Source of the DNA: Phycisphaerales bacterium
GTDB lineage: Bacteria; Planctomycetota; Phycisphaerae; Phycisphaerales; SM1A02
Direction of reading: 5' to 3'
NCBI GenBank assembly: GCA_022446905.1
Contig: JAKVBT010000005.1
Location: forward strand, 593,239 to 657,238
Length of the DNA stretch: 64,000 bases
Under the pieces are notes generated by a model. The model was given only the letters and a program-made list of their open reading frames with translations, had not been told where the DNA came from and did no database searches. Numbering within the stretch: position 1 is the first letter of the stretch; every line of letters begins with the position of its first letter. Made by a program: the position numbers and the translations under genes. Of the stretch, positions 1 to 64,000 are shown piece by piece.

Positions 1-228
1 ATCGGCAAATTGATCGTACATGGCCGAGATCGCACAGAAGCCATTGCTCGGATGCGTTCAGCTATCAGCGAATTCCATATTGGCCCAATCAAGACCACGC
101 TTCCGCTGCACGCACGCCTCATTCAAGAGCCTGCGTTTACAACTCACGATGTCGAGCACCGGTACGACATTCACTGGGTTGAGCGGCTGCTCGACGCAGA
201 TGCTGCAGAAGCTACCGCTTCGACTTGA
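1..228 (+). CDS. accC: Acetyl-CoA carboxylase biotin carboxylase, C-terminal fragment (cut by window start)
   Basis: Only the last 75 codons are present, open from base 1 and ending in TGA at 226-228. The visible peptide contains KLIVHGRDRTEAIARM followed by an IKTTLPLH segment. This is the characteristic end of the biotin carboxylase C-terminal domain (usually LIVHG-R-REAI-RM, then G-KTTIP-H). The enzyme carboxylates biotin on AccB in an ATP-dependent reaction, the first step of malonyl-CoA synthesis. A pyruvate or propionyl-CoA carboxylase subunit would have the same tail but would continue into further domains, whereas this frame stops where AccC normally stops. The 3' end overlaps the convergent gene at 212-1834 by 17 nt. 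Confidence 0.85.
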   Translation: MGKLIVHGRDRTEAIARMRSAISEFHIGPIKTTLPLHARLIQEPAFTTHDVEHRYDIHWVERLLDADAAEATAST

Positions 229-1834
229 CCGTGACGCCTTCGATGTATCCGACCGTCAAGTCATCCATCATCAACTCCACAGGTCGAATGCCTTCTGGCA
301 CAACGAAGATCAGGTAGAGGAGATCGTCGGTGCCAGCACGTGGTCGCGCGCGAATATCGCTGAGTTTTTGGATGGTCTGATTGAACGAAATCGTGGCACC
401 CCGATCACCAATCATCTCATAGCCAACTGGCTCGTAGGTCTTGTTCTGGTCATCGAGCAGGGCAAGGGCGCCATCGCCGCCAAGTTCGCGAGCAACAGCC
501 ATGATGCTAGCGCCTGAGCCTGGTGACACGTTAATACGCACCACCACAGCATCCTCAGGTGACAAATATCCATTAACCGCCGTAGCCCCTCGGCCACTCT
601 TTCGGCTCTTCTTGACCTTGGCAAAGGTGGCTTTGGCTAACTTCTTTGCCTTTCGATCGATATCAAAAGAGCCGCTGAAATCGTCAATGGTCGGTCGAAT
701 CGTTCGATGGAAGCGCCCGCGAAGATCGACCAATTCAGTAATCACACCACCCCAGCCATCATTGATGCCGGCCCCAGTAGCGCCGGTTCGAGTGAAGTAC
801 TCCTCCATCCCTTCAGTCTGGTCGGCCTCCTCAAGCATCAGCCTGAGATTCCGCACTTGAATAAAGCGTGGCTGGAATGACTCAGGAAGTGCAAAGACGA
901 GTTTGATGTTTGCCTTGTCAATACCGTTGACATTGGATGCATATCGAGATGGGGCGTCAAAGCGGTAAAAGCCCGAGGTGTCATCCTTATCGACAGCTTG
1001 GCGCCAAGCAACTGGGTGATAGGTCGCTGTAGACCCATCGGCAAGATCTCCAACGAGCCGAGCCTGTGATGATGACAACATCAATATGCGCTCAAAGTCC
1101 AAGCCTGTGCGTTTGAAGTCAAGCGGTATGGTCAGGTAGTACCCGTTTTCTTCATCGGGATACCAAGCAACCGGCCGATCTACCGTGACGCTGCCAGGTG
1201 GCTGCATGAGTTGGCCGGTTTTGCTTTTGTTGGTGTGGCCAGTGTCACGAAGTAAGGTTGCTTGCCGATCAAGGTGCGGAGCCCATATAGCCATTGGCTG
1301 ACCGCCAACATCCGGATACAACGTGCTTACACTCAAGAACTCATAGAAGGAGGCTGTAATGCGGTCGACCGGCACCCAAAGGGATGATTCAGGTGCTGAC
1401 ACAGCCCCATTATCAAGCCGGGCCCAACCCTGGTAGCCCATGAATATGAGCGGGCGCTGGATAAATCCAGTGCCAATCAACAGTAGGCCCACAGTGAGTA
1501 CCCCAGCTGCTGCACCACAGCCTGCGCCGCCAATCATGTCGACCGTTTGTGGCACATTGACATGGTCCGGCGCCAAACGATCCGTCACCATCCGCATGAG
1601 GAGCAGTGCGACCGCAAAAGTGAGCAGCAACATAACCCCAGGAAGTAACTGGTCCCACCAAGAACCAGTGTGAACGAAGTCATAGATCAGTGGTTCCCAA
1701 AGCGCTAACGCAAATGCTCCAGCGCAAATGACACACACCAGATGCAAGAAACCGCTGACAAAACCTTGGGAGGACCACCAATACGCAATCAGGGCAACGA
1801 TTGCAACAACAAGAAGATTGAAGACGGCTTCCAT
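212..1834 (-). CDS. CvpA-like polytopic membrane protein with a large extra-membrane domain
   Basis: 540 residues. The first ~135 residues hold four hydrophobic segments: near 5-25, 27-45, 63-82 and 100-122. Their spacing and a glycine-rich last helix recall the CvpA (colicin V production) family, which is normally only ~160-180 residues. The remaining ~400 residues are soluble, predicted extracytoplasmic, and I do not recognise them. They include a basic patch (KAKKLAKATFAKVKKSRKSG, about 395-414). It is the last gene of a minus-strand set after pilT and the pilB-like gene, 2 nt downstream of the latter, so co-transcription is likely. A role in the same envelope machine is inference. The CvpA assignment rests on hydropathy pattern rather than a diagnostic motif. 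Confidence 0.55.
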   Translation of the reverse strand: MEAVFNLLVVAIVALIAYWWSSQGFVSGFLHLVCVICAGAFALALWEPLIYDFVHTGSWWDQLLPGVMLLLTFAVALLLMRMVTDRLAPDHVNVPQTVDMIGGAGCGAAAGVLTVGLLLIGTGFIQRPLIFMGYQGWARLDNGAVSAPESSLWVPVDRITASFYEFLSVSTLYPDVGGQPMAIWAPHLDRQATLLRDTGHTNKSKTGQLMQPPGSVTVDRPVAWYPDEENGYYLTIPLDFKRTGLDFERILMLSSSQARLVGDLADGSTATYHPVAWRQAVDKDDTSGFYRFDAPSRYASNVNGIDKANIKLVFALPESFQPRFIQVRNLRLMLEEADQTEGMEEYFTRTGATGAGINDGWGGVITELVDLRGRFHRTIRPTIDDFSGSFDIDRKAKKLAKATFAKVKKSRKSGRGATAVNGYLSPEDAVVVRINVSPGSGASIMAVARELGGDGALALLDDQNKTYEPVGYEMIGDRGATISFNQTIQKLSDIRARPRAGTDDLLYLIFVVPEGIRPVELMMDDLTVGYIEGVTVKSKR

Positions 1835-1836
1835 GC

Positions 1837-3498
1837 TTACGCTCCCTGCGTCGTCTGGGCCTTCGCAGGCTTTTTCTTCTCGCCACCGCCGCCGAGCACC
1901 CGGGACATCTCCTCAATCGAAGTAATGCCAGCGGCAACTCGCTTGAGCGCGACTTCTTGCATGAGCACCATACGCATGCGGCGTGCATGCATCATGGCAG
2001 CCTTCAGATCGCCTGTTGCGAGAATTTGCCGACACTCTTTGTCAATGGGGAAGACTTCAAAAACGCCTATGGCCCCGATGTAGCCCGTACCGCGACAGCT
2101 CTGGCAGTCTTCAACATCATTACGCACCTGAACTTTGCCACTTGATCGGTAAACACTGCTTCCTTCAGGAAGGCGGAGGCTCTTTGGATCCGCAGGCGTG
2201 AATTGCTGCTTGCAATCAGGGCAAAGAAGTCTCACAAGACGCTGACATACAGCCGCCCGTAGATGTTTCGCTGCCTTGGGAACATCGCCAACAAGCCGGA
2301 CCCATTCCCGAATAGCCATGGCGGCGCTGTCTGCATTGAGCATCATGTATTGAAGCGTGCTGTCGCTGCCAGCTGCAGCAGTAATCTTCGCTGTCTCTGA
2401 ATCAAGCAACTCGGCCAAAACGACGTCTGGATCGCGCCGGAGGATGGACTGCAGCGCAGTGGCATAGTCAATGTCGGGATTGGAGGGATCAAAGGTCACA
2501 TGATCGACACCTTCGAGGCCAAGTAGAGGGCGACGCTCAAGTGTCTTGATATTGCTGGTGTAAGCATCATGCCTGCCCAACATGGCGTATCCGGTTGCAG
2601 AAAGACCCTGTCCGGCAGGGGCTGACAACAAGACGATGCCATGCCGCTCATGATCGGGCATCAACTCATCAAGCGTTTCTTTCTGAGATTCCTCAAGGCC
2701 TAACTGGGCATACGGAATCGACACATTCTTTGCTTGGTCAAAATCAATTCGGACTGCCTGGCCACGAGAACTTCCAGTGACTGACATGCGTGCCTCAACG
2801 AAGCCATGGACGCCCTGAATGCTGAACTCTCCATATTGCGTATGGCGTGTGTCCTGGAGATCCATCCCAGCCAAGCTCTTGAGCAGGTTGACAACCTTGG
2901 CACCGGCCTCTGGATCAATCGAATCCTGACGCTCTGACATCGTGTGCACAAATCGGGCACTAGCCAAACCGCCTTGGCTAAGGGCCATATTGATACGGCT
3001 TGCTTCGAGTTGGAGCCCTGGCACGAGGATGGACTCGAGGTCTAGCCAAGTTTCCAACTGTGGATCTTCCTTAGCTGGAGCATCAAAGATTCCTGAGGGC
3101 CCCTGAAACTGAAGGACCGCATCCTTCGATGAACGCTTCTTTCGATGTGTGCTGGCCTGCGGATCTTTCTTAAACAGGTTGTACTGCTGATCTTCAGGCA
3201 CAGCGGCATTCCTGACTTTCCAGTAACACAGAATGGGCAGCAACATCAACAGCATGCCCACAAACCAGGACACATAAAAACTCCAAGCGAAGAGCATGAC
3301 CGACAGGCCTGCAATGCCTGCTGCCATATGGGCCATATTCCATTTGTAATGATCGAGACGAAGTCGCCTGCTATCTGGATCCAACTTGGTTCCCACAACC
3401 CATGCCCAGGCCACAAAAGGTGCCCACATCAAGAGTGGCTTCCATGGGCTCAGCAAAAAGACTGACGTCTCCGCGAGAGTCATCCCAGTATCCATCAT
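1837..3498 (-). CDS. Membrane-anchored GspE/PilB-like protein with degenerate ATPase motifs
   Basis: 553 residues. Two or three hydrophobic stretches lie near 16-35 and 55-92, unlike the normally soluble PilB/GspE. The rest follows the type II secretion/type IV pilus assembly ATPase fold. The Walker A position reads SAPAGQGLSATGY (~291-303) where active enzymes have GPTGSGKTTTLY, so the catalytic Lys and Thr are missing. The Walker B region reads RRDPDVVLAELLDSETA, where the usual sequence is DPDVVMIGEIRDLETA. The zinc-binding module is kept: CPDC near 422 and CQSCRGTGYIGAIGVFEVF near 465. I infer a non-hydrolysing scaffold or regulator. It overlaps pilT by 4 nt and precedes the CvpA-like gene. 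A catalytically active PilB is not present in this window. Confidence 0.75.
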   Translation of the reverse strand: MMDTGMTLAETSVFLLSPWKPLLMWAPFVAWAWVVGTKLDPDSRRLRLDHYKWNMAHMAAGIAGLSVMLFAWSFYVSWFVGMLLMLLPILCYWKVRNAAVPEDQQYNLFKKDPQASTHRKKRSSKDAVLQFQGPSGIFDAPAKEDPQLETWLDLESILVPGLQLEASRINMALSQGGLASARFVHTMSERQDSIDPEAGAKVVNLLKSLAGMDLQDTRHTQYGEFSIQGVHGFVEARMSVTGSSRGQAVRIDFDQAKNVSIPYAQLGLEESQKETLDELMPDHERHGIVLLSAPAGQGLSATGYAMLGRHDAYTSNIKTLERRPLLGLEGVDHVTFDPSNPDIDYATALQSILRRDPDVVLAELLDSETAKITAAAGSDSTLQYMMLNADSAAMAIREWVRLVGDVPKAAKHLRAAVCQRLVRLLCPDCKQQFTPADPKSLRLPEGSSVYRSSGKVQVRNDVEDCQSCRGTGYIGAIGVFEVFPIDKECRQILATGDLKAAMMHARRMRMVLMQEVALKRVAAGITSIEEMSRVLGGGGEKKKPAKAQTTQGA

Positions 3499-4634
3499 GA
3501 AATGCCCTTGAGTCGCATTTTGAGTTCTTCAGGCTTGGGAGTTGCTTCCATCGCTACACGATGGTGGATCCATTCGGCCTCGACGAGGTTGACCAGTGCG
3601 CTTGTGAAGTCCACCATGCCTTCCTCTTGCCCCTTGCGAATGAGATCCAGCAGTTCGCCCTCACGACCTTCCAGAATGTACTTCTGTACTGCTGGCGTTC
3701 CAATGAGGATTTCAAGTGCAGGGATCCGTGGGCTTGTTTCGGGTCGCAGTGTTTTGAGCAGCTTTTGGTAGATGATGGCCCGGATGTTGTACGCCAACAG
3801 CTTGCGGATCTGCGGAACTTCACCCTCATCGAACAGATCGTAGATTCGCCCAAAGGTCTGCCATGCGGATGATGCGTGGATAGTTCCGAACACAACGTGC
3901 CCGGTTTCAGCAGCTCGAATAGCTGCTTCAAAGGTTTCCTTATCACGCATTTCACCGACAAGCACCACATCAGGGTCTTCACGCACCAGTGCCCGAAGTG
4001 CCTCATTGAAGTTGAGGCAGTCAATGCCAACTTCTCGCTGATTGATGGTGGATTTTGACTCTGTAAAGATGTATTCAATCGGATCTTCGATGGTCACAAT
4101 ATGGCAACGGCGACGCTCGTTGACGTGCTGCAGCATTGCCGCAATCGACGTGCTCTTGCCCGAACCTGTGACACCCGCAAAGAGAATGAGGCCGTTAGCG
4201 GCAAGAGCGATTTCACCTAGCGAGTCAGGAACATGCAGTTCCTCAAAGCGCTTGATTTCCGAGGTGATTAAACGGCAGGCATAGGAGACCTTGCCGCGAG
4301 ACATAAAGATGTTGACGCGGAACCGATGGGAATCGTCATAGTCATAAGCAATGTCCATCTGGCCATGCGAGGCGAAGATCTGATACTGATATTCATCAAG
4401 AATGTCTTTGGCAATCTGATGCGATTCGTCATGGGTGACCGGATCAGTATCAAGCGGCTTGAGCTCGCCTCGGAGACGCACGCGGGGGGGGCCGTCCGCC
4501 TTGATATGCAAATCGGAGGCCCCATAGGTAATGCATGCTTTGAGGTACTTGCGGTAGAGCTTCTCCCCAGCACCTGGCTCAGTGCCCTTGGCATGGTGCA
4601 CAAGGCGTGCTTCGGCATGGATTGGGCTGGACAC
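3495..4634 (-). CDS. pilT: Type IV pilus retraction ATPase PilT
   Basis: 379 residues, the usual PilT length. It hydrolyses ATP as a hexamer at the cytoplasmic base of the type IV pilus to depolymerise pilin and retract the fibre. Visible motifs, in order: GASDLH at the N-terminus, Walker A GVTGSGKST (~150-158), Asp box TIEDPIEYIF, Walker B DPDVVLVGEMRDKET, and His box GHVVFGTIHAS. Translation starts at GTG (4634-4632) with an AGGAG-like element upstream. It heads the minus operon and overlaps the pseudo-PilB gene by 4 nt, suggesting coupled translation. An eight-base C tract on the coding strand (4484-4491) lies in the N-terminal part. Confidence 0.93.
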   Translation of the reverse strand: MSSPIHAEARLVHHAKGTEPGAGEKLYRKYLKACITYGASDLHIKADGPPRVRLRGELKPLDTDPVTHDESHQIAKDILDEYQYQIFASHGQMDIAYDYDDSHRFRVNIFMSRGKVSYACRLITSEIKRFEELHVPDSLGEIALAANGLILFAGVTGSGKSTSIAAMLQHVNERRRCHIVTIEDPIEYIFTESKSTINQREVGIDCLNFNEALRALVREDPDVVLVGEMRDKETFEAAIRAAETGHVVFGTIHASSAWQTFGRIYDLFDEGEVPQIRKLLAYNIRAIIYQKLLKTLRPETSPRIPALEILIGTPAVQKYILEGREGELLDLIRKGQEEGMVDFTSALVNLVEAEWIHHRVAMEATPKPEELKMRLKGIS

Positions 4635-4722
4635 GAGCGTGGATCTCCTGATCTCCCAACTTTCGGGGAGGCGTAGGTGAACAGGTTATCGTAGCAGTCA
4701 CGGGGGTTCATCGCGGATTGCC

Positions 4723-4751
4723 TTGACACCAAGGGGCCTTCTGGCGATCAT
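4723..4751 (+). promoter_or_regulatory. Candidate sigma70-type promoter of guaB
   Basis: A perfect -35 box TTGACA lies at 4723-4728, then a 17-nt spacer, then GATCAT at 4746-4751, which matches the -10 consensus at four of six positions. Transcription would begin about 7 nt further on, at or next to the guaB ATG (4758). The mRNA would then be leaderless or nearly so, consistent with the lack of a Shine-Dalgarno sequence there. A short inverted repeat CCTTG/CAAGG (4721-4734) overlaps the -35 box and could be an operator. Confidence 0.35.
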
Positions 4752-4757
4752 TCTTCA

Positions 4758-6248
4758 ATGGAGCGGCTCTCATTACCCGAAGGCATCACCTTTGACGACG
4801 TTCTGCTGATTCCACAGCGGAGTGCCGTTACCCCTGATCAGACCGATCTCTCGACGAACCTGACTCGGCGGATCCGCCTTGAATTGCCCCTCCTGTCTGC
4901 CCCGATGGATACTGTCACGGAATGGTCCCTCGCCATAGCGATTGCTCAAGAGGGCGGCATCGGCATCATTCACAAGAACCTGAGCATCGAAGAGCAGGCC
5001 GCCCAGGTCACCAGGGTCAAGCGCAGCGAAAACGGGATCATTGTTGATCCAATCACCCTCAGTGCTACTGATACCGTGCAGAGAGCCATTGATCTGATGG
5101 CAGCCCATAACGTCAGCGGCTTTCCGGTAACCGACAGTGGCCAAGCAGATGGGCGAGTCTCCGGAATCCTGACCAGAAGAGATATCAACTTTGTTGAATC
5201 TACTGACAGCCCCGTTGGTGAGGTGATGACGCCTCGCGAGCGATTGGTCACCGCGACACCCGGCATTGACCTGATGGCGGCTGAGGCCAGCATGAGTCGT
5301 GGCCGAGTTGAAAAACTACTGCTTGTTGAAGATGGCGATCGGCTCGCTGGCCTGATCACGATGCGGGATATTGAGAATGTCCGCCATCACCCGCGAGCTT
5401 GTCGAGATGACCGTGGCCGACTCCGTGTCGGTGCTGCTGTGGGGGTTCATCAATATGAGCGTGTCGAAGCGCTGATCGCTGCAGATGTCGACGTGATTAT
5501 CGTCGACACAGCCCATGGTCACTCAGACAACGTCATTGACTCTGTTCGTGAGATTAAGTCTCGATACGACATTGATCTCATTGCTGGCAACGTAGCAACC
5601 AAACAGGCTGCTGCCGATCTGGTTGAAGCTGGAGCAGATGCGATCAAGGTCGGGATTGGCCCGGGATCGATCTGTACAACACGGATTGTCAGCGGTGTCG
5701 GCGTGCCACAACTTTCTGCCATTGCTGAAGCCACCCTTGCCTGTGAGCCCGAAGGCGTCCCTGTGATCGCTGACGGGGGCATTCGACAGAGTGGAGATAT
5801 TCCCAAAGCCATTGGCTTTGGGGCCAGTTGTGTCATGCTCGGATCACTCTTTGCAGGCCTTGATGAAAGCCCCGGCGAACTGGTCCTGCACCGTGGCCGG
5901 CGATACAAGTCATACCGCGGCATGGGGAGCATCGGTGCAATGCACCAAGGCAGTGCCGACCGATACAGCCAGAGTCATATCACTGATAGTGGAAAGTTTG
6001 TACCCGAAGGCGTTGAAGGTCGGGTTGCATACCGTGGCCCACTGGATGCGTATGTCTTCCAACTCATGGGCGGCCTCCGCGCAGCACTTGGCTATTGCGG
6101 ATGTTCATGTATCGAGGAACTCCGGCAACGAGCTCAGTTTGTGCGCTTAAGTGGTGCTGGGCTTGTTGAATCCCATGCCCACGACATTCAGGTTGTCAAA
6201 GAAGCCCCCAACTACTCGGTCGGCGAATCGCTCGATAGCGCCCAATAA
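4758..6248 (+). CDS. guaB: Inosine-5'-monophosphate dehydrogenase
   Basis: 496 residues, typical for bacterial IMPDH. It oxidises IMP to XMP with NAD+, the committed step of guanine nucleotide synthesis. A catalytic (beta/alpha)8 barrel is interrupted by a CBS pair at about 93-205 ([11 protein letters not shown] and a later [19 protein letters not shown]). The active-site loop [10 protein letters not shown] (~299-308) carries the catalytic cysteine. [10 protein letters not shown] and the flap region [15 protein letters not shown] follow. The ATG has no obvious Shine-Dalgarno sequence. The gene stands alone between the divergent pilT operon and the GTPase locus. Confidence 0.97.
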
Positions 6249-6336
6249 TCAACCGGCCATGCCTCATCCTGGCCTGATAGAACCCGCGACCTCGGCTGGG
6301 GGAACGTTTGGGGTAGCACAGACGTACTGCATTACA

Positions 6337-6362
6337 TAGCGACCAAGTCAATTCGGTCGCTA
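6337..6362 (+). promoter_or_regulatory. Inverted repeat between guaB and the GTPase operon
   Basis: TAGCGACC (6337-6344) and GGTCGCTA (6355-6362) form a perfect 8-bp inverted repeat with a 10-nt spacer. No T-run follows, so it is a weak terminator candidate for guaB. Its position 42 nt before the GTG at 6405 also fits an operator for the downstream operon. The remainder of the 155-nt gap holds nothing recognisable. Confidence 0.35.
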
Positions 6363-6404
6363 CACTCAGGCGAACGTCTGGAGGGTTTCCCAATTCTTGA
6401 GAAT

Positions 6405-7346
6405 GTGCCCTTGGAACTGACAGACTGGACAGAGGGCCAAATCGACGCCCGGCGCGATCGAATTGTCATTCTGGGTCGTCGCAGGGCTGGGAAGACAGTC
6501 TTTCTATCGCGTCTGTACCAAAAACTTTGGCAAGGCAACGAAGGCGTCTCTGCGCGTGCGGGGGACGGCGCCATGCATGAGCGATGCATGGAGATCTGCG
6601 AGGGTCTCTCCCAAGGCAAGTGGCCTGCGGCAACCGCAGGATCCATTCTCAGTGAACTCGAAATCACACATGACGAGCACAGTATTCAAGTAGTCATCCT
6701 CGATTACCCAGGCGAAGTTTTTCGCCGTGCGTTTGTCGACGGTGGCAGGGACGAGCAGTCACTGACACTCCTTGAACACATCGACCGCGCTGCTGGCGCG
6801 ATCATGCTCATTGACCCAGACAACCTCGAGGGGGGCTCCACAGCAGAGCAGGTTGATGATGACTACGGCATGGTGCAAGCAGTTGATCGGATCCGAAAGA
6901 GTCCTGGCGGAGCAAGCGTCCCTGTTGCTGTAGTTCTGACCAAATGTGATGAACATGTGCAACTGATTCGAGAAGCAGGCACTCCACGCGATTTCATGGA
7001 GTCAAGAATTCCCAATCTCTTCCGATACGGAGGAAAATTGCGCGTCTTTGGCTCCTCAGCAGTGCGCATCCGTCGTGACGCGATTGGACGCGGCATCCCC
7101 AACACTGAAAAGCCGGCGCGAGGCTTGATTGAACCGCTTCGCTATTGCCTGCGCGCCATCAAATTAGCATCAGATGTGCCCGCTTCTCCGCACCAACCAC
7201 CCACGCCGAAAGTCATCGCACCTGCCTACAACATCCCATCACGCGTCACACCTGCTCGACGCGGGATTCCCACATGGGCCATAGTCTGTGGTGCTGTTGC
7301 CCTGGTATTTTTAATTGTCGTCATTGTGCTGGTACTTGCAGACTAA
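6405..7346 (+). CDS. Tail-anchored TRAFAC-type GTPase, first gene of the plus arm of the GTPase/ExbBD locus
   Basis: 313 residues. P-loop G24-RRRAGKT31 (GxxxxGKT), switch II/Walker B D100-YPGE, guanine-specificity motif T179-KCD182, and a possible G5 motif SSA (217-219) together mark a P-loop GTPase. Residues ~289-311 are a hydrophobic C-terminal anchor after a proline-rich linker, which places the GTPase in the cytoplasm at the inner membrane. It resembles the conflict-system GTPases linked to GAP1 proteins (recalled family similarity, not searched). The assigned start is GTG 6405. A GGAGG at 6380-6384 sits 8 nt before an in-frame ATT (6393), so a slightly longer N-terminus is possible. Its stop overlaps the next ATG by 1 nt (TAATG). 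Confidence 0.7.
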   Translation: MPLELTDWTEGQIDARRDRIVILGRRRAGKTVFLSRLYQKLWQGNEGVSARAGDGAMHERCMEICEGLSQGKWPAATAGSILSELEITHDEHSIQVVILDYPGEVFRRAFVDGGRDEQSLTLLEHIDRAAGAIMLIDPDNLEGGSTAEQVDDDYGMVQAVDRIRKSPGGASVPVAVVLTKCDEHVQLIREAGTPRDFMESRIPNLFRYGGKLRVFGSSAVRIRRDAIGRGIPNTEKPARGLIEPLRYCLRAIKLASDVPASPHQPPTPKVIAPAYNIPSRVTPARRGIPTWAIVCGAVALVFLIVVIVLVLAD

Positions 7347-9229
7347 TGCGATGTGACACGCACTTACTTGGTTCACGTGATGGATATCGCCCACTTGCAT
7401 GGTGCACTCCAATCACCAATGAGGATCTCCAACACCTTTCTCACGTCGATCTTGGTCAGCCAAGAAGCAGCGATGTCCCAAACCTCGATACACAAGTAAC
7501 TGCCTGCTGTCGCACACTCCCCAGTGGTTGCATCGCATTGACACGATGCATTCCAGGCGGCCAGGATGATGCGGGGCGAGCGACTATCGCCTTTCCAACA
7601 TTGGTCATTGGCCAACATGATTGGCACAAGATTGTGGCGCCGGCACTGAGCCATGTGCTGCACGACACGCGCATTTGGCATCGACAAGAATTTGCTGATG
7701 GCTCACCAATCGAATTGCCTTTGCCTCAGCAGGCACTGCCCTTGGACTATCAAGGCGCCCAATTATTCGACCTTCTGATCCACCATAAGCGTCAGCGACA
7801 AGGCCCATTGCTCATAAAAGCAGAGTCCACGCTGCTTCCAGCACTGAGCAACATGCTCAGCGCATTCTCTTCACAAGAATCAATGGCATTGCAGTGGGGC
7901 GTTGGCGTCTTCTCACCAGCTCGCTGGATGGATATTGCGCAGTGCGCCCCTGGTGCCACAGGTCTTTCAAATAGTGCTGTTCAACTTGACCATCCGTGGT
8001 TTGACACCTCGAATGCTCGTTTGATCGGGGGGCCACTGATTCCTGCAAGCGCTGCTCCACAGCCGACCTCCGCGCCACCTGTATCCGCTTTGCTCACGCG
8101 CCCAGCAAGACGGCGACTCGGCCTTCCTGTGTGGATCTTGTTGGCACTGATAGTGCTCCTCCTTGCCAGCGGGTTGCTCTGGATCAGTCGCACGGATAAG
8201 CCGACTCAGCCCACAGAACCCACAGCCTCGGCCATTACGCCTTTGCCGGCGGAGACCTTGACAGCAGGTGATGAGCATGAGGAATTGCACGGTTCTCTTG
8301 TTGCTGCCCAGCAATCTGAAGTCCATGGCAACGGAGCACTTCATACCACTGCAGAAGATGACTCCGCAAATATGGAGTCCAAAGAAGTATCGGCAGCCAA
8401 GCTCATTACTGAGGAAACACAAACTGGCAAAGAAAAGCTTGATTCAGACCCGCCTGTAAGCCCAACTGATGATGATGCCCCAGTAAATGAGCCAAGCACA
8501 GTGGATGTTGCCACCGCCACTAATTCAGCCCCCCAAGTGCAGTCGCCCTTAGTCCTGCCCTCGCTCCCCGTGCAGGTACCGCAAGCAGAGGTTCTGAACA
8601 ATTCCGACTTTGCTCGTGTACTCCAAGAACTCACCGATGCATTGAATGATGCCACAACGCAGCTTGGCGGTCGCAAGCAGGCCTGTCATCTGGATCAACT
8701 GGACAAAGACATCAAGGAACTCGCAGAGGACACCATGACCTTTGGAGCCGACTTTCTCAGCCCCGCTGCCAAGGAAGAAGCAGAAAAACTCTGCCAGACA
8801 ATGAGCGGACTGAAGCATTTTCAGCGAGCACTATCAATCGCCTCTAGGCCGTCCGTTCATATGTATGCCTCCACCTATATGACTGCAACAGCCATCACAG
8901 CTACGACTGAAAGGGCGACTGCGGTTGCCGGAGAAGGTGATTGGTTTTTGCAGCCACTACGAATGCGTCGACAAAACCTGAAAAAACTTCTTGAACGACT
9001 GCAATGTCTCGGCGAACTGACAATCTTGATTGACGAAGCATGGGATCAGACGGCTCACAGGTCGCTTAAAACAGCGACCCAATGGCTCAACCAATACGCC
9101 CCTGATATCTGCCAGGTCGATGGACCTTGGGCCACCATGGAACATCGGTTTGCCCGCCCAACGGACACATTGCCCCGAAAGGCAACCCTTGATTCGATAC
9201 AGATTTTGAATGCCGCGTTGAATGATTGA
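7346..9229 (+). CDS. Single-pass membrane protein with GAP1-N-like N-terminal domain
   Basis: 627 residues from the ATG overlapping the GTPase stop. The longer frame back to 7145 lies inside the GTPase gene and is not used. The N-terminal ~150 residues contain GSRDGYRPLAWCTPIT, LPSGCIALTR and DDAGRATIAFPTLVI. These recall the 'question-answer' segments of GTPase-associated protein 1 N-terminal domains (from memory). One membrane helix lies at ~262-281, followed by an acidic, Thr/Ser/Pro-rich linker to ~400 and a helical C-terminal domain that I do not recognise, probably extracytoplasmic. Co-transcription and translational coupling with the GTPase suggest it is the GTPase partner that passes its state across the membrane (inference). 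Confidence 0.6.
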   Translation: MRCDTHLLGSRDGYRPLAWCTPITNEDLQHLSHVDLGQPRSSDVPNLDTQVTACCRTLPSGCIALTRCIPGGQDDAGRATIAFPTLVIGQHDWHKIVAPALSHVLHDTRIWHRQEFADGSPIELPLPQQALPLDYQGAQLFDLLIHHKRQRQGPLLIKAESTLLPALSNMLSAFSSQESMALQWGVGVFSPARWMDIAQCAPGATGLSNSAVQLDHPWFDTSNARLIGGPLIPASAAPQPTSAPPVSALLTRPARRRLGLPVWILLALIVLLLASGLLWISRTDKPTQPTEPTASAITPLPAETLTAGDEHEELHGSLVAAQQSEVHGNGALHTTAEDDSANMESKEVSAAKLITEETQTGKEKLDSDPPVSPTDDDAPVNEPSTVDVATATNSAPQVQSPLVLPSLPVQVPQAEVLNNSDFARVLQELTDALNDATTQLGGRKQACHLDQLDKDIKELAEDTMTFGADFLSPAAKEEAEKLCQTMSGLKHFQRALSIASRPSVHMYASTYMTATAITATTERATAVAGEGDWFLQPLRMRRQNLKKLLERLQCLGELTILIDEAWDQTAHRSLKTATQWLNQYAPDICQVDGPWATMEHRFARPTDTLPRKATLDSIQILNAALND

Positions 9230-9244
9230 CTTGGAGCCTATTTC

Positions 9245-11389
9245 ATGAAAGTCCTATTTCCAATGATCGTCTTCACGCTACTTACTGGATGCGCGAACCA
9301 GCAGGCGTCAATGTCATTAGATGAAGAGCCGCTGTCGAGCTCAAAAGTCCCTGATCGGAATCGGGCGGTCACTCTTGCCCCAGTGCAATCTGTCGCACTA
9401 CACACGCCACCTCAAAGGATCAATCCGTCGCAGAATGTGGCGAGCACTTCGATCACACAGTCCTCCTCAACTGCTCGCAACAACTCCACATCAGCCACAC
9501 CTGATACAGGCAAGCCTGATCAGAGGATCGCCCCTGCGCCACCGACAGGAAGTGATCGGCAGCAGACTGATCAATCAAAGACCCCAACAACCGGTGAATG
9601 CCAAGGAGGCGATGGCGAAGAAGGTGGGGCAGGTCAATCATCATCGCCTGGCTCCAGCCAGTCTGGGCTGGCTTCCTTCGCTGCCACTTCTTCCACCGGC
9701 TCTTCTTCAGGAGAGACGGCCGATGCCGGCCTCAAGACAGTCTCCGCCGCCTCGTCCTCAAACAACAAAGCACCCGCCTCCGCAGAACAAGGGTCTATTG
9801 ACACACAAGTTCCTTCTGCGCAAGATGCAGCAGCATTAGGCTCTGCCATGCCCGCGGCAACAAGCGTCCAAGGTCTACTTGGCCCTGCTTCAACTCGCAG
9901 CCCAGAGGGTGACGCAAACCAAAGCGACCCATCATTGGACAGCAAAAAGCAAAGCGGCAGCCTGTCTGACGCCCAAGGGTGGAAGACTGCCCCAGTTGCA
10001 ATGCCAACTGGACAGCCCAGTTCACCCAAGAGCACACCTGATCAACAAGCAGATGTGAATTCCCCGGAAGCTGAGATTGGCCATGGAACTGGCCCAAGCG
10101 GACGCAGTGCTGGGCAAGCATCCGGCGCATCCGCTGGTGGCGGTGGGCATAGTGGGAACCAGAAAGCCGCAACTGGTGGCGGCGCAACAGAAGACCGAAC
10201 CAGCGATGCATCGATTGGTGATGGTGTTACTGGAGCCAATTCGCTGCCAAATGATGAGGCACCATCAAGACCATCACTGACGCTGCGTAGGCTCGCTCAG
10301 ACCATGTCGTCTCAGGATCATGATGATGCGCACGCGCTCCCTGAAATCGATGAAGGGCATATGGACCCAAGCCGACTTGGGATTGCAGAAGAGGTTTTAA
10401 GTGACCACGCAGCAACAGCTCCCATACGTGGCGTGTGGCGTCTCGTGGAATCTGGCCCAGATGACTTTCTGCCAACTGGATCCCAAGAGCGCTTCATTGG
10501 CATTGACCCCGATCGTGGTGAAATTGTCACTCTGTTGTCATGGAATGATGGTGAGGTGGTACTGATGGCTGAGTACGCCGCCGACATCAGCCAGCGCGTT
10601 GCGGTGATCCAGGAAACACAGGATCGCGCCTCACGTCTGCCTGAACCTGGACAACTGCTCCCGGGGGGAGTCCGTCTTACATCAACAACAATGCCTGGAC
10701 CATGGACATTGAATTGGCGTCGCGCAGGAACGAGCCTTCGGATTGGAGAATCGTTATATGTCGCAGAGGATCCCGCGATCATCGACAATCTCATGCGTGG
10801 CGAGGTCTTTCTGCCCACTCAACCCCTGCGGCCGACAGCCCAGCTTGGCCCAGCACCCATCATCGAGAAATCGCAAGAAGCAACTTCTGTTGACTTCTTC
10901 GGTGTGCAATCCGAGGGACGTTGGGTGTGCTATGTCATTGATATCTCTGGATCCATGGCTGGCGATAAACTGGAGCGCCTCAAGCAGGAGTTGCGCGAGT
11001 CAATCTCCAATCTCCCTCCAGGAGTCTCCTTTGCATTGGTGTTTTTCTCAAGCGATGCCCAGGTCATCGCAGATGGCTGGACACGATCACACTCCGTAAT
11101 TGCCTCATCCATCCTTCGCAAGGTCCGCCAAGTTGGTGCTGGTGGCGGCACCGATCCTGCAGAGGCATTTCGGTGGGCCTTTGGGGCACTTGAGCCTGCC
11201 CCAGACACCATCTATTTCATGACCGACGGAACAGTCGCCACTGCGGATCTGCCTGGGCTATTACGGAATCTCAATGCGTCACGACCGCGAGCCAGAATCC
11301 ACACCATTGGCTTTGGCGCAGATGCTGACATTAGTCTCCTTCAGATGATCGCCCAACAGCACGGTGGCAGCTTCGCTGTCGTGCCGTGA
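9245..11389 (+). CDS. Lipoprotein with long disordered linker and C-terminal von Willebrand factor A domain
   Basis: 714 residues. The lipoprotein signal ends in LLTGC16. Residues ~20-350 are low-complexity (Ser, Gln, Ala, Gly, Pro, Thr) and probably disordered. A small beta-rich domain (~390-530) leads into a vWA domain from ~555. Its metal-ion-dependent adhesion site is complete: D566-ISGS, the GGGTDP threonine, and MTDG. It starts 15 nt after the preceding gene and ends 4 nt before the convergent stop of the minus arm. The linker is long enough to span the periplasm, so a lipid-anchored ligand-binding tether is plausible. The ligand is unknown. Membrane choice (inner or outer) cannot be read from the sequence. 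Confidence 0.75.
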   Translation: MKVLFPMIVFTLLTGCANQQASMSLDEEPLSSSKVPDRNRAVTLAPVQSVALHTPPQRINPSQNVASTSITQSSSTARNNSTSATPDTGKPDQRIAPAPPTGSDRQQTDQSKTPTTGECQGGDGEEGGAGQSSSPGSSQSGLASFAATSSTGSSSGETADAGLKTVSAASSSNNKAPASAEQGSIDTQVPSAQDAAALGSAMPAATSVQGLLGPASTRSPEGDANQSDPSLDSKKQSGSLSDAQGWKTAPVAMPTGQPSSPKSTPDQQADVNSPEAEIGHGTGPSGRSAGQASGASAGGGGHSGNQKAATGGGATEDRTSDASIGDGVTGANSLPNDEAPSRPSLTLRRLAQTMSSQDHDDAHALPEIDEGHMDPSRLGIAEEVLSDHAATAPIRGVWRLVESGPDDFLPTGSQERFIGIDPDRGEIVTLLSWNDGEVVLMAEYAADISQRVAVIQETQDRASRLPEPGQLLPGGVRLTSTTMPGPWTLNWRRAGTSLRIGESLYVAEDPAIIDNLMRGEVFLPTQPLRPTAQLGPAPIIEKSQEATSVDFFGVQSEGRWVCYVIDISGSMAGDKLERLKQELRESISNLPPGVSFALVFFSSDAQVIADGWTRSHSVIASSILRKVRQVGAGGGTDPAEAFRWAFGALEPAPDTIYFMTDGTVATADLPGLLRNLNASRPRARIHTIGFGADADISLLQMIAQQHGGSFAVVP

Positions 11390-11393
11390 CGCG

Positions 11394-12308
11394 TCATTGA
11401 GCCGTTGCTGTGCCTTCCCGAATGCGATCGTGGTATCCACGGTCTGCGGGCATTATCCAGGGCGTAACGTCATACGGAAATCGTGATTGCACCAACGCAT
11501 TTCGGAAGAGCTGAAATGCGGCATAACTATCTGCGCTGACACGCATCGAGACTACGTGAAAATCAGGATCGAGCACTGAAAGGGCATCTGTGATTTTGGC
11601 AACCGATGCTCTTGTTTCGTCTATGGGGATACCCCCGCCCGACAGCAGGCGAACACGCCGCTCAATGTCTTGTGTCCCTGTGCGAAATTCGCAACCTTCA
11701 TGAATGATCGCTTCTACAGGCTGCTGAAGGTCGATGGCCTCGGGATTCCATGTCGTCCAAAATACACATCGGTCTCCGATCGGATCGCTCGACTGATGCC
11801 AACTCGACCAATCATTGAGTATGTATAGGCGGCCCTCAGCCAAAACGACTTGTACTGGAAGACGCCCCGCGAGCTCTCTACGCTTTGGCGTTCGCAGAGT
11901 GACATCTCGCAATTGCGTCATTCGCTGCAAGTCTTTCTGAAGCGTTTGAGTCTGTGATCGAATCGTGTCAAGATCAACCGGCGCATTCTCAGGCGCGACA
12001 ATGGCATGCAAGCGATCGAGCAACTCCTCTCGCTGATCAATCTCTTTGTAGAGGCGGTCAAGTTGTGCTCGGCGTGATGTGATCATGTCTGCCACTAGAT
12101 CATCTGGCTGAACTTCTGGGCTCGTATTGACTGACATCGTCTCCTGAGTTGCAAGCAACGGCACTTCTGCTGTTTGTCGACTTCGCACACTGGCGATCAC
12201 GGCTGCAAGGATGGCCACAAAGATGATCAGGCCAAACATGTTGCAGATCGTGTCAAGCAGCAGATCAAGACTGCCATCTTCTGTCGTGTTTCGCCGACGC
12301 ATTTTCAT
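11394..12308 (-). CDS. ExbD/TolR/MotB-like energy-coupling protein, paralogue 2
   Basis: 304 residues with one N-terminal helix (~20-42). Its start, SLDLLLDTICNMFGLIIF, carries an acidic residue (D15 or D19) at the membrane border, as in the proton-path Asp of ExbD, TolR and MotB. The periplasmic part has a predicted coiled coil (~60-125) and a C-terminal domain that lacks the OmpA-like peptidoglycan motif of MotB. Its ATG overlaps the stop of the other ExbD-like gene by 1 nt (TAATG), so both subunits are probably made together. It is the last gene of the minus arm. The role in converting ion flow to movement with the ExbB-like channel is inferred from family and order. Confidence 0.65.
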   Translation of the reverse strand: MKMRRRNTTEDGSLDLLLDTICNMFGLIIFVAILAAVIASVRSRQTAEVPLLATQETMSVNTSPEVQPDDLVADMITSRRAQLDRLYKEIDQREELLDRLHAIVAPENAPVDLDTIRSQTQTLQKDLQRMTQLRDVTLRTPKRRELAGRLPVQVVLAEGRLYILNDWSSWHQSSDPIGDRCVFWTTWNPEAIDLQQPVEAIIHEGCEFRTGTQDIERRVRLLSGGGIPIDETRASVAKITDALSVLDPDFHVVSMRVSADSYAAFQLFRNALVQSRFPYDVTPWIMPADRGYHDRIREGTATAQ

Positions 12309-13048
12309 TACTCAGCAGGGAAACGTGTGGTTGAAGCAGACTCGGGAATAAGATCTAGTCCCATAGACAAATTGCGCAGTGCGGGGTCAGTCTTTATTTG
12401 GCGTTGCAGCGCTTCCCAGATGGGAAGGCCGGACGGCTTCAACACAATAAGCAGATGCCGGTCGGATAGATCAGACTGCCCGCGATACCAAGACAAGAGT
12501 CCAGTGGCAATTTGTTCCGGATCACTTTGGCGAATTGCAATAGGGGGGTCATTGGCCTGATCAGTTGAGACAACACACCGCCCCGCGGCCAACTCTGCAA
12601 CGATGGGGCGGGTTTCTTGATTCGCAATCAAATAGACCAGCCGTCGATTGCGCATTGTTTCAATATCTCGACGCAATTCATCTTGATCAGCAAGAAGTAA
12701 TTTGGCGACCTGAACATCCCCGTCCCGCATCGCTGACAGTCTGGCTGATTTGGTGGCATCGATGCGGCGACGCAGTGACCGAAGTGTGTCATCAGCCTCC
12801 AAAATGTTTTGAGTCAGCACAGCCAGAGCAGCACGCTGATCAGCAGTGTCAGCCGGAATGGCTACGCCCGTGGCTTGCGCAATATCTGGCTCTGGAGATA
12901 CTGGCTCAATGCGTGCGACCGCTGCTCGCCCAATTTGCAGAAGCAGCAGAAGCGTCACCACAAGAACAACGCCAATGGTGCCAATCATGACATCCTGAAA
13001 AGCAAAAAAACGAACCGGGGATCCAGATCCTCGATGCCGCCGAGCCAT
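12308..13048 (-). CDS. ExbD/TolR/MotB-like energy-coupling protein, paralogue 1
   Basis: 246 residues when started at the ATG that overlaps the ExbB-like stop (TGATG). A frame extension to 13108 would run into the upstream gene and is not used. A basic tail is followed by RFFAFQDVMIGTIGVVLVV, where Asp19 sits at the beginning of the single membrane helix, the position of the proton-accepting Asp in ExbD/TolR. Residues ~55-125 look helical and charged, and the rest is a compact periplasmic domain of unknown type. The QDVMIGTIG helix differs clearly from the LDLLLDTICN helix of the neighbouring paralogue, so the two are probably distinct subunits of one channel. Confidence 0.65.
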   Translation of the reverse strand: MARRHRGSGSPVRFFAFQDVMIGTIGVVLVVTLLLLLQIGRAAVARIEPVSPEPDIAQATGVAIPADTADQRAALAVLTQNILEADDTLRSLRRRIDATKSARLSAMRDGDVQVAKLLLADQDELRRDIETMRNRRLVYLIANQETRPIVAELAAGRCVVSTDQANDPPIAIRQSDPEQIATGLLSWYRGQSDLSDRHLLIVLKPSGLPIWEALQRQIKTDPALRNLSMGLDLIPESASTTRFPAE

Positions 13049-13929
13049 CAGGAGGCCCCGTCGACACGCACTCGACTGACGACATTCCGAAGTGCGTATT
13101 GCCTGCAATCATCCAGAAGCAACTCATCTGCTCGGCGAACAAAAGTCTGAGCGAGATAAATCAAAAGCGCTGCAACCAGTCCTTCCCCGGTGGTGATAAA
13201 TGCGGTAGACAGACCAGCAAGAACTAGCGTCAGTTGTGAAGTCAGTGCATCGACAGAAGCATTCCCCGCATCTAGCACGCCACCAAACTGTGAAATCGCC
13301 TCTGTAAGTCCAATGATGGTGCCAAGGAATCCCAATACAGGGATGGCCCAAATAAAACCACGCAGAATCGTGTAGCCGCTGTCCATCGCGGCCTCATCAG
13401 CTTCCGCAGCACTGTCAAGCATCTCATCGATGTCGCCAATTCGTCCTATGTTGCGAATGGATCGAAGCGCATCCAGCACACGATTGAGCAGTAGAAATTG
13501 TCGCGGCTCATCAACAGCAGCTTCAATCGTATTCATTACCTGATCTGCTGAACCCACTGTCAGTGCAAAGCCAGCTTCCTCAGGCATAAAACGCAAACGC
13601 AATGCCGCTCGCTGCGCTTTTATTTTGAGCGATTTCAGCAGAAGAATGGCAATAGACCAGCAACTCAACGCAGCAATTGGTATTGGAATGCCTGAGTACC
13701 CCGTTAGAAGTTCCCAAACAATGCTCCCGAATCCAGTGTCCCTGGCAAACCAACTCACTCCATACATGAACCCCATAAATGCCACGCCCAACAAAAATGA
13801 TGAGAATGCAGATGGAGTTGTAAAGCGACCGCTTGGAAGGCCAAAGCGTCGTTCGGGATCGCATGAAGCAAAGGACAGCACAGGCTTCGTTGGGCGGTCC
13901 CAGGCTGGTGGTGGAGTTGCGTCGGCCAT
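13048..13929 (-). CDS. MotA/TolQ/ExbB-family proton channel subunit
   Basis: 293 residues. Hydrophobic segments lie at ~44-63, 78-98, 192-212 and 235-260. The third contains IPVLGFLGTIIGLTEAIS and the fourth LAGLSTAFITTGEGLVAALL, which are the conserved TolQ/ExbB/MotA channel-helix features (the P-x-LG-LGTV-G motif and a Thr-rich helix). A cytoplasmic domain lies between helices 2 and 3, as in TolQ. Such proteins form a pentameric ion channel around a dimer of ExbD/TolR-type subunits; two candidates follow immediately. It overlaps both neighbours by 1 nt. No TonB, TolA or flagellar genes are nearby, which argues against ordinary TonB or Tol function. Confidence 0.85.
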   Translation of the reverse strand: MADATPPPAWDRPTKPVLSFASCDPERRFGLPSGRFTTPSAFSSFLLGVAFMGFMYGVSWFARDTGFGSIVWELLTGYSGIPIPIAALSCWSIAILLLKSLKIKAQRAALRLRFMPEEAGFALTVGSADQVMNTIEAAVDEPRQFLLLNRVLDALRSIRNIGRIGDIDEMLDSAAEADEAAMDSGYTILRGFIWAIPVLGFLGTIIGLTEAISQFGGVLDAGNASVDALTSQLTLVLAGLSTAFITTGEGLVAALLIYLAQTFVRRADELLLDDCRQYALRNVVSRVRVDGAS

Positions 13930-16799
13930 TAAGGTGAAAAGAGTACCGCAGGGGTCTCCGGCAGGTTGAGCGCGCCCATGGGGATCCTATTTGAAGCATC
14001 TAATTCCACAGGCACCAACTGCCAGCGGCCGGCTTCATCAGAAACGAGCACCATCAGTTCTTGTGGGGCGGTCCCAGCTGGCCACATCCCTTCCATATGA
14101 TCGCCCTGCGGAATTAATACCCCTGCAGGCACATGTGAGATCATCGCAGCATCCATATCTCGGAAAGAAGCAAGAACACTCGTGCGAATCGCATCAACAT
14201 CAGGCGATTGAGCCAAGGCTGTGGCTGCCTGCGTTCGGATACGTCGCTGCTGAGGTGATGTGGCCGCTGCAGCCATGGCCGGCCAATCCGATTGTGCAGC
14301 CATCGGAGCAATGACGCTGAGGTCATTGATCCATCGATCAACAGGCTCCACTGCTTTGGGAGCGATGGGGCGAAGTGTCTCAAGAGCAACAAGCCACGCT
14401 TGTTTTGTCGCATAAAGTCGCAGCAGTAGATCGAGCTCATCAGTGGAAACAACATCTTCAACCATTTGCAAGACAGCAATCGCACAGCCGCGCGGCGATG
14501 TCGCCACCGGCCTTTCTATCCAATCACTGAGTGCTGATGACAGCGCAACAAAATCAAGCTGGCCTATTGGGCCGACGGATGCATCAATTGGATCAGGATC
14601 CAGCAGTTCTGGAGGAAGTGAGAACGACTCAAGATCTTCAATAATCCGAATTGACCGCGTGTTCTCAGGGGGCCTGACATAGATCCAACCACCCCGCAAA
14701 ATGGGCATACGTGCCAAATCGAGCAGATGGGTTTTCTCTACCAGCTCATGCGGTCCTTTATGAAACTGTGGAGAACTCAAAGCTGTCAACATGGGCAACA
14801 TCTTGACGGCGGCTTGCCCATAGGGCGAGCCATCATGACGTTCCATGTGATTCCGAAGTGCTGTCGCAGCTCCACGTGCTAAGCGGGACATCGAATCAGA
14901 ATCGGAACTCTGCAGGGCAGCTTCTACTGCGGGGCGAACAACCATCCGCCAATGTGACAAAGCTACCGCTGCTTCAGCAGCACGGCGCCCACGATGCCAC
15001 TGATGTACGGGGCCGGTATCAGCGAGCACATCGAGATGCTCATCAAGCAATGACTGCCACACACGCAACCATTCCTGTTCGCTCGCTGGCGTTTCTGCCA
15101 ACTGCCCAAGCAAAGCATCTGCCTTCTCAAGAGACTCCAGTCGTAACTGTGCACGCTCCATACGATTAGTGCGCATTTGAGCAAGTTTCTCAATGGCCTG
15201 GCTGATGTCAGGCTGTGTACCTACTGGTGAACGACGGGTCTTATCGAGCATCGACTGGACATCGTCGAGTTTCATCCACTCAGCCCATGCATCTGGATCA
15301 AGTGACTTGCCACCCCCTGGGGCAGACTCCTCGAGTCGGCCACGAGCGACTGCGAGCACATCAAGAGCGCTTTGTCGCTCCACCTCATAGGCTGCACGCC
15401 GAAGATCATCCACCTGATCACGCGTCTGCTTAAGCGCTTTGGCATGCTCGGAAATTCCCAATGATGCCACTTGCTCAAGCAAATCAGTTGCTTGCTCAAG
15501 CGATGCGATGCTCTCTGGGTTGATAGATGTGAGCTGGGTTGCTTGGTCGATCCATTCAGCCCCTTGGGCGACATCAGCAAGCCGCTGCTTTTGGGCCTGT
15601 TCAATTCTTCCTTTGAGCGATGCCAATACCGGCGAGTCTGTCAGACTGGATTCCGAGGCTTGACGCCATGTCCTAAATGCTGATTCAAGATTCCCTGCCT
15701 CTAGATCTGATTGAATTGCAGCCGCCATGCCTTCAATCGTCTGCTGGTATCGAGCTGATCGTAATGAAAGGTTGATTGCGATTACAGCGAGCACCGCCAT
15801 GGCCAATATGGCTGTCAGCCCAAGCGCGAAGCGACGCCGATGTCGCCGTTTCGCAGTGGCATATCGGTGCGCCACCCGAGACTCCAACATGGGTGTCATG
15901 GAGACATCACTAGCGCGTAAATCGGCGTAGAGCGGCTCAAACTCACTGACTGGACGATCTTCATCAAGCAATTGCTCGAGGCGCTCGACATGAAGTCTTT
16001 GCGATGCACGCCTCTGGACTGCTTCCTGCTGGCGGTCAAGCCAGCCTGTCAGTTGCCCCATCGCCGGCTGCAAGACAGAGGCAACACCAGCATCCGCACC
16101 AAGCGAACGAACCCGATCAAGGAGGGCACGAGCCAAAGGCTCATCCATCGCGAGCCACGCCCGATACAACTGACGATCAAGTTCTTCCATCTCTTGCGCA
16201 GCAATCTTACGTGCGCCTAATGCAAGGGCATCATCAAGTTCTGCAAGCAACGCCCGCCCGCCAGATCCACCGGCATTGATTGACTCAAAAACCTTTCGAC
16301 AGTGACGAATATCAGCGAGATCGCCAGCGCCAATACAGGCCTGGACACGCGGCTTCCACGCTTGCACGACATCCTGTTCAATCTGCTCAACAGCATCCGC
16401 CCAAATCGCTTGTCTTGGCTCAAGACGGCGAAGGGTGCGTAAACATCCAAGTCGATCGGCAGCCGACGCAGATGACACCGCAGCACTTCGCCATGCTGAG
16501 ACAGCCGCGGCATGTGCAGATGCGGTTGCATGCAATCTTGCTAACTCATCAAGGCTTTGGTCATCCGGAAAGTCCAATTCGTCCATGAGTGCACGAACAG
16601 CTGAACTCTGCTTGAGTTGAATGGCATGTGCAACAATGTTGCCTCCATCAATGTTGTAGGCGGCAGCTTCACGTCCGTACCCGGCTTTCGCCCATGCAAG
16701 ACAGCGATCAAGATCCCGTTTCATCCTCTCCATAGATCGGCGCAGTTGTGCTTCATTGCCAGCATCGAGTGCTTGTTTGACTTCATGACACGTTTTCAT
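13929..16799 (-). CDS. Very long coiled-coil membrane protein of the GTPase/ExbBD locus
   Basis: 956 residues from the ATG at 16799, which overlaps the upstream stop by 4 nt (ATGA). The longer frame to 16874 lies within the preceding gene. Residues 1-~315 are helical, Ala/Arg/Glu-rich and probably cytoplasmic. One membrane helix at ~322-345 follows a basic stretch (RRHRRRF). About 350 residues of heptad-like coiled coil come after it, then a more compact C-terminal domain (~700-956). I recognise no family. By position between GAP1-like and ExbB-like genes, it may act as the stalk linking the cytoplasmic GTPase module to the ion-driven channel (inference). Confidence 0.6.
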   Translation of the reverse strand: MKTCHEVKQALDAGNEAQLRRSMERMKRDLDRCLAWAKAGYGREAAAYNIDGGNIVAHAIQLKQSSAVRALMDELDFPDDQSLDELARLHATASAHAAAVSAWRSAAVSSASAADRLGCLRTLRRLEPRQAIWADAVEQIEQDVVQAWKPRVQACIGAGDLADIRHCRKVFESINAGGSGGRALLAELDDALALGARKIAAQEMEELDRQLYRAWLAMDEPLARALLDRVRSLGADAGVASVLQPAMGQLTGWLDRQQEAVQRRASQRLHVERLEQLLDEDRPVSEFEPLYADLRASDVSMTPMLESRVAHRYATAKRRHRRRFALGLTAILAMAVLAVIAINLSLRSARYQQTIEGMAAAIQSDLEAGNLESAFRTWRQASESSLTDSPVLASLKGRIEQAQKQRLADVAQGAEWIDQATQLTSINPESIASLEQATDLLEQVASLGISEHAKALKQTRDQVDDLRRAAYEVERQSALDVLAVARGRLEESAPGGGKSLDPDAWAEWMKLDDVQSMLDKTRRSPVGTQPDISQAIEKLAQMRTNRMERAQLRLESLEKADALLGQLAETPASEQEWLRVWQSLLDEHLDVLADTGPVHQWHRGRRAAEAAVALSHWRMVVRPAVEAALQSSDSDSMSRLARGAATALRNHMERHDGSPYGQAAVKMLPMLTALSSPQFHKGPHELVEKTHLLDLARMPILRGGWIYVRPPENTRSIRIIEDLESFSLPPELLDPDPIDASVGPIGQLDFVALSSALSDWIERPVATSPRGCAIAVLQMVEDVVSTDELDLLLRLYATKQAWLVALETLRPIAPKAVEPVDRWINDLSVIAPMAAQSDWPAMAAAATSPQQRRIRTQAATALAQSPDVDAIRTSVLASFRDMDAAMISHVPAGVLIPQGDHMEGMWPAGTAPQELMVLVSDEAGRWQLVPVELDASNRIPMGALNLPETPAVLFSP

Positions 16800-17620
16800 G
16801 CAGCCGCTCCCAGCCAGACCCACAGCAGGATGACCAAAATGACTGCAAAAGCAGCGAAGAGCAGCCAAGGCCACATGCGGCGATCTGGGGCCTCCATGCG
16901 CACCAGAGGCATATTGATGACCTCCGGCTCGATGACCGGGGAGGCAGATGTCGATGGGGCAGCTGGAGGATCAGACCATGGGATCGATCGTGATTTTAGA
17001 TCCTCGCCAACATCGTCTGACTCGAGAATGATCACAGCAATACCGTGGCTGCTGGCCGGTGGACCAGCAGAGAAGGTCCACGACCATCGGTCAACTGGCT
17101 GCATAGCAGCTTCGATTGATTGAATGGCCTTGATTGCAGATTGCCCCTGGGGCAGCGCAATGACGCGCCGACTCGATTCATCTTGGCATTGATGGAGTAG
17201 TGGAGCCCATTCATGGGCTGCTTGTAGACCCGCTCCAGAAGCGATTGGCAAATCCTGCAATCTGGCATTTTCAGGATTGCACGGCCAGTTAGTGCACATC
17301 AGTGGACTGGCAAGAAGAGTGGCGGGTCCACTACATCGCTGATCTGCTCGAATTAACACATGATGCGTCACGCGGTTCAGCCCATCTATTGCAATGGGAG
17401 GCGCCTTATGAACACTGGTGAGTACCGACCACTGTGCGCCATGGAATCTCATTAGGCGATGCGACAGCGACGCATAACCCGCTCCATCTTCATTGACATA
17501 CATCCCAGAGGATTGCTCGAGTTGTTCCAACACGTGAGCGGGCACACCAGGACTTGCATGAACGGTTCGAAAACCGACCATGCCCACCTGATCGTCCCAT
17601 GTGTGTATGACATGGAGCAT
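16796..17620 (-). CDS. Tail-anchored protein with GAP1-N-like fold, second copy in the locus
   Basis: 274 residues. Phrases such as YASLSHRLMRFHGAQWSVL and a following GLNRVTHHVLI resemble the signature of GTPase-associated protein 1 N-terminal domains, where an N-R-x-x-H-H-x-x-x element is usual (family resemblance from memory). The last ~24 residues are a hydrophobic helix with only a short tail, so the soluble part faces the cytoplasm. Start and stop overlap its neighbours (TGATG at 17620; ATGA at 16796-16799). Together with the first GAP1-like protein on the plus arm, the locus has two membrane-bound candidate partners for one GTPase. Confidence 0.5.
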   Translation of the reverse strand: MLHVIHTWDDQVGMVGFRTVHASPGVPAHVLEQLEQSSGMYVNEDGAGYASLSHRLMRFHGAQWSVLTSVHKAPPIAIDGLNRVTHHVLIRADQRCSGPATLLASPLMCTNWPCNPENARLQDLPIASGAGLQAAHEWAPLLHQCQDESSRRVIALPQGQSAIKAIQSIEAAMQPVDRWSWTFSAGPPASSHGIAVIILESDDVGEDLKSRSIPWSDPPAAPSTSASPVIEPEVINMPLVRMEAPDRRMWPWLLFAAFAVILVILLWVWLGAAA

Positions 17621-18144
17621 CAGGCTGTCGTTTCGATAACGAGTGATTTGAGTTTCTCTTCAATAGAGCTCACGTCAGGTACTGGGGATCCGCAATTGGA
17701 ATCTCGAATAGAGACAAGAAGCCCTCGGGCTTGACCCAAGCACACTTCATGCCATACGACATCTCGTTCCATTGGTGGCTGATTAGCCAACTCAAGCATC
17801 TGAACATGACACCCATCTGGCGCGAGTTTCTCGCACGCAATCTCAATGCGTCGTTGCAACTCCGACATGGACTCTGCCGACATCACCCGAATCGAACTCT
17901 GGGCGACAGGCACACCCAAACATTGACGCGGAAGACTGGCCCTGCAATTTGGGCAGGCCATTTGGGATGAGGGTGTCCCGGCAGGGTCAATCGCATCACC
18001 ATCTGCGTTGAACCGAACAGGCAAGAAACGAACCGGCCATGGATCGCCCAATACAGGGTCTCCAGACAGATCAGGATGAGCCGCTACGAACCGAATTTCT
18101 TCGGCTGCAAGGACGTGATCGCAATATGGACACTCTTTGACCAT
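17620..18144 (-). CDS. Small zinc-ribbon protein, first gene of the minus arm
   Basis: 174 residues from ATG 18144. The longer frame to 18219 reads through tRNA-Arg and is rejected. Two cysteine pairs, CPYC at residues 6-9 and CPNC at ~65-68, form a probable treble-clef or zinc-ribbon metal site. They are separated by an arginine/proline-rich stretch. The C-terminal half is a small alpha/beta domain with no motif I know. Zinc-ribbon adaptors often accompany GTPase-GAP1 gene sets, which supports grouping it with the locus, but its function is unknown. It lies 48 nt downstream of tRNA-Arg on the same strand and may share that transcript. Confidence 0.55.
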   Translation of the reverse strand: MVKECPYCDHVLAAEEIRFVAAHPDLSGDPVLGDPWPVRFLPVRFNADGDAIDPAGTPSSQMACPNCRASLPRQCLGVPVAQSSIRVMSAESMSELQRRIEIACEKLAPDGCHVQMLELANQPPMERDVVWHEVCLGQARGLLVSIRDSNCGSPVPDVSSIEEKLKSLVIETTA

Positions 18145-18192
18145 TGCAGCGTCTGTGAGTCTACCGCTGAGGAACTGAGCGGGTGAGACCAA

Positions 18193-18266
18193 CGTCCACG
18201 GCAGGACTCGAACCTGCAACCTTCGGCTTCGGAGGCCGACGCTCTATCCAATTGAGCTACGTGGAC
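18193..18266 (-). tRNA. tRNA-Arg(CCG)
   Basis: The reverse strand folds into a full cloverleaf. The 7-bp acceptor stem is GTCCACG/CGTGGAC, the anticodon loop is CTCCGAA with anticodon CCG, and the T-loop is TTCGAGT. The discriminator is G (18193). CCA is not encoded, so a CCA-adding enzyme is needed. Confidence 0.95.
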
Positions 18267-18312
18267 CCTAAGGCACCAAATGGTATCGCCTCATCCTTTA
18301 GAATCGTGCCTG

Positions 18313-19977
18313 ATGCCAGAGTCCTTCGATCCATCCCAAACACTTGATCAGGTCGCAGTGCTGCGCCTGGTAGGGGTGCGTGGGCCTGAGATGGAGCCTG
18401 TCGAACTCAGTCGGTCCGGAGGCGTCCTTGGCCGTGGGGCCGCCAGCGAGGTTCGCCTCGCGGATGCAACTGTGTCCCGACGACACGCGTCCATCTCCCA
18501 TGTTGGCGGTGTATGGCTGCTGACCGATCTTGGCGGAGCAAATGGCACCTGGCTCAATGATGTTCGCATGGAAAGTGGCGAAGCGGCACCGATCTCCCCG
18601 GGCGACCGCATCGGCATCGGCCCGTGGATTCTTCAGGTCGGCTCATGGGCACCGACCACCATCTCAATGACCAGTGAGTCAAAAGATGATGTTTCTGTGG
18701 TCAACGTGCAGCGCATTGACCCAGCAGCAACAGGTCGATTGGCCCGGCATCGTCTTCAACTACTCATTGATTGCGCCGGTCGCATCAACCAAGCGACAAA
18801 TACAACTGAATTAGCCGCTGCCATTCTAGAATCCGTGATCGATGGCACCGGGTACGGGCGCGCAGCACTCCTGCGTATTGCAGGGACCGGGGATGAGGTC
18901 GAAGTGATTGGCTATCGATCCAAAGATGGCGCTGACCCAGATCCATTCAGTCGGTCACTGGTACTCCGCGCTACCGAAGGCGAAATGGTCACCATGATGG
19001 CTCAGCAAGCAGATGCGGCATGGGGGCAAAGCATCGCCGAGTTGAATATTCACTCTGCCCTCTGTGCTCCCATTCTGGTCGACGAGGTGGTCGCGGCCTG
19101 CCTTTATCTTGATGCCCGTGGACAGGAAGAAGATGTTCAGGGTGATGCTGCTGGATTCTGCGAGGCAATTACTCAACTCGGCGGCCTGTGTATGGCCAAT
19201 ATCAGGAGGCAAGCCCTCAAAACGCGCCAACGCGAACTTGAAGCTGATTTGGCTGCCGCCAAAGAGGCTCAGCAACTCATGGTTCCTGTGGATCAAACCT
19301 CCATGGGGCATGTGGACTACCACGCAGTCTTTCACCCTGGCCGCGCAGCTTCCGGTGATTTGTTTGATGTCCTTGAGATCTCTGAAGACCGGATTGCGGT
19401 ACTTCTCGGCGATGTCTCTGGCAAAGGGGTTGGTGCGGCCATTTTGATGGCGGCTGCCCAAGCCTATCTGCGCGGAGTTTTGTCACGAGGAGAGGATCCT
19501 GGCACCGCTGTGAAATCCCTCAATGAATTCCTGATTGAGCGAAGTGCCGTCAACCGTTTCGTCACACTCTGGGTTGGTCTATTTGATGCTGACGGCTCGG
19601 TGACCTATGTCGATGCTGGCCATGGACACTGGGTAGTGTGCCGGGCCAATGGCGACGTGGAAGTGGGAGAATCCAATGCCCCGTTGGTCGGAGCGGTCGA
19701 GGGCATGGAATTCACATCTATGTCTCTATCCCTTGGACATGGGGACCGGATCGTGCTCATGACCGATGGCATTCCCGAGCAGCCTGGCGGCGAAGAAAAC
19801 GAGCAATACGGCATCAACCGCGTCACTCAGGTACTCAGCAGAACTCGCACCTGCAATGAGGATGTCACAGAATTGATGACCTCACTTCGGCGCTGGTCAG
19901 CAGGGCCGCTGGCGGATGACACAACCGCCGCAAGCGTCACAGTGAATTCCATAAACAACAGTGTGGCCCCGGTATGA
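18313..19977 (+). CDS. FHA-GAF-PP2C (SpoIIE-type) serine/threonine phosphatase
   Basis: 554 residues from ATG 18313; an in-frame ATG at 18280 would add 11 residues. An N-terminal FHA domain has LGRG followed by SRRH and NGTWLN (~35-85) and should bind a phosphothreonine peptide. A central GAF-like region (~135-290) is followed by a short coiled linker (ELEADLAAAKEAQQLM). The SpoIIE/PP2C domain has SGDLFDV, GDVSGKGVGA, DAGHGH, MTDGIPEQ and ADDTTAA, so all metal-binding acids are present. It probably dephosphorylates an anti-sigma-antagonist or similar target in response to the GAF ligand. No partner-switch genes are adjacent. It is divergent from tRNA-Arg and the GTPase locus, and 46 nt upstream of sdhC. 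Confidence 0.88.
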   Translation: MPESFDPSQTLDQVAVLRLVGVRGPEMEPVELSRSGGVLGRGAASEVRLADATVSRRHASISHVGGVWLLTDLGGANGTWLNDVRMESGEAAPISPGDRIGIGPWILQVGSWAPTTISMTSESKDDVSVVNVQRIDPAATGRLARHRLQLLIDCAGRINQATNTTELAAAILESVIDGTGYGRAALLRIAGTGDEVEVIGYRSKDGADPDPFSRSLVLRATEGEMVTMMAQQADAAWGQSIAELNIHSALCAPILVDEVVAACLYLDARGQEEDVQGDAAGFCEAITQLGGLCMANIRRQALKTRQRELEADLAAAKEAQQLMVPVDQTSMGHVDYHAVFHPGRAASGDLFDVLEISEDRIAVLLGDVSGKGVGAAILMAAAQAYLRGVLSRGEDPGTAVKSLNEFLIERSAVNRFVTLWVGLFDADGSVTYVDAGHGHWVVCRANGDVEVGESNAPLVGAVEGMEFTSMSLSLGHGDRIVLMTDGIPEQPGGEENEQYGINRVTQVLSRTRTCNEDVTELMTSLRRWSAGPLADDTTAASVTVNSINNSVAPV

Positions 19978-20023
19978 TTGGATTAGCCACTATCCCATTC
20001 TTGGGCCAACTTTGGAGCTCTGC

Positions 20024-20803
20024 ATGCGGCTGATCAGGTTCTATCGCACTGCCATCGGAAAGAAGATTGTTGTCGCCGTGACCGGCGTAGTCCTCTTCGC
20101 TTTTCTGATTCTGCACATGTTCGGGAATCTGAAGGTGTTTTTTGGACCCACCGCCCTTGATCAATACGCGCTCCACCTCAGGACGATCGGAGAGGGCATC
20201 TTTGGCTGGGGGGGCGTGCTCTGGATCACTCGGGGCGTACTCATCGTCAGCGTCCTGGCACACATCATCACGGTGATTCTGCTTGTCATTCAGAATCGGC
20301 GTGCCCGCCCAGTGAAGTATCGCAAGCACCGTACACAGGCCGCAACGATTGCTGCCCGCCTCATGGAGGCATCCGGCTTGCTGATTTTGGTTTTTGTCGT
20401 ACTGCACATTCTGCAATTCACCACTGGTGATATTCAGCCAGCCCCAGTCTTATTCAGTGAGCAAGACGGCCACATGATGGCCGATGTGTACCGGAATCTG
20501 TATGCAGCATTTTCCATCTGGTGGGTTGCTTGGCTGTACATCTTTGCCATGGCCTGCATCTGCGTACACCTCTATCACGGCGGCTGGTCCTTCCTACAGA
20601 CGCTTGGCTTTGACAATCAGGACCGCAACTTTGGCGCACGAATCTGGGCATGGTGCCTCTCTGTAGGCCTGTTCATTGGCTTCTCTTCTGTCCCACTTGG
20701 ATTCTGGACGGGCTACTTGCCCGCCCCTGAAGGAACCCCTTCCCTGACCGCAGATGCGCAATCCACTGACACCTCTGAAACCACACATGGGAAGTCCCAC
20801 TGA
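20024..20803 (+). CDS. sdhC: Succinate dehydrogenase/fumarate reductase cytochrome b subunit
   Basis: 259 residues. The ATG at 20024 is chosen over the upstream 19961 because GGAG (20013-20016) precedes it and the protein then begins [14 protein letters not shown], as in the family. Five hydrophobic helices and histidines in [20 protein letters not shown] and [10 protein letters not shown] fit the single-polypeptide, di-haem, five-helix type B anchor of Bacteroidetes, Campylobacterota and planctomycetes. It anchors SdhA and SdhB in the inner membrane and exchanges electrons with the quinone. First gene of sdhCAB, one base before sdhA. Confidence 0.9.
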
Positions 20804-20804
20804 C

Positions 20805-22718
20805 ATGCTTGAACTGAATGCAGGAATCCCAGAAGGGCCAGTTTCAGAGGCGTGGACGAAGTACCTCGACCATGTCAAATTGGTCGGTCCACGCAATCGC
20901 CCCTCCTACGATGTCATCGTGGTTGGCACAGGATTAGCCGGCGCTGCGGCAGCTGCATCACTGGCTGCGCAGGGCTACAAAGTCCATGTCTTTTGTTTTC
21001 AAGACTCCTCGCGTCGTGCCCATTCCATTGCAGCCCAGGGCGGCATCAATGCCCCGAAGAACTATCGCAACGATGGCGACAGTGTCTATCGCCTGTTCTA
21101 TGACACTCAAAAAGGCGGCGATTTCCGTTCCCGCGAGGCCAATGTATGGCGATTGGCCGAGGTCGCCACCGGCATTATTGATCAAGCGACGGCTCAGGGT
21201 GTGCCATTTGCCCGTGAGTACGGAGGCAATGTTGCCAACCGAAGTTTCGGTGGGGTACTCGTAGAGCGAACTTTCTATTGCCGTGGACAAACCGGCCAAC
21301 AACTGCTTCTCGGTGCCTATCAGGCGCTACAGCACCAGGTGGCCGTCGGCAATGCGGTGATGCATCCTCGCACTGAGATCCAAGACATCGTCAATATTGA
21401 TGGACGCTGCCGTGGCATCGTCTATCGCTGCCTCAAGACTGGTGAGATTCGCAGCATGTCCGCAGACGCAGTGGTTCTGGCCAGTGGTGGATATGGAAAT
21501 GTCTTCTTCCAAAGCACCAATGCCTTCAACAGCAACGTAACGGCAGCATGGCGGGCTCATAAACGCGGGGCAGGCATGGCAAACCCATGCATGGTGCAGA
21601 TTCACCCCACCTGTATTCCCGTTTCTGGAAACTTCCAATGCAAACTGACGCTGATGAGCGAGTCTTTGCGAAATGATGGCCGGGTTTGGGTGCCACGTAA
21701 AGAAGGCGACACACGTTCGCCTGACCAGATTCCAGAGGCGGAGCGCTACTACTACCTAGAGGAACGCTATCCGTCCTTTGGCAATCTAGTTCCTCGCGAT
21801 GTCGCTGCAAGAAATGCGAAATACGTCTGTGATGATGGTCTTGGCATCGGTGGCCGAAAGCAGGTCTATCTTGACTTCAGCGACGCCATCAAGGAGCGTG
21901 GGCATCAGGTCATCGCTGAACGCTATGGCAACCTCTTCGATATGTATGAGGAAATCACAACTGAGTCACCCTATCAGGTGCCCATGCGTATTTTCCCGGC
22001 TGTCCACTACTGCATGGGCGGACTCTGGGTCGACTATGGACTCATGACCAATATTCCAGGCCTTTGGGCGATAGGCGAAGCCAACTTTTCTGACCACGGC
22101 GCTAATCGACTTGGCGCCAGCAGCATGATGCAATGCTTGGCAGATGGCTATTTCGTCTTACCGCAAACCATATGCAGTGACTTGCATGATTTGTACCGCC
22201 AAAAGGTCACCACTGAGCATCCTGAATTCGCAAAAGCAGAGGCCGATGTGAAGGATCGGATTCATTGGCTGATGTCACGGCAGGGCAGTCGCACCCCAAT
22301 GTCGATCCATAAAGAACTGGGTGAAGTCATGTGGGACTATTGTGGCATGGCGCGCACTGCTGATGGCTTACAGCAAGCGATGTCAAAAATTGATGACCTG
22401 CGCGACGCCTTCGAAAATGACATGATCGTTCCTGGAAGTGCAGATGGAACCAATCAGGCGCTTGAACGAGCTGGTCGGCTTGGTGATTTCCTCGAGTTGG
22501 GGCACCTGATGTGCCGAGATGCCTATGAGCGCAATGAATCTTGCGGCTGCCACTTCCGCGAGGAACACCAGACCGATGATGGCGAGGTGGTTCGTGACGA
22601 CGAGAATTGCTCGCATGTCTCTGTATGGGAGTGGAAGGGCAAGGACCAGCCTCACGAGTTGACCAAAGAAGCCCTCAGCTTCGACACATTGCCGCTGATG
22701 ACCAGGAGCTACAAGTAA
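20805..22718 (+). CDS. sdhA: Succinate dehydrogenase/fumarate reductase flavoprotein subunit
   Basis: 637 residues from ATG 20805, one base after the sdhC stop; an earlier ATG at 20787 is inside sdhC. The FAD-binding motif is [36 protein letters not shown] holds the histidine that carries covalent FAD. The substrate/active-site segment has HPTCIPVSG, and [19 protein letters not shown] follows near the C-terminal FAD contact. It oxidises succinate to fumarate (or the reverse) in the cytoplasm-facing part of complex II. Length and motifs fit the type B enzyme predicted by SdhC. Confidence 0.97.
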
Positions 22719-23494
22719 TGCGAATTAAGTTGCATATCTGGAGGCAGAATGGTCCGCAGGCCAAGGGCGACTTTGAGGTCCACCAACTCGACGATGTCGA
22801 TGAAGATATGTCCTTCCTGGAAATGCTCGATGTGCTGAACGAGGAGATCATTGAATCTGGCGGCGACCCAGTCACTTTTGACAGTGACTGCCGCGAGGGC
22901 ATTTGCGGTGCTTGTAGTTGTGTGATCAATGGCCGCCCACACGGCCCTGGACACAAATCCACAACCTGCCAGATTCGCATGCGCTCTTTCAATGATGGCG
23001 ATGAAATCTGGATTGAACCATTTCGATCACGGGGGTTTCCGGTCGTCAAGGACCTCATGGTGGACAGAGAGGCTTTCGATCGGATCATTCGCGCTGGTGG
23101 TTTCATCTCAGTCCACAGTGGCCCAAAGCCCGACGCCAATGACATCCCAATTCCACATCGCATTGCTGAGGAAGCCATGGACGCAGCCGAATGCATCGGT
23201 TGTGGCGCGTGCGTTGCTGCCTGCCCGAATGGATCTGCCATGCTCTTTACAGGCGCCAAGGTGTCTCATCTTGGACTGCTCCCACAGGGACAACCCGAAC
23301 GCGTATCCAGGGTTAAATCAATGGTCGATCAAATGGACGATGAAGGTTTTGGCGCGTGCACGAATTATGCTGAGTGCCAGGATGCCTGCCCCAAGGGAAT
23401 TAGCATTCGCTTCATTGGACGCATGAATCGCGACTACTTAAAGGCGTCTTTGTGCGAGCCTGAAAAGGTCCAAGGCCAACTCAAGGGACATTGA
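22718..23494 (+). CDS. sdhB: Succinate dehydrogenase/fumarate reductase iron-sulfur subunit
   Basis: 258 residues. The start ATG overlaps the sdhA stop (TAATG); the frame back to 22607 lies in sdhA. Three cluster motifs are visible: [11 protein letters not shown] plus a later C for [2Fe-2S], [12 protein letters not shown] for [4Fe-4S], and [12 protein letters not shown] for the third cluster. It passes electrons from FADH2 of SdhA to SdhC. The 3' end overlaps the convergent lipoprotein gene by 14 nt. Confidence 0.97.
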
Positions 23495-23927
23495 TGCGAG
23501 CTGCTGGCTTCTCAGCTTCCACGCGCACTTCGTAGGGCATGCCTTCCACAGCGGTCCATGTAGTGGCTCCATAAATTTCATCATTTGTTGCCCGCAGAAG
23601 CAGGATGCCTGAGCAGCCGCCATCGGTGGCAACGGTCAGCCAGTTCGGCCGATTGCCCGCAATCTGAACGTGGCTCACTCCATTGGCATCGGTCACTGCC
23701 TGTGAATATTGTGGATTTGGCCATGGTGACACTGGGGGCCCAATGACTTCCCGTGGAGGCATGAACGGACGCCCACCACTGAGCCACAAACGGGCAGCTG
23801 GCACAGGAACATGCGTCGTGACATGACGGACCTTGACTGTAGCTGGAATCGGCTGCGATCCCGGGAGACAGCCTCCACTGCACAGTGCCACTGCAATCAA
23901 CCATAAACCACGTCTCATTGAAATCAT
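23481..23927 (-). CDS. Small hypothetical lipoprotein
   Basis: 148 residues from the ATG at 23927; the longer frame to 24155 reads through tRNA-Ser. The N-terminus [17 protein letters not shown] has a basic region, hydrophobic core and lipobox, so export and lipidation are expected. The mature part contains [20 protein letters not shown] and a later [14 protein letters not shown]. That layout is like carboxypeptidase-regulatory/Big-type beta-sandwich domains (a 'tuneable parameter then TD-NG' pattern), but this is only a shape comparison. It stands alone and is convergent with sdhB. Confidence 0.6.
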
Positions 23928-23986
23928 GGTATCGCAGCCATGATCCACAGCGCAGATGCATTGAAAGCAACAGTCAGGGAGGCCAA

Positions 23987-24073
23987 CGGTGGGGGCGGGA
24001 TTCGAACCCGCGATACGCCGAAACGTATACCGGTTTTCAAGACCGGCGCATTCAACCGCTCTGCCACCCCACC
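23987..24073 (-). tRNA. tRNA-Ser(TGA)
   Basis: Class II tRNA of 87 nt on the reverse strand. The acceptor stem is GGTGGGG/CCCCACC and the anticodon loop is CTTGAAA, with anticodon TGA. A long variable arm (TATACGTTTCGGCGTAT-like) and the T-loop TTCGAAT follow. CCA is not encoded. Confidence 0.95.
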
Positions 24074-24088
24074 TGCAAGAACAGCATG

Positions 24089-24856
24089 CTATCCAGAGCG
24101 AGGCCGGTATGTCTGCGGCACTGCCCCTGCAGCAACCCAGCGATACTTGATCCAAGTGCTCTGCCCGAGAACCCAGGCCAGCGACCAGCCAGTCCGACCA
24201 TCAAGCACACCGCCTTTGAGCACATAACTACGCAAAAAAGCCCAAGCAGCTCTCGCCGCGGCGCCTACGAGTGTGATGCGCTTTCCTCGGTCGATTGCAT
24301 CTTGGGCGCCAATGCCGGCATAGTGCAGTTGTTTGTGCCGGAGATGTGATTTAGTCGGACAGGTGTCATGGAGAATCCAGCCTGACAGCGGGGCGACATC
24401 ACCATTCACAATCAGTCGTTCGTGAAGGGGCACATCGGTGAAGCGGCCACTACCTCGATGAAAGAGCCGCAGTTTGCGCTCCCCTGACCACTCACCAAAT
24501 CGCATCGTCCGTCCAAGGAACTGATTTCGAAAGGGGATCGTAAAGCCTTGAGCGTTCGTGGCCGTAATAGTTTCTGAGATCTCCGCAGCCAACTGCTCAC
24601 TGACGTATTCATCACAATCAATGGACAAAATCCAATCGCAAGTTGCCAAATCAATCGCGTGATTCTTCTGGGGGCCAAAACCTTTCCAAGGAACATTATG
24701 GACGTGGGGAGTGTGCCGCGCCGCGATTTCGCGCGTGTCATCGGTGCTTTCCGAATCCACCACGATAATCTCGTCAGCCCACGCGACTTGTCGCAGGCAC
24801 TGGTCGATCCTCGCGGACTCGTTGAAAGTAATCAAAACGACACTGACGCTGGTCAC
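24089..24856 (-). CDS. Family 2 glycosyltransferase (WaaE/KdtX-like)
   Basis: 255 residues if started at GTG 24856, which gives VTSVSVVLITFNE as the N-terminus. The frame extends to 24946 but would then overlap the divergent deacetylase gene. The GT2 motifs are SVVLITFNESARI, EIIVVDSESTDDT, the DXD-type metal site SIDCDEYVS, and ERKLRLFHRGSGRF. The WXXD-type pattern and length match lipopolysaccharide core beta-glycosyltransferases of the WaaE group. It would transfer a sugar from a nucleotide donor on the cytoplasmic face of the inner membrane. Paired head-to-head with a polysaccharide deacetylase (38 nt apart), which suggests envelope glycan work. Confidence 0.83.
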   Translation of the reverse strand: MTSVSVVLITFNESARIDQCLRQVAWADEIIVVDSESTDDTREIAARHTPHVHNVPWKGFGPQKNHAIDLATCDWILSIDCDEYVSEQLAAEISETITATNAQGFTIPFRNQFLGRTMRFGEWSGERKLRLFHRGSGRFTDVPLHERLIVNGDVAPLSGWILHDTCPTKSHLRHKQLHYAGIGAQDAIDRGKRITLVGAAARAAWAFLRSYVLKGGVLDGRTGWSLAWVLGQSTWIKYRWVAAGAVPQTYRPRSG

Positions 24857-24894
24857 AAGCGAACCATACCCGACATGCGGGGTACCCTGCGAGC

Positions 24895-25599
24895 ATGGCC
24901 CGCATCCCGGTCTTGCTCTATCACCGAATTGCACCAGGCGAAGCATCGTCGATGAACACGCCGCCTGATGTTTTTGCGCGTCACTTGCGACAGATCAAGA
25001 ATGCCGGATGGCAGTCCATCACACTGGCAGACATGATTCGCGGCCAGCATCTTCGACCCCGCAGATTCGTACTCAGCTTTGACGATGGATATCAGGATTT
25101 TGCTGATACGGCATGGCCACTGATCCAAGCTCATGGTTTTACTGCGGTCAATTTCGTAGTCCCAACCTGTGTAGGTGGAGAAAACCAATGGGATGGGGGG
25201 GGAACATCTCTGATGTCGCTCAACACCCTGAAGGACCTGGCGGCTGACGGATTGGAAGTAGGACTGCACGGATGGAAACACGAAGATTGGGATGCCATGC
25301 CAGAGGAGAAGCTCCACTCACTGCTCAGCCAAGGCCTTGATTGGTTTCAAGAATCACAGTTACCACTGACGCCCGCCTTTGCTTATCCGGGGGGTAAATT
25401 TCCACGACGCGAGCCACATCAGTCGACACTTGCCCGCGTTTTTGCCGCGTCCCCAATTCAGATGGCCTTTCGCATTGGATCAGCATTGGCCCGTGTCCCA
25501 TGCAAGAATCCCTGGGCCATGTGTCGAGTCCCGATCGAGGGAAAGGATGGGCCGTTCAAACTACGTTTTAAAATGACGCTCGGTCGCACGCGATTCTGA
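24895..25599 (+). CDS. Polysaccharide deacetylase (NodB-like, carbohydrate esterase 4)
   Basis: 234 residues. The NodB fold is shown by IPVLLYHRI at the start, the catalytic/metal motif SFDDGYQDF, the metal histidines in GLHGWKHEDW, and FAYPGGKF. It has no signal peptide, so it acts in the cytoplasm or with a lipid-linked intermediate. Deacetylation of an N-acetyl sugar is expected, but the substrate is not determinable. An eight-G run (25195-25202) lies in the coding frame at the W-D-G-G-G segment. Divergent from the GT2 gene. Confidence 0.85.
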   Translation: MARIPVLLYHRIAPGEASSMNTPPDVFARHLRQIKNAGWQSITLADMIRGQHLRPRRFVLSFDDGYQDFADTAWPLIQAHGFTAVNFVVPTCVGGENQWDGGGTSLMSLNTLKDLAADGLEVGLHGWKHEDWDAMPEEKLHSLLSQGLDWFQESQLPLTPAFAYPGGKFPRREPHQSTLARVFAASPIQMAFRIGSALARVPCKNPWAMCRVPIEGKDGPFKLRFKMTLGRTRF

Positions 25600-25636
25600 C
25601 CGAGTATCCTGCATCTATGGTCAAGGAGATTTGCTG

Positions 25637-25972
25637 ATGCATATTCGCGTACACATCATGGTCACCTCTATCGCTCTACCACTGGCTGGTTGCCATGGAC
25701 CACTGGATACATCGGATCTGCCAGCTCAGGAAGATGCGATCATGGCCGAAGGACATATGGATATGGGAGACGGTTCAACAGCGCCACTGGCCCAAACACC
25801 GCGCAATGACCCATTTGACCCAGACCCCTTTATTGCACGAGAACGCTACGACAGAGCCTCTACCCTCGACGAATCCAATCTCGCTCCCGGGGCCTCCACA
25901 CTGGTTCCAAGCCCCGAGTCCCCAACAGGTGATCCTATGGATCAGCCCGCAGTCAACGTGCAGGACGAATAG
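25637..25972 (+). CDS. Small hypothetical lipoprotein
   Basis: 111 residues. The ATG at 25637 is preferred over TTG 25631 because AAGGAG (25623-25628) is then 8 nt upstream. The signal sequence ends in LPLAGC, a lipobox. The mature chain is acidic and Asp/Pro/Ser-rich with no recognisable domain (NDPFDPDPFIARERYD in the middle) and is probably disordered. Its end overlaps the convergent ROK gene by 20 nt. Confidence 0.6.
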   Translation: MHIRVHIMVTSIALPLAGCHGPLDTSDLPAQEDAIMAEGHMDMGDGSTAPLAQTPRNDPFDPDPFIARERYDRASTLDESNLAPGASTLVPSPESPTGDPMDQPAVNVQDE

Positions 25973-26855
25973 CCAAAGGGTTCAGTCGAGCAGCTCCGAA
26001 GACACCACTGCTATCACCGTGGAGTGCTGGAACAATCCGCGTGCGGAGTTCATCACAAAAGGTGTACTCCTTCCAGCGCAGAGGTAGCTCCTCGTAAATC
26101 GCATCAATGCGACTGAGTCCTCCGCCAACAACCATCACCTCCGGATCAAGCACATTGATGATGACGGCCGTGGCTCGAGCCAAACGATCAAGCCACTGCT
26201 GCACTACTTCGGACTGTGGATGGGCACTCGCTAAAGCAGTCGCGCTCATCACCTCTTGCCCGCTGCGCACCCAGTTCGCTTCTAGCGCAGGACCAGACAA
26301 CCAAGTTTCAAGACAACCTACTTGTCCACACCAACAGGGCTGTGGGTCACGCTCCCCAGCCTGCGGCCAAGGCAGAGGCATGTGTCCCCACTCCCCGGCC
26401 ACGCCATTGAGTCCGCACACCAATTGGCCGTTTACGGTCCATGCGCCGCCCACCCCTGTTCCGAGGATGATCGCAAAGACCGGACTGGCCCCAGTAGCTG
26501 CACCTTGGAGTGACTCTGAAAGGGCAAGGCAATTTGCATCATTGGCCATCACAACCGGTCGGCCGAGCGCCAATTCCAGATCCTGACGAAATGGGCGGCC
26601 ATTGAGCACCGTTGAGTTGGCGTTTCGCATGAGACCGGTGCTGGGTGAGGGGCTACCAGGCACGCCCATCCCGATGTGCGTACTGGTGTGATGAGCTTCA
26701 CGCTCTACAGCGTGGACCAAGTCCGTGATTACCGACACAATCTGGTCGTAACTCCGCGCAGGTGTCGACACACGTTTGCGAGAAAGCACCTGATCAGCAG
26801 CATCAATGACCACCGCCTCAATCTTGGTACCTCCAATGTCCACGCCTGTTCCCAT
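25953..26855 (-). CDS. ROK-family sugar kinase (glucokinase/fructokinase-like)
   Basis: 300 residues. It starts GTGVDIGGTKIEAVVID (ATP phosphate-binding loop). NDANCLALSE contains the catalytic Asp, the second phosphate loop is ILGTGVGGAW, and the ROK zinc motif CWCGQVGCLETW follows (CxCGxxGCxE). It phosphorylates a hexose, N-acetylhexosamine or fructose at the expense of ATP. The sugar specificity cannot be read out, and there is no DNA-binding domain, so it is an enzyme rather than a ROK repressor. Divergent from ettA and convergent with the small lipoprotein. Confidence 0.9.
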   Translation of the reverse strand: MGTGVDIGGTKIEAVVIDAADQVLSRKRVSTPARSYDQIVSVITDLVHAVEREAHHTSTHIGMGVPGSPSPSTGLMRNANSTVLNGRPFRQDLELALGRPVVMANDANCLALSESLQGAATGASPVFAIILGTGVGGAWTVNGQLVCGLNGVAGEWGHMPLPWPQAGERDPQPCWCGQVGCLETWLSGPALEANWVRSGQEVMSATALASAHPQSEVVQQWLDRLARATAVIINVLDPEVMVVGGGLSRIDAIYEELPLRWKEYTFCDELRTRIVPALHGDSSGVFGAARLNPLAIRPAR

Positions 26856-26899
26856 ACACCGAAGGGTATCGGATGCATGATGACGATAGGCTGGTGCGC

Positions 26900-28579
26900 A
26901 TGAGTGAAGGCCCGAAGATCATCTACTCCATGCTTGGCGTGTCCAAGACGATCGACAAACGAACGATTATCAAGGACATCTCCTTGTCTTATTTCTATGG
27001 CGCCAAGATTGGTGTGCTTGGGCTCAATGGTGCTGGCAAAAGTACCGTGCTCCGCATCATTGCTGGTGTGGACACCGCCTTTGATGGCCAGGTCCAGCAA
27101 GTGCCTGGGTATTCGATCGGCTATCTCGAACAAGAACCATTGCTCAATGAAACAAGGACGGTACGGGAGGTAGTTGAAGAAGGCATGCAAGAAACGGTCG
27201 AACTCATGAGAGAGTTTGATCACATCAATGCCGCGTTTGCCGAGCCAATGGATGATCAAGCTATGCAGCAACTCATTGAGCGCCAGGCAGAGGTACAGGA
27301 AGCTCTTGACGCTGCCAATGCATGGGACCTCGAATCAAGACTTCATATGGCCATGGACGCCCTTCGCTGCCCTCCGGACCATCGAACAGTGGACACCCTC
27401 AGCGGGGGAGAGCGCCGCCGGGTTGCTTTGTGCAGATTGCTGCTGCGTGAGCCCGACATCCTGCTGCTTGATGAGCCCACGAACCACCTCGATGCAGAAA
27501 GTGTTGCCTGGCTCGAGCAACATCTCAAGCGATTTCAGGGCACCATCATTGCCGTCACACACGATCGGTACTTTCTCGACAACGTTGCTGGTTGGATACT
27601 CGAACTTGACCGAGGTGAAGGCATCCCATGGGAGGGCAATTACTCCTCTTGGCTTGAGCAGAAGCAAGCACGTATGGCAATTGAACAACGGCAAGAAGGC
27701 AAACGGCAAAAGGCTTTGCAGCGGGAACTCGAATGGGTCCGCCGAAGTCCGCAAGCGCGACAGGCCAAGAGCCAAGCCCGTATTACAGCCTATGAAAACC
27801 TCATGGCTCAAGATCGGAAGGAACAGGCCAATGCTGTGGAGGTCTTTGTGCCCCCAGGTCCGCGACTTGGCGATCTTGTCATTGAGCTCGACTCCGTTTG
27901 CAAAAGTTATGAAGACATCATCCTTGTTGACGACATGAGTTTCTCAATCCCTCCTGGTGCCATTGTTGGCATCGTTGGTCCAAATGGAGCTGGCAAAACA
28001 ACCCTCTTTCGCATGCTCACAGGTGATGCAATGCCAGACGCAGGCACAATTCGAATCGGCGACACCGTACATATGGCCTGTGCACAACAAGGACTCGATG
28101 ACCTGCCCGCGGACCAGTCTGTCTGGGAGGCAATCAGTCATGGAGATGAGGATATTGACCTAGGTGGTGTCAAGATCAATAGCCGCGCCTACGTTTCCAA
28201 ATTTGGTTTTCCTGGCACAAGCCAGCAACGTCAGATCGACACATTGTCTGGGGGTGAACGCCACCGAGTACAACTCGCTTGCACTTTGCGAGCTGGCGCC
28301 AACGTATTACTACTGGACGAACCAACCAATGATCTGGACGTCAATACCATTCGGGCCATCGAGGAAGGGCTGAGTTCCTTTGGAGGAACCGCCTTGATCA
28401 TCAGTCATGATCGGTGGTTTCTTGACCGCACAGCGACCCACATCCTTGCGTTCGAGGGTGATTCCACGATGTGCTTCATGCAAGGGAACTGGAGTGAATA
28501 CGAATGCGATCGTCGGCGTCGACTCGGCGGAGCGGCTGAGCAGCCGCAACGAATCAAGTACCGCAAACTCACGCGATAA
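26900..28579 (+). CDS. ettA: ABC-F ATPase, energy-dependent translational throttle protein
   Basis: 559 residues from ATG 26900, giving MSEGPKIIYSMLGVSK, which aligns with the usual EttA beginning (about 555 residues). Two ABC cassettes without membrane domains: NGAGKST then SGGERRRVALCRLL and LLLDEPTNHLD; and NGAGKTT then SGGERHRVQLACTL and LLLDEPTNDLD. The inter-domain linker is arginine-rich (QKALQRELEWVRRSPQARQ), typical of the arm that contacts the ribosomal E site. EttA gates translation elongation according to the ATP/ADP ratio. An upstream ATG at 26873 would add nine non-conserved residues. Divergent from the ROK gene. Confidence 0.93.
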   Translation: MSEGPKIIYSMLGVSKTIDKRTIIKDISLSYFYGAKIGVLGLNGAGKSTVLRIIAGVDTAFDGQVQQVPGYSIGYLEQEPLLNETRTVREVVEEGMQETVELMREFDHINAAFAEPMDDQAMQQLIERQAEVQEALDAANAWDLESRLHMAMDALRCPPDHRTVDTLSGGERRRVALCRLLLREPDILLLDEPTNHLDAESVAWLEQHLKRFQGTIIAVTHDRYFLDNVAGWILELDRGEGIPWEGNYSSWLEQKQARMAIEQRQEGKRQKALQRELEWVRRSPQARQAKSQARITAYENLMAQDRKEQANAVEVFVPPGPRLGDLVIELDSVCKSYEDIILVDDMSFSIPPGAIVGIVGPNGAGKTTLFRMLTGDAMPDAGTIRIGDTVHMACAQQGLDDLPADQSVWEAISHGDEDIDLGGVKINSRAYVSKFGFPGTSQQRQIDTLSGGERHRVQLACTLRAGANVLLLDEPTNDLDVNTIRAIEEGLSSFGGTALIISHDRWFLDRTATHILAFEGDSTMCFMQGNWSEYECDRRRRLGGAAEQPQRIKYRKLTR

Positions 28580-28592
28580 ATTGACTGCACTG

Positions 28593-28616
28593 AGCCAGCA
28601 TTGGCCACTGCTGGCT
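28593..28616 (+). terminator. Hairpin after ettA
   Basis: AGCCAGCA (28593-28600) and TGCTGGCT (28609-28616) form a perfect 8-bp stem with an 8-nt loop, 14 nt after the ettA stop. No U-tract follows, so it may be a pause/terminator element rather than a strong intrinsic terminator. Confidence 0.4.
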
Positions 28617-28711
28617 GATCCCTGGTCCGGGTTTGTGGCTTATGCAGCCCAACCAACCCAAGCACCAAGAGATTCTCGACAGTTGAGCTGAATCACTATG
28701 CCTCCTTGGTC

Positions 28712-28729
28712 GAGGACCGATAGGTCCTC
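28712..28729 (+). promoter_or_regulatory. Hairpin in the leader of the Sel1-repeat gene
   Basis: GAGGACC and GGTCCTC form a perfect 7-bp stem closed by a GATA loop (28719-28722). The Shine-Dalgarno AAGGAG follows at 28735-28740, then ATG at 28747. A CGATAG-closed hairpin also sits at the ribosome-binding site of the PEP-CTERM-like gene at 29925-29938. Confidence 0.4.
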
Positions 28730-28746
28730 ACTTCAAGGAGTTCTGC

Positions 28747-29574
28747 ATGCCTGAATGGCCAACGATCTTTGTCTCCATCCTGTGTGGTGTGATGCCAGCA
28801 GCAGGAGGGCTGTCCTACGAGCCCGCTCAGCCAATGATCCAGGCGGACCAAGAACAAATCAATGCCATGCTTGAGGCCGCCCAGGATGGGCATGTATCTG
28901 CCATGCGAGACTGGGCGATCCACCAAATGCATCAATCTGAACGCCCAGAGGCGCTGCATGAGGCTGTCTGGTGGTTTGACCAAGCGGCCCGAAATGGGGA
29001 TCTGGAGGCATCCCATCAACTGGCCTTGCTGATGCTTGCAGGCAGGGGAACACCGCGAGACGAATCTGCCGCATTTGCCCTGTGGGACTATGCGGCTCGC
29101 GCCGGGCACATCGACGCGATGTACTACCTGGCCCGTTGTCACCAGTCTGCACAAGGAACCTGTGGTCACCCTGGCCGTGCAGCGATGTGGTTCAGACGGG
29201 CCGCTGAAGCAGGCCATGCTGGAAGTATGGCAGCGTGGGGCCGATGCCTTTTTGACGGGCGTGGGACGACCAGAGATGACCAAGGGGCCGTGTCATGGTG
29301 GCGCCGGGCAGCCGCTCAGGGAGATGCGGATGCGATGGCTGGCATGGCGGTGGCTTCCATCTCCGGTCGTGGCCTACAACGAGACCCCGCTTCAGCGGCC
29401 ATGTGGTGGAGACGAGCCGCTGAGCATGGCTCTCCATTGGCCATGGTGATGACCAGCGCGTACCTCGAAATGGGCCGCGGGGTTCCCCAAGATCGCGTCG
29501 CCGCAGAACAGTGGTATGTCAAAGCGGTCTATCACCCCAGTCCAGCCCTTACAGCCCATGTCACGACCCCTTAG
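28747..29574 (+). CDS. Exported Sel1-repeat (TPR-like) protein
   Basis: 275 residues. The N-terminus (PTIFVSILCGVMPAAGG) is a probable Sec signal. The rest consists of about six Sel1-like repeats with the usual A-x-x-W-x-x-x-A-A-x-x-G spacing. Examples are EAVWWFDQAARNGDLEA, AAMWFRRAAEAGHAGS, AVSWWRRAAAQGDADA and AAMWWRRAAEHGSPLA, each followed by a G-R-G-x-x-x-D turn. Such solenoids mediate protein-protein contacts and often act in envelope regulation; the partner here is unknown. A strong AAGGAG precedes the ATG by 6 nt. Confidence 0.88.
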   Translation: MPEWPTIFVSILCGVMPAAGGLSYEPAQPMIQADQEQINAMLEAAQDGHVSAMRDWAIHQMHQSERPEALHEAVWWFDQAARNGDLEASHQLALLMLAGRGTPRDESAAFALWDYAARAGHIDAMYYLARCHQSAQGTCGHPGRAAMWFRRAAEAGHAGSMAAWGRCLFDGRGTTRDDQGAVSWWRRAAAQGDADAMAGMAVASISGRGLQRDPASAAMWWRRAAEHGSPLAMVMTSAYLEMGRGVPQDRVAAEQWYVKAVYHPSPALTAHVTTP

Positions 29575-29611
29575 GGGGGCCTAGAATCCAGTATCATGTG
29601 GCCTGACAACC

Positions 29612-29683
29612 GGCCCCGTCGTCTAGCGGCTAGGACGTGAGGTTCTCATCCTCAAAACAGGAGTTCGATTCTCCTCGGGGTCA
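29612..29683 (+). tRNA. tRNA-Glu(CTC)
   Basis: 72-nt cloverleaf. The acceptor stem is GGCCCCG/CGGGGTC (one G-T pair), the anticodon loop is TTCTCAT with anticodon CTC, and the T-loop is TTCGATT. The discriminator is A. CCA is not encoded. Confidence 0.95.
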
Positions 29684-29864
29684 TTGCTGATATGCGGGGT
29701 CGCTCGGAAAACCCCATTCTGAGCCACTTAAATCCACTTTCAAGAGCCAATAGGCTCAAATCAAGCCATCTTCCAAGGGCTGAGAACCTCATTATTTTTC
29801 TCTAAAAACGTAATCCATAGTGTTTACGCATTACTTCATCGATTAGATTGACCAGTGGAAGCGG

Positions 29865-29943
29865 CGTCCCCCGCATGCGGAGGACGAAATTGTGAGGCCA
29901 CCTGTAGGTTCAGGTGGATAGTCACCCCCGATAGGGGGAGGAG
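29865..29943 (+). promoter_or_regulatory. Triple-hairpin leader of the PEP-CTERM-like gene
   Basis: Three hairpins lie back to back before the ATG at 29955. Hairpin 1 pairs CGTCC (29865-29869) with GGACG (29882-29886) around an inner CCG/CGG. Hairpin 2 pairs CCACCTG (29898-29904) with CAGGTGG (29911-29917). Hairpin 3 pairs CCCCC (29925-29929) with GGGGG (29934-29938) around GATA. The Shine-Dalgarno AGGAG (29939-29943) abuts hairpin 3, so folding could limit ribosome access. The sequence between tRNA-Glu and this leader (29684-29864) is AT-rich and may hold the promoter, but I see no convincing -35/-10 pair. Confidence 0.5.
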
Positions 29944-29954
29944 ATTGAAGACTC

Positions 29955-30620
29955 ATGAATATGAAGACTATTGGTGTTACTGGTGCATTTGCACTGGCCA
30001 CCGCCGCAACAGCGGGCGTCACTGGAATCAGCATTGACAGCTTGGGCGATACCGGCAACGGTGTTACCTACCAAGTCTTTGTCGATATGACAGATGACAC
30101 TCGGATCGATGCGGTCTTTGGTAACTCGCAGGGCACTCTGAGTATCGGCCTGGCCGATGCAAGCATGTCGTTCTATCAGAACCTCTATGGCAATGCCCTG
30201 TCGACTGGTAACAATCCGATGTTCTACCCACTGGCGCCATCACTTGAGTACGACTCGTTCGTAACCATCGGCGCACTGGATGCCTCAGGCAATCCTTATG
30301 GGTCGAACAGCTTGTTGGACATCGGCATTGACTTTTCAGGTTTCGAAGCGGGCGGCGGAATTGAGACCGACAACGGTTCTTGGTTTGTCACTCCAGCCGA
30401 TGATCAGGGCAACCCGATCGACGGCCGCGTACTCATCGGACAGTTCACCGTCGTTGGTGGCAGTGGCGATGGCTATGCTGACCTGACTGGCTTTATCAAT
30501 GTTCAAGGCTCTGATGCCAACGGTGGCTTCCAGGAATACGGACTCAATTGGATTCCGGCTCCTGGTGCCTTGGCACTGCTCGGCGTCGCTGGCCTCGCCG
30601 GCCGTCGTCGTCGTCGCTGA
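29955..30620 (+). CDS. PEP-CTERM-like exported protein
   Basis: 221 residues. A signal peptide (TIGVTGAFALATAATAGVTG) precedes a Gly/Asp/Asn-rich beta-type domain. The C-terminus reads IPAPGALALLGVAGLAGRRR: a P-A-P variant of the PEP motif, a hydrophobic helix, and a terminal arginine run. This is the sorting signal recognised by exosortase/archaeosortase-type enzymes; the PAPG-ALALLG form is common in Phycisphaerae. The protein is expected at the cell surface or in exopolymer. No exosortase gene lies in this window. A second in-frame ATG at 29961 would also fit. The long structured leader suggests post-transcriptional control. Confidence 0.88.
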   Translation: MNMKTIGVTGAFALATAATAGVTGISIDSLGDTGNGVTYQVFVDMTDDTRIDAVFGNSQGTLSIGLADASMSFYQNLYGNALSTGNNPMFYPLAPSLEYDSFVTIGALDASGNPYGSNSLLDIGIDFSGFEAGGGIETDNGSWFVTPADDQGNPIDGRVLIGQFTVVGGSGDGYADLTGFINVQGSDANGGFQEYGLNWIPAPGALALLGVAGLAGRRRRR

Positions 30621-30627
30621 GTTCAAA

Positions 30628-30656
30628 CGTATGAGGTCTGGCCACAGGCCATATCT
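30628..30656 (+). terminator. Hairpin downstream of the PEP-CTERM-like gene
   Basis: ATGAG (30628-30632) pairs with CTCAT (30652-30656), and an inner TGGCC/GGCCA stem has an ACA loop. It starts 8 nt after the stop codon. It lacks a long T-run but together with the next hairpin should end transcription. Confidence 0.55.
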
Positions 30657-30683
30657 CATTCATTGATACCCACGCACACACAT

Positions 30684-30715
30684 ACAGCCCCGCAGCCGTC
30701 AGGTTGCGGGGCTGT
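30684..30715 (+). terminator. GC-rich terminator-like hairpin
   Basis: ACAGCCCCGCA (30684-30694) and TGCGGGGCTGT (30705-30715) form an 11-bp perfect stem with a 10-nt loop. Only TTGC follows on the plus strand and a short A/T stretch on the other, so it may serve either direction. Second hairpin after the PEP-CTERM-like gene. Confidence 0.6.
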
Positions 30716-30716
30716 T

Positions 30717-30912
30717 GCATGGGGTGTGCATGATGTCAGGGATGAGAGCGGGGGGTGTTCTAGCCCCGCAGAGTCATCAGACAGCCCCCACGAGCCGCAT
30801 TTGCGACATCCTATGCAGCATTCTGGGGGGATCTGTGTCCTATGTGGATTTCACGCCCACAGGCGATCAGTGGGGGACACAAGCTGTGTCAATCGACACG
30901 ACCATATGCACA
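30717..30912. other. Gene-free stretch with small inverted repeats
   Basis: About 195 nt between the terminator and tRNA-Met. No coding frame has a credible protein; the plus-strand frame 30663-30944 runs through the terminator and the tRNA. Inverted repeats TGTGTCC (30834-30840)/GGACACA (30875-30881) and GTGTC/GACAC with loop AATC (30886-30899) are present. I cannot assign a function; downstream processing signals of tRNA-Met or a small RNA are possible. Confidence 0.3.
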
Positions 30913-30986
30913 TGGCGATGACTGGATTTGAACCAGTGACCTAGGGTTTATGAATCCCTCGCTCTAACCAACTGAGCTACATCGCC
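30913..30986 (-). tRNA. tRNA-Met(CAT), elongator type
   Basis: 74-nt cloverleaf on the reverse strand. The acceptor stem is GGCGATG/CATCGCC, the D-arm is AGCTCAGTTGGTTAGAGC, and the anticodon loop TTCATAA contains anticodon CAT. The T-loop is TTCAAAT and the discriminator A. The body closely follows elongator tRNA-Met rather than the initiator (no C1-A72 mismatch, no three-GC anticodon stem). A lysidine-modified tRNA-Ile2 has the same anticodon and cannot be fully excluded. Confidence 0.9.
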
Positions 30987-31046
30987 GAGGACGGGGCAGT
31001 GTAGTTGAACCCGCCCGTGGCCGACAAGCGAGCGGCGGGCATCTCA

Positions 31047-32939
31047 TCAGTGCGATGGAGCAGTTGCTGGAGCTGTGATCACCCTCGGGCCAGGCTCTTC
31101 GTCCTCTGCATCACCGGACTCCAACCAACGCTCTGAGATGGAGCTCGCAGACGCACCTGGACACGCACGTTGGGCGGCAGCAGCAAGAAGACCCATAAAC
31201 AAGGGCTGAGGCCCAAGTGGACGGCTGGTGAGTTCTGGATGGAATTGAGCAGCCATGAAGTAGGGGTGTACTGAGCGAGGCAATTCCAGAATTTGCATGA
31301 TCGGCTGGGTCGGGTGCTTTCCTGAGAAGAGCAGTCCTGCCGCCTCCAACTGCTCAATACGCGCTGGCTCCACTTCATAGCGATGCCGAAAGCGCTCGCG
31401 TATGTGATTGCCCCGATCAAACAGCCAACTGGCTCGAGAGCCTGGAGTCAGGACGACGTCCTGGCCCCCAAGCCGCATGGTGCCACCAAGCCCCTCGATG
31501 GCTTTTTGATCGGGCAGTTCAGAGATCACCGCCTGCTCACAATCGGCACGAAACTCCGTGGAGTGTGCTCCGTCGATTCCGGCGACATGACGCGCGTACT
31601 CAATCACTGCGACTTGGAACCCAAGACAGATCCCAAGGAATGGGGTTTGGGACCGTCGAACCCAATGAACACTTGCGATCTTCCCCTCAACACCGCGTTC
31701 ACCAAATCCCCCTGGAACGATGACCCCGTGCAGTTGCAATGGGTTCAGAAGATCACCAGCGCCTTCAATTGATAGATCTGTGACATCGATCCATTGCACC
31801 TGACAGTCAATAGAGAGATGAGTACTGGCATGCTCTACCGCCTTATCAATCGAAGCGTATGCATCACGCAGGGCCGTGTACTTGCCAAGGATGCCCAGAT
31901 TGACCTGGTGACGCCTTGGCGCTGTGATTCCAGCGGCGTAGGCATTCCACTTTGCTCGTGCAGCATCCTCCTGCACAGGCTTGACCAGATGATGCCGATT
32001 GATGATGGTCAGCACTTCCCGGTCAAGACTCTGGGCTCGCATGGCTTCCGGGATTGAGTAGATCGATGTTCGATCATGCATCGAGAACACTCTGGGAAGA
32101 GGCACATTGGAGAACATGGCGACCTTCTGTCGAACGGTTTCAGTCACTGGGTTCTCAGCCCGACAGGCGATGATCTGTGGCTGAATGCCAGACTCCATGA
32201 GCCGCTTGATCCCCAGTTGGGCAGCTTTCGACTTTTGTTCGCCCAGCGCAGGCGGCTCCAGCACATAGGTCAAAGCTACGAAGCAGAAATTCTCCGCACC
32301 TTCCTCAAAGGCCAATTCACGCAATGCCTCGATGTAGAAGCCATTCTCATAATCACCAACAGTGCCGCCAACCTCAATAAAGACCATATCTGTTGCGCCA
32401 CCATCCGGGCCACCAGTCATAGCCAGTTCGCGCAGTCTCCGCTTCACCTCACCAGTCACGTGGGGAATCATCTGGACGTCCCGCCCGAGGTACCCACCAC
32501 GGCGCTCTCGCTCAAGAATTTCGCTGTAGATCTGCCCTGCAGTAGTAAAGTTCGATCGCGTGAGATTCTGGTCCAGCAAACGTTCATAGGTCCCCAGATC
32601 CATGTCGCACTCCGTGCCGTCATCGAGCACAAAGACCTCGCCATGGCGATAGGGGTTCAGCGTCCCGCTGTCGACATTCAAATACCCCTCGAGTTTGATC
32701 GGTGCAACAGACAGCCCCTTGTCCTTCATGAGTTTGGCCAATGAGGCACTAAAGATGCCTTTGCCAAGACCTGACATCACAGAGCCCATGACAACGACAA
32801 AGGCAGTCCGACCGGGCTGATAACCCTCAGGCACTGGGGAGAAGAACTCAGTTGTATCAGTGGATTTGCCGAACTGGCTGAGGAATCCCTCGCCAGTAGG
32901 CTCCGCGGGATCTGCTTCGACGTTTTGATGGTGGGGCAT
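31047..32939 (-). CDS. pyrG: CTP synthase, divergent and extended
   Basis: 630 residues from ATG 32939; the frame to 33128 overlaps kdsB. It converts UTP to CTP using glutamine. The synthetase domain keeps VVMGSVMSGLGKGIFSASLA, YRHGEVFVLDDG, VGGTVGDYE and GEQKSK. The glutaminase domain keeps VPGGFGERGVEGK and the nucleophile GICLGFQ. Differences from the usual enzyme: KLEGYLNVDSGTLNPY where KLDPYLNVDPGTMSPY is standard, and SKAAQ for TKPTQ. It also has an extra ~45 residues at the N-terminus and a long acidic/Pro/Ala tail, making it ~85 residues longer than most. Third gene of the TPR-kdsB-pyrG operon; kdsB itself uses CTP. Confidence 0.93.
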   Translation of the reverse strand: MPHHQNVEADPAEPTGEGFLSQFGKSTDTTEFFSPVPEGYQPGRTAFVVVMGSVMSGLGKGIFSASLAKLMKDKGLSVAPIKLEGYLNVDSGTLNPYRHGEVFVLDDGTECDMDLGTYERLLDQNLTRSNFTTAGQIYSEILERERRGGYLGRDVQMIPHVTGEVKRRLRELAMTGGPDGGATDMVFIEVGGTVGDYENGFYIEALRELAFEEGAENFCFVALTYVLEPPALGEQKSKAAQLGIKRLMESGIQPQIIACRAENPVTETVRQKVAMFSNVPLPRVFSMHDRTSIYSIPEAMRAQSLDREVLTIINRHHLVKPVQEDAARAKWNAYAAGITAPRRHQVNLGILGKYTALRDAYASIDKAVEHASTHLSIDCQVQWIDVTDLSIEGAGDLLNPLQLHGVIVPGGFGERGVEGKIASVHWVRRSQTPFLGICLGFQVAVIEYARHVAGIDGAHSTEFRADCEQAVISELPDQKAIEGLGGTMRLGGQDVVLTPGSRASWLFDRGNHIRERFRHRYEVEPARIEQLEAAGLLFSGKHPTQPIMQILELPRSVHPYFMAAQFHPELTSRPLGPQPLFMGLLAAAAQRACPGASASSISERWLESGDAEDEEPGPRVITAPATAPSH

Positions 32940-32970
32940 GGTTGATACTACCGCGCCACCCCACATGGAA

Positions 32971-33714
32971 TCAATCCGGATGCTCGCGACGCCAACGATC
33001 GACAAAGGCCGCATATTGAGTTGGAGTGTCGATGCCCTCCGGACCAGCCTCACACAACGCCACTGTGATGGGAATTCGGTGCGCGAGCAGCCGCAATTGC
33101 TCGAGCTGCTCAGCCCGTTCCAATGCACTGGGAGGAAGGTCCGGGTAGGCCATCAGCGATGCCCTACGGTAGGCATAGATTCCGATGTGTCGTAGGCGAG
33201 GGACCGATTCTCCATCGCGTGATGCGGGGATCGGACAGCGCGAGAAATACAGGGCCCTGCCCGCCTCATCGAGAACCACCTTGACGATATGGGCAGATTG
33301 CTCATCTTGCTCATTGGCGATGGGGGTCGCCAAGGTACCAACAGAGGCCTCCTCGTCGGCGATCAGGCCCTCGATGCACTGATCGATGAGCGCTGGATCC
33401 AGTTCTGGCTCATCACCCTGCACATTGACCACAATATCTGCATCGATCTTGCCAGCAACTTCTGCAACTCGACTTGAGCCATTTGGGTGATCCTGCCTGG
33501 TCATCACATGGCGCACGCCCGCCTGTGTTACAACCACTTCGATATCCGGGTGATCTGAGGCCACGAGGACCTCATCGACATGCTTGGCTGCTGCTGCAGC
33601 ATCAGCCACATGAAGGACCAATGCACGGCCTGTCTCAGCCGCAAGTGCCTTGCCAGGAAACCGAGTTGACCCCATCCTGACAGGAATCACAGCAGCGACG
33701 CGAGGGGGGGTCAC
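32971..33714 (-). CDS. kdsB: 3-deoxy-manno-octulosonate cytidylyltransferase (CMP-Kdo synthetase)
   Basis: 247 residues. It activates Kdo with CTP for attachment to lipid A, so an LPS-type outer membrane is implied. Visible: VAAVIPVRMGSTRFPGKAL (nucleotide-binding loop), VLVASDHPDIE, MTRQDHPNGSSRVAEV, and the metal site VVNVQGDEPELD. The start is in a seven-base G/C tract (T-P-P). The gene overlaps the upstream TPR gene by 4 nt and precedes pyrG by 31 nt; both enzymes handle CTP. Confidence 0.95.
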   Translation of the reverse strand: MTPPRVAAVIPVRMGSTRFPGKALAAETGRALVLHVADAAAAAKHVDEVLVASDHPDIEVVVTQAGVRHVMTRQDHPNGSSRVAEVAGKIDADIVVNVQGDEPELDPALIDQCIEGLIADEEASVGTLATPIANEQDEQSAHIVKVVLDEAGRALYFSRCPIPASRDGESVPRLRHIGIYAYRRASLMAYPDLPPSALERAEQLEQLRLLAHRIPITVALCEAGPEGIDTPTQYAAFVDRWRREHPD

Positions 33715-35192
33715 AGGCTTCGAACCAGTTCATCTAATGTTCGGCGCTGTTCACGAATATCTTGATACGTGATGTCCCGACGGGCGATGCCCGAACAAAT
33801 CTCAAGGGCCTCACGGGCATGGTCCAAGGATCGATCGCGCTCCGCAATCTGCTTGAGTGAGAGCATCAGGTCATATCGAATGCTCAACTCACGATCCCCC
33901 TCAGTGGCATCAATCTTGCTCAGGACATCCTTGTATTCGGCAATTGCTTCCGCGAACCAACCCTCAGACGCAAAGCATAGTCCCAGGGCATGCCCTGCCC
34001 GAGTACGCAGTCGTGGCTCATCTTTTGCCTTCTGAAAACAGCCCATGGCGGTATCAATGTCATTGCGACGCATCGCCACTTCACCAAGTTGAAACTTGAT
34101 ATTGCGATCAGTGGGGTACTTCTCTGCCCGCTCGGTGTACTCAGTAGACTCAAAGGCCAGCAGATCTTCGGTCGTCTGCGCTCGCAAGGACTCGAGTTCC
34201 TCGGTGGAGCCATCACGCTCGATCTTGTCTTCAATCTTTTCCAAACGCATTTGATACTGCTGAATGCGAATGTCGCCCGCAGCCATCTTGAATCGGTACT
34301 CGCCGGAACTTTTGAACCCGTGCATGTAGACAGACCGAGCCATCTTGAGCGATTCCGCCGTCCCCTCGCGCCGAAGTAGGGCGGCAAAGCGATTGATGTT
34401 CTCAGCAACCTCAGGAGCTTCTTCAAACTGGGCTTTTGCACGAGCAAGGACCCGCTCGCCACCACCACCCACACCAGCGATTGAATCTTCCTCCTCAAGC
34501 TCACGCTGCTTATCCAGGTCTTTGATATTGCTGCGGAATCCACCTTCTTCAGTGGCTGATTGACTCAGGTTACTCTTGGCGATAGCCAATTCTGCCTCTG
34601 CAGCTTTGATCTCCGCCTCCAGATTGCTATCACTTGGATCAAGTTGCATGGCCATACGCCCAGCCCCCAACGTGACCTCCCAACAGCCGATCCGCTTGCA
34701 GACTTCCTTGAGCCCGACATAATGCGCTTTGGATTGCTTGGCGGCGGATCGAAGACAATTGAAGGCTGTGGGCGCCATGCGCGTAGCAAAGTCATCCTGA
34801 TCAGCTTGATGTGCCGCATCAATAGCCTTCACGGCTAATGCACCATTCTGAAGATCACTGGCCCAGATCAGCAGTTCTGTGGCCATTTTGTCGATCGGCT
34901 CATCCCCGCTGACAGAACGTGCTTTCTTTCCACTGAGTCGCTTCCCACCTTCCTGGCCATAGCGAACGGCAACCCGGAACATGTCCATGAGTGCCTCCTC
35001 TGCACTCGGATCTAACTTGAGCCCACTGACGTAGTAGATCAATGAGGTCTCGAAATTGGCTGAATCAGCCATCGTCTTGGCATGGTTGAACCAGGTTCGC
35101 GCCTTCTCAGGTTGCGGCGTAAAGGCGGGCGTCTGGTCCTCCTCTGGAAGATCCTCACCCTCGTCCTGCTTCTTCTTGCCAAACAATGCCAT
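33711..35192 (-). CDS. Tetratricopeptide-repeat protein, first gene of kdsB-pyrG operon
   Basis: 493 residues from ATG 35192 (MALFGKKKQDEGED); the longer frame to 35345 would cross the def promoter. No signal peptide or membrane helix, so cytoplasmic. Helical repeats include KARTWFNHAKTMADSANFE, EYTERAEKYPTDRNIKFQL and MRRNDIDTAMGCFQKAKD, with a coiled region at ~240-290 and a Gly-rich turn (GVGGGGE). It probably acts as a scaffold. Similar TPR proteins are common in planctomycetes, but no function is established. Overlap with kdsB (4 nt) suggests linked expression. Confidence 0.72.
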   Translation of the reverse strand: MALFGKKKQDEGEDLPEEDQTPAFTPQPEKARTWFNHAKTMADSANFETSLIYYVSGLKLDPSAEEALMDMFRVAVRYGQEGGKRLSGKKARSVSGDEPIDKMATELLIWASDLQNGALAVKAIDAAHQADQDDFATRMAPTAFNCLRSAAKQSKAHYVGLKEVCKRIGCWEVTLGAGRMAMQLDPSDSNLEAEIKAAEAELAIAKSNLSQSATEEGGFRSNIKDLDKQRELEEEDSIAGVGGGGERVLARAKAQFEEAPEVAENINRFAALLRREGTAESLKMARSVYMHGFKSSGEYRFKMAAGDIRIQQYQMRLEKIEDKIERDGSTEELESLRAQTTEDLLAFESTEYTERAEKYPTDRNIKFQLGEVAMRRNDIDTAMGCFQKAKDEPRLRTRAGHALGLCFASEGWFAEAIAEYKDVLSKIDATEGDRELSIRYDLMLSLKQIAERDRSLDHAREALEICSGIARRDITYQDIREQRRTLDELVRSL

Positions 35193-35321
35193 GATGCTGA
35201 TGCTTTCGAGTCGCTCGGGCCACCGACGCCCAAATCCCGTGCCGACGGGGGGGCCTTGAATGGAGCACGATAAATCAGGCCGCCCAATAAGGTCAAACGA
35301 CAACTGAGAAGGCGGCATCCT

Positions 35322-35864
35322 ATGCCAGTGACCTACCATGCCCATATGGCTGTCAATCCGGCTTCTTTATTGATCGAGTGTTACCCAGCGCCGATCCTTC
35401 GGACTCGGGCAGATGAGATCTCTCAGATCACCGATGAGGTGCGGGCGGTCGCTGATCGTATGCTTTGGCTCATGTCCGAAGCCGAGGGCATCGGCCTGGC
35501 AGCCCCGCAGGTTGGCCTCCCATGGCGACTCTTCGTGACTCGAGACCCAGATGACCGCCACGCTGAGGGAGGGCAGGTGATCATCAACCCAAGCCTGGAA
35601 ATTATAGACCCCACACCAGTCGATGAAAGTGAGGGATGCCTGAGCCTTCCCGAAGTCGATGTGACTGTCCGCCGGCCCACAGCTGTGCGATTACGAGCAA
35701 CCAACCTCGATGGAGATCCAATCGTTGATGAGCGAGATGATCACTTTGCACGTGTCTACCAGCATGAATATGACCACCTCGAAGGAGTGCTGATCATTGA
35801 TCGCATGAATACGATGGAACGGCTTCGCAATCGCAAGGCACTTCGTCAATTGAAGCGAGCCTAG
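35322..35864 (+). CDS. def: Peptide deformylase
   Basis: 180 residues. It removes the formyl group from nascent-chain N-terminal Met. The three signature motifs are GIGLAAPQVG, EGCLSLP (metal-binding Cys), and QHEYDHLEG (HExxH). The ATG at 35322 has AAGGCGG ~8 nt upstream; an internal ATG at 35346 would also give a normal protein. The gene is followed after 2 nt by fmt, the enzyme that adds the formyl group to initiator Met-tRNA, a classic pairing. Confidence 0.97.
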   Translation: MPVTYHAHMAVNPASLLIECYPAPILRTRADEISQITDEVRAVADRMLWLMSEAEGIGLAAPQVGLPWRLFVTRDPDDRHAEGGQVIINPSLEIIDPTPVDESEGCLSLPEVDVTVRRPTAVRLRATNLDGDPIVDERDDHFARVYQHEYDHLEGVLIIDRMNTMERLRNRKALRQLKRA

Positions 35865-35866
35865 TG

Positions 35867-36784
35867 ATGCGTTTGGTGCTGCTTGGCTCAGGCGCATTTG
35901 CTCTGCCGACGTTTCGCCAGCTGGCGAACGAGCACGAGGTCGCCCTTGTGGTCTCCCAGCCTGATCGCCCTGCGGGACGCCACCGCACGCTGACACCCAC
36001 CCCTGTGGCCCAGTGGGCAATCAAGGCGGACCTTCCTCTGCTTCGAGTGGATGACATCAATTCGAAGGACGTTTCTGCTCAGATGAGATCCCAAGATGCA
36101 GATGCTTGGGTCGTCATTGCGTTCGGGCAAAAACTCTCCGAGGATTTGTTGTCTAGCCAGTTTGCCATCAACCTCCATGGTTCACTGTTACCGCGGTGGC
36201 GAGGAGCCTCACCAATCCACCATGCGATCCTCGCAGGCGATACGGAAAGCGGAGTCAGCGTCATTACGCTGGCTTCTCACATGGATGGGGGCGATATCCT
36301 CGGCTCACAGGCTGTGCCAATCAAGCCAGGCACCACTGCGGGACAATTGCATGATGAGTTATCGCTTTTGGGACCTGCGTTGGTCATTGACGTTTTGCAA
36401 TCATTCCAAAGTGGCACACTCAAACCCACCGTTCAGGATCCAAGTGCAGTCACGCAAGCAGCCAAGTTGTCACGCCGAGATGCCCGCTTGTGTCTCAACG
36501 AAGCCGCAGCAGCGATACGACAAATCAACGGGCTCTCCCCTTGGCCTGGTGTTGATGCGATCATTGATGGGCAGCGAGTGCGACTTGCTTCTGCCATGCC
36601 TTGCAGCGAGGCAGGGATCCCAGGAATGGTGAGTTTGTCTGGTTGCGTGGGCTGCCAATCTGGATCGTTCTCTCTTGTCAATATTCAACCACCTGGCAAA
36701 CGAGTCATGACTTTCTCAGAATGGGCCAATGGACGACGTCTTGAACAGCCTGTCACTTTTGAGGTTGACGAGGCAAGTCCATGA
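35867..36784 (+). CDS. fmt: Methionyl-tRNA formyltransferase
   Basis: 305 residues from ATG 35867 (the overlapping GTG 35864 would add one residue). It transfers a formyl group from 10-formyl-THF to Met-tRNA. Motifs: MRLVLLGSGAFALPTF, VVSQPDRPAGR, the catalytic FAINLHGSLLPRWRGASPI (Asn-His), and HMDGGDIL. The C-terminal domain (from ~205) binds the tRNA. It overlaps the downstream HExxH gene by 4 nt and follows def. Confidence 0.97.
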   Translation: MRLVLLGSGAFALPTFRQLANEHEVALVVSQPDRPAGRHRTLTPTPVAQWAIKADLPLLRVDDINSKDVSAQMRSQDADAWVVIAFGQKLSEDLLSSQFAINLHGSLLPRWRGASPIHHAILAGDTESGVSVITLASHMDGGDILGSQAVPIKPGTTAGQLHDELSLLGPALVIDVLQSFQSGTLKPTVQDPSAVTQAAKLSRRDARLCLNEAAAAIRQINGLSPWPGVDAIIDGQRVRLASAMPCSEAGIPGMVSLSGCVGCQSGSFSLVNIQPPGKRVMTFSEWANGRRLEQPVTFEVDEASP

Positions 36785-37314
36785 ATGGGCTAGCACTTTG
36801 GGATCTCATGCGAGGGCGGAAGCCATCCCCGGTGCGCGCCACGGCAAAAACACGTTCTTCCAAGCGCACAGCTCAACAGAAACGGTATGACGCTCTGGTT
36901 GCTGATATGAAATCAACATGGAATATCCGCATTGGCAAATGGAGATCTTCTACGAGTGGATGTGCCTGGGAACTGCGTGATCAAGCTGGCACAGTGACTC
37001 GGATGATCGAATCGCCATATCCACGAGGCCCAGTGTCCTGCGCCATCTTTCTTCACGAAGTTGGCCATCACGCCATTGGATTTGCGCATCAGCGACTGCG
37101 TTGCATGGAGGAGCATCTGGCCTGGGAGTGGTCGATCCGAGAAATGCGGCATCGGGGCTTTCACGTGACAGATCGTGTACTGCAACGTCGAGCTATGGCC
37201 ATGCGCTATGCACTGCGCAAAGCGCTGCGACGCGGACTGAAACGCGTCCCTGAGCCACTTGTTCAGTGGCTGCCTGATCACGTTCAGTTGGAGCAGATCG
37301 ATGCGCGTGGATGA
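36781..37314 (+). CDS. Predicted zinc-binding HExxH protein of unknown function
   Basis: 177 residues, no signal peptide. The centre reads FLHEVGHHAIGFAHQRLRCMEEHLAWEW. H92-EVGH96 is a zincin-type metal motif, with H97 beside it and Glu110/Glu111 as possible third ligands. The ends are strongly basic: KPSPVRATAKTRSSKR at the N-terminus and RRAMAMRYALRKALRRGLKR near the C-terminus, which suggests contact with nucleic acid or the ribosome. It overlaps fmt by 4 nt and queA by 14 nt, so it is translated with a translation/tRNA-modification set. A peptidase role is possible but unproven. Confidence 0.6.
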   Translation: MNGLALWDLMRGRKPSPVRATAKTRSSKRTAQQKRYDALVADMKSTWNIRIGKWRSSTSGCAWELRDQAGTVTRMIESPYPRGPVSCAIFLHEVGHHAIGFAHQRLRCMEEHLAWEWSIREMRHRGFHVTDRVLQRRAMAMRYALRKALRRGLKRVPEPLVQWLPDHVQLEQIDARG

Positions 37315-38377
37315 ACTCGACTTCGAGCTCCCCGCTGATCGCATTGCAACTCAACCAGCTGAGCCGCGCGACGCAGCCCGTCTGATGGTTGTGCGAAAGC
37401 AAGAAGGTCAGATTGAACACCACCATGTTCGAGATTTGCCCGACCTCTTACATCCTGATGATTTGCTTATTTGGAATGACAGTGGCGTACTCGCTGCTCG
37501 CCTGCAGGGCCATCGTGCTTATGATGGAGTACGCGGCGGGGGACATGTAGAAGGGCTATTTATCCAACAGCGTTCTGACTCGCGCTGGCTAGCACGCCTG
37601 AGCGCAGGCGGTCGGCTGACTGAAGGAGAACACATCACCCTTACCCACGGTGACCATAAGACAGCATTGACGTTAATTGAGCGCGAGGGCGATGCCTGGA
37701 TTGTGGAACATGCAAGTGACGGAGTGCTGGAGGACATGCTTGACCAGTGCGGATTTACACCGCTTCCGCCGTATATTCGAAAGGCTCGTCAGGATCGCTG
37801 TGAAGAGATTGACGATTCTGTTGATCGAACCTGGTACCGAACCTCATACCAGCGAGAAGATCGCCGCGGCTCAATTGCAGCTCCTACAGCGGGCCTGCAT
37901 TTCACCCCAGATCTCATAGAGCGCATGACGGACCGTGGCATTGGCCATGCAGCGGTTACTTTGCATGTTGGAGAGGGAACATTCCTCCCCGTCAAGACCG
38001 AGACGCTCGAAGCCCATCCGATGCATCAAGAGAGATGGCACGTCGATGGTGAGGCTCTCAAACGCCTCATCCATGGACCAGGTCCTTCCGGGCGGATTGT
38101 GGCAGTAGGAACGACCACTGTGCGGGTCCTGGAATCCCTCGCCAGGCCACTTCCAGAAGCCGCATGTTCAGGAACAACTGATCTGCTCATTGCCCCGGGC
38201 CACCAATTTCGCAGGGTGGATGCAATGATGACCAACTTCCATCTGCCACGGTCGACGCTCCTAGCCCTGGTTGGTGCGTTTCTGGGAATGCAATTGATGG
38301 CTCGTGCCTATCAGATCGCCATTGAGCAGAAATACCGGTTCTACAGTTATGGCGATGCCATGCTGCTATTGCCCTGA
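37301..38377 (+). CDS. queA: S-adenosylmethionine:tRNA ribosyltransferase-isomerase
   Basis: 358 residues. It transfers the ribosyl moiety of SAM onto preQ1-modified tRNA to make epoxyqueuosine. The N-terminus is MRVDELDFELPADRIATQPAEPRDAARLMV; TPLPPYIRKA, GSIAAPTAGLHFT and TLHVGEGTFLPV follow, all diagnostic. The start at 37301 (GGAG at 37290-37293) overlaps the HExxH gene by 14 nt; the longer frame to 37259 is discarded. Other queuosine genes are not in this window. Confidence 0.97.
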   Translation: MRVDELDFELPADRIATQPAEPRDAARLMVVRKQEGQIEHHHVRDLPDLLHPDDLLIWNDSGVLAARLQGHRAYDGVRGGGHVEGLFIQQRSDSRWLARLSAGGRLTEGEHITLTHGDHKTALTLIEREGDAWIVEHASDGVLEDMLDQCGFTPLPPYIRKARQDRCEEIDDSVDRTWYRTSYQREDRRGSIAAPTAGLHFTPDLIERMTDRGIGHAAVTLHVGEGTFLPVKTETLEAHPMHQERWHVDGEALKRLIHGPGPSGRIVAVGTTTVRVLESLARPLPEAACSGTTDLLIAPGHQFRRVDAMMTNFHLPRSTLLALVGAFLGMQLMARAYQIAIEQKYRFYSYGDAMLLLP

Positions 38378-38417
38378 GGGCCCAGCGGCAATCAGGCGAA
38401 CTTTGTAGGGTGAACAT

Positions 38418-39893
38418 GTGACCAACGTGTCGCTTGGAAGCTTGATTGAAGGATTGTCCGTCGAACCAATTCGTGGGGCTCAGGCCGTTGTTGCGCAACG
38501 CTTGGTAGAGGACAGTCGTGCTGTGCGTGCTGGTGACGTGTTTCTTGCACGAAGCGGGGCGAGCCATCCAAGCGATCACTTCGTGGCCACAGCCGAATTT
38601 CATGGCGCTGTGTGCATCATGAGTGACTCAAGTGGCTGCGCTGCCGCCGAAGGTCCTGCACTGCGATCAGACAACCTTGCAAGAGATGGAGCCATTCTTG
38701 CTAATCGACTGCTTGGAGATCCGTCAAAATCACTCCATCTGATTGGAGTCACTGGGACCAATGGGAAGACGACAGTGTCCACTATGCTCCAATACATCCT
38801 CAGCGGCCAAGGACCGTGCGGACTGATGGGCGGCATCTCTATCAATGACGGGAAAGCCAGTTGGCCAGCTACGCTGACCACGCCGATGGCCGATCAACTC
38901 GCGCAATGGCTTGCCCAGTGCGTTCAAACAGAGTGTGAGTCTGCTGTCATGGAAGTCAGTAGTCATGCGATTGATCAGCAACGTATTGCGGGACTGCACT
39001 TTGCTGCTGCGGCATTTACCAACCTCTCTGGTGACCACCTCGATTACCACGGCAGCATGGATGCATACGCGCAGTGCAAACGCAGCCTGTTTCAATCGCT
39101 CGACTCAGGTTCAGTCGCCTGCACCAATCTTGATGACCCAAGAGGGCTGTGGATGGTCCAGGACACAGATGCATCCGTCCTTGGAGTATCACTTGAAACG
39201 ATGGGGGATGTGCGCTGCGATGTGAAGTCAATCACACCAGAGGGCTCGAGCGGTCTTCTGCAAAGCCCTTGGGGCGCACGTGAGTGGCTCGTGCCCATGC
39301 CTGGCCGGCACAACATCACGAATGCCATGCAAGCACTCGCAATGGCCTGCTCACATGGCCATCCATTTGACAATGCCATCGAGCGAATCAGCCAATGCAA
39401 CGCCCCCCAAGGCAGGTTACAACGTGTGGAGGAAGGTTCAACTGGGCCCACCGTGCTTGTGGACTTCGCCCATACAGATGGGGCACTGACAACAGTGCTC
39501 GCAGCAACGCGAGAAACTCTCAAACCACATCAAGAGTTGATTCTGGTCTTTGGCTGTGGTGGTGATCGAGACCGATTGAAACGTCCGCGCATGGGTCGCG
39601 TAGCCTCAGAGTTAGCCCATCGGGTTTGGGTCACCTCGGATAACCCCAGAAGTGAATCCCCTACAGCAATCATTGACGACATTCTGCAAGGGGTCGTGGA
39701 ACACACTCGGGTAAATGTCGAACCGGACCGCGCAGCAGCGATTAAACAGGCCATTGCATCTGCCCAGTTAGACGATGTTGTCCTCATTGCTGGCAAAGGA
39801 CACGAACAGGTCCAGTTGATTGGTGATCGAGTCGAACCATTTGACGATGTCGAAATCGCAAGAGCCTGCCTGCAAGAGGCGCGTTCGGCATGA
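38418..39893 (+). CDS. murE: UDP-N-acetylmuramoyl-tripeptide synthetase (meso-DAP-adding MurE)
   Basis: 491 residues beginning at GTG 38418 (AGGGTG upstream). It adds the third amino acid to the peptidoglycan stem peptide. Features: the N-terminal DSRAVRAGDVFLA fold, P-loop GVTGTNGKTT, and VMEVSSHAID. The substrate motif SDNPRSESP reads DNPR, which selects meso-diaminopimelate rather than lysine. First gene of murE-murF-mraY and overlaps murF by 4 nt. Shows that this planctomycete builds peptidoglycan precursors. Confidence 0.96.
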   Translation: MTNVSLGSLIEGLSVEPIRGAQAVVAQRLVEDSRAVRAGDVFLARSGASHPSDHFVATAEFHGAVCIMSDSSGCAAAEGPALRSDNLARDGAILANRLLGDPSKSLHLIGVTGTNGKTTVSTMLQYILSGQGPCGLMGGISINDGKASWPATLTTPMADQLAQWLAQCVQTECESAVMEVSSHAIDQQRIAGLHFAAAAFTNLSGDHLDYHGSMDAYAQCKRSLFQSLDSGSVACTNLDDPRGLWMVQDTDASVLGVSLETMGDVRCDVKSITPEGSSGLLQSPWGAREWLVPMPGRHNITNAMQALAMACSHGHPFDNAIERISQCNAPQGRLQRVEEGSTGPTVLVDFAHTDGALTTVLAATRETLKPHQELILVFGCGGDRDRLKRPRMGRVASELAHRVWVTSDNPRSESPTAIIDDILQGVVEHTRVNVEPDRAAAIKQAIASAQLDDVVLIAGKGHEQVQLIGDRVEPFDDVEIARACLQEARSA

Positions 39894-41275
39894 CAGCACG
39901 ATGGACCCTTGGCGCACTTGCCTCCGCATGCAATGGACAATTGGCTGGAGATGCCAATACGCCTATCGATTGCATCTGGACGGACTCGCGCCAAGACGTC
40001 CATGATGGACTCTTCATCGCACTTGAAGGACCACGATTTGATGGCCATCATCATCTCGCCGATGCCCAGCAAGCCGGAGCCGTCGCAGCTCTAGTACGCC
40101 CTGGAACCAATGGCCCTGATGGCCTGAACTTGATCTATGCAACCAATCCACTGGATGGGTTGCGCCAAATGGCCTATTGGTGGCGACGGCAACTGACTAC
40201 GACCCGTGTCATCGCCATTACCGGGACAGCCGGCAAGACAACCACCAAGGATTTACTCGCATCGGTCTGCAGCCCATCCATACGTGTATGCGCAAGTCCG
40301 CGCTCATTTAACAACGCTATAGGCGTACCACTCACCGTGCTCTCTGCAAGACAAGATGACCAACTGCTCATCGCTGAGGTTGGCATCAATGAAGTTGGCG
40401 AAATGGCACCACTGGCTGATTTGCTCCAGCCAAATGCTGCGATCGTGACACTGATTGGCACCGGCCATCTTGAAGGGCTCCGCGATTGCAATACTGTTGC
40501 CTCTGAGAAATACCAACTGCTGGAGCATGTGCAACCAGGCGGCTCAGCCTGGGTTTTTCAACAAACTTGGCCACTTCCAAGTGTCGGCATCAGCGTGGAA
40601 ACATTTGGACTGGATGCAAGCGCTGACTGGACTGTTGAATCTTGGGGGCCAGGCTGGTTCCAATTGAACGGCCAACGATGGCCACTTGGACTGATCGGAC
40701 GGACTGCCGCACTCAACGCCACTGCTGTCATCGCTGCAGCCCGCTGGGCGAATGTGCCAGAAACTGAGATCCAGCAGCGACTGGGCAGCGCCAAAGCCTC
40801 TCCCCAACGCATGCAGGCGCGGATGATCCGAGGACTGAACATCATTGACGACACTTGGAATGCCAATCCAGAGTCCATGAGCGCCTCGCTGGAGACCTTC
40901 GCAGAACTAACGGCCGCTGGTGATCGCCGTGCAATCCTCGGCGACATGCTTGAGTTGGGAGACGATGCTGCGAACTGCCACCTCAATCTTGCTGATCAGA
41001 TGACATTGCTGCACGAACGCGGACTCCTTGACCAGCTCATTCTCATCGGTTCGCATATGGAGGTGCTAGCAAGTGTTTTGGCTGATGGCCCACTGGGGGA
41101 TTGCACAGACCACTACACCCAATTGGATACGCAACTGGCTAAGTCCATTGCTGCCCAATTCAATCACGACGATCTGGTGCTGATTAAAGGATCACGCGGA
41201 CTAGCGCTGGAACGCATTATTGATGCCGCCAGCTCTCAAGCCGAACTAGAACAACAGTCGATGGAACAAGACTGA
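39890..41275 (+). CDS. murF: UDP-N-acetylmuramoyl-tripeptide-D-alanyl-D-alanine ligase
   Basis: 461 residues. It adds D-Ala-D-Ala to the MurE product using ATP in the cytoplasm. The Mur-ligase order is visible: N-terminal TDSRQDVHDGLFIAL, P-loop ITGTAGKTTTKDL, EVGINEVGEMAPL, and the C-terminal IDDTWNANPESMSASL and GDMLELGD. Overlaps murE by 4 nt; mraY starts immediately after its stop. Confidence 0.96.
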   Translation: MTARWTLGALASACNGQLAGDANTPIDCIWTDSRQDVHDGLFIALEGPRFDGHHHLADAQQAGAVAALVRPGTNGPDGLNLIYATNPLDGLRQMAYWWRRQLTTTRVIAITGTAGKTTTKDLLASVCSPSIRVCASPRSFNNAIGVPLTVLSARQDDQLLIAEVGINEVGEMAPLADLLQPNAAIVTLIGTGHLEGLRDCNTVASEKYQLLEHVQPGGSAWVFQQTWPLPSVGISVETFGLDASADWTVESWGPGWFQLNGQRWPLGLIGRTAALNATAVIAAARWANVPETEIQQRLGSAKASPQRMQARMIRGLNIIDDTWNANPESMSASLETFAELTAAGDRRAILGDMLELGDDAANCHLNLADQMTLLHERGLLDQLILIGSHMEVLASVLADGPLGDCTDHYTQLDTQLAKSIAAQFNHDDLVLIKGSRGLALERIIDAASSQAELEQQSMEQD

Positions 41276-42466
41276 ATGCTCTACAACCTCCTTCAGTACG
41301 GAGATCAGTGGCTGGAGCAGTGGGGCGGATATTCCCTGCTGCAGGTGCTGTATCAGATTGAATTCCGCGTCTTCGCAGCGGCCATTCTTTCATTTGCCAT
41401 TGTGCTTGTCTGTGGCAAGCCAGTCATTCGATGGCTGATCCGCATGAAGATCGGCGATTCCCCTGAGTTTGATCGGGCTGACGTCAACGCACTGATGGGG
41501 TCCAAACGACACACGCCGACGATGGGGGGCATCCTGATTGTTGGGGCCATCCTCATTTCCACCGTGCTATTGGCAGACTTACGTAATCCCTATGTCCATC
41601 TATGCATCCTGATGACCGTCTATATGGCTGGAGTTGGGATCGCCGACGACTGGCTCAAGCTCACCACTGCTCGGCGCACGCCTGGCGCTCGCGAAGGTCT
41701 CAAGCCATGGGAAAAACTCCTCTTTCAATTGGGCATTGGACTGGTCGCAGCCTTCTTTATTTGGCGGCTTGGTGGAGACAACCCAGCAGCGAGATCCCTC
41801 GTGCTTCCATTCCAACGCACCTACCAGCCCAACATGGAAACGCTTGCTCTGGAACCAGCCGTTTGGGTGCTTGGCATCTGGACGTTCTTGATCTTGGTCA
41901 CACTGATCATTGCTGGCACCAGCAATGCAGTCAACATCACAGATGGAATGGATGGCTTGGCGCCTGGCACGGTCCTCATCGCCTCTTTGGGAGTCATGAT
42001 TCTTGCCTATATCGCCGGTTCTGCTGAACGGGCACAGTTCATGCTCTTTCCGTGGATTGATGGCGCTTCTGAATTGATGGTGGTAACCGGCGCCATGGCC
42101 GGCGCCTGCCTTGGTTTTTTGTGGTTCAACTGCGCCCCTGCGGCGGTGTTCATGGGGGATACAGGATCACTGGCACTCGGAGGGCTTCTGGCCACCATTG
42201 CGTGCTGCGTCCGACAAGAATTACTCCTGCTGATCATTGGCGGCGTGTTTTACATGGAAGCTGGCAGCAGCTTCTTGCAGACCACATGGTTCAAAGCAAC
42301 TCGACGATTTTCACGTGACCACGAGGGCCGCAGAATCTTTCGCTGTGCGCCGATTCACCACCACTTTCATCTGGCCGGATGGCGAGAGTCACAGGTCGTC
42401 GTACGATTTTGGATTCTCGGAGTGCTGCTTGTTGTCGTTGCGCTGGTGATCATGAAACTCCGATAG
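41276..42466 (+). CDS. mraY: Phospho-N-acetylmuramoyl-pentapeptide transferase
   Basis: 396 residues, about ten membrane helices. It moves phospho-MurNAc-pentapeptide from UDP to undecaprenyl phosphate, forming lipid I. Motifs: KRHTPTMGGILI, AGVGIADDWLKL (Asp pair), NAVNITDGMDGLA, FMGDTGSLALG and the HHH loop FRCAPIHHHFHLAGW. Slightly longer than the usual 320-360 because of an insert around 165-190. ATG directly follows the murF TGA. murD and ftsW, which often follow, are not here; the next gene is convergent. Confidence 0.97.
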   Translation: MLYNLLQYGDQWLEQWGGYSLLQVLYQIEFRVFAAAILSFAIVLVCGKPVIRWLIRMKIGDSPEFDRADVNALMGSKRHTPTMGGILIVGAILISTVLLADLRNPYVHLCILMTVYMAGVGIADDWLKLTTARRTPGAREGLKPWEKLLFQLGIGLVAAFFIWRLGGDNPAARSLVLPFQRTYQPNMETLALEPAVWVLGIWTFLILVTLIIAGTSNAVNITDGMDGLAPGTVLIASLGVMILAYIAGSAERAQFMLFPWIDGASELMVVTGAMAGACLGFLWFNCAPAAVFMGDTGSLALGGLLATIACCVRQELLLLIIGGVFYMEAGSSFLQTTWFKATRRFSRDHEGRRIFRCAPIHHHFHLAGWRESQVVVRFWILGVLLVVVALVIMKLR

Positions 42467-42469
42467 CAC

Positions 42470-43588
42470 TCACGAACCTGCGGGCAAGACTGATTCCAAA
42501 TCAATGACACGGCCAGGAACATCCGGACAATCGACCGGACCTCGCTGACGCAGAAGGCGGATCATTGAAGCCAAATCCTCGGGCAACGGGGCAGTGAAAG
42601 TCACTTCCTCCTGAGTGATTGGATGGGTAAAACCCAGCAATGTGGCATGCAACCCCTGACGGCCAAGCAACACATGGCGTCGATCGCCGGCTGACCAATC
42701 CGCAGGCAAAACATCTCGCACTTCAACATGACGACCGCCATACAAGTCATCTCCTGCAAGCGGCCAACCAAGATGCGAAAGGTGAACCCGAATTTGATGA
42801 GTACGCCCCGTGCGCAATTCGACTTCAACCAAAGTGAAATCACCATATTGCTCAATGACTCGATACAAGGTCGTGGATTCTTTGCCAGTGTCATCCCAAC
42901 GAACAGCACATCGATGGCGAATGGTGGGATGTAGACCCAGTGGCAAGTCAATCACATCTGCGATCGGCTCAACATTGCCATGCACCAGTGCGATGTAGCG
43001 CTTTCGCGTGGTCCGATCCTGAAACTGCTTGCCAATGCGCCAGTGGGCCGTTTCTGTCTTCGCTACTACCATGACGCCTGTCGTATGCCGGTCGAGACGG
43101 TGTACGACTCCTGGGCGAGCCTGCTCGGCACCAACCTCAGATAATTGACCAGCACCCTGGTGGCGAAAGTGCCACGCAAGACCGTTGATGATGGTCCCCG
43201 ATTGATTGCCTCGTGCTGGATGCACGATGATGTCGTCTTGCTTATTCAGCACCAGCAGATCGTCATCCTCATACATGATGTCCAGGGGGATCTCTTCTGC
43301 AGGCAACGTCTTCTCCGGCGGAGGAGGAAGCACAACCCTGACCTGATCGCCTAAACGCAACCGAGTAGATGGCTTTGGCGGCCTGCCATTGACTGTGACA
43401 GCGTCTTCGCGAATCAAGCGCTGCAGCGATGTACGACTGAGCCAAGGAATACGGTCACAGAGATATCGGTCCAGTCGCTTGTTGAGATCGCGCTGCAGCG
43501 TCAGCGATACCTCGGCCGGCCCATCATCACTCTCAAAACGACTCGGGTCGATCGCGCCGCCTGGGGCGATCGGAGACTCATCACTCAC
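42470..43588 (-). CDS. rluD: RluA/RluD-family rRNA pseudouridine synthase
   Basis: 372 residues. An N-terminal S4 RNA-binding domain (RLDRYLCDRIPWLSRTSLQRLI then VNGRPPKPSTRL) is followed by a pseudouridine synthase domain. The catalytic HRLDRHTTGVMVVAK contains the essential Asp. DDDLLVLNKQDDIIVHPA and RTGRTHQIRVHLSHLGWPL complete the pattern. RluD modifies helix 69 of 23S rRNA; RluC or RluA function is possible since family members are hard to separate by eye. Overlaps the TPR membrane gene by 4 nt and ends 3 nt from mraY. Confidence 0.88.
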   Translation of the reverse strand: MSDESPIAPGGAIDPSRFESDDGPAEVSLTLQRDLNKRLDRYLCDRIPWLSRTSLQRLIREDAVTVNGRPPKPSTRLRLGDQVRVVLPPPPEKTLPAEEIPLDIMYEDDDLLVLNKQDDIIVHPARGNQSGTIINGLAWHFRHQGAGQLSEVGAEQARPGVVHRLDRHTTGVMVVAKTETAHWRIGKQFQDRTTRKRYIALVHGNVEPIADVIDLPLGLHPTIRHRCAVRWDDTGKESTTLYRVIEQYGDFTLVEVELRTGRTHQIRVHLSHLGWPLAGDDLYGGRHVEVRDVLPADWSAGDRRHVLLGRQGLHATLLGFTHPITQEEVTFTAPLPEDLASMIRLLRQRGPVDCPDVPGRVIDLESVLPAGS

Positions 43589-44409
43589 GGAGTATCTGCC
43601 GGCTCGCCAGAAGCAGCAGGTGAAACCTTCTCGCCATTTTCCTGCGACGGACTCGGAGCAGGCGGCGGACTGGTTGGCAGCCCTGATGGTGGAACGGACA
43701 ACAAGACAGGCAATGATTCTTGATCAATCACAGAAGCCGCTTCAGGGATTGCAGGCGGAGTAGCCAACTGCAATGGCTCGCTAAGCCCATCAAGTGAGGC
43801 TGCTCGTCGTTTGGCCTGTTCAGCAAGCGGTGGCATCCACTGCTCGGCGCGGCTGACGATCTGCTCATACCGCGATCGAGCTTGATCAACATCACCCTCT
43901 GTTTCATCAAGCGCGGCTAAGCCATTGAGCGCCGCTACGGTCGCCAGCATCCGCGCAGGTGAACCATCATCATCGGCCACGATGGCGGCATACAAGCGTC
44001 TTGCGGTGGCCACATGTGTTGCCCGCAACTCAGGCGTAAGTGTTGTCCATTCCTGACCAGTATCGTCAAGGGTGCGACCATTGCGCAATTCGATCAGGAG
44101 GGTGTCCGCAGCAGACAAGCGGGCCAGATCTGCAACACCATCAATCTCTGCATAGCGGAGAGCAACATCTTCCAATGATGCGGGATGAACGGCAGCGACC
44201 AATTCCAGCCAAGCCTCATCACGGGCTCGATCTTCAGCATCCTGCCACCGAATCATGGTGATATAGGCCACGACAAAGGCCAAAATAATCAATAACCACG
44301 TCGGCCCCTTGGTCTTGAGCCACGTCACAAAGTCCTCATTGACCCGACTTTCGTTCAGATCAGTGGCATGAACTTCGGCAAGCCGCTTGCGATCGTCTTT
44401 TTCGGCCAT
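43585..44409 (-). CDS. TPR membrane protein (YfgM-like)
   Basis: 274 residues. After a charged N-terminus, KTKGPTWLLIILAFVVAYITMIRW (~33-56) forms a single membrane helix. A helical repeat region follows (~60-200), with alanine-rich TPR-like pairs such as LARLSAADTLLIELRNG and PARMLATVAALNGLAALDE. The last ~60 residues are a Pro/Ser-rich tail. The layout recalls YfgM, the ancillary SecYEG/chaperone-linked TPR protein, but sequence identity is low and the call is provisional. Lies upstream of rluD with a 4-nt overlap. Confidence 0.55.
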   Translation of the reverse strand: MAEKDDRKRLAEVHATDLNESRVNEDFVTWLKTKGPTWLLIILAFVVAYITMIRWQDAEDRARDEAWLELVAAVHPASLEDVALRYAEIDGVADLARLSAADTLLIELRNGRTLDDTGQEWTTLTPELRATHVATARRLYAAIVADDDGSPARMLATVAALNGLAALDETEGDVDQARSRYEQIVSRAEQWMPPLAEQAKRRAASLDGLSEPLQLATPPAIPEAASVIDQESLPVLLSVPPSGLPTSPPPAPSPSQENGEKVSPAASGEPADTP

Positions 44410-44492
44410 GGTGTGAGGACATCTCGCTGCATGAGGTCAGGAAGAAGGTGACCCGGCATCGTACCGGGACGCTCAGAAGGCCACAAGACCAC

Positions 44493-45446
44493 TTAGGCCC
44501 CAAGTCGATCCAATGCAGCCTCCAATTGGGCCAAAGAACCATTGAGATGGCGTGGATGGCCTTCTGTGCGAAGAAAGGCTGGAGCGGTTGCAGCCATGAG
44601 CACTCGGCGAATGTCAATGAGTTCTAGGGCATCTTCCTCCACCTCTAAGTCGAGTTTGCGGCGAGCTCGGGCCATTTCACGCACTGGCTTAGTTGCGTCT
44701 AGCCGATCTGGACGCGCCCAGAGTTGTCGCTCAAGAAACACGGCGTCTTCGGTCCAGTGACCGCAACGCACCTCAGCCAAATCAATCAAGATCACATCTC
44801 CGGCCTGTGCAGATGCTCGCGACATGGCATTGGCCAAATGCAAGTCCCCGTGAATCCAGTGCGAGCCATCTCGTTCGCGCCAATGCGCCACCAGCGCATC
44901 ACAGGAGCGTTGCACACGTTTCAGCGCTGCGACCCAACGTGGCTGCTTGGGCAAGGCATTTTCCCGCACGCCAGACCGTGCCCGATCCAACAGATCGACC
45001 CATGACTCGATGCGGGGGGTGGCATCTTCAACGGGCAAATCAAAGGTGACCTGCTGGAATCTTGCCGCTGCCTTGCAAATGCGTGCAATGTGATCTCGGT
45101 GCCAACGCATTCCTAGCGGACCAAAGGGAAGTTCCTCAATCACCATCCATGCAAGGTCGTAATTGCCAAGTGACTGCCCAGATGCAAAAAGATGCGGAAC
45201 CATAGCTGGAGGCGTCCCATCTGTGTTCTGGAGACGACGCGTCCAGTACAACTCTCTTGGAACCACCGGAAATTTGATCACGACCGCCCGATCGGGCTGA
45301 CCATCAAAGAGCCATTTGGCACGAGCCGTACTAGCACCACCCCGTTGCCAATCCGCCCTAAACCACGACACCCCATCGAGCCGGCCATTGCACGCCTCCT
45401 GCAACGCTGGCAGCAAGTGCCGAGCCAGGGCGGGGTCGTGCTTCAT
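44493..45446 (-). CDS. APH-family phosphotransferase (aminoglycoside/choline-kinase fold)
   Basis: 317 residues from ATG 45446; the frame extends to 45764 but would overlap the divergent HAD gene. The catalytic loop HWIHGDLHLANAM and the following VILIDLAEVRCG give the kinase HGDxHxxN and metal D motifs. RAVVIKFPVVPRELYW carries the ATP-binding lysine, and an E of MVIEELPFGPLG is in the hinge. The substrate is unknown: sugar, choline or a Kdo-like residue are all possible. Divergent from the HAD phosphatase. Confidence 0.8.
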   Translation of the reverse strand: MKHDPALARHLLPALQEACNGRLDGVSWFRADWQRGGASTARAKWLFDGQPDRAVVIKFPVVPRELYWTRRLQNTDGTPPAMVPHLFASGQSLGNYDLAWMVIEELPFGPLGMRWHRDHIARICKAAARFQQVTFDLPVEDATPRIESWVDLLDRARSGVRENALPKQPRWVAALKRVQRSCDALVAHWRERDGSHWIHGDLHLANAMSRASAQAGDVILIDLAEVRCGHWTEDAVFLERQLWARPDRLDATKPVREMARARRKLDLEVEEDALELIDIRRVLMAATAPAFLRTEGHPRHLNGSLAQLEAALDRLGA

Positions 45447-45534
45447 CCGAGAACCACCATGATGTCTGACGGTACGCCAGACGCATGCCCGTGGCAAGTG
45501 CTTTAGCCGGTTGATCTTGATACCGTCTCTATTG

Positions 45535-46428
45535 ATGGAACGACCGGATCTGCTGGTGGTGGACCTGGATGGGACGCTCCTGAATCGCCAGGGGGAGATT
45601 TCCCAAGAGAATCTCGCCGCGCTCCATAGGGCCGAGCAGGAGGGCCTACCTTTGATCGTGGCAACCGGCCGAACCGCCAGTGAATGTCGACCGATCCTTA
45701 AAGAAATCAAGGGCACGAAGGCGTTCATTGGTGCCAGTGGCTCGCTGCTGACCCATCTGGCCACCGAACAGACGATTGACCGACGTGTGATGGCCCCGAC
45801 CCTAGTTCAGCAGGTTCTTGAAACATGCCCACTTGAGGACGCTGCGATCATGCTGCTCAAAGACCATCATCAAACTGGCGTTGACTACATTGTTGTTGGT
45901 GATGCCGATCTCCACCCCGTCTCCCAATGGTGGTTTGAGGTGACAGGGGCATCCTGGCATCGCATTTCAAGGATTGAGGACGACCCACATCCCGAGCATA
46001 CGGTTCGAGCAGGGGCCGTGGGAACACCCTGCCAATTAGATCCGATGGTAGAACGCATTGATGAGGCCATGGGTAAAGCAGTACTTGCACGACACTGGGA
46101 AGCCGTCACCAGCAGCAGCCATGCAGGCACCAAAATTCACTTGCTTGAGGTCTTCCACCCTGAAGCTGACAAGTGGACCATGATTCAATCTTGGTGTGCA
46201 CACGCCAACATTGCATGCGAGCGCACTGCTGCAGTTGGGGACGGACTCAATGATGTGATGATGATTGAGCGTTCTCGGCTGGGCATTGCCATGGCCAATG
46301 CAGATCACCGGGTTCTGGCGGTCGCCGATGCAGTCACTGGAGATCATGAGGACCATGGCGTTGCTGAGCTAATCGAGGACCTTCTTGATGGCCGCTTGCA
46401 CTTAGGTATGAGCGAGCAGGTCCAATGA
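45535..46428 (+). CDS. HAD-superfamily Cof-type phosphatase
   Basis: 297 residues from ATG 45535 (MERPDLLVVDLDGTLL); an upstream in-frame codon at 45511 would add eight. HAD motif I is DLDGTLLNRQ, with VATGRT (motif II), ADKWTMIQ (motif III Lys) and GDGLNDVMMI (motif IV). The C2-type cap between ~80 and ~200 is typical of Cof/YbiV proteins that hydrolyse sugar or nucleotide phosphates. It overlaps the next gene by 4 nt. Confidence 0.88.
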   Translation: MERPDLLVVDLDGTLLNRQGEISQENLAALHRAEQEGLPLIVATGRTASECRPILKEIKGTKAFIGASGSLLTHLATEQTIDRRVMAPTLVQQVLETCPLEDAAIMLLKDHHQTGVDYIVVGDADLHPVSQWWFEVTGASWHRISRIEDDPHPEHTVRAGAVGTPCQLDPMVERIDEAMGKAVLARHWEAVTSSSHAGTKIHLLEVFHPEADKWTMIQSWCAHANIACERTAAVGDGLNDVMMIERSRLGIAMANADHRVLAVADAVTGDHEDHGVAELIEDLLDGRLHLGMSEQVQ

Positions 46429-49400
46429 GCAACGCCCAACATCTCTTTGAACACCAGGGGCAGGCACGCCTCTCAGCTTGTTACAGCATTCTCAAGGCTG
46501 TTCTTGAGTGCCAGGCCCATGTCTCACGCTTCATCGTGAGTCGATCCGAAAGTACCCGGCCACTGGTTGAACTGCTTGAACAGGGATCACTCCGCGAGTT
46601 GTTCCGACGCCATCAACTTGTGCATCATGTTGTTGATGATGCCGGCAGGGCTGCCACACTGGCTCGCTGGGAAGCAAGAGAGGGGCGACGCGTCGTAGCG
46701 CTGCTCACTGGACCTACTGTGCCGTCGAGCATGCTCGCGCTTGAGGCGGCAGCAGCAAATCCATTTGAGGACGTTGAAGCCCTCAGTTGCATCGTTGAGG
46801 ACAGTGGAGTCGCACGGGACCTGCGCAGCCGCGTCATGTCCATGGGCCTTGTTCAGATCGAGGCCACAGGTGTGCCACATCTGCGCGAGTCAGTTGACCA
46901 CGCACTCCGACTGAGTCGAGCAGCCAAAAGACCAGCAATCATCGTCGCAGAGCGCACTATTTTGCGGAGCGCAGCAACGCTTGAACTGTTTCCCAACCAT
47001 GCCGGGGAAGGTCCACCCGCCGGACTACCTCGACGACGCGGCGTTCGTGGAGAAGAGGGGGGTGATGCGCTTCGGCTTGCCCGCCGCCTTGAACTGAATA
47101 CCAGTCGCGCCATGCCAAGCCCGGGGGAACGAGCAAGCGTGGGCGTCATCACAGTGGGCCGCGCTGACCGTTCGATCCGAAGATTGGAGTCGATGCTGGA
47201 CCTTGTTGGCCGCATTCCCTCCCTTCATATGGGCCTCACATCTCCCATTGATGATGCGGCCATTACCCGTCTTCTTGAACGGTGTCAGCAGGTGGTCGTC
47301 ATTGAACCTCGTGGGCGCAATGTGGAATGGCGGACAATGGAACTGGCCCAACAAATGCATGAAGATGGTGGCAATGCGCCCTCGATCTGGGGTGGCCGAC
47401 TTCCAAATGGCGGAGGCATTGATGGACAAGCGCATCCTTCGCAACTTGCGCGACTTCTCAGTCCATTTTTACTACCCCTGATGGGCGATCGATCCCTTGA
47501 GCAAGCACTTGCTGTGCTGCCTGATCCATTGCCATGGCAACCCAGTCCACCACTCCTTGGAATGGCTGGGCAACACGTCGCGATCCAGGCACTTCTGCTC
47601 GATGTGATCGAGAACGTCCCAGAGGCGGAGGAAGACGCCACTCCTGATGAACAAGCACCGACAGATGAGCAGCCGATTCGCTGGTTTGTCGACGGCGTCT
47701 GGACTGGGCCGACTGATGGGCGAACAGTCCATGCAGAAATCTGGACAGAACCAAACTTTCGCCGCAGTGGAGCCGCAGCGGTGCGACAAGCAGCAAAGGA
47801 TGGCGGCACCTGGCTGATGCTGATCTCGGCAGGTGCACAGGCACCTGATCTTGAACGCTTGGTGATCGGCATGACTCCATCCAGCGACACTCACCGACCA
47901 CGCATCATGCGACGCTGGATGGATGACGCAGGCGATATTCGCCGGCTCATTCGTGATGGAGCGCTATACCCAGGGCTGACGGTTCTGATCGTTGAGGATG
48001 GCCCCGAGCCCCGGTACGACACGCACGCTATGGAACGCCATCTTCGCGAGATTGATGTCACTGGGTACGAGGCCATGCAGCGATTAACTTGGCCAGCAGA
48101 CCGAGCCTGCGTCATTCGGCAGCCTGCAGATCAAATGCAAGCAGATCTTCGGGCAGTGCATGAGGCAGTCGGAGCCACGACTCATTTTTCGAGCGAGATG
48201 CTGGCATGGCGATGGCCGCCTCGGCTTGGAGCACGGGTCGAGCCGCTGGTCGAACAAGTTGTTGTGCGCCGCCAATCGGCCCCAACCCGAGGTATTCGCA
48301 GCCACGAATTACCAGCGCAGCCTGCATTTCTCCATGCAGACCAACCAACATGGTGTGCCCATCTTGCGGGGGTACGTGGTGATGATGGAGGCATCGCAAC
48401 AGCCACCCTCATGCTCGCAGCGGTACACATGGGATATCACGCCGAGTCGACTGCCGACCCAACTCCTATCGGCGCAGGTCGTCGCCAATGGGCCCAGGTC
48501 GTGTTTTCTCGACCCCGATCTACTGAGGAACGACGGGGGGCACCTCCGGTTGTGCCATGGGGAGAAGCTGATCTGCTCTTAGGCTATGACGGCAACGCGG
48601 TGATGCAGGCTGTGAATCCATCTGGAGATCTTCGAGCCGCCTCTAAGCAACATACGTGCATGGTCGTCAATAGCGGTCGATTCAGTGATGATCCTGAAAG
48701 CCCTTCAGATGACGTACAAGACGTCGATTCGCTCACTGAGTATCTCCAATCCAATACAGCACCTACACAGCTTGTAGTTGCTGATGTATGCGCCGCTTGT
48801 CGCTTTCACTTTCACAACGAGCGACTTGCTGATCTCGTGCTGATTGGCATCGCATGGCAATCAGGATGGATGCCGATCACCTTGGACGCACTACAACTGG
48901 CTTTCAATGAGTTGGAAGGGCAGGGCCTAGCCCGAATCGGTGAAGCGTTTGATTTCGGCCGCTCTGCTGCCCATGACCCAACGATTCTGCAGACAAGCAA
49001 GATTGATCCGGCGTCTGATACACCATCTCGGGCTGCTCGCCGCTATCGCCTCCTCCTTGCCAAGAGTCGATTTGCCGGTGTCGATCGCGCCGCCCGCTTC
49101 CGCAGACTGACTCGACGGGTGATCGATGAGGTTCCAGGATTGGCTGAAACTCAACTCGGCCGCGCAGCCCACCGGGACATGCTTATCGCCCTAAGAAGGT
49201 GTGTCACCTGGGGCGGGTTTGATCTTGCTGAAAGATGGGCCGACACGATCATTCGCCTCTACGAGGCTGATCGCGCAGATACCGGACGAGCATTGACCCG
49301 CGCAGCCATCTTGGCATTGGCAGAGGCCACACTGATTCGCGATGCCATCTATGTCGCATCCATGGCCATCAGTCCTGACCATCGCCGACAGACTCGACGT

Positions 49401-49763
49401 CGACTCAATGTGCGACTTGGCCGCGGCGATCGGCTCTCGACTCGATATCTCACCCGATTGGAATTGACCTTCGCTCTCTGGAGATTCCGACTTGACCTGC
49501 GGACCAGCGACTGGATCGCTCAATTTCTTGCTCTCCTTCGTTATGTCATTCCGCACCGCTGGCGCGGCCGTCGGCGTGACCGCCACATCCGCCAAATCGT
49601 TGAAACAACTGTGATGCGAGCGACCAATGATGGGCCCGACAACTATGAGATCAATCGAAGCATTCTTGAGCGGCTCCATGAACTGAGCCTAGAAGGACGA
49701 CTGCGCCGAATGTCCCCAGCAACGCTCGAAGAGGAACTTGAATCGCTTCGTCAGGCTGAGTGA
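46425..49763 (+). CDS. Giant protein resembling fused indolepyruvate:ferredoxin oxidoreductase without cofactor motifs
   Basis: 1112 residues. Segment 1-190 follows the TPP-pyrimidine domain of IorA (VVALLTGPTVPSSMLALEAA; SRAAKRPAIIVAERTI). ~240-310 resembles its linker domain (RCQQVVVIEPRG). ~645-790 resembles the gamma/IorB domain: GVRGDDGGIATATLMLAAVHMGY, then EADLLLGYDGNAVMQAVNPSG, where true enzymes have GVGGQGVLTASR and DVLLGFE. The region ~870-1112 recalls the DUF6537-like tail. I see no TPP-binding GDG-N motif and no ferredoxin CxxCxxC clusters, so ordinary catalysis is unlikely. It overlaps the HAD gene by 4 nt. Function unknown; a degenerate or repurposed oxidoreductase is my inference. 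Confidence 0.5.
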   Translation: MSNAQHLFEHQGQARLSACYSILKAVLECQAHVSRFIVSRSESTRPLVELLEQGSLRELFRRHQLVHHVVDDAGRAATLARWEAREGRRVVALLTGPTVPSSMLALEAAAANPFEDVEALSCIVEDSGVARDLRSRVMSMGLVQIEATGVPHLRESVDHALRLSRAAKRPAIIVAERTILRSAATLELFPNHAGEGPPAGLPRRRGVRGEEGGDALRLARRLELNTSRAMPSPGERASVGVITVGRADRSIRRLESMLDLVGRIPSLHMGLTSPIDDAAITRLLERCQQVVVIEPRGRNVEWRTMELAQQMHEDGGNAPSIWGGRLPNGGGIDGQAHPSQLARLLSPFLLPLMGDRSLEQALAVLPDPLPWQPSPPLLGMAGQHVAIQALLLDVIENVPEAEEDATPDEQAPTDEQPIRWFVDGVWTGPTDGRTVHAEIWTEPNFRRSGAAAVRQAAKDGGTWLMLISAGAQAPDLERLVIGMTPSSDTHRPRIMRRWMDDAGDIRRLIRDGALYPGLTVLIVEDGPEPRYDTHAMERHLREIDVTGYEAMQRLTWPADRACVIRQPADQMQADLRAVHEAVGATTHFSSEMLAWRWPPRLGARVEPLVEQVVVRRQSAPTRGIRSHELPAQPAFLHADQPTWCAHLAGVRGDDGGIATATLMLAAVHMGYHAESTADPTPIGAGRRQWAQVVFSRPRSTEERRGAPPVVPWGEADLLLGYDGNAVMQAVNPSGDLRAASKQHTCMVVNSGRFSDDPESPSDDVQDVDSLTEYLQSNTAPTQLVVADVCAACRFHFHNERLADLVLIGIAWQSGWMPITLDALQLAFNELEGQGLARIGEAFDFGRSAAHDPTILQTSKIDPASDTPSRAARRYRLLLAKSRFAGVDRAARFRRLTRRVIDEVPGLAETQLGRAAHRDMLIALRRCVTWGGFDLAERWADTIIRLYEADRADTGRALTRAAILALAEATLIRDAIYVASMAISPDHRRQTRRRLNVRLGRGDRLSTRYLTRLELTFALWRFRLDLRTSDWIAQFLALLRYVIPHRWRGRRRDRHIRQIVETTVMRATNDGPDNYEINRSILERLHELSLEGRLRRMSPATLEEELESLRQAE

Positions 49764-50818
49764 CGGGCCTCATGCCGCAATTGTCCACATGCGGCAGATA
49801 TATCTCGCCCGCGACTTGCGCGAATGTGGACGTTCACATGCCGACGTCGCAGTTCCGCTTGAAAGGCCAGAACATCCTCGTCTAACGGACGCTTAAATTC
49901 CAGACCTTCAACCTCGTTGTAGCGAATGAGATTGACATTGGCACGAATGGTCTGAGCGATTTCTGCTAACTGAGATGCATGCATGAGTCGATCATTAACT
50001 TCGCGCAGCAGCAGATACTCCAAGGTGATCTCACGCCCAGTCTGATCAAAGTAGACACCACAGGCCTCAATGAGTTCATCAATAGTTGCATGAGACGCCC
50101 ATGGAATCAGTGATTGCCGAATGGCATCATCCGGGGCATGAAGACTCAGAGCCAAGGTAACGGGAAGATGGAACCCTGCCAAACGTCGGATGGCCTCCGG
50201 AAGCCCGACGGTCGAAACCGTGATGCGTCGAGCACTGATACCAAGACCCCATGGCGCGTTGAGCGTTTCGATTGCGCCAGTGACTGCGCTGTAATTCGCT
50301 AGTGGCTCGCCCATACCCATGAATACGATATTGGTAACTCGTCCCATGCCCAGACGCCCAAGACGATGCGCTTGTTCAACAATCTGACCCCGGCGCAGAT
50401 TGCCATCTAAACCGCCGAGCCCCGAAGCGCAGAATCGACAACCCACCGGGCATCCCACCTGGCTCGACAGGCATGCTGTGCGTCGCTGTCCAGATGGAAT
50501 CAGAACAGTTTCAGTACGCGGCGCCTCCCCGGCAATTGCCAAGGATGTTGATTGCGCCGGCCATTCGATCAGCAACTTACGTGTGTCATCTGAGGCAATC
50601 TGCGCCTGCACTTCATGGCCGGAGTCGATCTGCATGGACTGGGAAACCAGCTGCCGATGAGATAGAGAAACATTGGTCCACTCCAGTGGATTCACCACAC
50701 CCTTGACATAAACCCAGTCAAGAAATTGATCCGCTGCATACCCAGGAAGTCCCTGAGACAAGCACCATTGCTCAAGTTCGACAGGGGTGTAGTCGAAGAA
50801 GCTCTTGTGGCTGCTCAC
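49751..50818 (-). CDS. rlmN: 23S rRNA (adenine2503-C2)-methyltransferase
   Basis: 355 residues. Radical-SAM enzyme that methylates A2503 of 23S rRNA (and A37 of some tRNAs). The cluster motif CPVGCRFCASG (CxxxCxxC) is present, then GMGEPLANY, ISARRITVSTVG, LALSLHAPDD and RYNEVEGLEFKRP. The C-terminal RGRDISAACGQL supplies the second catalytic cysteine. Overlaps ispH by 4 nt and the convergent giant protein by 13 nt. Confidence 0.97.
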   Translation of the reverse strand: MSSHKSFFDYTPVELEQWCLSQGLPGYAADQFLDWVYVKGVVNPLEWTNVSLSHRQLVSQSMQIDSGHEVQAQIASDDTRKLLIEWPAQSTSLAIAGEAPRTETVLIPSGQRRTACLSSQVGCPVGCRFCASGLGGLDGNLRRGQIVEQAHRLGRLGMGRVTNIVFMGMGEPLANYSAVTGAIETLNAPWGLGISARRITVSTVGLPEAIRRLAGFHLPVTLALSLHAPDDAIRQSLIPWASHATIDELIEACGVYFDQTGREITLEYLLLREVNDRLMHASQLAEIAQTIRANVNLIRYNEVEGLEFKRPLDEDVLAFQAELRRRHVNVHIRASRGRDISAACGQLRHEARHSA

Positions 50819-51873
50819 GAAGTGGAGCCCACCGTCAGGTCTACGGTTCGATGGGCAATGCCCTTGGACTGAAGGAATGCCGCAGTTGAGGCAATATTGT
50901 CCATGGTGATGCGACGGCCCGCGGGATCTACATCCCGAGATCGCATGAACTTCTTCAGTGATCCAGGCAGACCAAATTCGACGGATTCATTAAAAACATC
51001 CCACTGCTCAACTTCGCCACCGTGCTCATCAACAAGACTGAGAATCAGGCTTTGCACAAGGTCCTCAGGAGCGCTGGCACCAGCAGTTACCAGTACAGTT
51101 TCGACGCCAGCAAGATCGGACGCGTTCAGTTCAGAGGCGTCATCAACCAGAATTGACCTGGTCCCTCTCGCCTCCGCAAGTTCGCGCAATCGCTGCGAGT
51201 TTGAACTGTTCTGAGATCCAACGACAATGACCAGATCACATTCACTTGCCAATTGACGAACCGCATGTTGTCGATTCGTGGTGGCGTAGCAGATGTCGTC
51301 ACTCGGAGGTTCATTAATCGCCGGAAAAGCCTCCTTGAGTGCTCGAATAAGCACCGAGGCATCGTCCATACTAAGTGTTGTCTGAGTGAGGAACACTAGT
51401 TTCTCAGGATCGTCGATCTGAAGGCTTGAGATACTTTCTACTGTGTCGACGATTTGAATCGAGTCCGGCGCTTCGCCACGCGTACCAATGACTTCCTGAT
51501 GATCCTCATGCCCGATGAGAAGAATTTGCCACCCACGCTGAGCGTAGCGAATGGCCTCTGCATGCACCTTGGTCACCAAGGGGCACGTGGCGTCAATGGC
51601 TGCAAGTGCTCGCTCTTGGGCGTGACGTCGAACTTCTGGGCTAACACCATGGGCACTAAAAACAACGATGGAACCTTCTGGCACCTCGTCCAATGACTCA
51701 ACAAACACGACCCCACGGTCACGGAAGCGTCGGACAACGTGCTGATTATGAACGATCTCGTGAAAGACGTAGATTGGCTCATCGTCAACGATATCGAGCA
51801 GTTGATCTACGACATCAATCGCCATATAGACGCCGGCACAGAACCCTCGGGGATTGGCGAGCATGATCCGCAT
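50815..51873 (-). CDS. ispH: 4-hydroxy-3-methylbut-2-enyl diphosphate reductase
   Basis: 352 residues. The last enzyme of the MEP isoprenoid pathway, making IPP and DMAPP. The three [4Fe-4S] cysteines lie in ANPRGFCAGV, DATCPLVTKVH and DDICYATTNRQ. FSAHGVSPEVR and VGSQNSSNSQRL are also diagnostic. It is about 35 residues longer than E. coli IspH, with a C-terminal extension. Co-oriented with rlmN and 52 nt divergent from hpnC, a functional link because IPP feeds squalene. Confidence 0.97.
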   Translation of the reverse strand: MRIMLANPRGFCAGVYMAIDVVDQLLDIVDDEPIYVFHEIVHNQHVVRRFRDRGVVFVESLDEVPEGSIVVFSAHGVSPEVRRHAQERALAAIDATCPLVTKVHAEAIRYAQRGWQILLIGHEDHQEVIGTRGEAPDSIQIVDTVESISSLQIDDPEKLVFLTQTTLSMDDASVLIRALKEAFPAINEPPSDDICYATTNRQHAVRQLASECDLVIVVGSQNSSNSQRLRELAEARGTRSILVDDASELNASDLAGVETVLVTAGASAPEDLVQSLILSLVDEHGGEVEQWDVFNESVEFGLPGSLKKFMRSRDVDPAGRRITMDNIASTAAFLQSKGIAHRTVDLTVGSTS

Positions 51874-51924
51874 GATGACGCATCAACCTCCTACAAAGAG
51901 GCCCCATGATAGCCTGCAGATCCC

Positions 51925-52863
51925 ATGTCCGAAGGCATTGTCTCGCAACTTGATCGATGGGGACCTGGCCACTCCAGCATATGTGGCTCTGCTGATGCGG
52001 CCGCCTACTGCCGTGCGCTGACGCTCGGACGCTATGAGAACTTCAGCGTGCTCAGCAGACTGGTACCGAAACACCTCGAAGATGGCGTGTGCGCTGTGTA
52101 CGCATTCTGCCGATGGGCAGATGATCTCGGAGATGAGATCGCTGATCCTGAAGAGGCAAAGTCACTTCTCGACTGGTGGCGGGCACAACTCGAATCATGC
52201 TTCCAAGGAAACGCATCTCATCCGGTGTACGTCGCTTTGCAGCCGGTGATTGAACAATACAAACTTGATTCCACCGAGTTCCACCATCTGATTGATGCCT
52301 TTGTTCAAGACCAGCACATCAACCGCTACCAAACATGGGGCCAAGTTGTTGACTACTGCACACGCAGTGCTGACCCCGTTGGCCGACTCGTACTGCGACT
52401 TTGCAAAGCAGATCGATCCAAAGAGCAGCTGTCCTGGAGCGACGCTGTTTGCACCGGCCTGCAACTGGCGAATCACTGGCAAGACGTTCAGCGTGATTTG
52501 CTCGAACGCAATCGGATCTATCTACCAATGGAGGATTCGGGCATCGATGATTTCGAATCTCGACTCATCGCCACGGTTCAAATGGGACATGCACCAGACC
52601 CCACATTTCTTGACTCCTATCGATCCTTCATTCGTACGCTAGTACATCGAACACGGCCACTGCTTGAGCAGGCGCAACAGCTATCAGCATCACTGGAACC
52701 TGATGTCCGACCGATGATCAGTCTTTTTGCCCAAGGTGGCTGGGCAGTGCTTGATTTAATCGAACAATCAAACTGCGAAACGGCCCTCTATCGGGTGCGC
52801 ATTTCAAAACTTCGAAAAGCGTGGTTGGTCTGGCAAGCGACGCGGCAGAGGAAAGCGTCATGA
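51925..52863 (+). CDS. hpnC: Squalene synthesis protein HpnC (hydroxysqualene synthase-type partner)
   Basis: 312 residues. First of hpnC-hpnD-hpnE; HpnC converts presqualene diphosphate to hydroxysqualene. ENFSVLSRLVPKHL and VYAFCRWADDLGDE (first Asp-rich motif) are typical. The second motif is the weaker LANHWQDVQRDL. Fold is the all-alpha isoprenoid synthase. hpnD overlaps by 4 nt. Sits head-to-head with ispH. Confidence 0.93.
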   Translation: MSEGIVSQLDRWGPGHSSICGSADAAAYCRALTLGRYENFSVLSRLVPKHLEDGVCAVYAFCRWADDLGDEIADPEEAKSLLDWWRAQLESCFQGNASHPVYVALQPVIEQYKLDSTEFHHLIDAFVQDQHINRYQTWGQVVDYCTRSADPVGRLVLRLCKADRSKEQLSWSDAVCTGLQLANHWQDVQRDLLERNRIYLPMEDSGIDDFESRLIATVQMGHAPDPTFLDSYRSFIRTLVHRTRPLLEQAQQLSASLEPDVRPMISLFAQGGWAVLDLIEQSNCETALYRVRISKLRKAWLVWQATRQRKAS

Positions 52864-53726
52864 CCAGGAGCAGAACGCCTGAGCAGGCACTGCAATGGTG
52901 CCGCGATTTGGTCAAACAGCGAGCCGGCAACTTTTTCTGGGGGCTGCGCATGCTGCCCGAGCCAAAACGAAGTGGGCTGTTTGCACTCTACGCTTGGATG
53001 CGTGATGCCGATGACATTGCTGACAGTGATACTGAGATACCTATCGCTACCGACCACCTAAATTTGTTTGCTGCTAACACTGCAACGCTATTTGATGGTG
53101 GCTCGAGACCGGAGGGGCCGATGTGGGAGGGCATTGCATGGGCAGTCAATGAATTTGACCTCCCCCGCAAACCCTTTGATGACATGATTGAGGGCCAGCG
53201 TCACGATCTTGAGCAGCGATGTATTGAGACCGCCGAAGATTTGCTCGAGTATTGCAGGTGCGTCGCGTCGACTGTTGGTGAGTTGTGTATTCAAATCTGG
53301 GGATATGCTGATGCAGAAGCACCTCAGTTGGCCGTGCAGCGCGGCATTGCACTCCAACTCACGAATATTCTTCGGGATGTTGGCGAGGATCTCGAACGTG
53401 GCCGTTGTTATTTGCCATCCCAGGATCTGCAACACGCCGGCCTGTCAGTTGAGGACTTGGCAACATGGGACAAACCAAAGGCATGCGAACAATTGACCCG
53501 AAATTGGATTCATCAGGCGGATGCTTACTATCAGTCCTCAGCACCACTGGACAAAATGATCAGCCGTGACTGCCGCCCAACACTGCAAGCCATGACTGGG
53601 ATTTATCATGCATTACTTCGCCGATTAGCTGCCAGGCCAAGCAGAAGCGTCCTTGGACCGCGGGCTCGGTTGTCAATGCTCGGCAAGCTCAGTATTGCCC
53701 TGCGGGCACGGGCAGGGGCCAGATGA
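52860..53726 (+). CDS. hpnD: Presqualene diphosphate synthase HpnD
   Basis: 288 residues from ATG 52860 (overlapping the hpnC stop as ATGA); the longer frame from 52821 is within hpnC. It condenses two farnesyl diphosphates into presqualene diphosphate. It has NFFWGLRMLPEPKRSGLFAL, WMRDADDIADSD (first Asp motif) and LTNILRDVGEDLERGRCYLP (second motif, DxxxD). It is a phytoene/squalene synthase family member. Overlaps hpnE by 4 nt. Confidence 0.95.
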   Translation: MTRSRTPEQALQWCRDLVKQRAGNFFWGLRMLPEPKRSGLFALYAWMRDADDIADSDTEIPIATDHLNLFAANTATLFDGGSRPEGPMWEGIAWAVNEFDLPRKPFDDMIEGQRHDLEQRCIETAEDLLEYCRCVASTVGELCIQIWGYADAEAPQLAVQRGIALQLTNILRDVGEDLERGRCYLPSQDLQHAGLSVEDLATWDKPKACEQLTRNWIHQADAYYQSSAPLDKMISRDCRPTLQAMTGIYHALLRRLAARPSRSVLGPRARLSMLGKLSIALRARAGAR

Positions 53727-55126
53727 GCCAGCATGCCGTTATCGCAGGTGGGGGGCTCGCAGGCATGGCAGCCACCATCGCATTGTTGGACTCGGGATGG
53801 ACAGTGACCATGTGTGAGTCGCGCCGACGTCTCGGAGGTCGCGCCTCTAGCTTTCATGATCAACAGACTGGGGAAACCCTTGACAACTGCCAGCATGTGC
53901 TCCTGGGATGTTGCACCAATCTCATGGATCTCTATACCCGCCTTGATACTGCTGATGACATCAACTGGTACGACTCGACTTGGTGGGCCCGTGGCGATGG
54001 CCGAGATGATCAGATGCAAAGTGGACTCTTGCCGGCGCCCCTTCATCAGGCGTGGAGTTTGCTGCGCATGAAGGGACTTCCTTGGCGCATACGCCTGCAG
54101 GTCGGCCAGGCAGGCCTGCGCATGCTCCGCATGGGCCTCAAAGGCCGGCGAGTCTGGCAGGACCGTACTGGTATCCAACTACTCGAACATCTTGGGCAAG
54201 ATGAAACCGCCCAGAGACTTTTTTGGGATCCGATCATTGTCAGCGCATTGAACATGCCTCTGGCTGAAGTCGCGGCCTCACATGTATTGCATGTCATGCA
54301 GGAGGGATTCCTCGCTGGCAAATCACATGCACGTATGGGGGTCCCGATGGTGCCCCTTGATACGCTCTATAGCCACTTTATTGATCGCATCGACAATGCA
54401 ACAGAATCGGTGCGATTTGGCACCAAAGTGACTGGCATTGGTATCGAGAATGGTCGCGCCATTGGCCTTGAAACCAATCAAGATTTCATCCGTGGTGATG
54501 TGGTGGTCCTCGCCCTTCCATGGGAAAAACTCGATGCAATCACGACACCTGCCCAGAAGGAAATGGACCGCCGATTACAAGGTCTACATGCGCTTGGCCA
54601 CAGTCCAATTCTTGGGGTTCATATCTTTCTTGACCGTCAGGTGCTACAACGCCCACATCTTGTTTTGCCCGGACGATCGACTCAATGGCTGTTCAATAAA
54701 GGCGTAAATCAGCAAGGACATCAGCATTTGCACGCGGTCATCAGCGCAGCCGATGAATGGATGGACTTGGACGAGGCCGCTATCACCAAGCGGGTCACGG
54801 AAGACCTCATCTGGGCTTGCCCAAATGCACACGCAGCCGAGTTGATCAGCATGCGGCCAGTGAAGGAGCGCCGAGCCACCTTCCGTGCCACGCCCGAGGC
54901 CGAACGAGTGCGCCCTTACGCAACACCAAACCGTGTTGGCAATAATGGCGGCGATATTGAATCACTATTTCTGGCCGGCGACTATTGTCGTACAGGATGG
55001 CCAGCAACAATGGAGGGGGCTGTCCGAAGCGGCTATCTCGCAGCAGAAGCGATCACGAATACAACTGTATTGGTGGATGATTGCCCAACTGGCTGGCTTG
55101 TGAATCTTTTATCAGGGAGTCAGTGA
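53723..55126 (+). CDS. hpnE: Hydroxysqualene dehydroxylase HpnE
   Basis: 467 residues. FAD-dependent amine-oxidase-fold enzyme that reduces hydroxysqualene to squalene. The dinucleotide-binding motif IAGGGLAGMAATIALLDSG is followed by ESRRRLGGRASSF and DNCQHVLLGCC. A C-terminal FAD contact, FLAGDYCRTGWPATMEGAVRSG, completes the fold. No squalene-hopene cyclase lies here, so the end use (hopanoid or sterol) is unresolved. Overlaps the convergent peptidase gene by 7 nt. Confidence 0.94.
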   Translation: MSQHAVIAGGGLAGMAATIALLDSGWTVTMCESRRRLGGRASSFHDQQTGETLDNCQHVLLGCCTNLMDLYTRLDTADDINWYDSTWWARGDGRDDQMQSGLLPAPLHQAWSLLRMKGLPWRIRLQVGQAGLRMLRMGLKGRRVWQDRTGIQLLEHLGQDETAQRLFWDPIIVSALNMPLAEVAASHVLHVMQEGFLAGKSHARMGVPMVPLDTLYSHFIDRIDNATESVRFGTKVTGIGIENGRAIGLETNQDFIRGDVVVLALPWEKLDAITTPAQKEMDRRLQGLHALGHSPILGVHIFLDRQVLQRPHLVLPGRSTQWLFNKGVNQQGHQHLHAVISAADEWMDLDEAAITKRVTEDLIWACPNAHAAELISMRPVKERRATFRATPEAERVRPYATPNRVGNNGGDIESLFLAGDYCRTGWPATMEGAVRSGYLAAEAITNTTVLVDDCPTGWLVNLLSGSQ

Positions 55127-57237
55127 GCAGGAGTTTCCACAGAGACTGGCGCATCCAGTGACTTGATGAGAAATGCCCACGTGTCGGCCACCTCGTCCAT
55201 GCGCATGCTTGTTGGCTTACCGGCGCCATGCCCTGCCTTGCGATCAACTCGAATCAGCACTGGAGGCGCGCCCGCTTCATCGCTCTGGGCATGCTGAAGC
55301 GCGGCGGCATACTTGAACGAATGACCGGGGACAACTCGATCATCAGTGTCAGCAGTAGTCACCATAGTGGCAGGGTAGCGCGTTCCAACCTTGAGGTTGT
55401 GGTAGGGAGAGTATGCATGCAGAGCACGAAACTCCTCTTCCACCTTTGGATCGCCATAGTCAGGAACCCATGCCCGTCCAATAGTAAACTCGGGATAACG
55501 CAGCATGTCCATCACACCGACGGCCGGAAGACAGGCGCCGAAGAGTTCAGGACGCTGGGTCATCGCTGCGCCCACCAGCAATCCTCCATTACTTCCGCCC
55601 TGGATCGCCAGCCGGGATGGCCTGGTCCAGTCGTGCTCAATCAACCACTCTGCGCACGCAATGAAATCATCAAAGACATTCTGCTTCTTCAGCTTGGTCC
55701 CGTCTAAATGCCAGTCCCGACCATATTCCCCGCCGCCGCGGAGATTCGCCACCGCCATCACTCCACCCATTTCCATCCACACCAGACGCGATGCTGAAAA
55801 GACAGGCAGGAGCGGTATGTTGAATCCACCGTAGCCGTACAACAGCGTCGGCCGCTGACCATTGGCGGTGATATCACTTCGCCGCACAATCATCATGGGC
55901 ACTTGGGTACCGTCCTTGCTGGTCACAAATACTTGAGTGGCGATGTACTTGTCCGGATCGAATGCGACATCGGCCTGCCACCATGGGGTCGACTCACCAG
56001 TTGAGACGTCATAACGGAAGATCTGAGGCGCTGATGTATAACTTGTCCAGGTGTAGAAAGTCTCTGGATCATCCTCCCAGCCACCGAACCCAGACACAGT
56101 GCCTGGACCTGGCTGCTGGAGCGTCCGCTGCAGGCGCCCTTGAGTGTCGTAGATCTGAACCAAAGATGTCGCATGATGCAGTCGGTTGGTCACAAAGTGG
56201 CCACCGACCAATGAGACTCCCCGAAGCTGATCATCCGATTGTGGAATGACCTCGCGCATCGATCGCTTTGGATCACTCATGTCGATTGATACAAGTCGAC
56301 CGCGCGGCGCATCTTTGGTCGTGCGGAAGTACAGCAGCGGCCCTTCACTGCCCACCAGTGACCACTCATCTTCAAACTCTTCGATGATTGGCTCCAATGC
56401 TGATCCGGTCTGGCGAAGATCCTGCACCATCACACGATCCTCGGCACCACCACGCCAGACGTTGACGACCAACCACCTTCCATCTTCCGTGACCTGAGGG
56501 CTCCATCCCCAATCGGGATGTTCTGGGTCGGCATGCACAAGCACATCCTCACTCTGAGGCGTGCCGGGGCGGTGGAACCACATCGTCTGATTGCGATTGG
56601 CATCCTGCATTGCCTGTCCAGTCTGAGGCTCGGCAAAGCGACTGTAAAAGAAGCCACTCCCATCTGGCATCCAAGCAGCTGGGGAGAACTTCGACCAGCG
56701 AATGGTTTCCGCAAGATCAGTGTTGGTTTTCAGATCGCGGACTTTCCAAGTCACCCAGTCAGATCCGCCCTCAGAGATGCCATAGGCCATGTACTGTCCA
56801 TCCCTGCTGAACCCTGACCCACGCAGAGCGACCGTGCCATCTTCGGACCACGTATTCGGGTCGAGCAACACCTGAGCAGGGCCGTCCAATGCATCCTGGA
56901 CATACCAAACTGGCTGGTTTTGAAGACCATCATTACGAGTGAAGTAGTAACGATCACCAACGCGAAACGGCGCACTGGATTTCTCATAGTTCCATACTTC
57001 TTCAACTCGATCGCGGATGGTCTGACGCGATGGGATTGCACCGAGATAGGCCTGGGTCACCACGTTCTGAGCATCTACCCAATCAGAAACCTCGTCATGA
57101 GTACGCACATCACCTTCAAGCCACCGATAGGGGTCTTCAACCAGCACCCCGTGATGTGTTTCAACAACATCACCCCGTGGTGTGGCGGGGTAGGGCAACG
57201 CGATGAGAAGAGCGACAAGGGGGACAATGATGGTCAT
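55120..57237 (-). CDS. Exported prolyl oligopeptidase (family S9A)
   Basis: 705 residues. An N-terminal hydrophobic stretch (TIIVPLVALLIALPYP) suggests export to the periplasm or surface. The beta-propeller domain (~70-420) is followed by the alpha/beta-hydrolase domain with Ser in IQGGSNGGLLVGA. Asp is in TADTDDRVVPGHSF and His in KAGHGAGKP. It cuts short proline-containing peptides. Its stop is next to hpnE and its start 21 nt from the map stop; part of the hut/map minus run but probably its own unit. Confidence 0.94.
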   Translation of the reverse strand: MTIIVPLVALLIALPYPATPRGDVVETHHGVLVEDPYRWLEGDVRTHDEVSDWVDAQNVVTQAYLGAIPSRQTIRDRVEEVWNYEKSSAPFRVGDRYYFTRNDGLQNQPVWYVQDALDGPAQVLLDPNTWSEDGTVALRGSGFSRDGQYMAYGISEGGSDWVTWKVRDLKTNTDLAETIRWSKFSPAAWMPDGSGFFYSRFAEPQTGQAMQDANRNQTMWFHRPGTPQSEDVLVHADPEHPDWGWSPQVTEDGRWLVVNVWRGGAEDRVMVQDLRQTGSALEPIIEEFEDEWSLVGSEGPLLYFRTTKDAPRGRLVSIDMSDPKRSMREVIPQSDDQLRGVSLVGGHFVTNRLHHATSLVQIYDTQGRLQRTLQQPGPGTVSGFGGWEDDPETFYTWTSYTSAPQIFRYDVSTGESTPWWQADVAFDPDKYIATQVFVTSKDGTQVPMMIVRRSDITANGQRPTLLYGYGGFNIPLLPVFSASRLVWMEMGGVMAVANLRGGGEYGRDWHLDGTKLKKQNVFDDFIACAEWLIEHDWTRPSRLAIQGGSNGGLLVGAAMTQRPELFGACLPAVGVMDMLRYPEFTIGRAWVPDYGDPKVEEEFRALHAYSPYHNLKVGTRYPATMVTTADTDDRVVPGHSFKYAAALQHAQSDEAGAPPVLIRVDRKAGHGAGKPTSMRMDEVADTWAFLIKSLDAPVSVETPAH

Positions 57238-57258
57238 CAGGTGGACTCCAGTTGATAA

Positions 57259-58077
57259 TCAGGACACTAGATCAGGCAAATTGAACATGTCCTTAGTCAA
57301 TACCTCAGGGCCGTCGGGTGTGATCAAGACATCAGCCTCATAGTGCACGCTTATAGACCCGTCCACAGTCGAGACTGGCCAACTGCCTGGCACTGAGTCA
57401 ACCTCATGACCGCCTGCAGAAAGCATCGGCTCCACTGCCAAAAGCATGCCATGCTCAAATATTCGAAATGCATCAGGCCACTCATGCGGTCGCGTTGGAA
57501 CAACGTTGCTAATAAACGGAGCTGTATGAAGCTGCTTTCCATATCCGTGGCCTCCATAGCCCCGGATCAATGAAAAGTCCGACTCTACCTCTACGCAATC
57601 CTGTACCGCCCGGGCCCAGTCAATCAGTGGCCGACCGGGTTGCATCGCATCAATCCCGCGACGCAGTGATTCAACTCCGACGGCCATCAATCGTCGATTG
57701 GCATCTGAAACTTCTGCGATTCCGTACGTCCACGCGGCGTCCCCGATCCAGCCTCGATGTAACACACCAATGTCAATACTCAACACATCACCCTCAACCA
57801 AAGGTTCAACATGATCAAGATGGGTGCCATGGACAACACAGGCATTGAGTGATAGGCATGAATGACTCGGAAAGGGCCGCTGACCAGGTATGCGATAGCG
57901 AATAAAACAAGACCGGCTGTCTAGTGAACGGAGCGTCTCCCCAACAAAAGCATCGATCTCAGCCAATGTGCGACCGGGACCGAGATACTCGGCCAATGCT
58001 TCGTGGACCCTGCAGACACGGGTTGCGGCGGCTCGAGCTCCTGCAATCTGTGAGTCTTTGCGCACCAGCACGGTCAT
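57259..58077 (-). CDS. map: Methionine aminopeptidase, type I, in the hut operon
   Basis: 272 residues from ATG 58077 overlapping the hutI stop (4 nt); the longer frame to 58167 is inside hutI. The metal-binding set is visible: SIDIGVLHRGWIGDAAW (two Asp), GGHGYGKQLHTAPFI (His), AVEPMLSAGG (Glu) and VHYEADVLI (Glu). The H-x-x-P loop has HTAP where HEEP is more usual. It removes initiator Met and so works after peptide deformylase, but it is located at the 3' end of the histidine-catabolism genes. The recognised N-terminal leader of some type Ib enzymes is absent. Confidence 0.9.
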   Translation of the reverse strand: MTVLVRKDSQIAGARAAATRVCRVHEALAEYLGPGRTLAEIDAFVGETLRSLDSRSCFIRYRIPGQRPFPSHSCLSLNACVVHGTHLDHVEPLVEGDVLSIDIGVLHRGWIGDAAWTYGIAEVSDANRRLMAVGVESLRRGIDAMQPGRPLIDWARAVQDCVEVESDFSLIRGYGGHGYGKQLHTAPFISNVVPTRPHEWPDAFRIFEHGMLLAVEPMLSAGGHEVDSVPGSWPVSTVDGSISVHYEADVLITPDGPEVLTKDMFNLPDLVS

Positions 58078-59333
58078 GATGCCCCGTCCTGATCCGTATC
58101 CGCCAGAAACTGCACCGGCTGTCCATTCAGCAGCACGATGGGCGGGGGCACAGCCCCGAATTCCCAAACAATGGCTCGTTCATCTCGCTGATCTATGACT
58201 TGAATATCCGCTCGCTTGCCAACCTCCAATGAACCCGTGTCCGCTTCTACACCAAGGACATTGGCAGCATTCCAGGTGGCGGCCGTAATCGCTTCCGCTG
58301 GCATCAACCCACAGAAACGGCATGCCAATGACAAGGCCAGTGGCATTGATGAAGTTGGAGCGGACCCAGGATTGCTATTGGTCGCCACGGCAACGGCTGC
58401 CCCTGCATCGATGAGCGCTCGACCGGGCGCATATCGACCATCAAGATGAAATCCACTCGCTGGCAACAGCACTGCAGCGGTATCACTCTGCCCAAGGCGG
58501 TCAATATCTCGGTCGGCGACTGCTTCTAGATGATCCACACTTCGAGCCCCCAGAGCGATCGCCAGATCGACGCCACCAAGACTGTTGAACTGGTCGGCAT
58601 GCAGGCGAAGCGGACAACCTAAATCAATGGCACGCTCAAAAAGTTGCCGGACCTGATCAAGCGACCACGCGCCCTCTTCAAGGTAGGCATCACAGGTAAT
58701 CCCTGGGAATTCTTCTGCAACTGCCGGAAGCGTGTCTTCGATCACATGATGAACAAAATCGGGCTGCTCCCGGTCAATTGCGTGCGCACCAAGAAATGTC
58801 CCCGCAATTAGCTGATCCGAAGTTTGTGAGCAGGCATGGATCGCCCGCAGCATCTTGAGCTCATCTGATGTAGTCAGGCCATAGCCTGACTTGACCTCGA
58901 GCGTCCCGGTGCCAAACACCTGCAGTCGACCTGCCCGGCCGACCAACTCATCGGACAGATGATCCTGTGATGCCTCGCGAACAGCGCGCACCGTCGAAAG
59001 AATTCCACCACCTGCCTCGAGTATCTCGGTATAGGTGGCCCCGGCTAATTGCCGCTCAAACTCATCCAAACGACTGCCTGTCCAACAGGCATGGGTATGA
59101 CAATCGACCCAGGCGGGCATGACCAGCCGCCCATCAAGGTCCAGCACCACTTCGGCTTGCATCTCTGCTGGAGGATCGCCACTACCGACCCCAACAATCC
59201 GACCACCTTCAATGGACAGCCAGCCCGATTCGATCACACCCAGATCGCGCATCGCATCGCCACGGCGGAATCCGCCCCCAGACGGCGCTGCTAAAGTCAA
59301 GATGCGACCATGGATGATGGTGACCTCTGGCAT
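58074..59333 (-). CDS. hutI: Imidazolonepropionase
   Basis: 419 residues from ATG 59333; an in-frame TTG at 59345 overlaps hutU and is less likely. Third step of histidine degradation (imidazolone-propionate to formiminoglutamate). Amidohydrolase fold with the metal site PAWVDCHTHACW, then FERQLAGATYTEI, EVKSGYGL, HADQFNSLGG and VATNSNPGSAP. It follows hutU by 5 nt and overlaps map by 4 nt. Confidence 0.96.
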   Translation of the reverse strand: MPEVTIIHGRILTLAAPSGGGFRRGDAMRDLGVIESGWLSIEGGRIVGVGSGDPPAEMQAEVVLDLDGRLVMPAWVDCHTHACWTGSRLDEFERQLAGATYTEILEAGGGILSTVRAVREASQDHLSDELVGRAGRLQVFGTGTLEVKSGYGLTTSDELKMLRAIHACSQTSDQLIAGTFLGAHAIDREQPDFVHHVIEDTLPAVAEEFPGITCDAYLEEGAWSLDQVRQLFERAIDLGCPLRLHADQFNSLGGVDLAIALGARSVDHLEAVADRDIDRLGQSDTAAVLLPASGFHLDGRYAPGRALIDAGAAVAVATNSNPGSAPTSSMPLALSLACRFCGLMPAEAITAATWNAANVLGVEADTGSLEVGKRADIQVIDQRDERAIVWEFGAVPPPIVLLNGQPVQFLADTDQDGAS

Positions 59334-59338
59334 GGACG

Positions 59339-61012
59339 TCACCAATCTCTCATTGGCATATCAGCGCCAAACTGATCGCCGCACTGACGGGCTAGATCGT
59401 ATCCAGCATCGCTGTGGCGAAAAACACCCATCAATGGGTCGTTGACAAGCACACGTGCCAGTCGCTGGTCAGCGGCATCGGTGCCGTCACAGACGATCAC
59501 CTGACCAGCATGCTGGCTAAAGCCAATCCCAACACCACCACCATGATGAAATGAAACCCAACTAGCACCACTGGCAATATTGACTGCAAAGTTCAGCAGC
59601 GGCCAGTCACTGACTGCATCGGTTCCATCAAGCATGCCTTCGGTCTCGCGATTGGGCGATGCCACCGATCCACAATCAAGATGATCACGGCCAATGACGA
59701 TGGGTGCAGAGACCTGACCACTTCTGACCAACTCATTGAACATCAGTCCTGCTTTATCACGCTCACCAAGACCAAGCCAGCAAATGCGGCAGGGGAGTCC
59801 CTGAAATGCAACACGCTCCCCAGCCATCTTCAACCAGCGGTGCAGACTTTCGTCATTTGGAAACAATTCCATTAATGCATTGTCTGTCGTGGCAATATCC
59901 GCTGGGTCACCCGAGAGGGCGCACCACCGGAATGGGCCGCGCCCAAGACAGAACTGTGGTCGAATATAGGCAGGAACAAATCCAGGAAAGTCAAAGGCTT
60001 CCTCTAAGCCCTCATCGAGGGCTCGCTGGCGGATGTTGTTTCCATAGTCAAACGTCTTGGCCCCGCGCTTCTGGAGTTCCAACATAAGTTCCACATGATC
60101 ACGCATCGACGCCAAAGCCCGCCGCTGATATTCGGCGGGTTCGGCCACGCGCAGCGCATCGGCCTCATCGCGCGCAAGTCCCTGTGGGTAATAACCAGCC
60201 AGCGGATCATGGGCTGATGTTTGATCGGTCAGCGCATCGGGTGTGATCTCACGAACCGTCAGTCGCTCAAGAAGATCAACCGCATTTCCCAACCATCCGA
60301 TAGACACCGACTCGCCTGCATCCCGTGCCGACGCAGCCCGATCAATCGCCTCATCAAGATCTTCAATGATCTCATCGAGATAACGATCTGTAACACGCTT
60401 CTCAAGCCGTTCACGACAGACGTCTGCGATCAAGCAAACGCCATCGCACATGGTCACTGCCAGAGGCTGCGCGCCACCCATACCTCCGCACCCGGCTGTT
60501 ACAACCAATCGGCCACGCAGCGAACCGCCAAAATGCTCACGGCCACACTGGGCGAAGGTTTCGTATGTCCCCTGGAGAATGCCTTGCGTGCCGATGTAGA
60601 TCCATGACCCTGCAGTCATCTGCCCATACATCATCAGCCCACGGCCCGCGAGATCATCGAAGTGTTCCTGCGTGGCCCAGTGGGGGACAAGATTTGAATT
60701 CGCGATCATCACCCGAGGGCTGTCCTCGGTCGTACGGACCACGCCCACTGGTTTGCCCGACTGCACAAGCAGTGTTTGATCCGGCTCTAATCGTTGCAAG
60801 GTCTCAATGATGGCATCAAAGGCTTGCCAATTTCGGGCCGCCTGGCCACGACCGCCGTACACCACCAACTGAGCAGGCAGTTCAGCGACTTCTGGGTCGA
60901 GATTATTCATCAGCATGCGCATCGCAGCTTCAGCAGCCCAAGTACGACAGGTCCGCTCCGCCCCACGAGGCGCTCGGATGGTTCGAGTGGTATCAGCTAC
61001 AGGAAGGGACAT
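59339..61012 (-). CDS. hutU: Urocanate hydratase
   Basis: 557 residues, the standard length. It hydrates urocanate using tightly bound NAD+ as an electrophile. Conserved: [35 protein letters not shown] (NAD-binding), the active-site Cys region [11 protein letters not shown], and [13 protein letters not shown]. Second gene after hutH (71-nt gap) in the histidine degradation operon. Confidence 0.97.
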
Positions 61013-61083
61013 GGGATGGCTCCTGATCTGCGTGACCAGAGCACATGGACACGCAGAATCCCAATCCTAGCAGGCCCAGACAT

Positions 61084-62601
61084 TCAACCCGACAAGGCAC
61101 TTGAAGCCAGCAATGCTTCGATCTTCTCGATATCGGGCGATGGGGGCCGGTCTGCCTTCAAAGGAGCAGTGACAGCTCGAATCCGATCATGGATTCGCTC
61201 AATCGCGTCGCTACTCCGAAGCGGCCGCTGATGCTCCAAACCCTCAGCAGCGACCAACAATTCAATCGACACGACCTGCCGACATAACTCCAAGGAAGTC
61301 CGCGCCTGCCGTGCAGCGGTGGCACCCATGGAGTTGTAGTCTTCAATGCCAGCCGAAGTCGGCACATTGCCAACACTCGAAGGATGTGAGAGGCCCTGCA
61401 TTTCGTTGACCAATGATGCTGCGGTGTACTGGGCAATCATAAGACCACTGTGCAGCCCAGGGTCGCTACTGAGATACAGCGGAATCGGGTTCTCAGTATC
61501 TCGGCCACTGAGCAGCCAGAAAATCCGTCGCTCTGCAATGCCCGCAATATGACACAGTGCAATTGCTGCATGATCCGCCGCAATCGCAAGGGGCATTCCG
61601 TGAAAATTACCCCCGCTGAGAATGGCATCATCATCAGCAAAGATGAGCGGATTATCCGTTACAGCGCCCAACTCGGCAGTCACAACAGTACGAACACTCG
61701 CAAGTGCATCCATGGCAGCCCCCATGACCTGTGGCATACACCGCAGACAGTAAGGGTCCTGAACGCGCGGATCATCCTCGATGTGAGACTCGAGAATTTC
61801 GCTCCCCTTGAGAAGATCCGTCAGACGCCGGGCCACCTCGACCTGCCCACCTTGACCTCGAGCTTGGTGAATCCGAGCGTCAAATGAACCCGCACTTCCC
61901 TTTGCGGCATCCAAACTCATCGCACCAGCTTGAATTGCAGCCTCCATCAATGAGGCTGCATCGACACAGAGCAAAGAGAGGATAGATGCCATGAGATGGG
62001 TGCCGTTAATCAGCGCCAGCCCTTCCTTGGCCTGCAGTTCAATGGGCCTGAGACCAACGGATTCAAGCGCACTCGAACCCTCTACTCGAACGCCATCTTC
62101 ACCAAGAACCTCCCCCTCGCCAATGAGCACCAACGCCGCATGCGCCAGTGGCGCCAGGTCACCCGAAGCACCCACTGAGCCACGACATGGCACGCGCGGG
62201 GTCAGGTTGTGGTTCAGCAGGTGCAATATCTGCTGCACAACCTCCAAACGCACGCCACTGTGTCCGCGACTGAGGCTTGCAGCCAACAACAGAAGCATGC
62301 CTCGGACAATCTCAGTATCCAGATCAGGACCAACACCCGCCGCATGGCTCCGCAGCAGATGACATTGAATATCAGCAGTCTGGTGCGGCTCGATTCGATG
62401 ACGCGACAAGGAGCCGAACCCAGTATTGAGGCCGTAGATCGGATCTGATCCATCCGCCGCAGCATCGACGACGGCTCTTGCTGATGCCAGCAGCTGGACC
62501 GCGTCAGGCCCAAGCTCGACCCGCCTTCGATCGCGAGCGACAGCGCAGACTTCCTCGGGTCTCAGTGGCCCGCCTGTCAGAACCAGTGGATCCATGCCCA
62601 T
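61084..62601 (-). CDS. hutH: Histidine ammonia-lyase
   Basis: 505 residues from ATG 62601; the frame extends to 63597 but would cover the divergent membrane-protein gene. It deaminates histidine to urocanate. The MIO prosthetic group precursor Ala-Ser-Gly is in GSVGASGDLAPLAH. IYGLNTGFGSLSR, LINGTHLMASIL, QDPYCLRCMPQVMG and SGGNFHGMPLA are typical. It is the first gene of hutHUI. hutG or a formimidoylglutamase is not seen. Confidence 0.96.
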   Translation of the reverse strand: MGMDPLVLTGGPLRPEEVCAVARDRRRVELGPDAVQLLASARAVVDAAADGSDPIYGLNTGFGSLSRHRIEPHQTADIQCHLLRSHAAGVGPDLDTEIVRGMLLLLAASLSRGHSGVRLEVVQQILHLLNHNLTPRVPCRGSVGASGDLAPLAHAALVLIGEGEVLGEDGVRVEGSSALESVGLRPIELQAKEGLALINGTHLMASILSLLCVDAASLMEAAIQAGAMSLDAAKGSAGSFDARIHQARGQGGQVEVARRLTDLLKGSEILESHIEDDPRVQDPYCLRCMPQVMGAAMDALASVRTVVTAELGAVTDNPLIFADDDAILSGGNFHGMPLAIAADHAAIALCHIAGIAERRIFWLLSGRDTENPIPLYLSSDPGLHSGLMIAQYTAASLVNEMQGLSHPSSVGNVPTSAGIEDYNSMGATAARQARTSLELCRQVVSIELLVAAEGLEHQRPLRSSDAIERIHDRIRAVTAPLKADRPPSPDIEKIEALLASSALSG

Positions 62602-62635
62602 GACGTGGCACTCTACAAGCAATGCCATCGGTACT

Positions 62636-63496
62636 ATGGTTTCCATGCTTGCGGCCCTGCGTTGGTTGATGATCTGTTCCGGCATCGCCCTGACAGCGGT
62701 GGCCTTTCTGACTGCGCTGCCATGGCAGCGAGCGGCGGGCGGAGAGGCCGGTACTGCATTCATTCTGGCCCAAGATCCGCTCATTGCAGCTACCGCACTT
62801 CTGGCTGCCACGGTGGTCGGCGGAGTGATTGCCTGGACACTGGCTCGCTCCTTTACGCCATTGACCGGATTAGCGGTCCTTGGTACTGGCATGGGCTGGG
62901 CGGCCCTAGACCTGAACACCATCGCGCCAGCAATCGCCGATGGATACGCCGCTCGCATCGCGATTGATGGTTTGCTGTGGACCATCGTCGTCCTTGTCAT
63001 CAGCTGGCTGGCCTTTCGTGGCGCACCGCCATACCCCCAAGTCAGAGCGCACCAACATGAGGATGGTCCCGCTGATCCATTGATGTCATCCGACGCGATT
63101 CGAGTGCTTGCTCTTGGTCTGGCAGCACTTCCCATCGCATGGATCTTTGCGGTGACTGAATTGCGCGGCCAGACAGTGCTCGCGACTACTCTTGGCGGAT
63201 ATGTCGCCGGATTGCTTGCGCGCTTTGTCGCGCCTGGCGTGGCCCCAGTCCTACTTCCTGTTGGTGTTGTGCTCGCAGGAACTCTGGCCGGATGGACATC
63301 AGCAGTCTTTGATCTTCCCGACGCAGTCGCCACAGTGTGGGCAACCAGCAGTGTCCCACGCCTGCTTCTTCCACTACCAATTGACTGGGCAGCTGGTGCG
63401 CTTTTGGGATGCGCTGTGGGATATCGAGCCTTCTGGTCTCTCGATGACAAACACCCTCCGTCCGCAGATGCTGGCGAACTCAACACGACAAACTGA
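62636..63496 (+). CDS. Polytopic inner-membrane protein of unknown function
   Basis: 286 residues from ATG 62636 (an ATG at 62645 is also possible; the frame to 62594 overlaps hutH). About seven hydrophobic segments, including LRWLMICSGIALTAVAFLT, LAATVVGGVIAWTLA and LPVGVVLAGTLAGWTS. No family motif is recognised. It is divergent from hutH with a 34-nt gap and could be a separate transcription unit. Confidence 0.6.
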   Translation: MVSMLAALRWLMICSGIALTAVAFLTALPWQRAAGGEAGTAFILAQDPLIAATALLAATVVGGVIAWTLARSFTPLTGLAVLGTGMGWAALDLNTIAPAIADGYAARIAIDGLLWTIVVLVISWLAFRGAPPYPQVRAHQHEDGPADPLMSSDAIRVLALGLAALPIAWIFAVTELRGQTVLATTLGGYVAGLLARFVAPGVAPVLLPVGVVLAGTLAGWTSAVFDLPDAVATVWATSSVPRLLLPLPIDWAAGALLGCAVGYRAFWSLDDKHPPSADAGELNTTN

Positions 63497-63546
63497 GCAC
63501 CCAACGACGGCTGACTACCACCCCTCTGCGAAAACCACAATTCACC

Positions 63547-64000
63547 ATGGACCACTCTCAGGACAATCTCCAACTCCATGTCTTTCCTCGCGAGCATGCT
63601 GGTGTGATGCTGCGTCCAATGATGCTGGAGGATGCGGAGGATCTCCTACCTTTACTCTCAGCCCCAGGCGTCTATGAAGGCTTGGTATCCATTCCCCGCA
63701 ACCCTGACATTGACTTCGCTCGGTCACGCACGAAAGACATCTGCGACAACATGGCTGAAGGGAAGGGACTGCAACTGATTGCGCAACTTCATGGCACCAT
63801 TGTGGGAACAATCGGCATTAGAATTAACTGGAAACATCGCCACGGCGGCCTTGGCTATCACCTCGATGAGCATGCCCGCGGCAAAGGCGTTGCCAGTCGA
63901 ATGCTGCAAGGAATGGCTGAGCATTGTTTTGAGCAACTGAAGTTGCATCGAATCTGGGCCGAAACCTTTCTCGATAATGAACCCTCACGGCAACTGCTCA
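63547..64000 (+). CDS. GNAT-family N-acetyltransferase (RimJ/RimL-like), truncated by window end
   Basis: 151 codons are visible from ATG 63547 and remain open at base 64000. MLRPMMLEDAEDLLPLL begins the fold. TIGIRINWKHRHGGLGYHLD and ARGKGVASRMLQGMAEHCF contain the acetyl-CoA pyrophosphate-binding loop (R-G-K-G-V-A). LHRIWAETFLDNEPSRQLL is the usual post-loop segment, as in RimJ/RimL ribosomal-protein or spermidine-type acetyltransferases. Acceptor unknown. Starts 50 nt after the membrane-protein gene. Confidence 0.88.
   Translation, partial: MDHSQDNLQLHVFPREHAGVMLRPMMLEDAEDLLPLLSAPGVYEGLVSIPRNPDIDFARSRTKDICDNMAEGKGLQLIAQLHGTIVGTIGIRINWKHRHGGLGYHLDEHARGKGVASRMLQGMAEHCFEQLKLHRIWAETFLDNEPSRQLL

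Follow-up and report, generated by a model that had tools for sequence, protein, structure and literature searches.

The window (the whole stretch of Phycisphaerales DNA analyzed here, 64,000 nucleotides in length) contains nine ORFs in two convergent arms spanning positions 6405-18144. The nine tail-to-tail genes of the preliminary description were recovered in the ORF check, on the strands given there and with coordinates close to those reported. The arms end at positions 11389 (plus strand) and 11394 (minus strand), separated by the 4 nt originally noted, and the junctions within each arm are mostly short overlaps. The plus-strand arm encodes a 313-residue GTPase of the DO-GTPase2 type (P0001, 6405..7346), a single-pass protein of 627 residues counted from its ATG, which overlaps the stop codon of the GTPase gene (P0002, 7346..9229; refined start), and a vWA lipoprotein (P0003, 9245..11389). 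The minus-strand arm encodes ExbD/TolR-like subunits a (P0004, 11394..12308; 304 residues) and b (P0005, 12308..13048; 246 residues, refined start), a channel of the MotA/TolQ/ExbB family (P0006, 13048..13929), a helical-repeat protein of 956 residues counted from MKTCHEV (P0007, 13929..16799; refined start), a truncated GAP1-N2 protein of 274 residues with a C-terminal tail anchor (P0008, 16796..17620) and a zinc-ribbon remnant of a ZnR-DO-GTPase (P0009, 17620..18144; refined start). The longer mechanical ORF of P0009 runs into a tRNA-Arg gene at 18193-18266. The divergent neighbor on the plus strand, P0011 (18280..19977), encodes an FHA-GAF-SpoIIE protein (Pfam: FHA, E = 1.6e-16; SpoIIE, E = 6.6e-38); this neighbor is conserved in seven loci, and its membership of the system is uncertain. 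The arrangement of the nine genes is not due to chance, because it is seen again in some 20 loci within the window's family and the core operon is found in several phyla.

P0001, initially described as a GTPase, belongs to the DO-GTPase families, with Pfam matches to DO-GTPase2 (PF19993; E = 1.8e-10, 41.3 bits, cut-off 27) and DO-GTPase1 (E = 5e-10). Its G1 (GRRRAGKT), LDYPGE and LTKCD motifs are conserved in the family alignment, and residues ~293-311 constitute a C-terminal tail anchor. Two proteins had been labeled “GAP1-like”. The label holds for P0008, which has a GAP1-N2 domain (E = 1.7e-7, 31.8 bits, cut-off 24) and whose family matches full-length GAP1 at the profile level (E = 1.8e-58); the Pfam scan detected no GAP1-M or GAP1-C domain in this short protein, and a relative at another locus (L044) contains both GAP1-N2 and GAP1-M. 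It does not hold in the same way for P0002, which has no Pfam match and whose profile aligns colinearly with that of GAP1-N2 at a weak score (single-pair E = 6e-4). This protein, with a TM segment at ~262-280, is encoded next to the GTPase P0001 in the family genomes in which both are found, and may be a divergent GAP1 partner of P0001. For P0009, the zinc ribbon originally noted was retained, but the protein is homologous to the N-terminus of ZnR-GTPases and lacks the P-loop, G3 and G4 motifs. To judge from its sequence, it is a ZnR-DO-GTPase that has lost its GTPase domain, one of two GTPases having decayed in the window's lineage. Decayed zinc-ribbon genes of this kind occupy two regions of the channel tree, one containing genera g1 and g187 and the other g289. 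The proposal that such losses are limited to genomes with a second GTPase proved too strong in later searches of the family genomes; in those scored as lacking the second GTPase, its gene lies a short distance beyond the stretch or on a different contig. In some relatives, the GTPase is fused to an FHA domain, and zinc-ribbon and sometimes MshEN-like modules are also present.

P0006 belongs to the MotA_ExbB family (PF01618; E = 5e-13, 49.4 bits, cut-off 22.9), consistent with the ExbB/TolQ-like channel first proposed, with the correction that it carries four hydrophobic segments. The best PDB matches to its profile were TolQ proteins (E = 0.0018), and its homologues have an invariant Thr in PVLGFxGT and another in AFxTT. 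P0004 has an LLLDTICNMFG motif, a TM helix within residues 12-46, a two-helix region and a C-terminal alpha/beta domain, and P0005 has an FFAFQD motif. Asp19 is conserved in 48/50 homologues of P0004 and 49/49 homologues of P0005, and the two families are homologous to each other (profile E = 1e-24). The ExbD model (PF02472) matched neither protein in the Pfam scan and did not report their locus in a search of the genome itself, and in profile-profile comparisons only the C-termini aligned with canonical ExbD, and weakly so (single-pair E = 0.01 and 0.03); direct membership of the ExbD family was rejected on these grounds. The AF2 model of P0004 aligned with TolR (5by4) at rank 1 (Z = 5.4 over 93/105 residues) and with ExbD (8p9r; Z = 4.9, 2.3 Å over 69/74 residues), ExbD entries occupying ranks 4 and 7, with modest Z scores to which those of unrelated folds come close. 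Foldseek gave no useful match for this model, and PDB searches with the ExbD-like profiles returned coiled coils only. P0004 is predicted to have a TolR/ExbD-like domain, and the initial description of two ExbD/TolR-like subunits finds its basis in this model, the near-invariant TM Asp and mutual homology, rather than in the family model. The silence of that model for both partners would fit a scenario in which ion conduction by the ExbB/ExbD-like proteins has been lost, these proteins forming instead a structural ring that scaffolds GTPase signaling at the membrane. We consider this improbable, because the conservation of Asp19 and of the two channel Thr residues is hard to explain other than by ion handling.

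The vWA lipoprotein reported for the plus arm was corroborated by a VWA_3 match in P0003 (E = 6.4e-13), an LTGC lipobox and a C-terminal vWA domain with the MIDAS motif DISGS. Its linker, of ~340 residues, is rich in Ser, Ala, Gly, Thr, Pro and Gln. No TM segment was found in P0003, whereas vWA relatives outside the window's family do have one. The genome has a further two ExbB/ExbD operons (L221 and L222) that also contain vWA genes. P0007 consists of an N-terminal part of ~320 residues, one TM segment (~324-342) and a C-terminal part of ~610 residues ending in beta strands; a basic cluster before the TM segment suggests that the N-terminus lies inside. Its AF2 model (mean pLDDT 79.5) gave no useful Foldseek match, and VIA-align returned generic helical repeats only (BamD and TPR-like). 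The length and membrane location initially assigned to this protein stand, but the coiled coil gives way to a predicted helical-repeat, single-pass architecture with a C-terminal beta region. A homologue of P0007 lies near ExbB in 35 of the 37 loci with full flanks, and relatives usually have a GYF-domain gene just upstream from the channel gene.

That the two arms constitute a single system is well supported by conserved convergent synteny, by the co-occurrence of the GTPase and the motor and by relatives that encode parts of the same types in a single operon. Of 20 loci from the window's family, 19 have the vWA gene tail-to-tail with the motor operon, with gaps of 3-118 nt. The plus-arm GTPase was found in 28/34 motor-positive family genomes versus 4/28 motor-negative ones (Fisher p = 1e-7, with genomes treated as independent despite their relatedness). 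Genes for the zinc-ribbon-GTPase, GAP1, the helical membrane protein, the channel and the two ExbD-like proteins occurred together in 33 of the 37 loci with full flanks, mostly from PVC bacteria, and the core operon lies on one strand in 31 of them. The carriers include a named isolate, Botrimarina colliarenosi Pla108 (locus L063). The GTPase-P0002 pair neighbors ZnR-GTPase/GAP1 in some genera and the vWA gene in others. In three genomes (G526, G592 and G436), it lies on a different contig from the motor, as might be expected of two unrelated operons that are merely neighbors here and converge incidentally; such a coincidence is extremely improbable given the synteny, phyletic co-occurrence and single-operon relatives mentioned above. 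The single-system proposal would have failed if the arms had rarely co-occurred or the GTPase and channel folds had been missing; neither was the case, since the arms do co-occur and both families were confirmed. GTPase/GAP1/helical loci without the motor exist in some planctomycetes, including a one-contig genome, indicating that the switch can do without this motor in some cases and that the motor represents a module found in one subtype.

GAP1-N2 systems were classed as conflict systems by Kaur et al. in 2020 (PMC7159879). The DO-GTPase/GAP1-N2 systems of that study resemble the present locus in their DO-GTPase with zinc ribbons, their GAP1-N2 partner with a C-terminal TM segment and the planctomycete GYF-domain membrane protein, with an extracellular vWA domain in some. 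All these elements occur in the window system or its relatives. Here, however, a TolQ/ExbB-type channel, two ExbD-like proteins and the 956-residue helical TM protein are linked to them, and one GTPase has decayed in the window; MotA, ExbB and ExbD are not named in the main text of that paper. A linked protein with FNIII repeats is expected of such systems, but FNIII gave no match at E up to 1 in the nine proteins of the locus, and none in the L044 proteins that were scanned; the system is therefore filed as a variant, rather than a plain member, of this group. The published classification raises the possibility of a defense system in which the GAP1/GTPase components sense an invader and trigger a Zorya-like ExbB/ExbD motor as the effector. 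ZorA is among the weak matches of P0006, ZorB1 is among those of an ExbD-like relative, and the C-terminus of the GYF partner varies (PrsW protease or other TM regions), all of which would be in keeping with a conflict role. Zorya likewise uses a motor of the MotA/ExbB type, for which a conflict role is proposed, but there are two ExbD-like partners here instead of one ZorB. Zorya membership itself was rejected, P0006 scoring 14 bits against ZorA cut-offs of 700 and 100 (NCBIfam), and no PADLOC match to ZorC, ZorD or ZorE was found among the ten proteins scanned. We regard a defense function as unlikely: no PADLOC family scored meaningfully outside the channel, Pfam revealed no nuclease or toxin in the nine genes, and the system is single-copy in most genomes, fairly consistently present within genera, fixed beside guaB and the FHA-SpoIIE gene in the window's genus and g187, and has a channel tree that agrees with phylum much more closely than it does when labels are shuffled, with exceptions.

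A possible counterpart of the motor half has also been described. In PVC bacteria, TM-vWA proteins encoded beside tolQ and paired tolR genes were proposed to be force transducers in 2025 (PMC12204202). These clusters, like the window, have one TolQ-like, two different TolR-like, a helical-repeat and a vWA protein, P0007 being, from its predicted helical-repeat fold, a putative equivalent of the TPR component; they may correspond to this operon or to L221 and L222. They differ in that the published transducer has an N-terminal TM helix with an SHLS motif, whereas P0003 is a lipoprotein without a TM segment, and in that the window ExbD-like proteins escape the ExbD family model. That paper makes no mention of a GTPase. 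Within the main texts of the open-access papers searched, none joins GTPase, GYF and ExbD in planctomycetes; the GTPase/GAP1/GYF half and the PVC motor-vWA clusters are described there separately. The force-transducer proposal, the status of TolQ as the closest PDB sequence to the channel and the alignment of the P0004 model with TolR and ExbD are also compatible with GTPase-regulated envelope maintenance or uptake of the Tol-Pal/Ton type, in which the motor would pull on the vWA protein so as to stabilize the outer membrane or to load it, and would play no part in adhesion or motility. We find this somewhat unlikely, as TolA, TonB, TolB and Pal gave no Pfam or NCBIfam match among the nine proteins of the locus (in line with the absence of TonB and TolA initially reported), the two other ExbB/ExbD operons of the genome could fill this role, and under half the sampled genomes of the family (63/151) carry the system.

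The closest parallel in design, on our best reading of the comparison, is the Agl-Glt machinery of Myxococcus, of which the system does not appear to be a member. In Myxococcus, AglR and GltJ are targets of the GTPase MglA, and the surface adhesin CglB contains a vWA domain (PMC12288465), so a GTPase-controlled, PMF-driven machine with such parts does exist. Both systems have one TolQ-like and two TolR-like subunits (AglR, AglQ and AglS), and the FHA protein GltG, the GYF-containing GltJ, the MglA switch and the CglB adhesin all have analogous parts here or in relatives. However, the window GTPase belongs to the DO-GTPase family, and AglQ and AglS match PF02472, whereas P0004 and P0005 do not. 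Neither equivalog was found: the GYF relative scored 42.6 bits against a GltJ cut-off of 450, and the FHA-bearing proteins scored 21-25 bits against a GltG cut-off of 650, the matches being confined to the GYF and FHA domains, respectively.

Taken together, these data suggest that the locus probably encodes a GTPase-switched, PMF-driven trans-envelope force machine. In this machine, a TolQ/ExbB-type ring of P0006 with P0004 and P0005, the latter two probably forming a heterodimer, would serve as an ion-driven motor in the inner membrane. P0007 would cross this membrane beside the motor and reach into the periplasm, and P0003, on its long flexible linker, would be the component, in the periplasm or at the outer membrane, on which the motor pulls or that binds a surface ligand. 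The cytoplasmic switch would consist of the tail-anchored P0001 and the GAP1-type partners P0008 and, probably, P0002, and would assemble or engage the motor; the zinc-ribbon, FHA and MshEN-like modules on the GTPases of relatives could supply inputs. Ion flux, GTP gating and force on the vWA element are features that we infer, and the biological role may be surface adhesion or gliding, or envelope maintenance. More tentatively, the system may represent a widespread, unrecognized class of machine. In this class, an ion-driven motor with an ExbDa/ExbDb heterodimer would be under the direct control of DO-GTPase/GAP1 pairs, and some of the GTPase “conflict systems” would then be GTP-gated force machines, invented in parallel to the GTPase-controlled focal-adhesion motor of Myxococcus.

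If this is correct, two PVC-wide protein groups of unknown function would be joined into one machine, and some predicted conflict systems would be ion-driven envelope devices. The locus would also provide a concrete list of parts for the on/off control of a TolQR-type motor by a GTPase outside Myxococcus, in bacteria with poorly understood surface behavior and envelope biology.

All nine genes of the preliminary description exist, on the strands reported. The plus arm comprises the genes for a GTPase (P0001, 6405-7346, +), a single-pass protein (P0002, 7346-9229, +) and a vWA lipoprotein (P0003, 9245-11389, +), and meets the minus arm tail to tail with the proposed gap of 4 bases. From 18144 down to its 3' end at 11394, the minus arm encodes a zinc-ribbon protein (P0009), a GAP1-N2 protein (P0008), a 956-residue helical membrane protein (P0007), a TolQ/ExbB-type channel (P0006), ExbD-like b (P0005) and ExbD-like a (P0004). 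The zinc-ribbon gene probably starts at the ATG at 18144, because the mechanical TTG start falls within a tRNA-Arg (CCG) gene (18193-18266, -) lying between the minus operon and a divergent FHA-GAF-SpoIIE phosphatase gene (18280-19977, +; Pfam). Upstream of the nine genes lies guaB (IMPDH; 4758-6248), identified by its own sequence and homologues. The guaB and FHA-SpoIIE flanks are common to the window's genus and g187, a genus of the same family, wherever the stretch extends far enough. The FHA-GAF-SpoIIE neighbour was kept in seven loci from these two genera; elsewhere among planctomycetes, the zinc-ribbon DO-GTPase (ZnR-GTPase) itself carries a fused FHA domain.

Pfam matches upheld the assignment of P0001 as a GTPase (DO-GTPase2, 1.8e-10; P-loop, LDYPGE and TKCD motifs all retained), P0003 as a vWA protein (VWA, 6.4e-13), P0006 as an ExbB/TolQ-like channel (MotA_ExbB, 5e-13) and P0008 as GAP1-like (GAP1-N2, 1.7e-7). 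With its four hydrophobic segments, P0006 is laid out like MotA and not like ExbB; the closest solved sequences to its family are those of TolQ. P0002, P0004, P0005, P0007 and P0009 had no significant Pfam family match, and P0002, also described as GAP1-like, matches GAP1 only weakly.

The ExbD model PF02472 did not match P0004 or P0005; elsewhere in the same genome it does detect two ExbD pairs and one single ExbD. P0004 and P0005 are homologues of one another (profile E 1e-24). In each, a short N-terminal segment precedes a single TM helix bearing Asp19 (kept in 48/50 P0004 and 49/49 P0005 homologues), which is followed by a helical region and then a C-terminal domain. P0004 was modelled with AlphaFold2 (mean pLDDT 76); among about 1000 chains, the top structural alignment of the model was to TolR 5by4 (Z 5.4, 93/105 residues), with ExbD at ranks 4 (Z 4.9, rmsd 2.3 Å, 69/74 residues) and 7 (Z 4.7, rmsd 2.1 Å, 64/72 residues). 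Z-scores of about 5 are not decisive by themselves, but combined with the conserved Asp and the presence of a channel gene nearby, they make the proposed ExbD/TolR-like role likely for both proteins.

Related loci were sought in whole genomes and GTDB species genomes with GAP1-N2, P0004 and then a channel alignment (A1) as seeds. The channel scan yielded 394 stretches encoding relatives; the best 80 of these 394, which were retained, came mostly from Planctomycetota, plus Verrucomicrobiota, Lentisphaerota, Desulfobacterota-labelled genomes and one Nitrospirae-labelled MAG. Among the 37 loci in which the sequence extends at least 8.9 kb upstream and at least 3 kb downstream of the channel (near-identical species counted separately), per-part profiles found ZnR-GTPase, GAP1, helical protein, channel and ExbD-like b and a together in 33, and all six core genes lay on one strand in 31. 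The position directly upstream of the channel is usually occupied by a gene whose product combines GYF domains with variable TM regions and in some cases a PrsW protease; it is absent from this position in the window's family. Past its GYF domains the protein varies (PrsW protease, TM bundles; L052, L106 and L125), and this is the only part of the system that clearly varies. In one locus (L047, 5236-7746), the ZnR-GTPase carries an FHA domain, and its N-terminal stretch is a weak match to the c-di-GMP-binding domain of the MshE type (31 bits against a cut-off of 38), which makes c-di-GMP a possible input to the GTPase switch.

In most relatives, the product of the zinc-ribbon gene is a ZnR-DO-GTPase, some 400-455 residues long or longer, that has a P-loop together with YDNAGE and KxD motifs. 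All three motifs are missing in nine loci from the window's genus, g187 and g289. The decayed forms occupy two parts of the channel tree, so the GTPase domain was probably lost twice. P0009, with the zinc ribbon noted previously, is a ZnR-DO-GTPase remnant of this kind, which leaves P0001 as the single intact GTPase in the window. Two GTPases are found in 38% of DO-GTPase systems (Kaur et al. 2020, PMC7159879); in this locus, one of the two has been lost.

The two arms are linked in the window's family. The vWA gene lies tail to tail with ExbD-like a in 19/20 family loci (gap 3 to 118 nt), and the plus-arm GTPase was found in 28/34 genomes carrying the motor (the channel and two ExbD-like proteins) versus 4/28 motor-negative genomes (Fisher p 1e-7, uncorrected for relatedness and MAG incompleteness). 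The GTPase gene adjoins a P0002-type gene in genomes where both were found, and, depending on the genus, the pair neighbours either the vWA gene or ZnR-GTPase/GAP1. The second GTPase/partner pair, carried by the plus arm, therefore belongs with the minus arm. One genome (G588) has two copies (L161, L162): a convergent locus of the family type and, on a different contig, a one-strand copy with another arrangement.

The motor is a module of a subtype, because the channel is carried by 63/151 genomes of the family and three planctomycete loci (L041, L042 and L046, one in a one-contig genome) combine ZnR-GTPase and GAP1 with the helical membrane protein and lack a channel of this family at that site. 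The window's genome has two further, canonical ExbB/ExbD operons (L221, 7920-11102; L222, 8329-10576), each near a TM-bearing vWA gene, which brings the number of motor-vWA pairings in this genome to three.

Kaur et al. (2020, PMC7159879) class DO-GTPase/GAP1-N2 systems as conflict systems, among them planctomycete examples that have a GYF-plus-TM protein, in a main text that mentions neither MotA, ExbB nor ExbD; a defence role is possible on the basis of this classification. Clusters in PVC bacteria that unite a TPR gene and tolQ with two distinct tolR genes and a TM-vWA protein have been described as likely PMF-driven transducers, with no mention of a GTPase (2025, PMC12204202). These clusters may correspond to the genome's two canonical operons rather than to this locus, since both have vWA genes. 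The system's set of parts parallels that of the Myxococcus gliding machine, which has AglR with AglQ and AglS, corresponding to the channel and two ExbD-like proteins, as well as FHA in GltG and GYF in GltJ; its GTPase is MglA, and its surface adhesin CglB has a vWA domain. The top NCBIfam match of the relatives' GYF protein is GltJ, with 42.6 bits against a cut-off of 450 and a match confined to the GYF region. The GTPase families differ and equivalog cut-offs are not reached, so the resemblance is one of design, not membership. Envelope maintenance of a Tol-Pal-like kind is the nearest rival reading. Ion flow and gating, like the stoichiometry and biological role of the system, are inferred throughout. 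The literature searched yielded no paper uniting GTPase/GAP1 systems with PVC motor-vWA clusters; what this locus contributes is the joining of a TolQ-type motor to a switch of the GTPase/GAP1 kind.

Follow-up and report, generated by a model that had tools for sequence, protein, structure and literature searches.

The stretch of DNA analysed in this study (referred to as the window) comprises 64,000 nucleotides from a Phycisphaerales bacterium and carries a cassette of nine genes arranged in two rows (Table 1). The plus-strand row consists, in order, of the genes for a DO-GTPase, for a partner protein with a single transmembrane (TM) segment and, third of three, for a vWA lipoprotein. Four bases past the lipoprotein gene lies the opposite-strand row, tail to tail with it, encoding a zinc-ribbon-like protein, a GAP1-N2 protein, a large TM protein, a MotA/TolQ/ExbB-family protein and two small TM proteins. 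As the lipoprotein gene is convergent with the motor operon, it is not co-transcribed with the motor genes.

Table 1. Features of the cassette and of the lipoprotein (window coordinates)
Feature	Position	Strand	Basis or remark
DO-GTPase no. 1, single C-terminal TM helix	6405-7346	+	Pfam DO-GTPase2 1.8e-10, DO-GTPase1 5.2e-10
Membrane partner protein, possibly with a GAP1-N2-like cytoplasmic N-terminus	7346-9229	+	weak profile match
vWA lipoprotein ORF	9245-11389	+	714 aa, ATG start
Predicted signal peptide and lipobox LTGC, lipidated Cys16	9245-9292	+	sequence, pattern
Low-complexity S/A/G/P/T/Q tether, about 371 residues	9293-10405	+	composition
Lipocalin-like beta-barrel domain, residues about 390-520	10412-10804	+	AlphaFold2 model, fold comparison
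Short flexible linker, residues about 521-545	10805-10879	+	low pLDDT
vWA domain with MIDAS, including stop codon	10880-11389	+	Pfam, model, invariant columns
MIDAS D566/S568/S570	10940-10954	+	D-x-S-x-S
MIDAS T636	11150-11152	+	
MIDAS D661	11225-11227	+	
TolR/ExbD-position protein 2, one N-terminal TM, Asp19 (LLLDTICNMFG)	11394-12308	-	invariant Asp
TolR/ExbD-position protein 1, one N-terminal TM, Asp19 (FxxFQD)	12308-13048	-	invariant Asp
MotA/TolQ/ExbB-family channel protein	13048-13929	-	Pfam MotA_ExbB 5e-13
Large protein, one TM near residue 349	13929-16874	-	profile match in 57 of the best 80 of 237 loci
GAP1-N2 protein, C-terminal TM	16796-17620	-	Pfam GAP1-N2 1.7e-7
Zinc-ribbon-like protein, 199 aa	17620-18219	-	matches part of longer DO-GTPase2 proteins elsewhere

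An earlier, sequence-only reading of the lipoprotein ORF had described a lipobox, a linker of about 330 residues and a vWA domain with a complete MIDAS. At the N-terminus, a short hydrophobic stretch is followed by the lipobox L-T-G-C, located by pattern, and a lipid anchor at Cys16 is predicted. No stretch of the protein exceeds the TM threshold, and an N-terminal TM helix with the SHLS/His motif is absent, the lipobox signal being present instead. The C-terminal vWA fold was confirmed both by Pfam (VWA_3, E 6.4e-13, residues 562-709) and by structure comparison of the model with solved vWA domains (VIA Z 21.1, rmsd 1.7 Å over 156 residues), and D566-x-S568-x-S570, T636 and D661 of the MIDAS are all there. 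The AlphaFold2 model of barrel and vWA, built from the window sequence and 29 homologues, had a mean pLDDT of 81.7, with values below 50 at model residues 1-24 and 155-180. Lipobox and MIDAS thus stand as described; the linker is indeed very long, but it measures about 371 residues and is separated from the vWA domain by a barrel that had gone unmentioned.

The tether (residues 17 to about 387) is made up of 17% S, 13% A, 11% G, 8% P, 8% T and 7% Q, and hydrophobic residues account for 12% of it versus 32% of the folded tail. Its longest low-hydrophobicity run is 163 aa, as compared to 64 aa in the next ORF, the control being 50 largely non-overlapping window ORFs of at least 150 aa. In 11 full-length orthologues the tether is 371, 399, 423, 430, 467, 468, 475, 476, 489, 495 or 555 residues long, that of the window being the shortest, and in 19 proteins of a second collection, 8 of them common to both sets, it ranges from 214 to 725 residues, which is also the range for all 22 proteins measured (L058 was excluded). 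The composition of the tether is conserved, while its sequence and its length are variable. A constant length had been proposed as the sign of a measured reach; as the length is not conserved, the tether is no ruler and that idea was rejected. By our estimate, 371 residues in a fully extended chain would span more than 100 nm. The tether of one homologue (L042) contains a long GGSQ repeat. A W-x-x-x-P motif (W246 in the window protein, codon 9980-9982) was seen in the tethers of all nine same-genus sequences, by eye and with no chance control; it is missing in L037 and L042, and a scan of the contexts of tether Trp residues found no W-x-x-x-P in most of the more distant loci. The recurrence of this motif within the genus, noted by eye as it was, qualifies the notion of the tether as a pure spacer.

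A fold search with the two-domain model covered the vWA domain only, and the barrel was therefore modelled and searched separately. The model of its approximately 130 residues (AlphaFold2, 32 homologues; model mc701105c4335) had a pLDDT of 85.1 and a pTM of 0.80. It superimposed on 4qrl with a VIA-align Z of 9.8 (rmsd 2.5 Å over 96 residues) and on 5jk2 with a Z of 8.0, the latter being the structure of TP0751, for which we know of no vWA or motor link. Lipocalin-like chains dominated the list of structure matches, in which the best Z was 9.8 and the Foldseek E values were 0.017 or worse, with no match at 0.001 or better. The Pfam lipocalin family did not match the window protein or its homologues in L069 and L092, and the barrel sequence is poorly conserved, with 4 invariant columns in 33 rows. 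The middle domain therefore resembles bacterial lipocalin-like proteins, the resemblance being one of fold only.

A Cys is found at the place of the lipobox in all 11 full-length orthologues, 8 of them recognised by pattern and 3 by eye (L036, L041 and L043). In a second set of 20 complete lipoprotein ORFs, the lipobox was located by pattern in 16 and by eye in L058 (where it lies beyond the 140 residues scanned), L090, L092 and L093. Unusual lipoboxes were observed in L073 and L089. The five MIDAS residues show no variation in any of the 30 aligned rows, the window included; this count speaks for near full-length matches, since 13 of the 42 vWAC-matching ORFs were kept out of the alignment because they were partial, matched too weakly or had another architecture. 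At a greater distance the picture changes. The protein of L069 has a degenerate vWA-like C-terminus without a MIDAS, those of L092 and L093 consist of lipid anchor, tether and barrel and end after the barrel without a vWA, and Pfam found no vWA in L069 or L092. Four distant cassettes (L094, L097, L112 and L121) encode TM-anchored vWA proteins without a barrel, and no lipobox was found in them. Homologues with no linker or lipobox, or with an unconserved MIDAS, were to count against the sequence-only reading: the anchor, the long tether and, in the 30 rows, the MIDAS are kept, but the reading does not extend to these distant forms. As L069, L092 and L093 lack the MIDAS or the vWA, the vWA is dispensable to some members of the lipoprotein family, in which the anchor, the tether and the barrel are the constant parts; in the wider cassette, the vWA also occurs without any of these three.

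DO-GTPase no. 1 scored 41.3 bits against a Pfam cutoff of 27. Its membrane partner is predicted to have a cytoplasmic N-terminus, one TM segment, a low-complexity stretch and a C-terminal region beyond the membrane; Pfam gave no match for the window protein, a homologue in L073 matched GAP1-N2 with E 3e-4 and 21.3 bits (below the 24-bit cutoff), and profile comparison with GAP1 gave a probability of 31%, so that a GAP1-like nature of the partner is indicated weakly only. The GAP1 protein itself matches N2 only in the window (31.8 bits, cutoff 24), and its homologues in L073, L092 and L112 match N2 and M. The starts of homologues of the large TM protein suggest an ATG near 16799; Pfam has no family for it. 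Pfam zinc-ribbon matches of the 199-aa protein were all below cutoff. Outside the genus, the protein at its position mostly has about 400-500 residues, counted stop to stop (extremes, 286 and 746), and three of three longer homologues tested match DO-GTPase2 above cutoff; the 199-aa protein is a shortened form that has apparently lost its GTPase part in this genus.

As to the motor genes, the TM Asp is invariant in 71 of 71 loci for protein 2 and in 73 of 73 for protein 1, and T204, T246 and T247 of the channel protein are conserved in 80 of 80 loci (best 80 of 237 relatives). In the MotAB, ExbBD and TolQR motors, according to PMC12204202, Thr residues form a ring that is faced by an Asp of a TM segment; the conserved residues here are a TM Asp in each of the two small proteins and Thr in the channel protein. 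Membership of the small proteins in ExbD/TolR by sequence was not found with Pfam: ExbD (PF02472) matched neither the 10 scanned members of the protein 2 family nor the window member of the protein 1 family, and it was not among the matches listed for other protein 1 members (25 of 33 families, ending at one member, E 0.52).

In the sequence-only reading, the lipoprotein looked like a sensor or gripping arm driven by the channel genes next door. Of the 502 stretches matched in a scan of a species-genome collection with two motor peptide patterns, 237 encode a relative. We kept the best 80 loci, whose titles mostly name Planctomycetota or its subgroups, with Verrucomicrobiota and Lentisphaerota also represented. 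In these best 80 of 237 loci, many of which run into a contig end, profiles matched an ExbD1-like gene in 73, an ExbD2-like gene in 71, the large TM protein in 57, GAP1 in 53, the zinc-ribbon gene in 51, and a vWA or barrel in 42; both GAP1-N2 and DO-GTPase genes are members of the locus. Seven same-genus loci were retrieved with the motor side included: five have all nine cassette genes in the same order, and contig ends cut the remaining two (L034 and L035).

Adjacency could be scored in 63 of the best 80 loci, L069 with its degenerate vWA included; of the 17 left out, 11 had no ExbD2-like gene on the expected strand and 6 had less than 500 bp of downstream sequence. A convergent lipoprotein gene adjoins the ExbD2-like gene in 6 of 6 loci with a motor identity of 60% or more, in 26 of 27 at 49-60%, in 2 of 3 at 45-49% (both barrel-only forms) and in 0 of 27 below 45%. 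Thus, where the motor is close, 32 of 33 loci have it tail to tail with the motor genes, as against none of the 27 with distant motors. L057, an exception retained in the counts, has a motor of the clade and no lipoprotein within 8 kb downstream. On a tree of 81 motor rows, the vWA-lipoprotein label, which is confined to one clade of 41 rows (SH-aLRT 99), required 2 changes versus 21.9 in shuffles; this was a "quick" tree with midpoint rooting, long branches, 16 unlabelled rows and a warning about L088.

Among 61 genomes near that of the window, a close motor (E<1e-100) and the full-length lipoprotein occur in the same 11 genomes; in another 14, the motor matches are weaker and the full-length lipoprotein is absent. 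As 8 of the 11 belong to one genus, the independent co-occurrence events are few; beyond that genus, both occur in three genera of the same family. In one genome (G035), the lipoprotein and the close motor are on two separate contigs, so the pairing survives loss of linkage. Another genome of the same genus (G006, 93% complete), also retained in the counts, has neither, which, together with the absence of the lipoprotein from L057, indicates that the system is not essential. DO-GTPase no. 1 and the TM partner accompany the lipoprotein in all nine vWA-lipoprotein loci with at least 4 kb beyond it (L069 included). They are found in neither of two barrel-only loci and in none of 18 loci that lack the lipoprotein and have at least 5 kb downstream, 13 of which have the zinc-ribbon gene and GAP1, although these profiles were built from close relatives and diverged forms could have escaped. 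It would therefore seem that an older system of GAP1, GTPase and motor was joined by the vWA lipoprotein, which brought with it a GTPase and a partner of its own. Conserved synteny and phyletic co-occurrence place the link with the channel genes beyond chance.

Taken together, we consider it somewhat probable that a trans-envelope machine of Planctomycetota, driven by protons and controlled by GTPases, has this lipoprotein as its lipid-anchored end piece. Domain anatomy, conservation, synteny, co-occurrence and conserved motor residues are observations; the localisation of the lipoprotein, the use of protons, the transfer of force and its direction, the ligand and the action of the GTPases on the lipoprotein are inferred. 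The motor would consist of one MotA/TolQ-type protein and two different TolR/ExbD-type proteins, and the large TM protein, GAP1-N2 and, in relatives, the zinc-ribbon DO-GTPase would form scaffold and switch. The DO-GTPases may gate this inner-membrane motor via GAP1 and the TM partner, and the DO-GTPase that came with the vWA lipoprotein (no. 1) and its single-TM partner would probably communicate the GTPase state to the lipoprotein through the inner membrane. The lipoprotein itself would be exported along the Sec/lipoprotein pathway, its most likely destination being the outer membrane, where a disordered tether of 200-700 residues would let the barrel and the vWA head pass the peptidoglycan, either inward to the motor or outward to the surface. 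The motor may then drive the lipoprotein, or the lipoprotein may sense the motor, and the vWA might grip a partner through its metal site while the motor is active. The sequence-only idea of a driven arm is plausible and well supported by association, with drive by the channel and gripping at the surface as its conjectural parts.

Other explanations have to be weighed against this one. DO-GTPase and GAP1-N2 genes entered the literature as biological conflict systems (PMC7159879), and the locus might be an anti-phage system in which DO-GTPase/GAP1 senses infection at the membrane, the motor acts as a depolarising or Zorya-like effector and the vWA lipoprotein serves as a surface sensor. This would fit the fast divergence of GAP1, the large TM protein and the TM partner, which share 26-31% identity over their aligned parts within the genus versus 67% for the motor, and it would fit the weak ZorA profile matches of the motor. 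However, a PADLOC search of the nine cassette proteins at E 0.01 gave ZorA (2.3e-4 at best) as its only hit, with ZorB, ZorC/D and ZorE not found, and Pfam detected no effector or FNIII component in the cassette. Moreover, wherever contigs reach, the locus keeps a constant place in the genus, with IMP dehydrogenase on one side (4 loci) and an FHA/SpoIIE gene on the other (4 loci). We regard a defence role as unlikely.

Envelope maintenance in the manner of Tol-Pal, with an outer-membrane anchor lipoprotein pulled by the motor in division or budding and with no surface role, seems to us quite improbable. The full-length lipoprotein is present in just 11 of 61 related genomes, which argues against a core maintenance function, the adhesion-type MIDAS is retained in all 30 rows, and Pfam found no OmpA/Pal, TolB or TolA domain in the cassette, even though a TolQ-like gene, two TolR-like genes and a lipoprotein are assembled there, the tether is long enough to cross the periplasm and the lipoprotein tracks one motor clade. 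Alternatively, the barrel could be the business end, capturing a hydrophobic ligand for motor-energised uptake in TonB fashion, and the vWA would only dock to a receptor. Its lipocalin-like fold and its persistence, among the lipoproteins, where the vWA or the MIDAS is gone (L069, L092 and L093) would agree with such a role. But just four of the columns in the 33 barrel rows are invariant, the assignment to lipocalins is one of fold at a best Foldseek E of 0.017, the vWA proteins of L094, L097, L112 and L121 do without a barrel, and no TonB-like or receptor domain was detected in the cassette by Pfam; we find this very unlikely.

The end-piece reading can be compared with several known systems. 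The architecture had been called unusual among vWA proteins, and this has to be narrowed: in 2025, vWA proteins tethered by a TM helix and encoded next to TolQ-like and paired TolR-like genes were predicted to be force transducers in PVC bacteria (PMC12204202), and a similar locus, L045, is present in this very genome. According to the main text of PMC12204202, those proteins are anchored by a TM helix, many have an SHLS/His motor-binding motif, and their domain II has about 100 residues. The window lipoprotein shares with them its C-terminal vWA fold and its synteny with a tolQ-like gene and a pair of unlike tolR-like genes, the window pair being without Pfam ExbD; it differs in its lipobox, its 371-residue tether, its additional lipocalin-like domain and its DO-GTPase/GAP1 genes, the word "GTPase" not occurring in that main text. 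We found no Pfam match to the accompanying TPR protein in the large TM protein, which occupies the corresponding place. L045 resembles the published type, with ExbD (2.5e-15; one ExbD gene identified), MotA_ExbB (2.1e-28), a protein whose TPR match is below cutoff and a vWA protein that likewise matches Pfam VWA below cutoff (0.0018) and in whose TM helix a His was noted by eye. The window cassette is a different locus, and its motor profile gives no match to L045 at E 0.1.

The DO-GTPase/GAP1-N2 systems of Kaur et al. 2020 (PMC7159879) have membrane components and vWA proteins among their partners and occur in planctomycetes. The window locus is like them in its DO-GTPase, GAP1-N2, membrane components and vWA protein, and unlike them in that their FNIII component and named effectors were not found in the window cassette (no fn3 in its nine proteins by Pfam). 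The terms MotA, ExbB, TolQ, ExbD and "proton channel" do not occur in the main text of PMC7159879, and "lipoprotein" occurs once, in the title of a reference. Among the matches listed, judged by titles and abstract openings, we found no publication that joins the motor with the GTPase system or describes the lipid-anchored form. TP0751 of Treponema pallidum is another lipoprotein in which a disordered region is combined with a lipocalin fold (PMC7521688; structure 5jk2).

In Myxococcus gliding, AglRQS and the vWA outer-membrane lipoprotein CglB act (PMC4488436, PMC13104615), with MglA as the GTPase (PMC3169522). The window locus is like Agl-Glt in kinds of parts, namely one MotA-type protein, two TolR/ExbD-type proteins, a GTPase and a vWA lipoprotein, the likeness to CglB being one of description. 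The MotA-type protein is matched by Pfam and its two partners by position and TM Asp only; AglQ and AglS match Pfam ExbD (PMC3169522), whereas the two small TM proteins of the window do not, and the window GTPases belong to another family than MglA. A bolder proposal, which we hold to be doubtful, is a GTPase-switched, proton-driven gripping or gliding machine of Planctomycetota that arose independently of the Myxococcus focal-adhesion motor from the same kinds of parts, with a lipid-tethered vWA adhesin on a disordered arm; if true, the DO-GTPase/GAP1 "conflict" genes would serve, here at least, to control a mechanical device. Planctomycetes are reported to show surface-dependent motility (PMC11481906), for which the locus is a candidate.

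With respect to these systems, our results suggest that: the DO-GTPase/GAP1-N2 "conflict" systems and the vWA proteins of TolQR-like motors, two published predictions, are parts of one conserved locus; the GTPases gain in the motor a concrete candidate output, and the vWA motors gain a candidate switch; and a vWA head can also be presented on a lipid-anchored tether of 200-700 residues, in contrast to the TM anchors described so far.

An FHA-GAF-SpoIIE phosphatase gene adjoins the cassette, and strong matches to this phosphatase were found at the same cassette end in five homologous loci (L051, L053, L054, L055 and L090). The phosphatase is possibly a regulator. The zinc-ribbon-like protein lacks the GTPase domain present in its homologues, and a short form is found in same-genus loci too. 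On the IMP dehydrogenase side, the order of the ATPase pair and IMP dehydrogenase matches that in loci L038 and L039, with 87% identity for the first T2SSE-family ATPase.

Elsewhere in the window, a long N-terminal part without assignment precedes the lyase domain of an aromatic amino acid lyase domain protein.

Features of the window and of other loci (L-numbers)
Feature	Location	Strand	Remarks
Two T2SSE-family ATPases	window 1837-4634	-	adjoin IMP dehydrogenase
IMP dehydrogenase	window 4758-6248		adjoins the ATPases
Zinc-ribbon-like protein	window 17620-18219	-	no GTPase domain
FHA-GAF-SpoIIE phosphatase	window 18280-19977	+	adjoins cassette
Aromatic amino acid lyase domain protein	window 61087-63594	-	lyase domain, residues 344-806
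Second copy of the GTPase, TM partner, vWA lipoprotein trio	L043 (G004:C245) 57-4998		
vWA protein, N-terminal GYF domain, TM helix	L112 12375-13550		Pfam GYF_2; near motor genes
vWA protein, N-terminal GYF domain, TM helix	L121 3464-4648		GYF by eye; near motor genes
vWA-motor locus	L045 (G000:C45:730000-744000) 4507-8150	-	ExbD, MotA_ExbB, weakly TPR-like protein, TM-anchored vWA

Genome G004, which has a second copy of the trio, gave a single motor match, and two vWA proteins carry a GYF domain. In the motor tree, L083 and L108, from records titled Bacteroidia and Nitrospiraceae, were placed amid planctomycete motors; these are possibly misbinned contigs. The source genome itself holds another vWA-motor locus (L045), which resembles the published type of TM-tethered vWA proteins, predicted force transducers, beside TolQ/TolR-like motor genes (PMC12204202).
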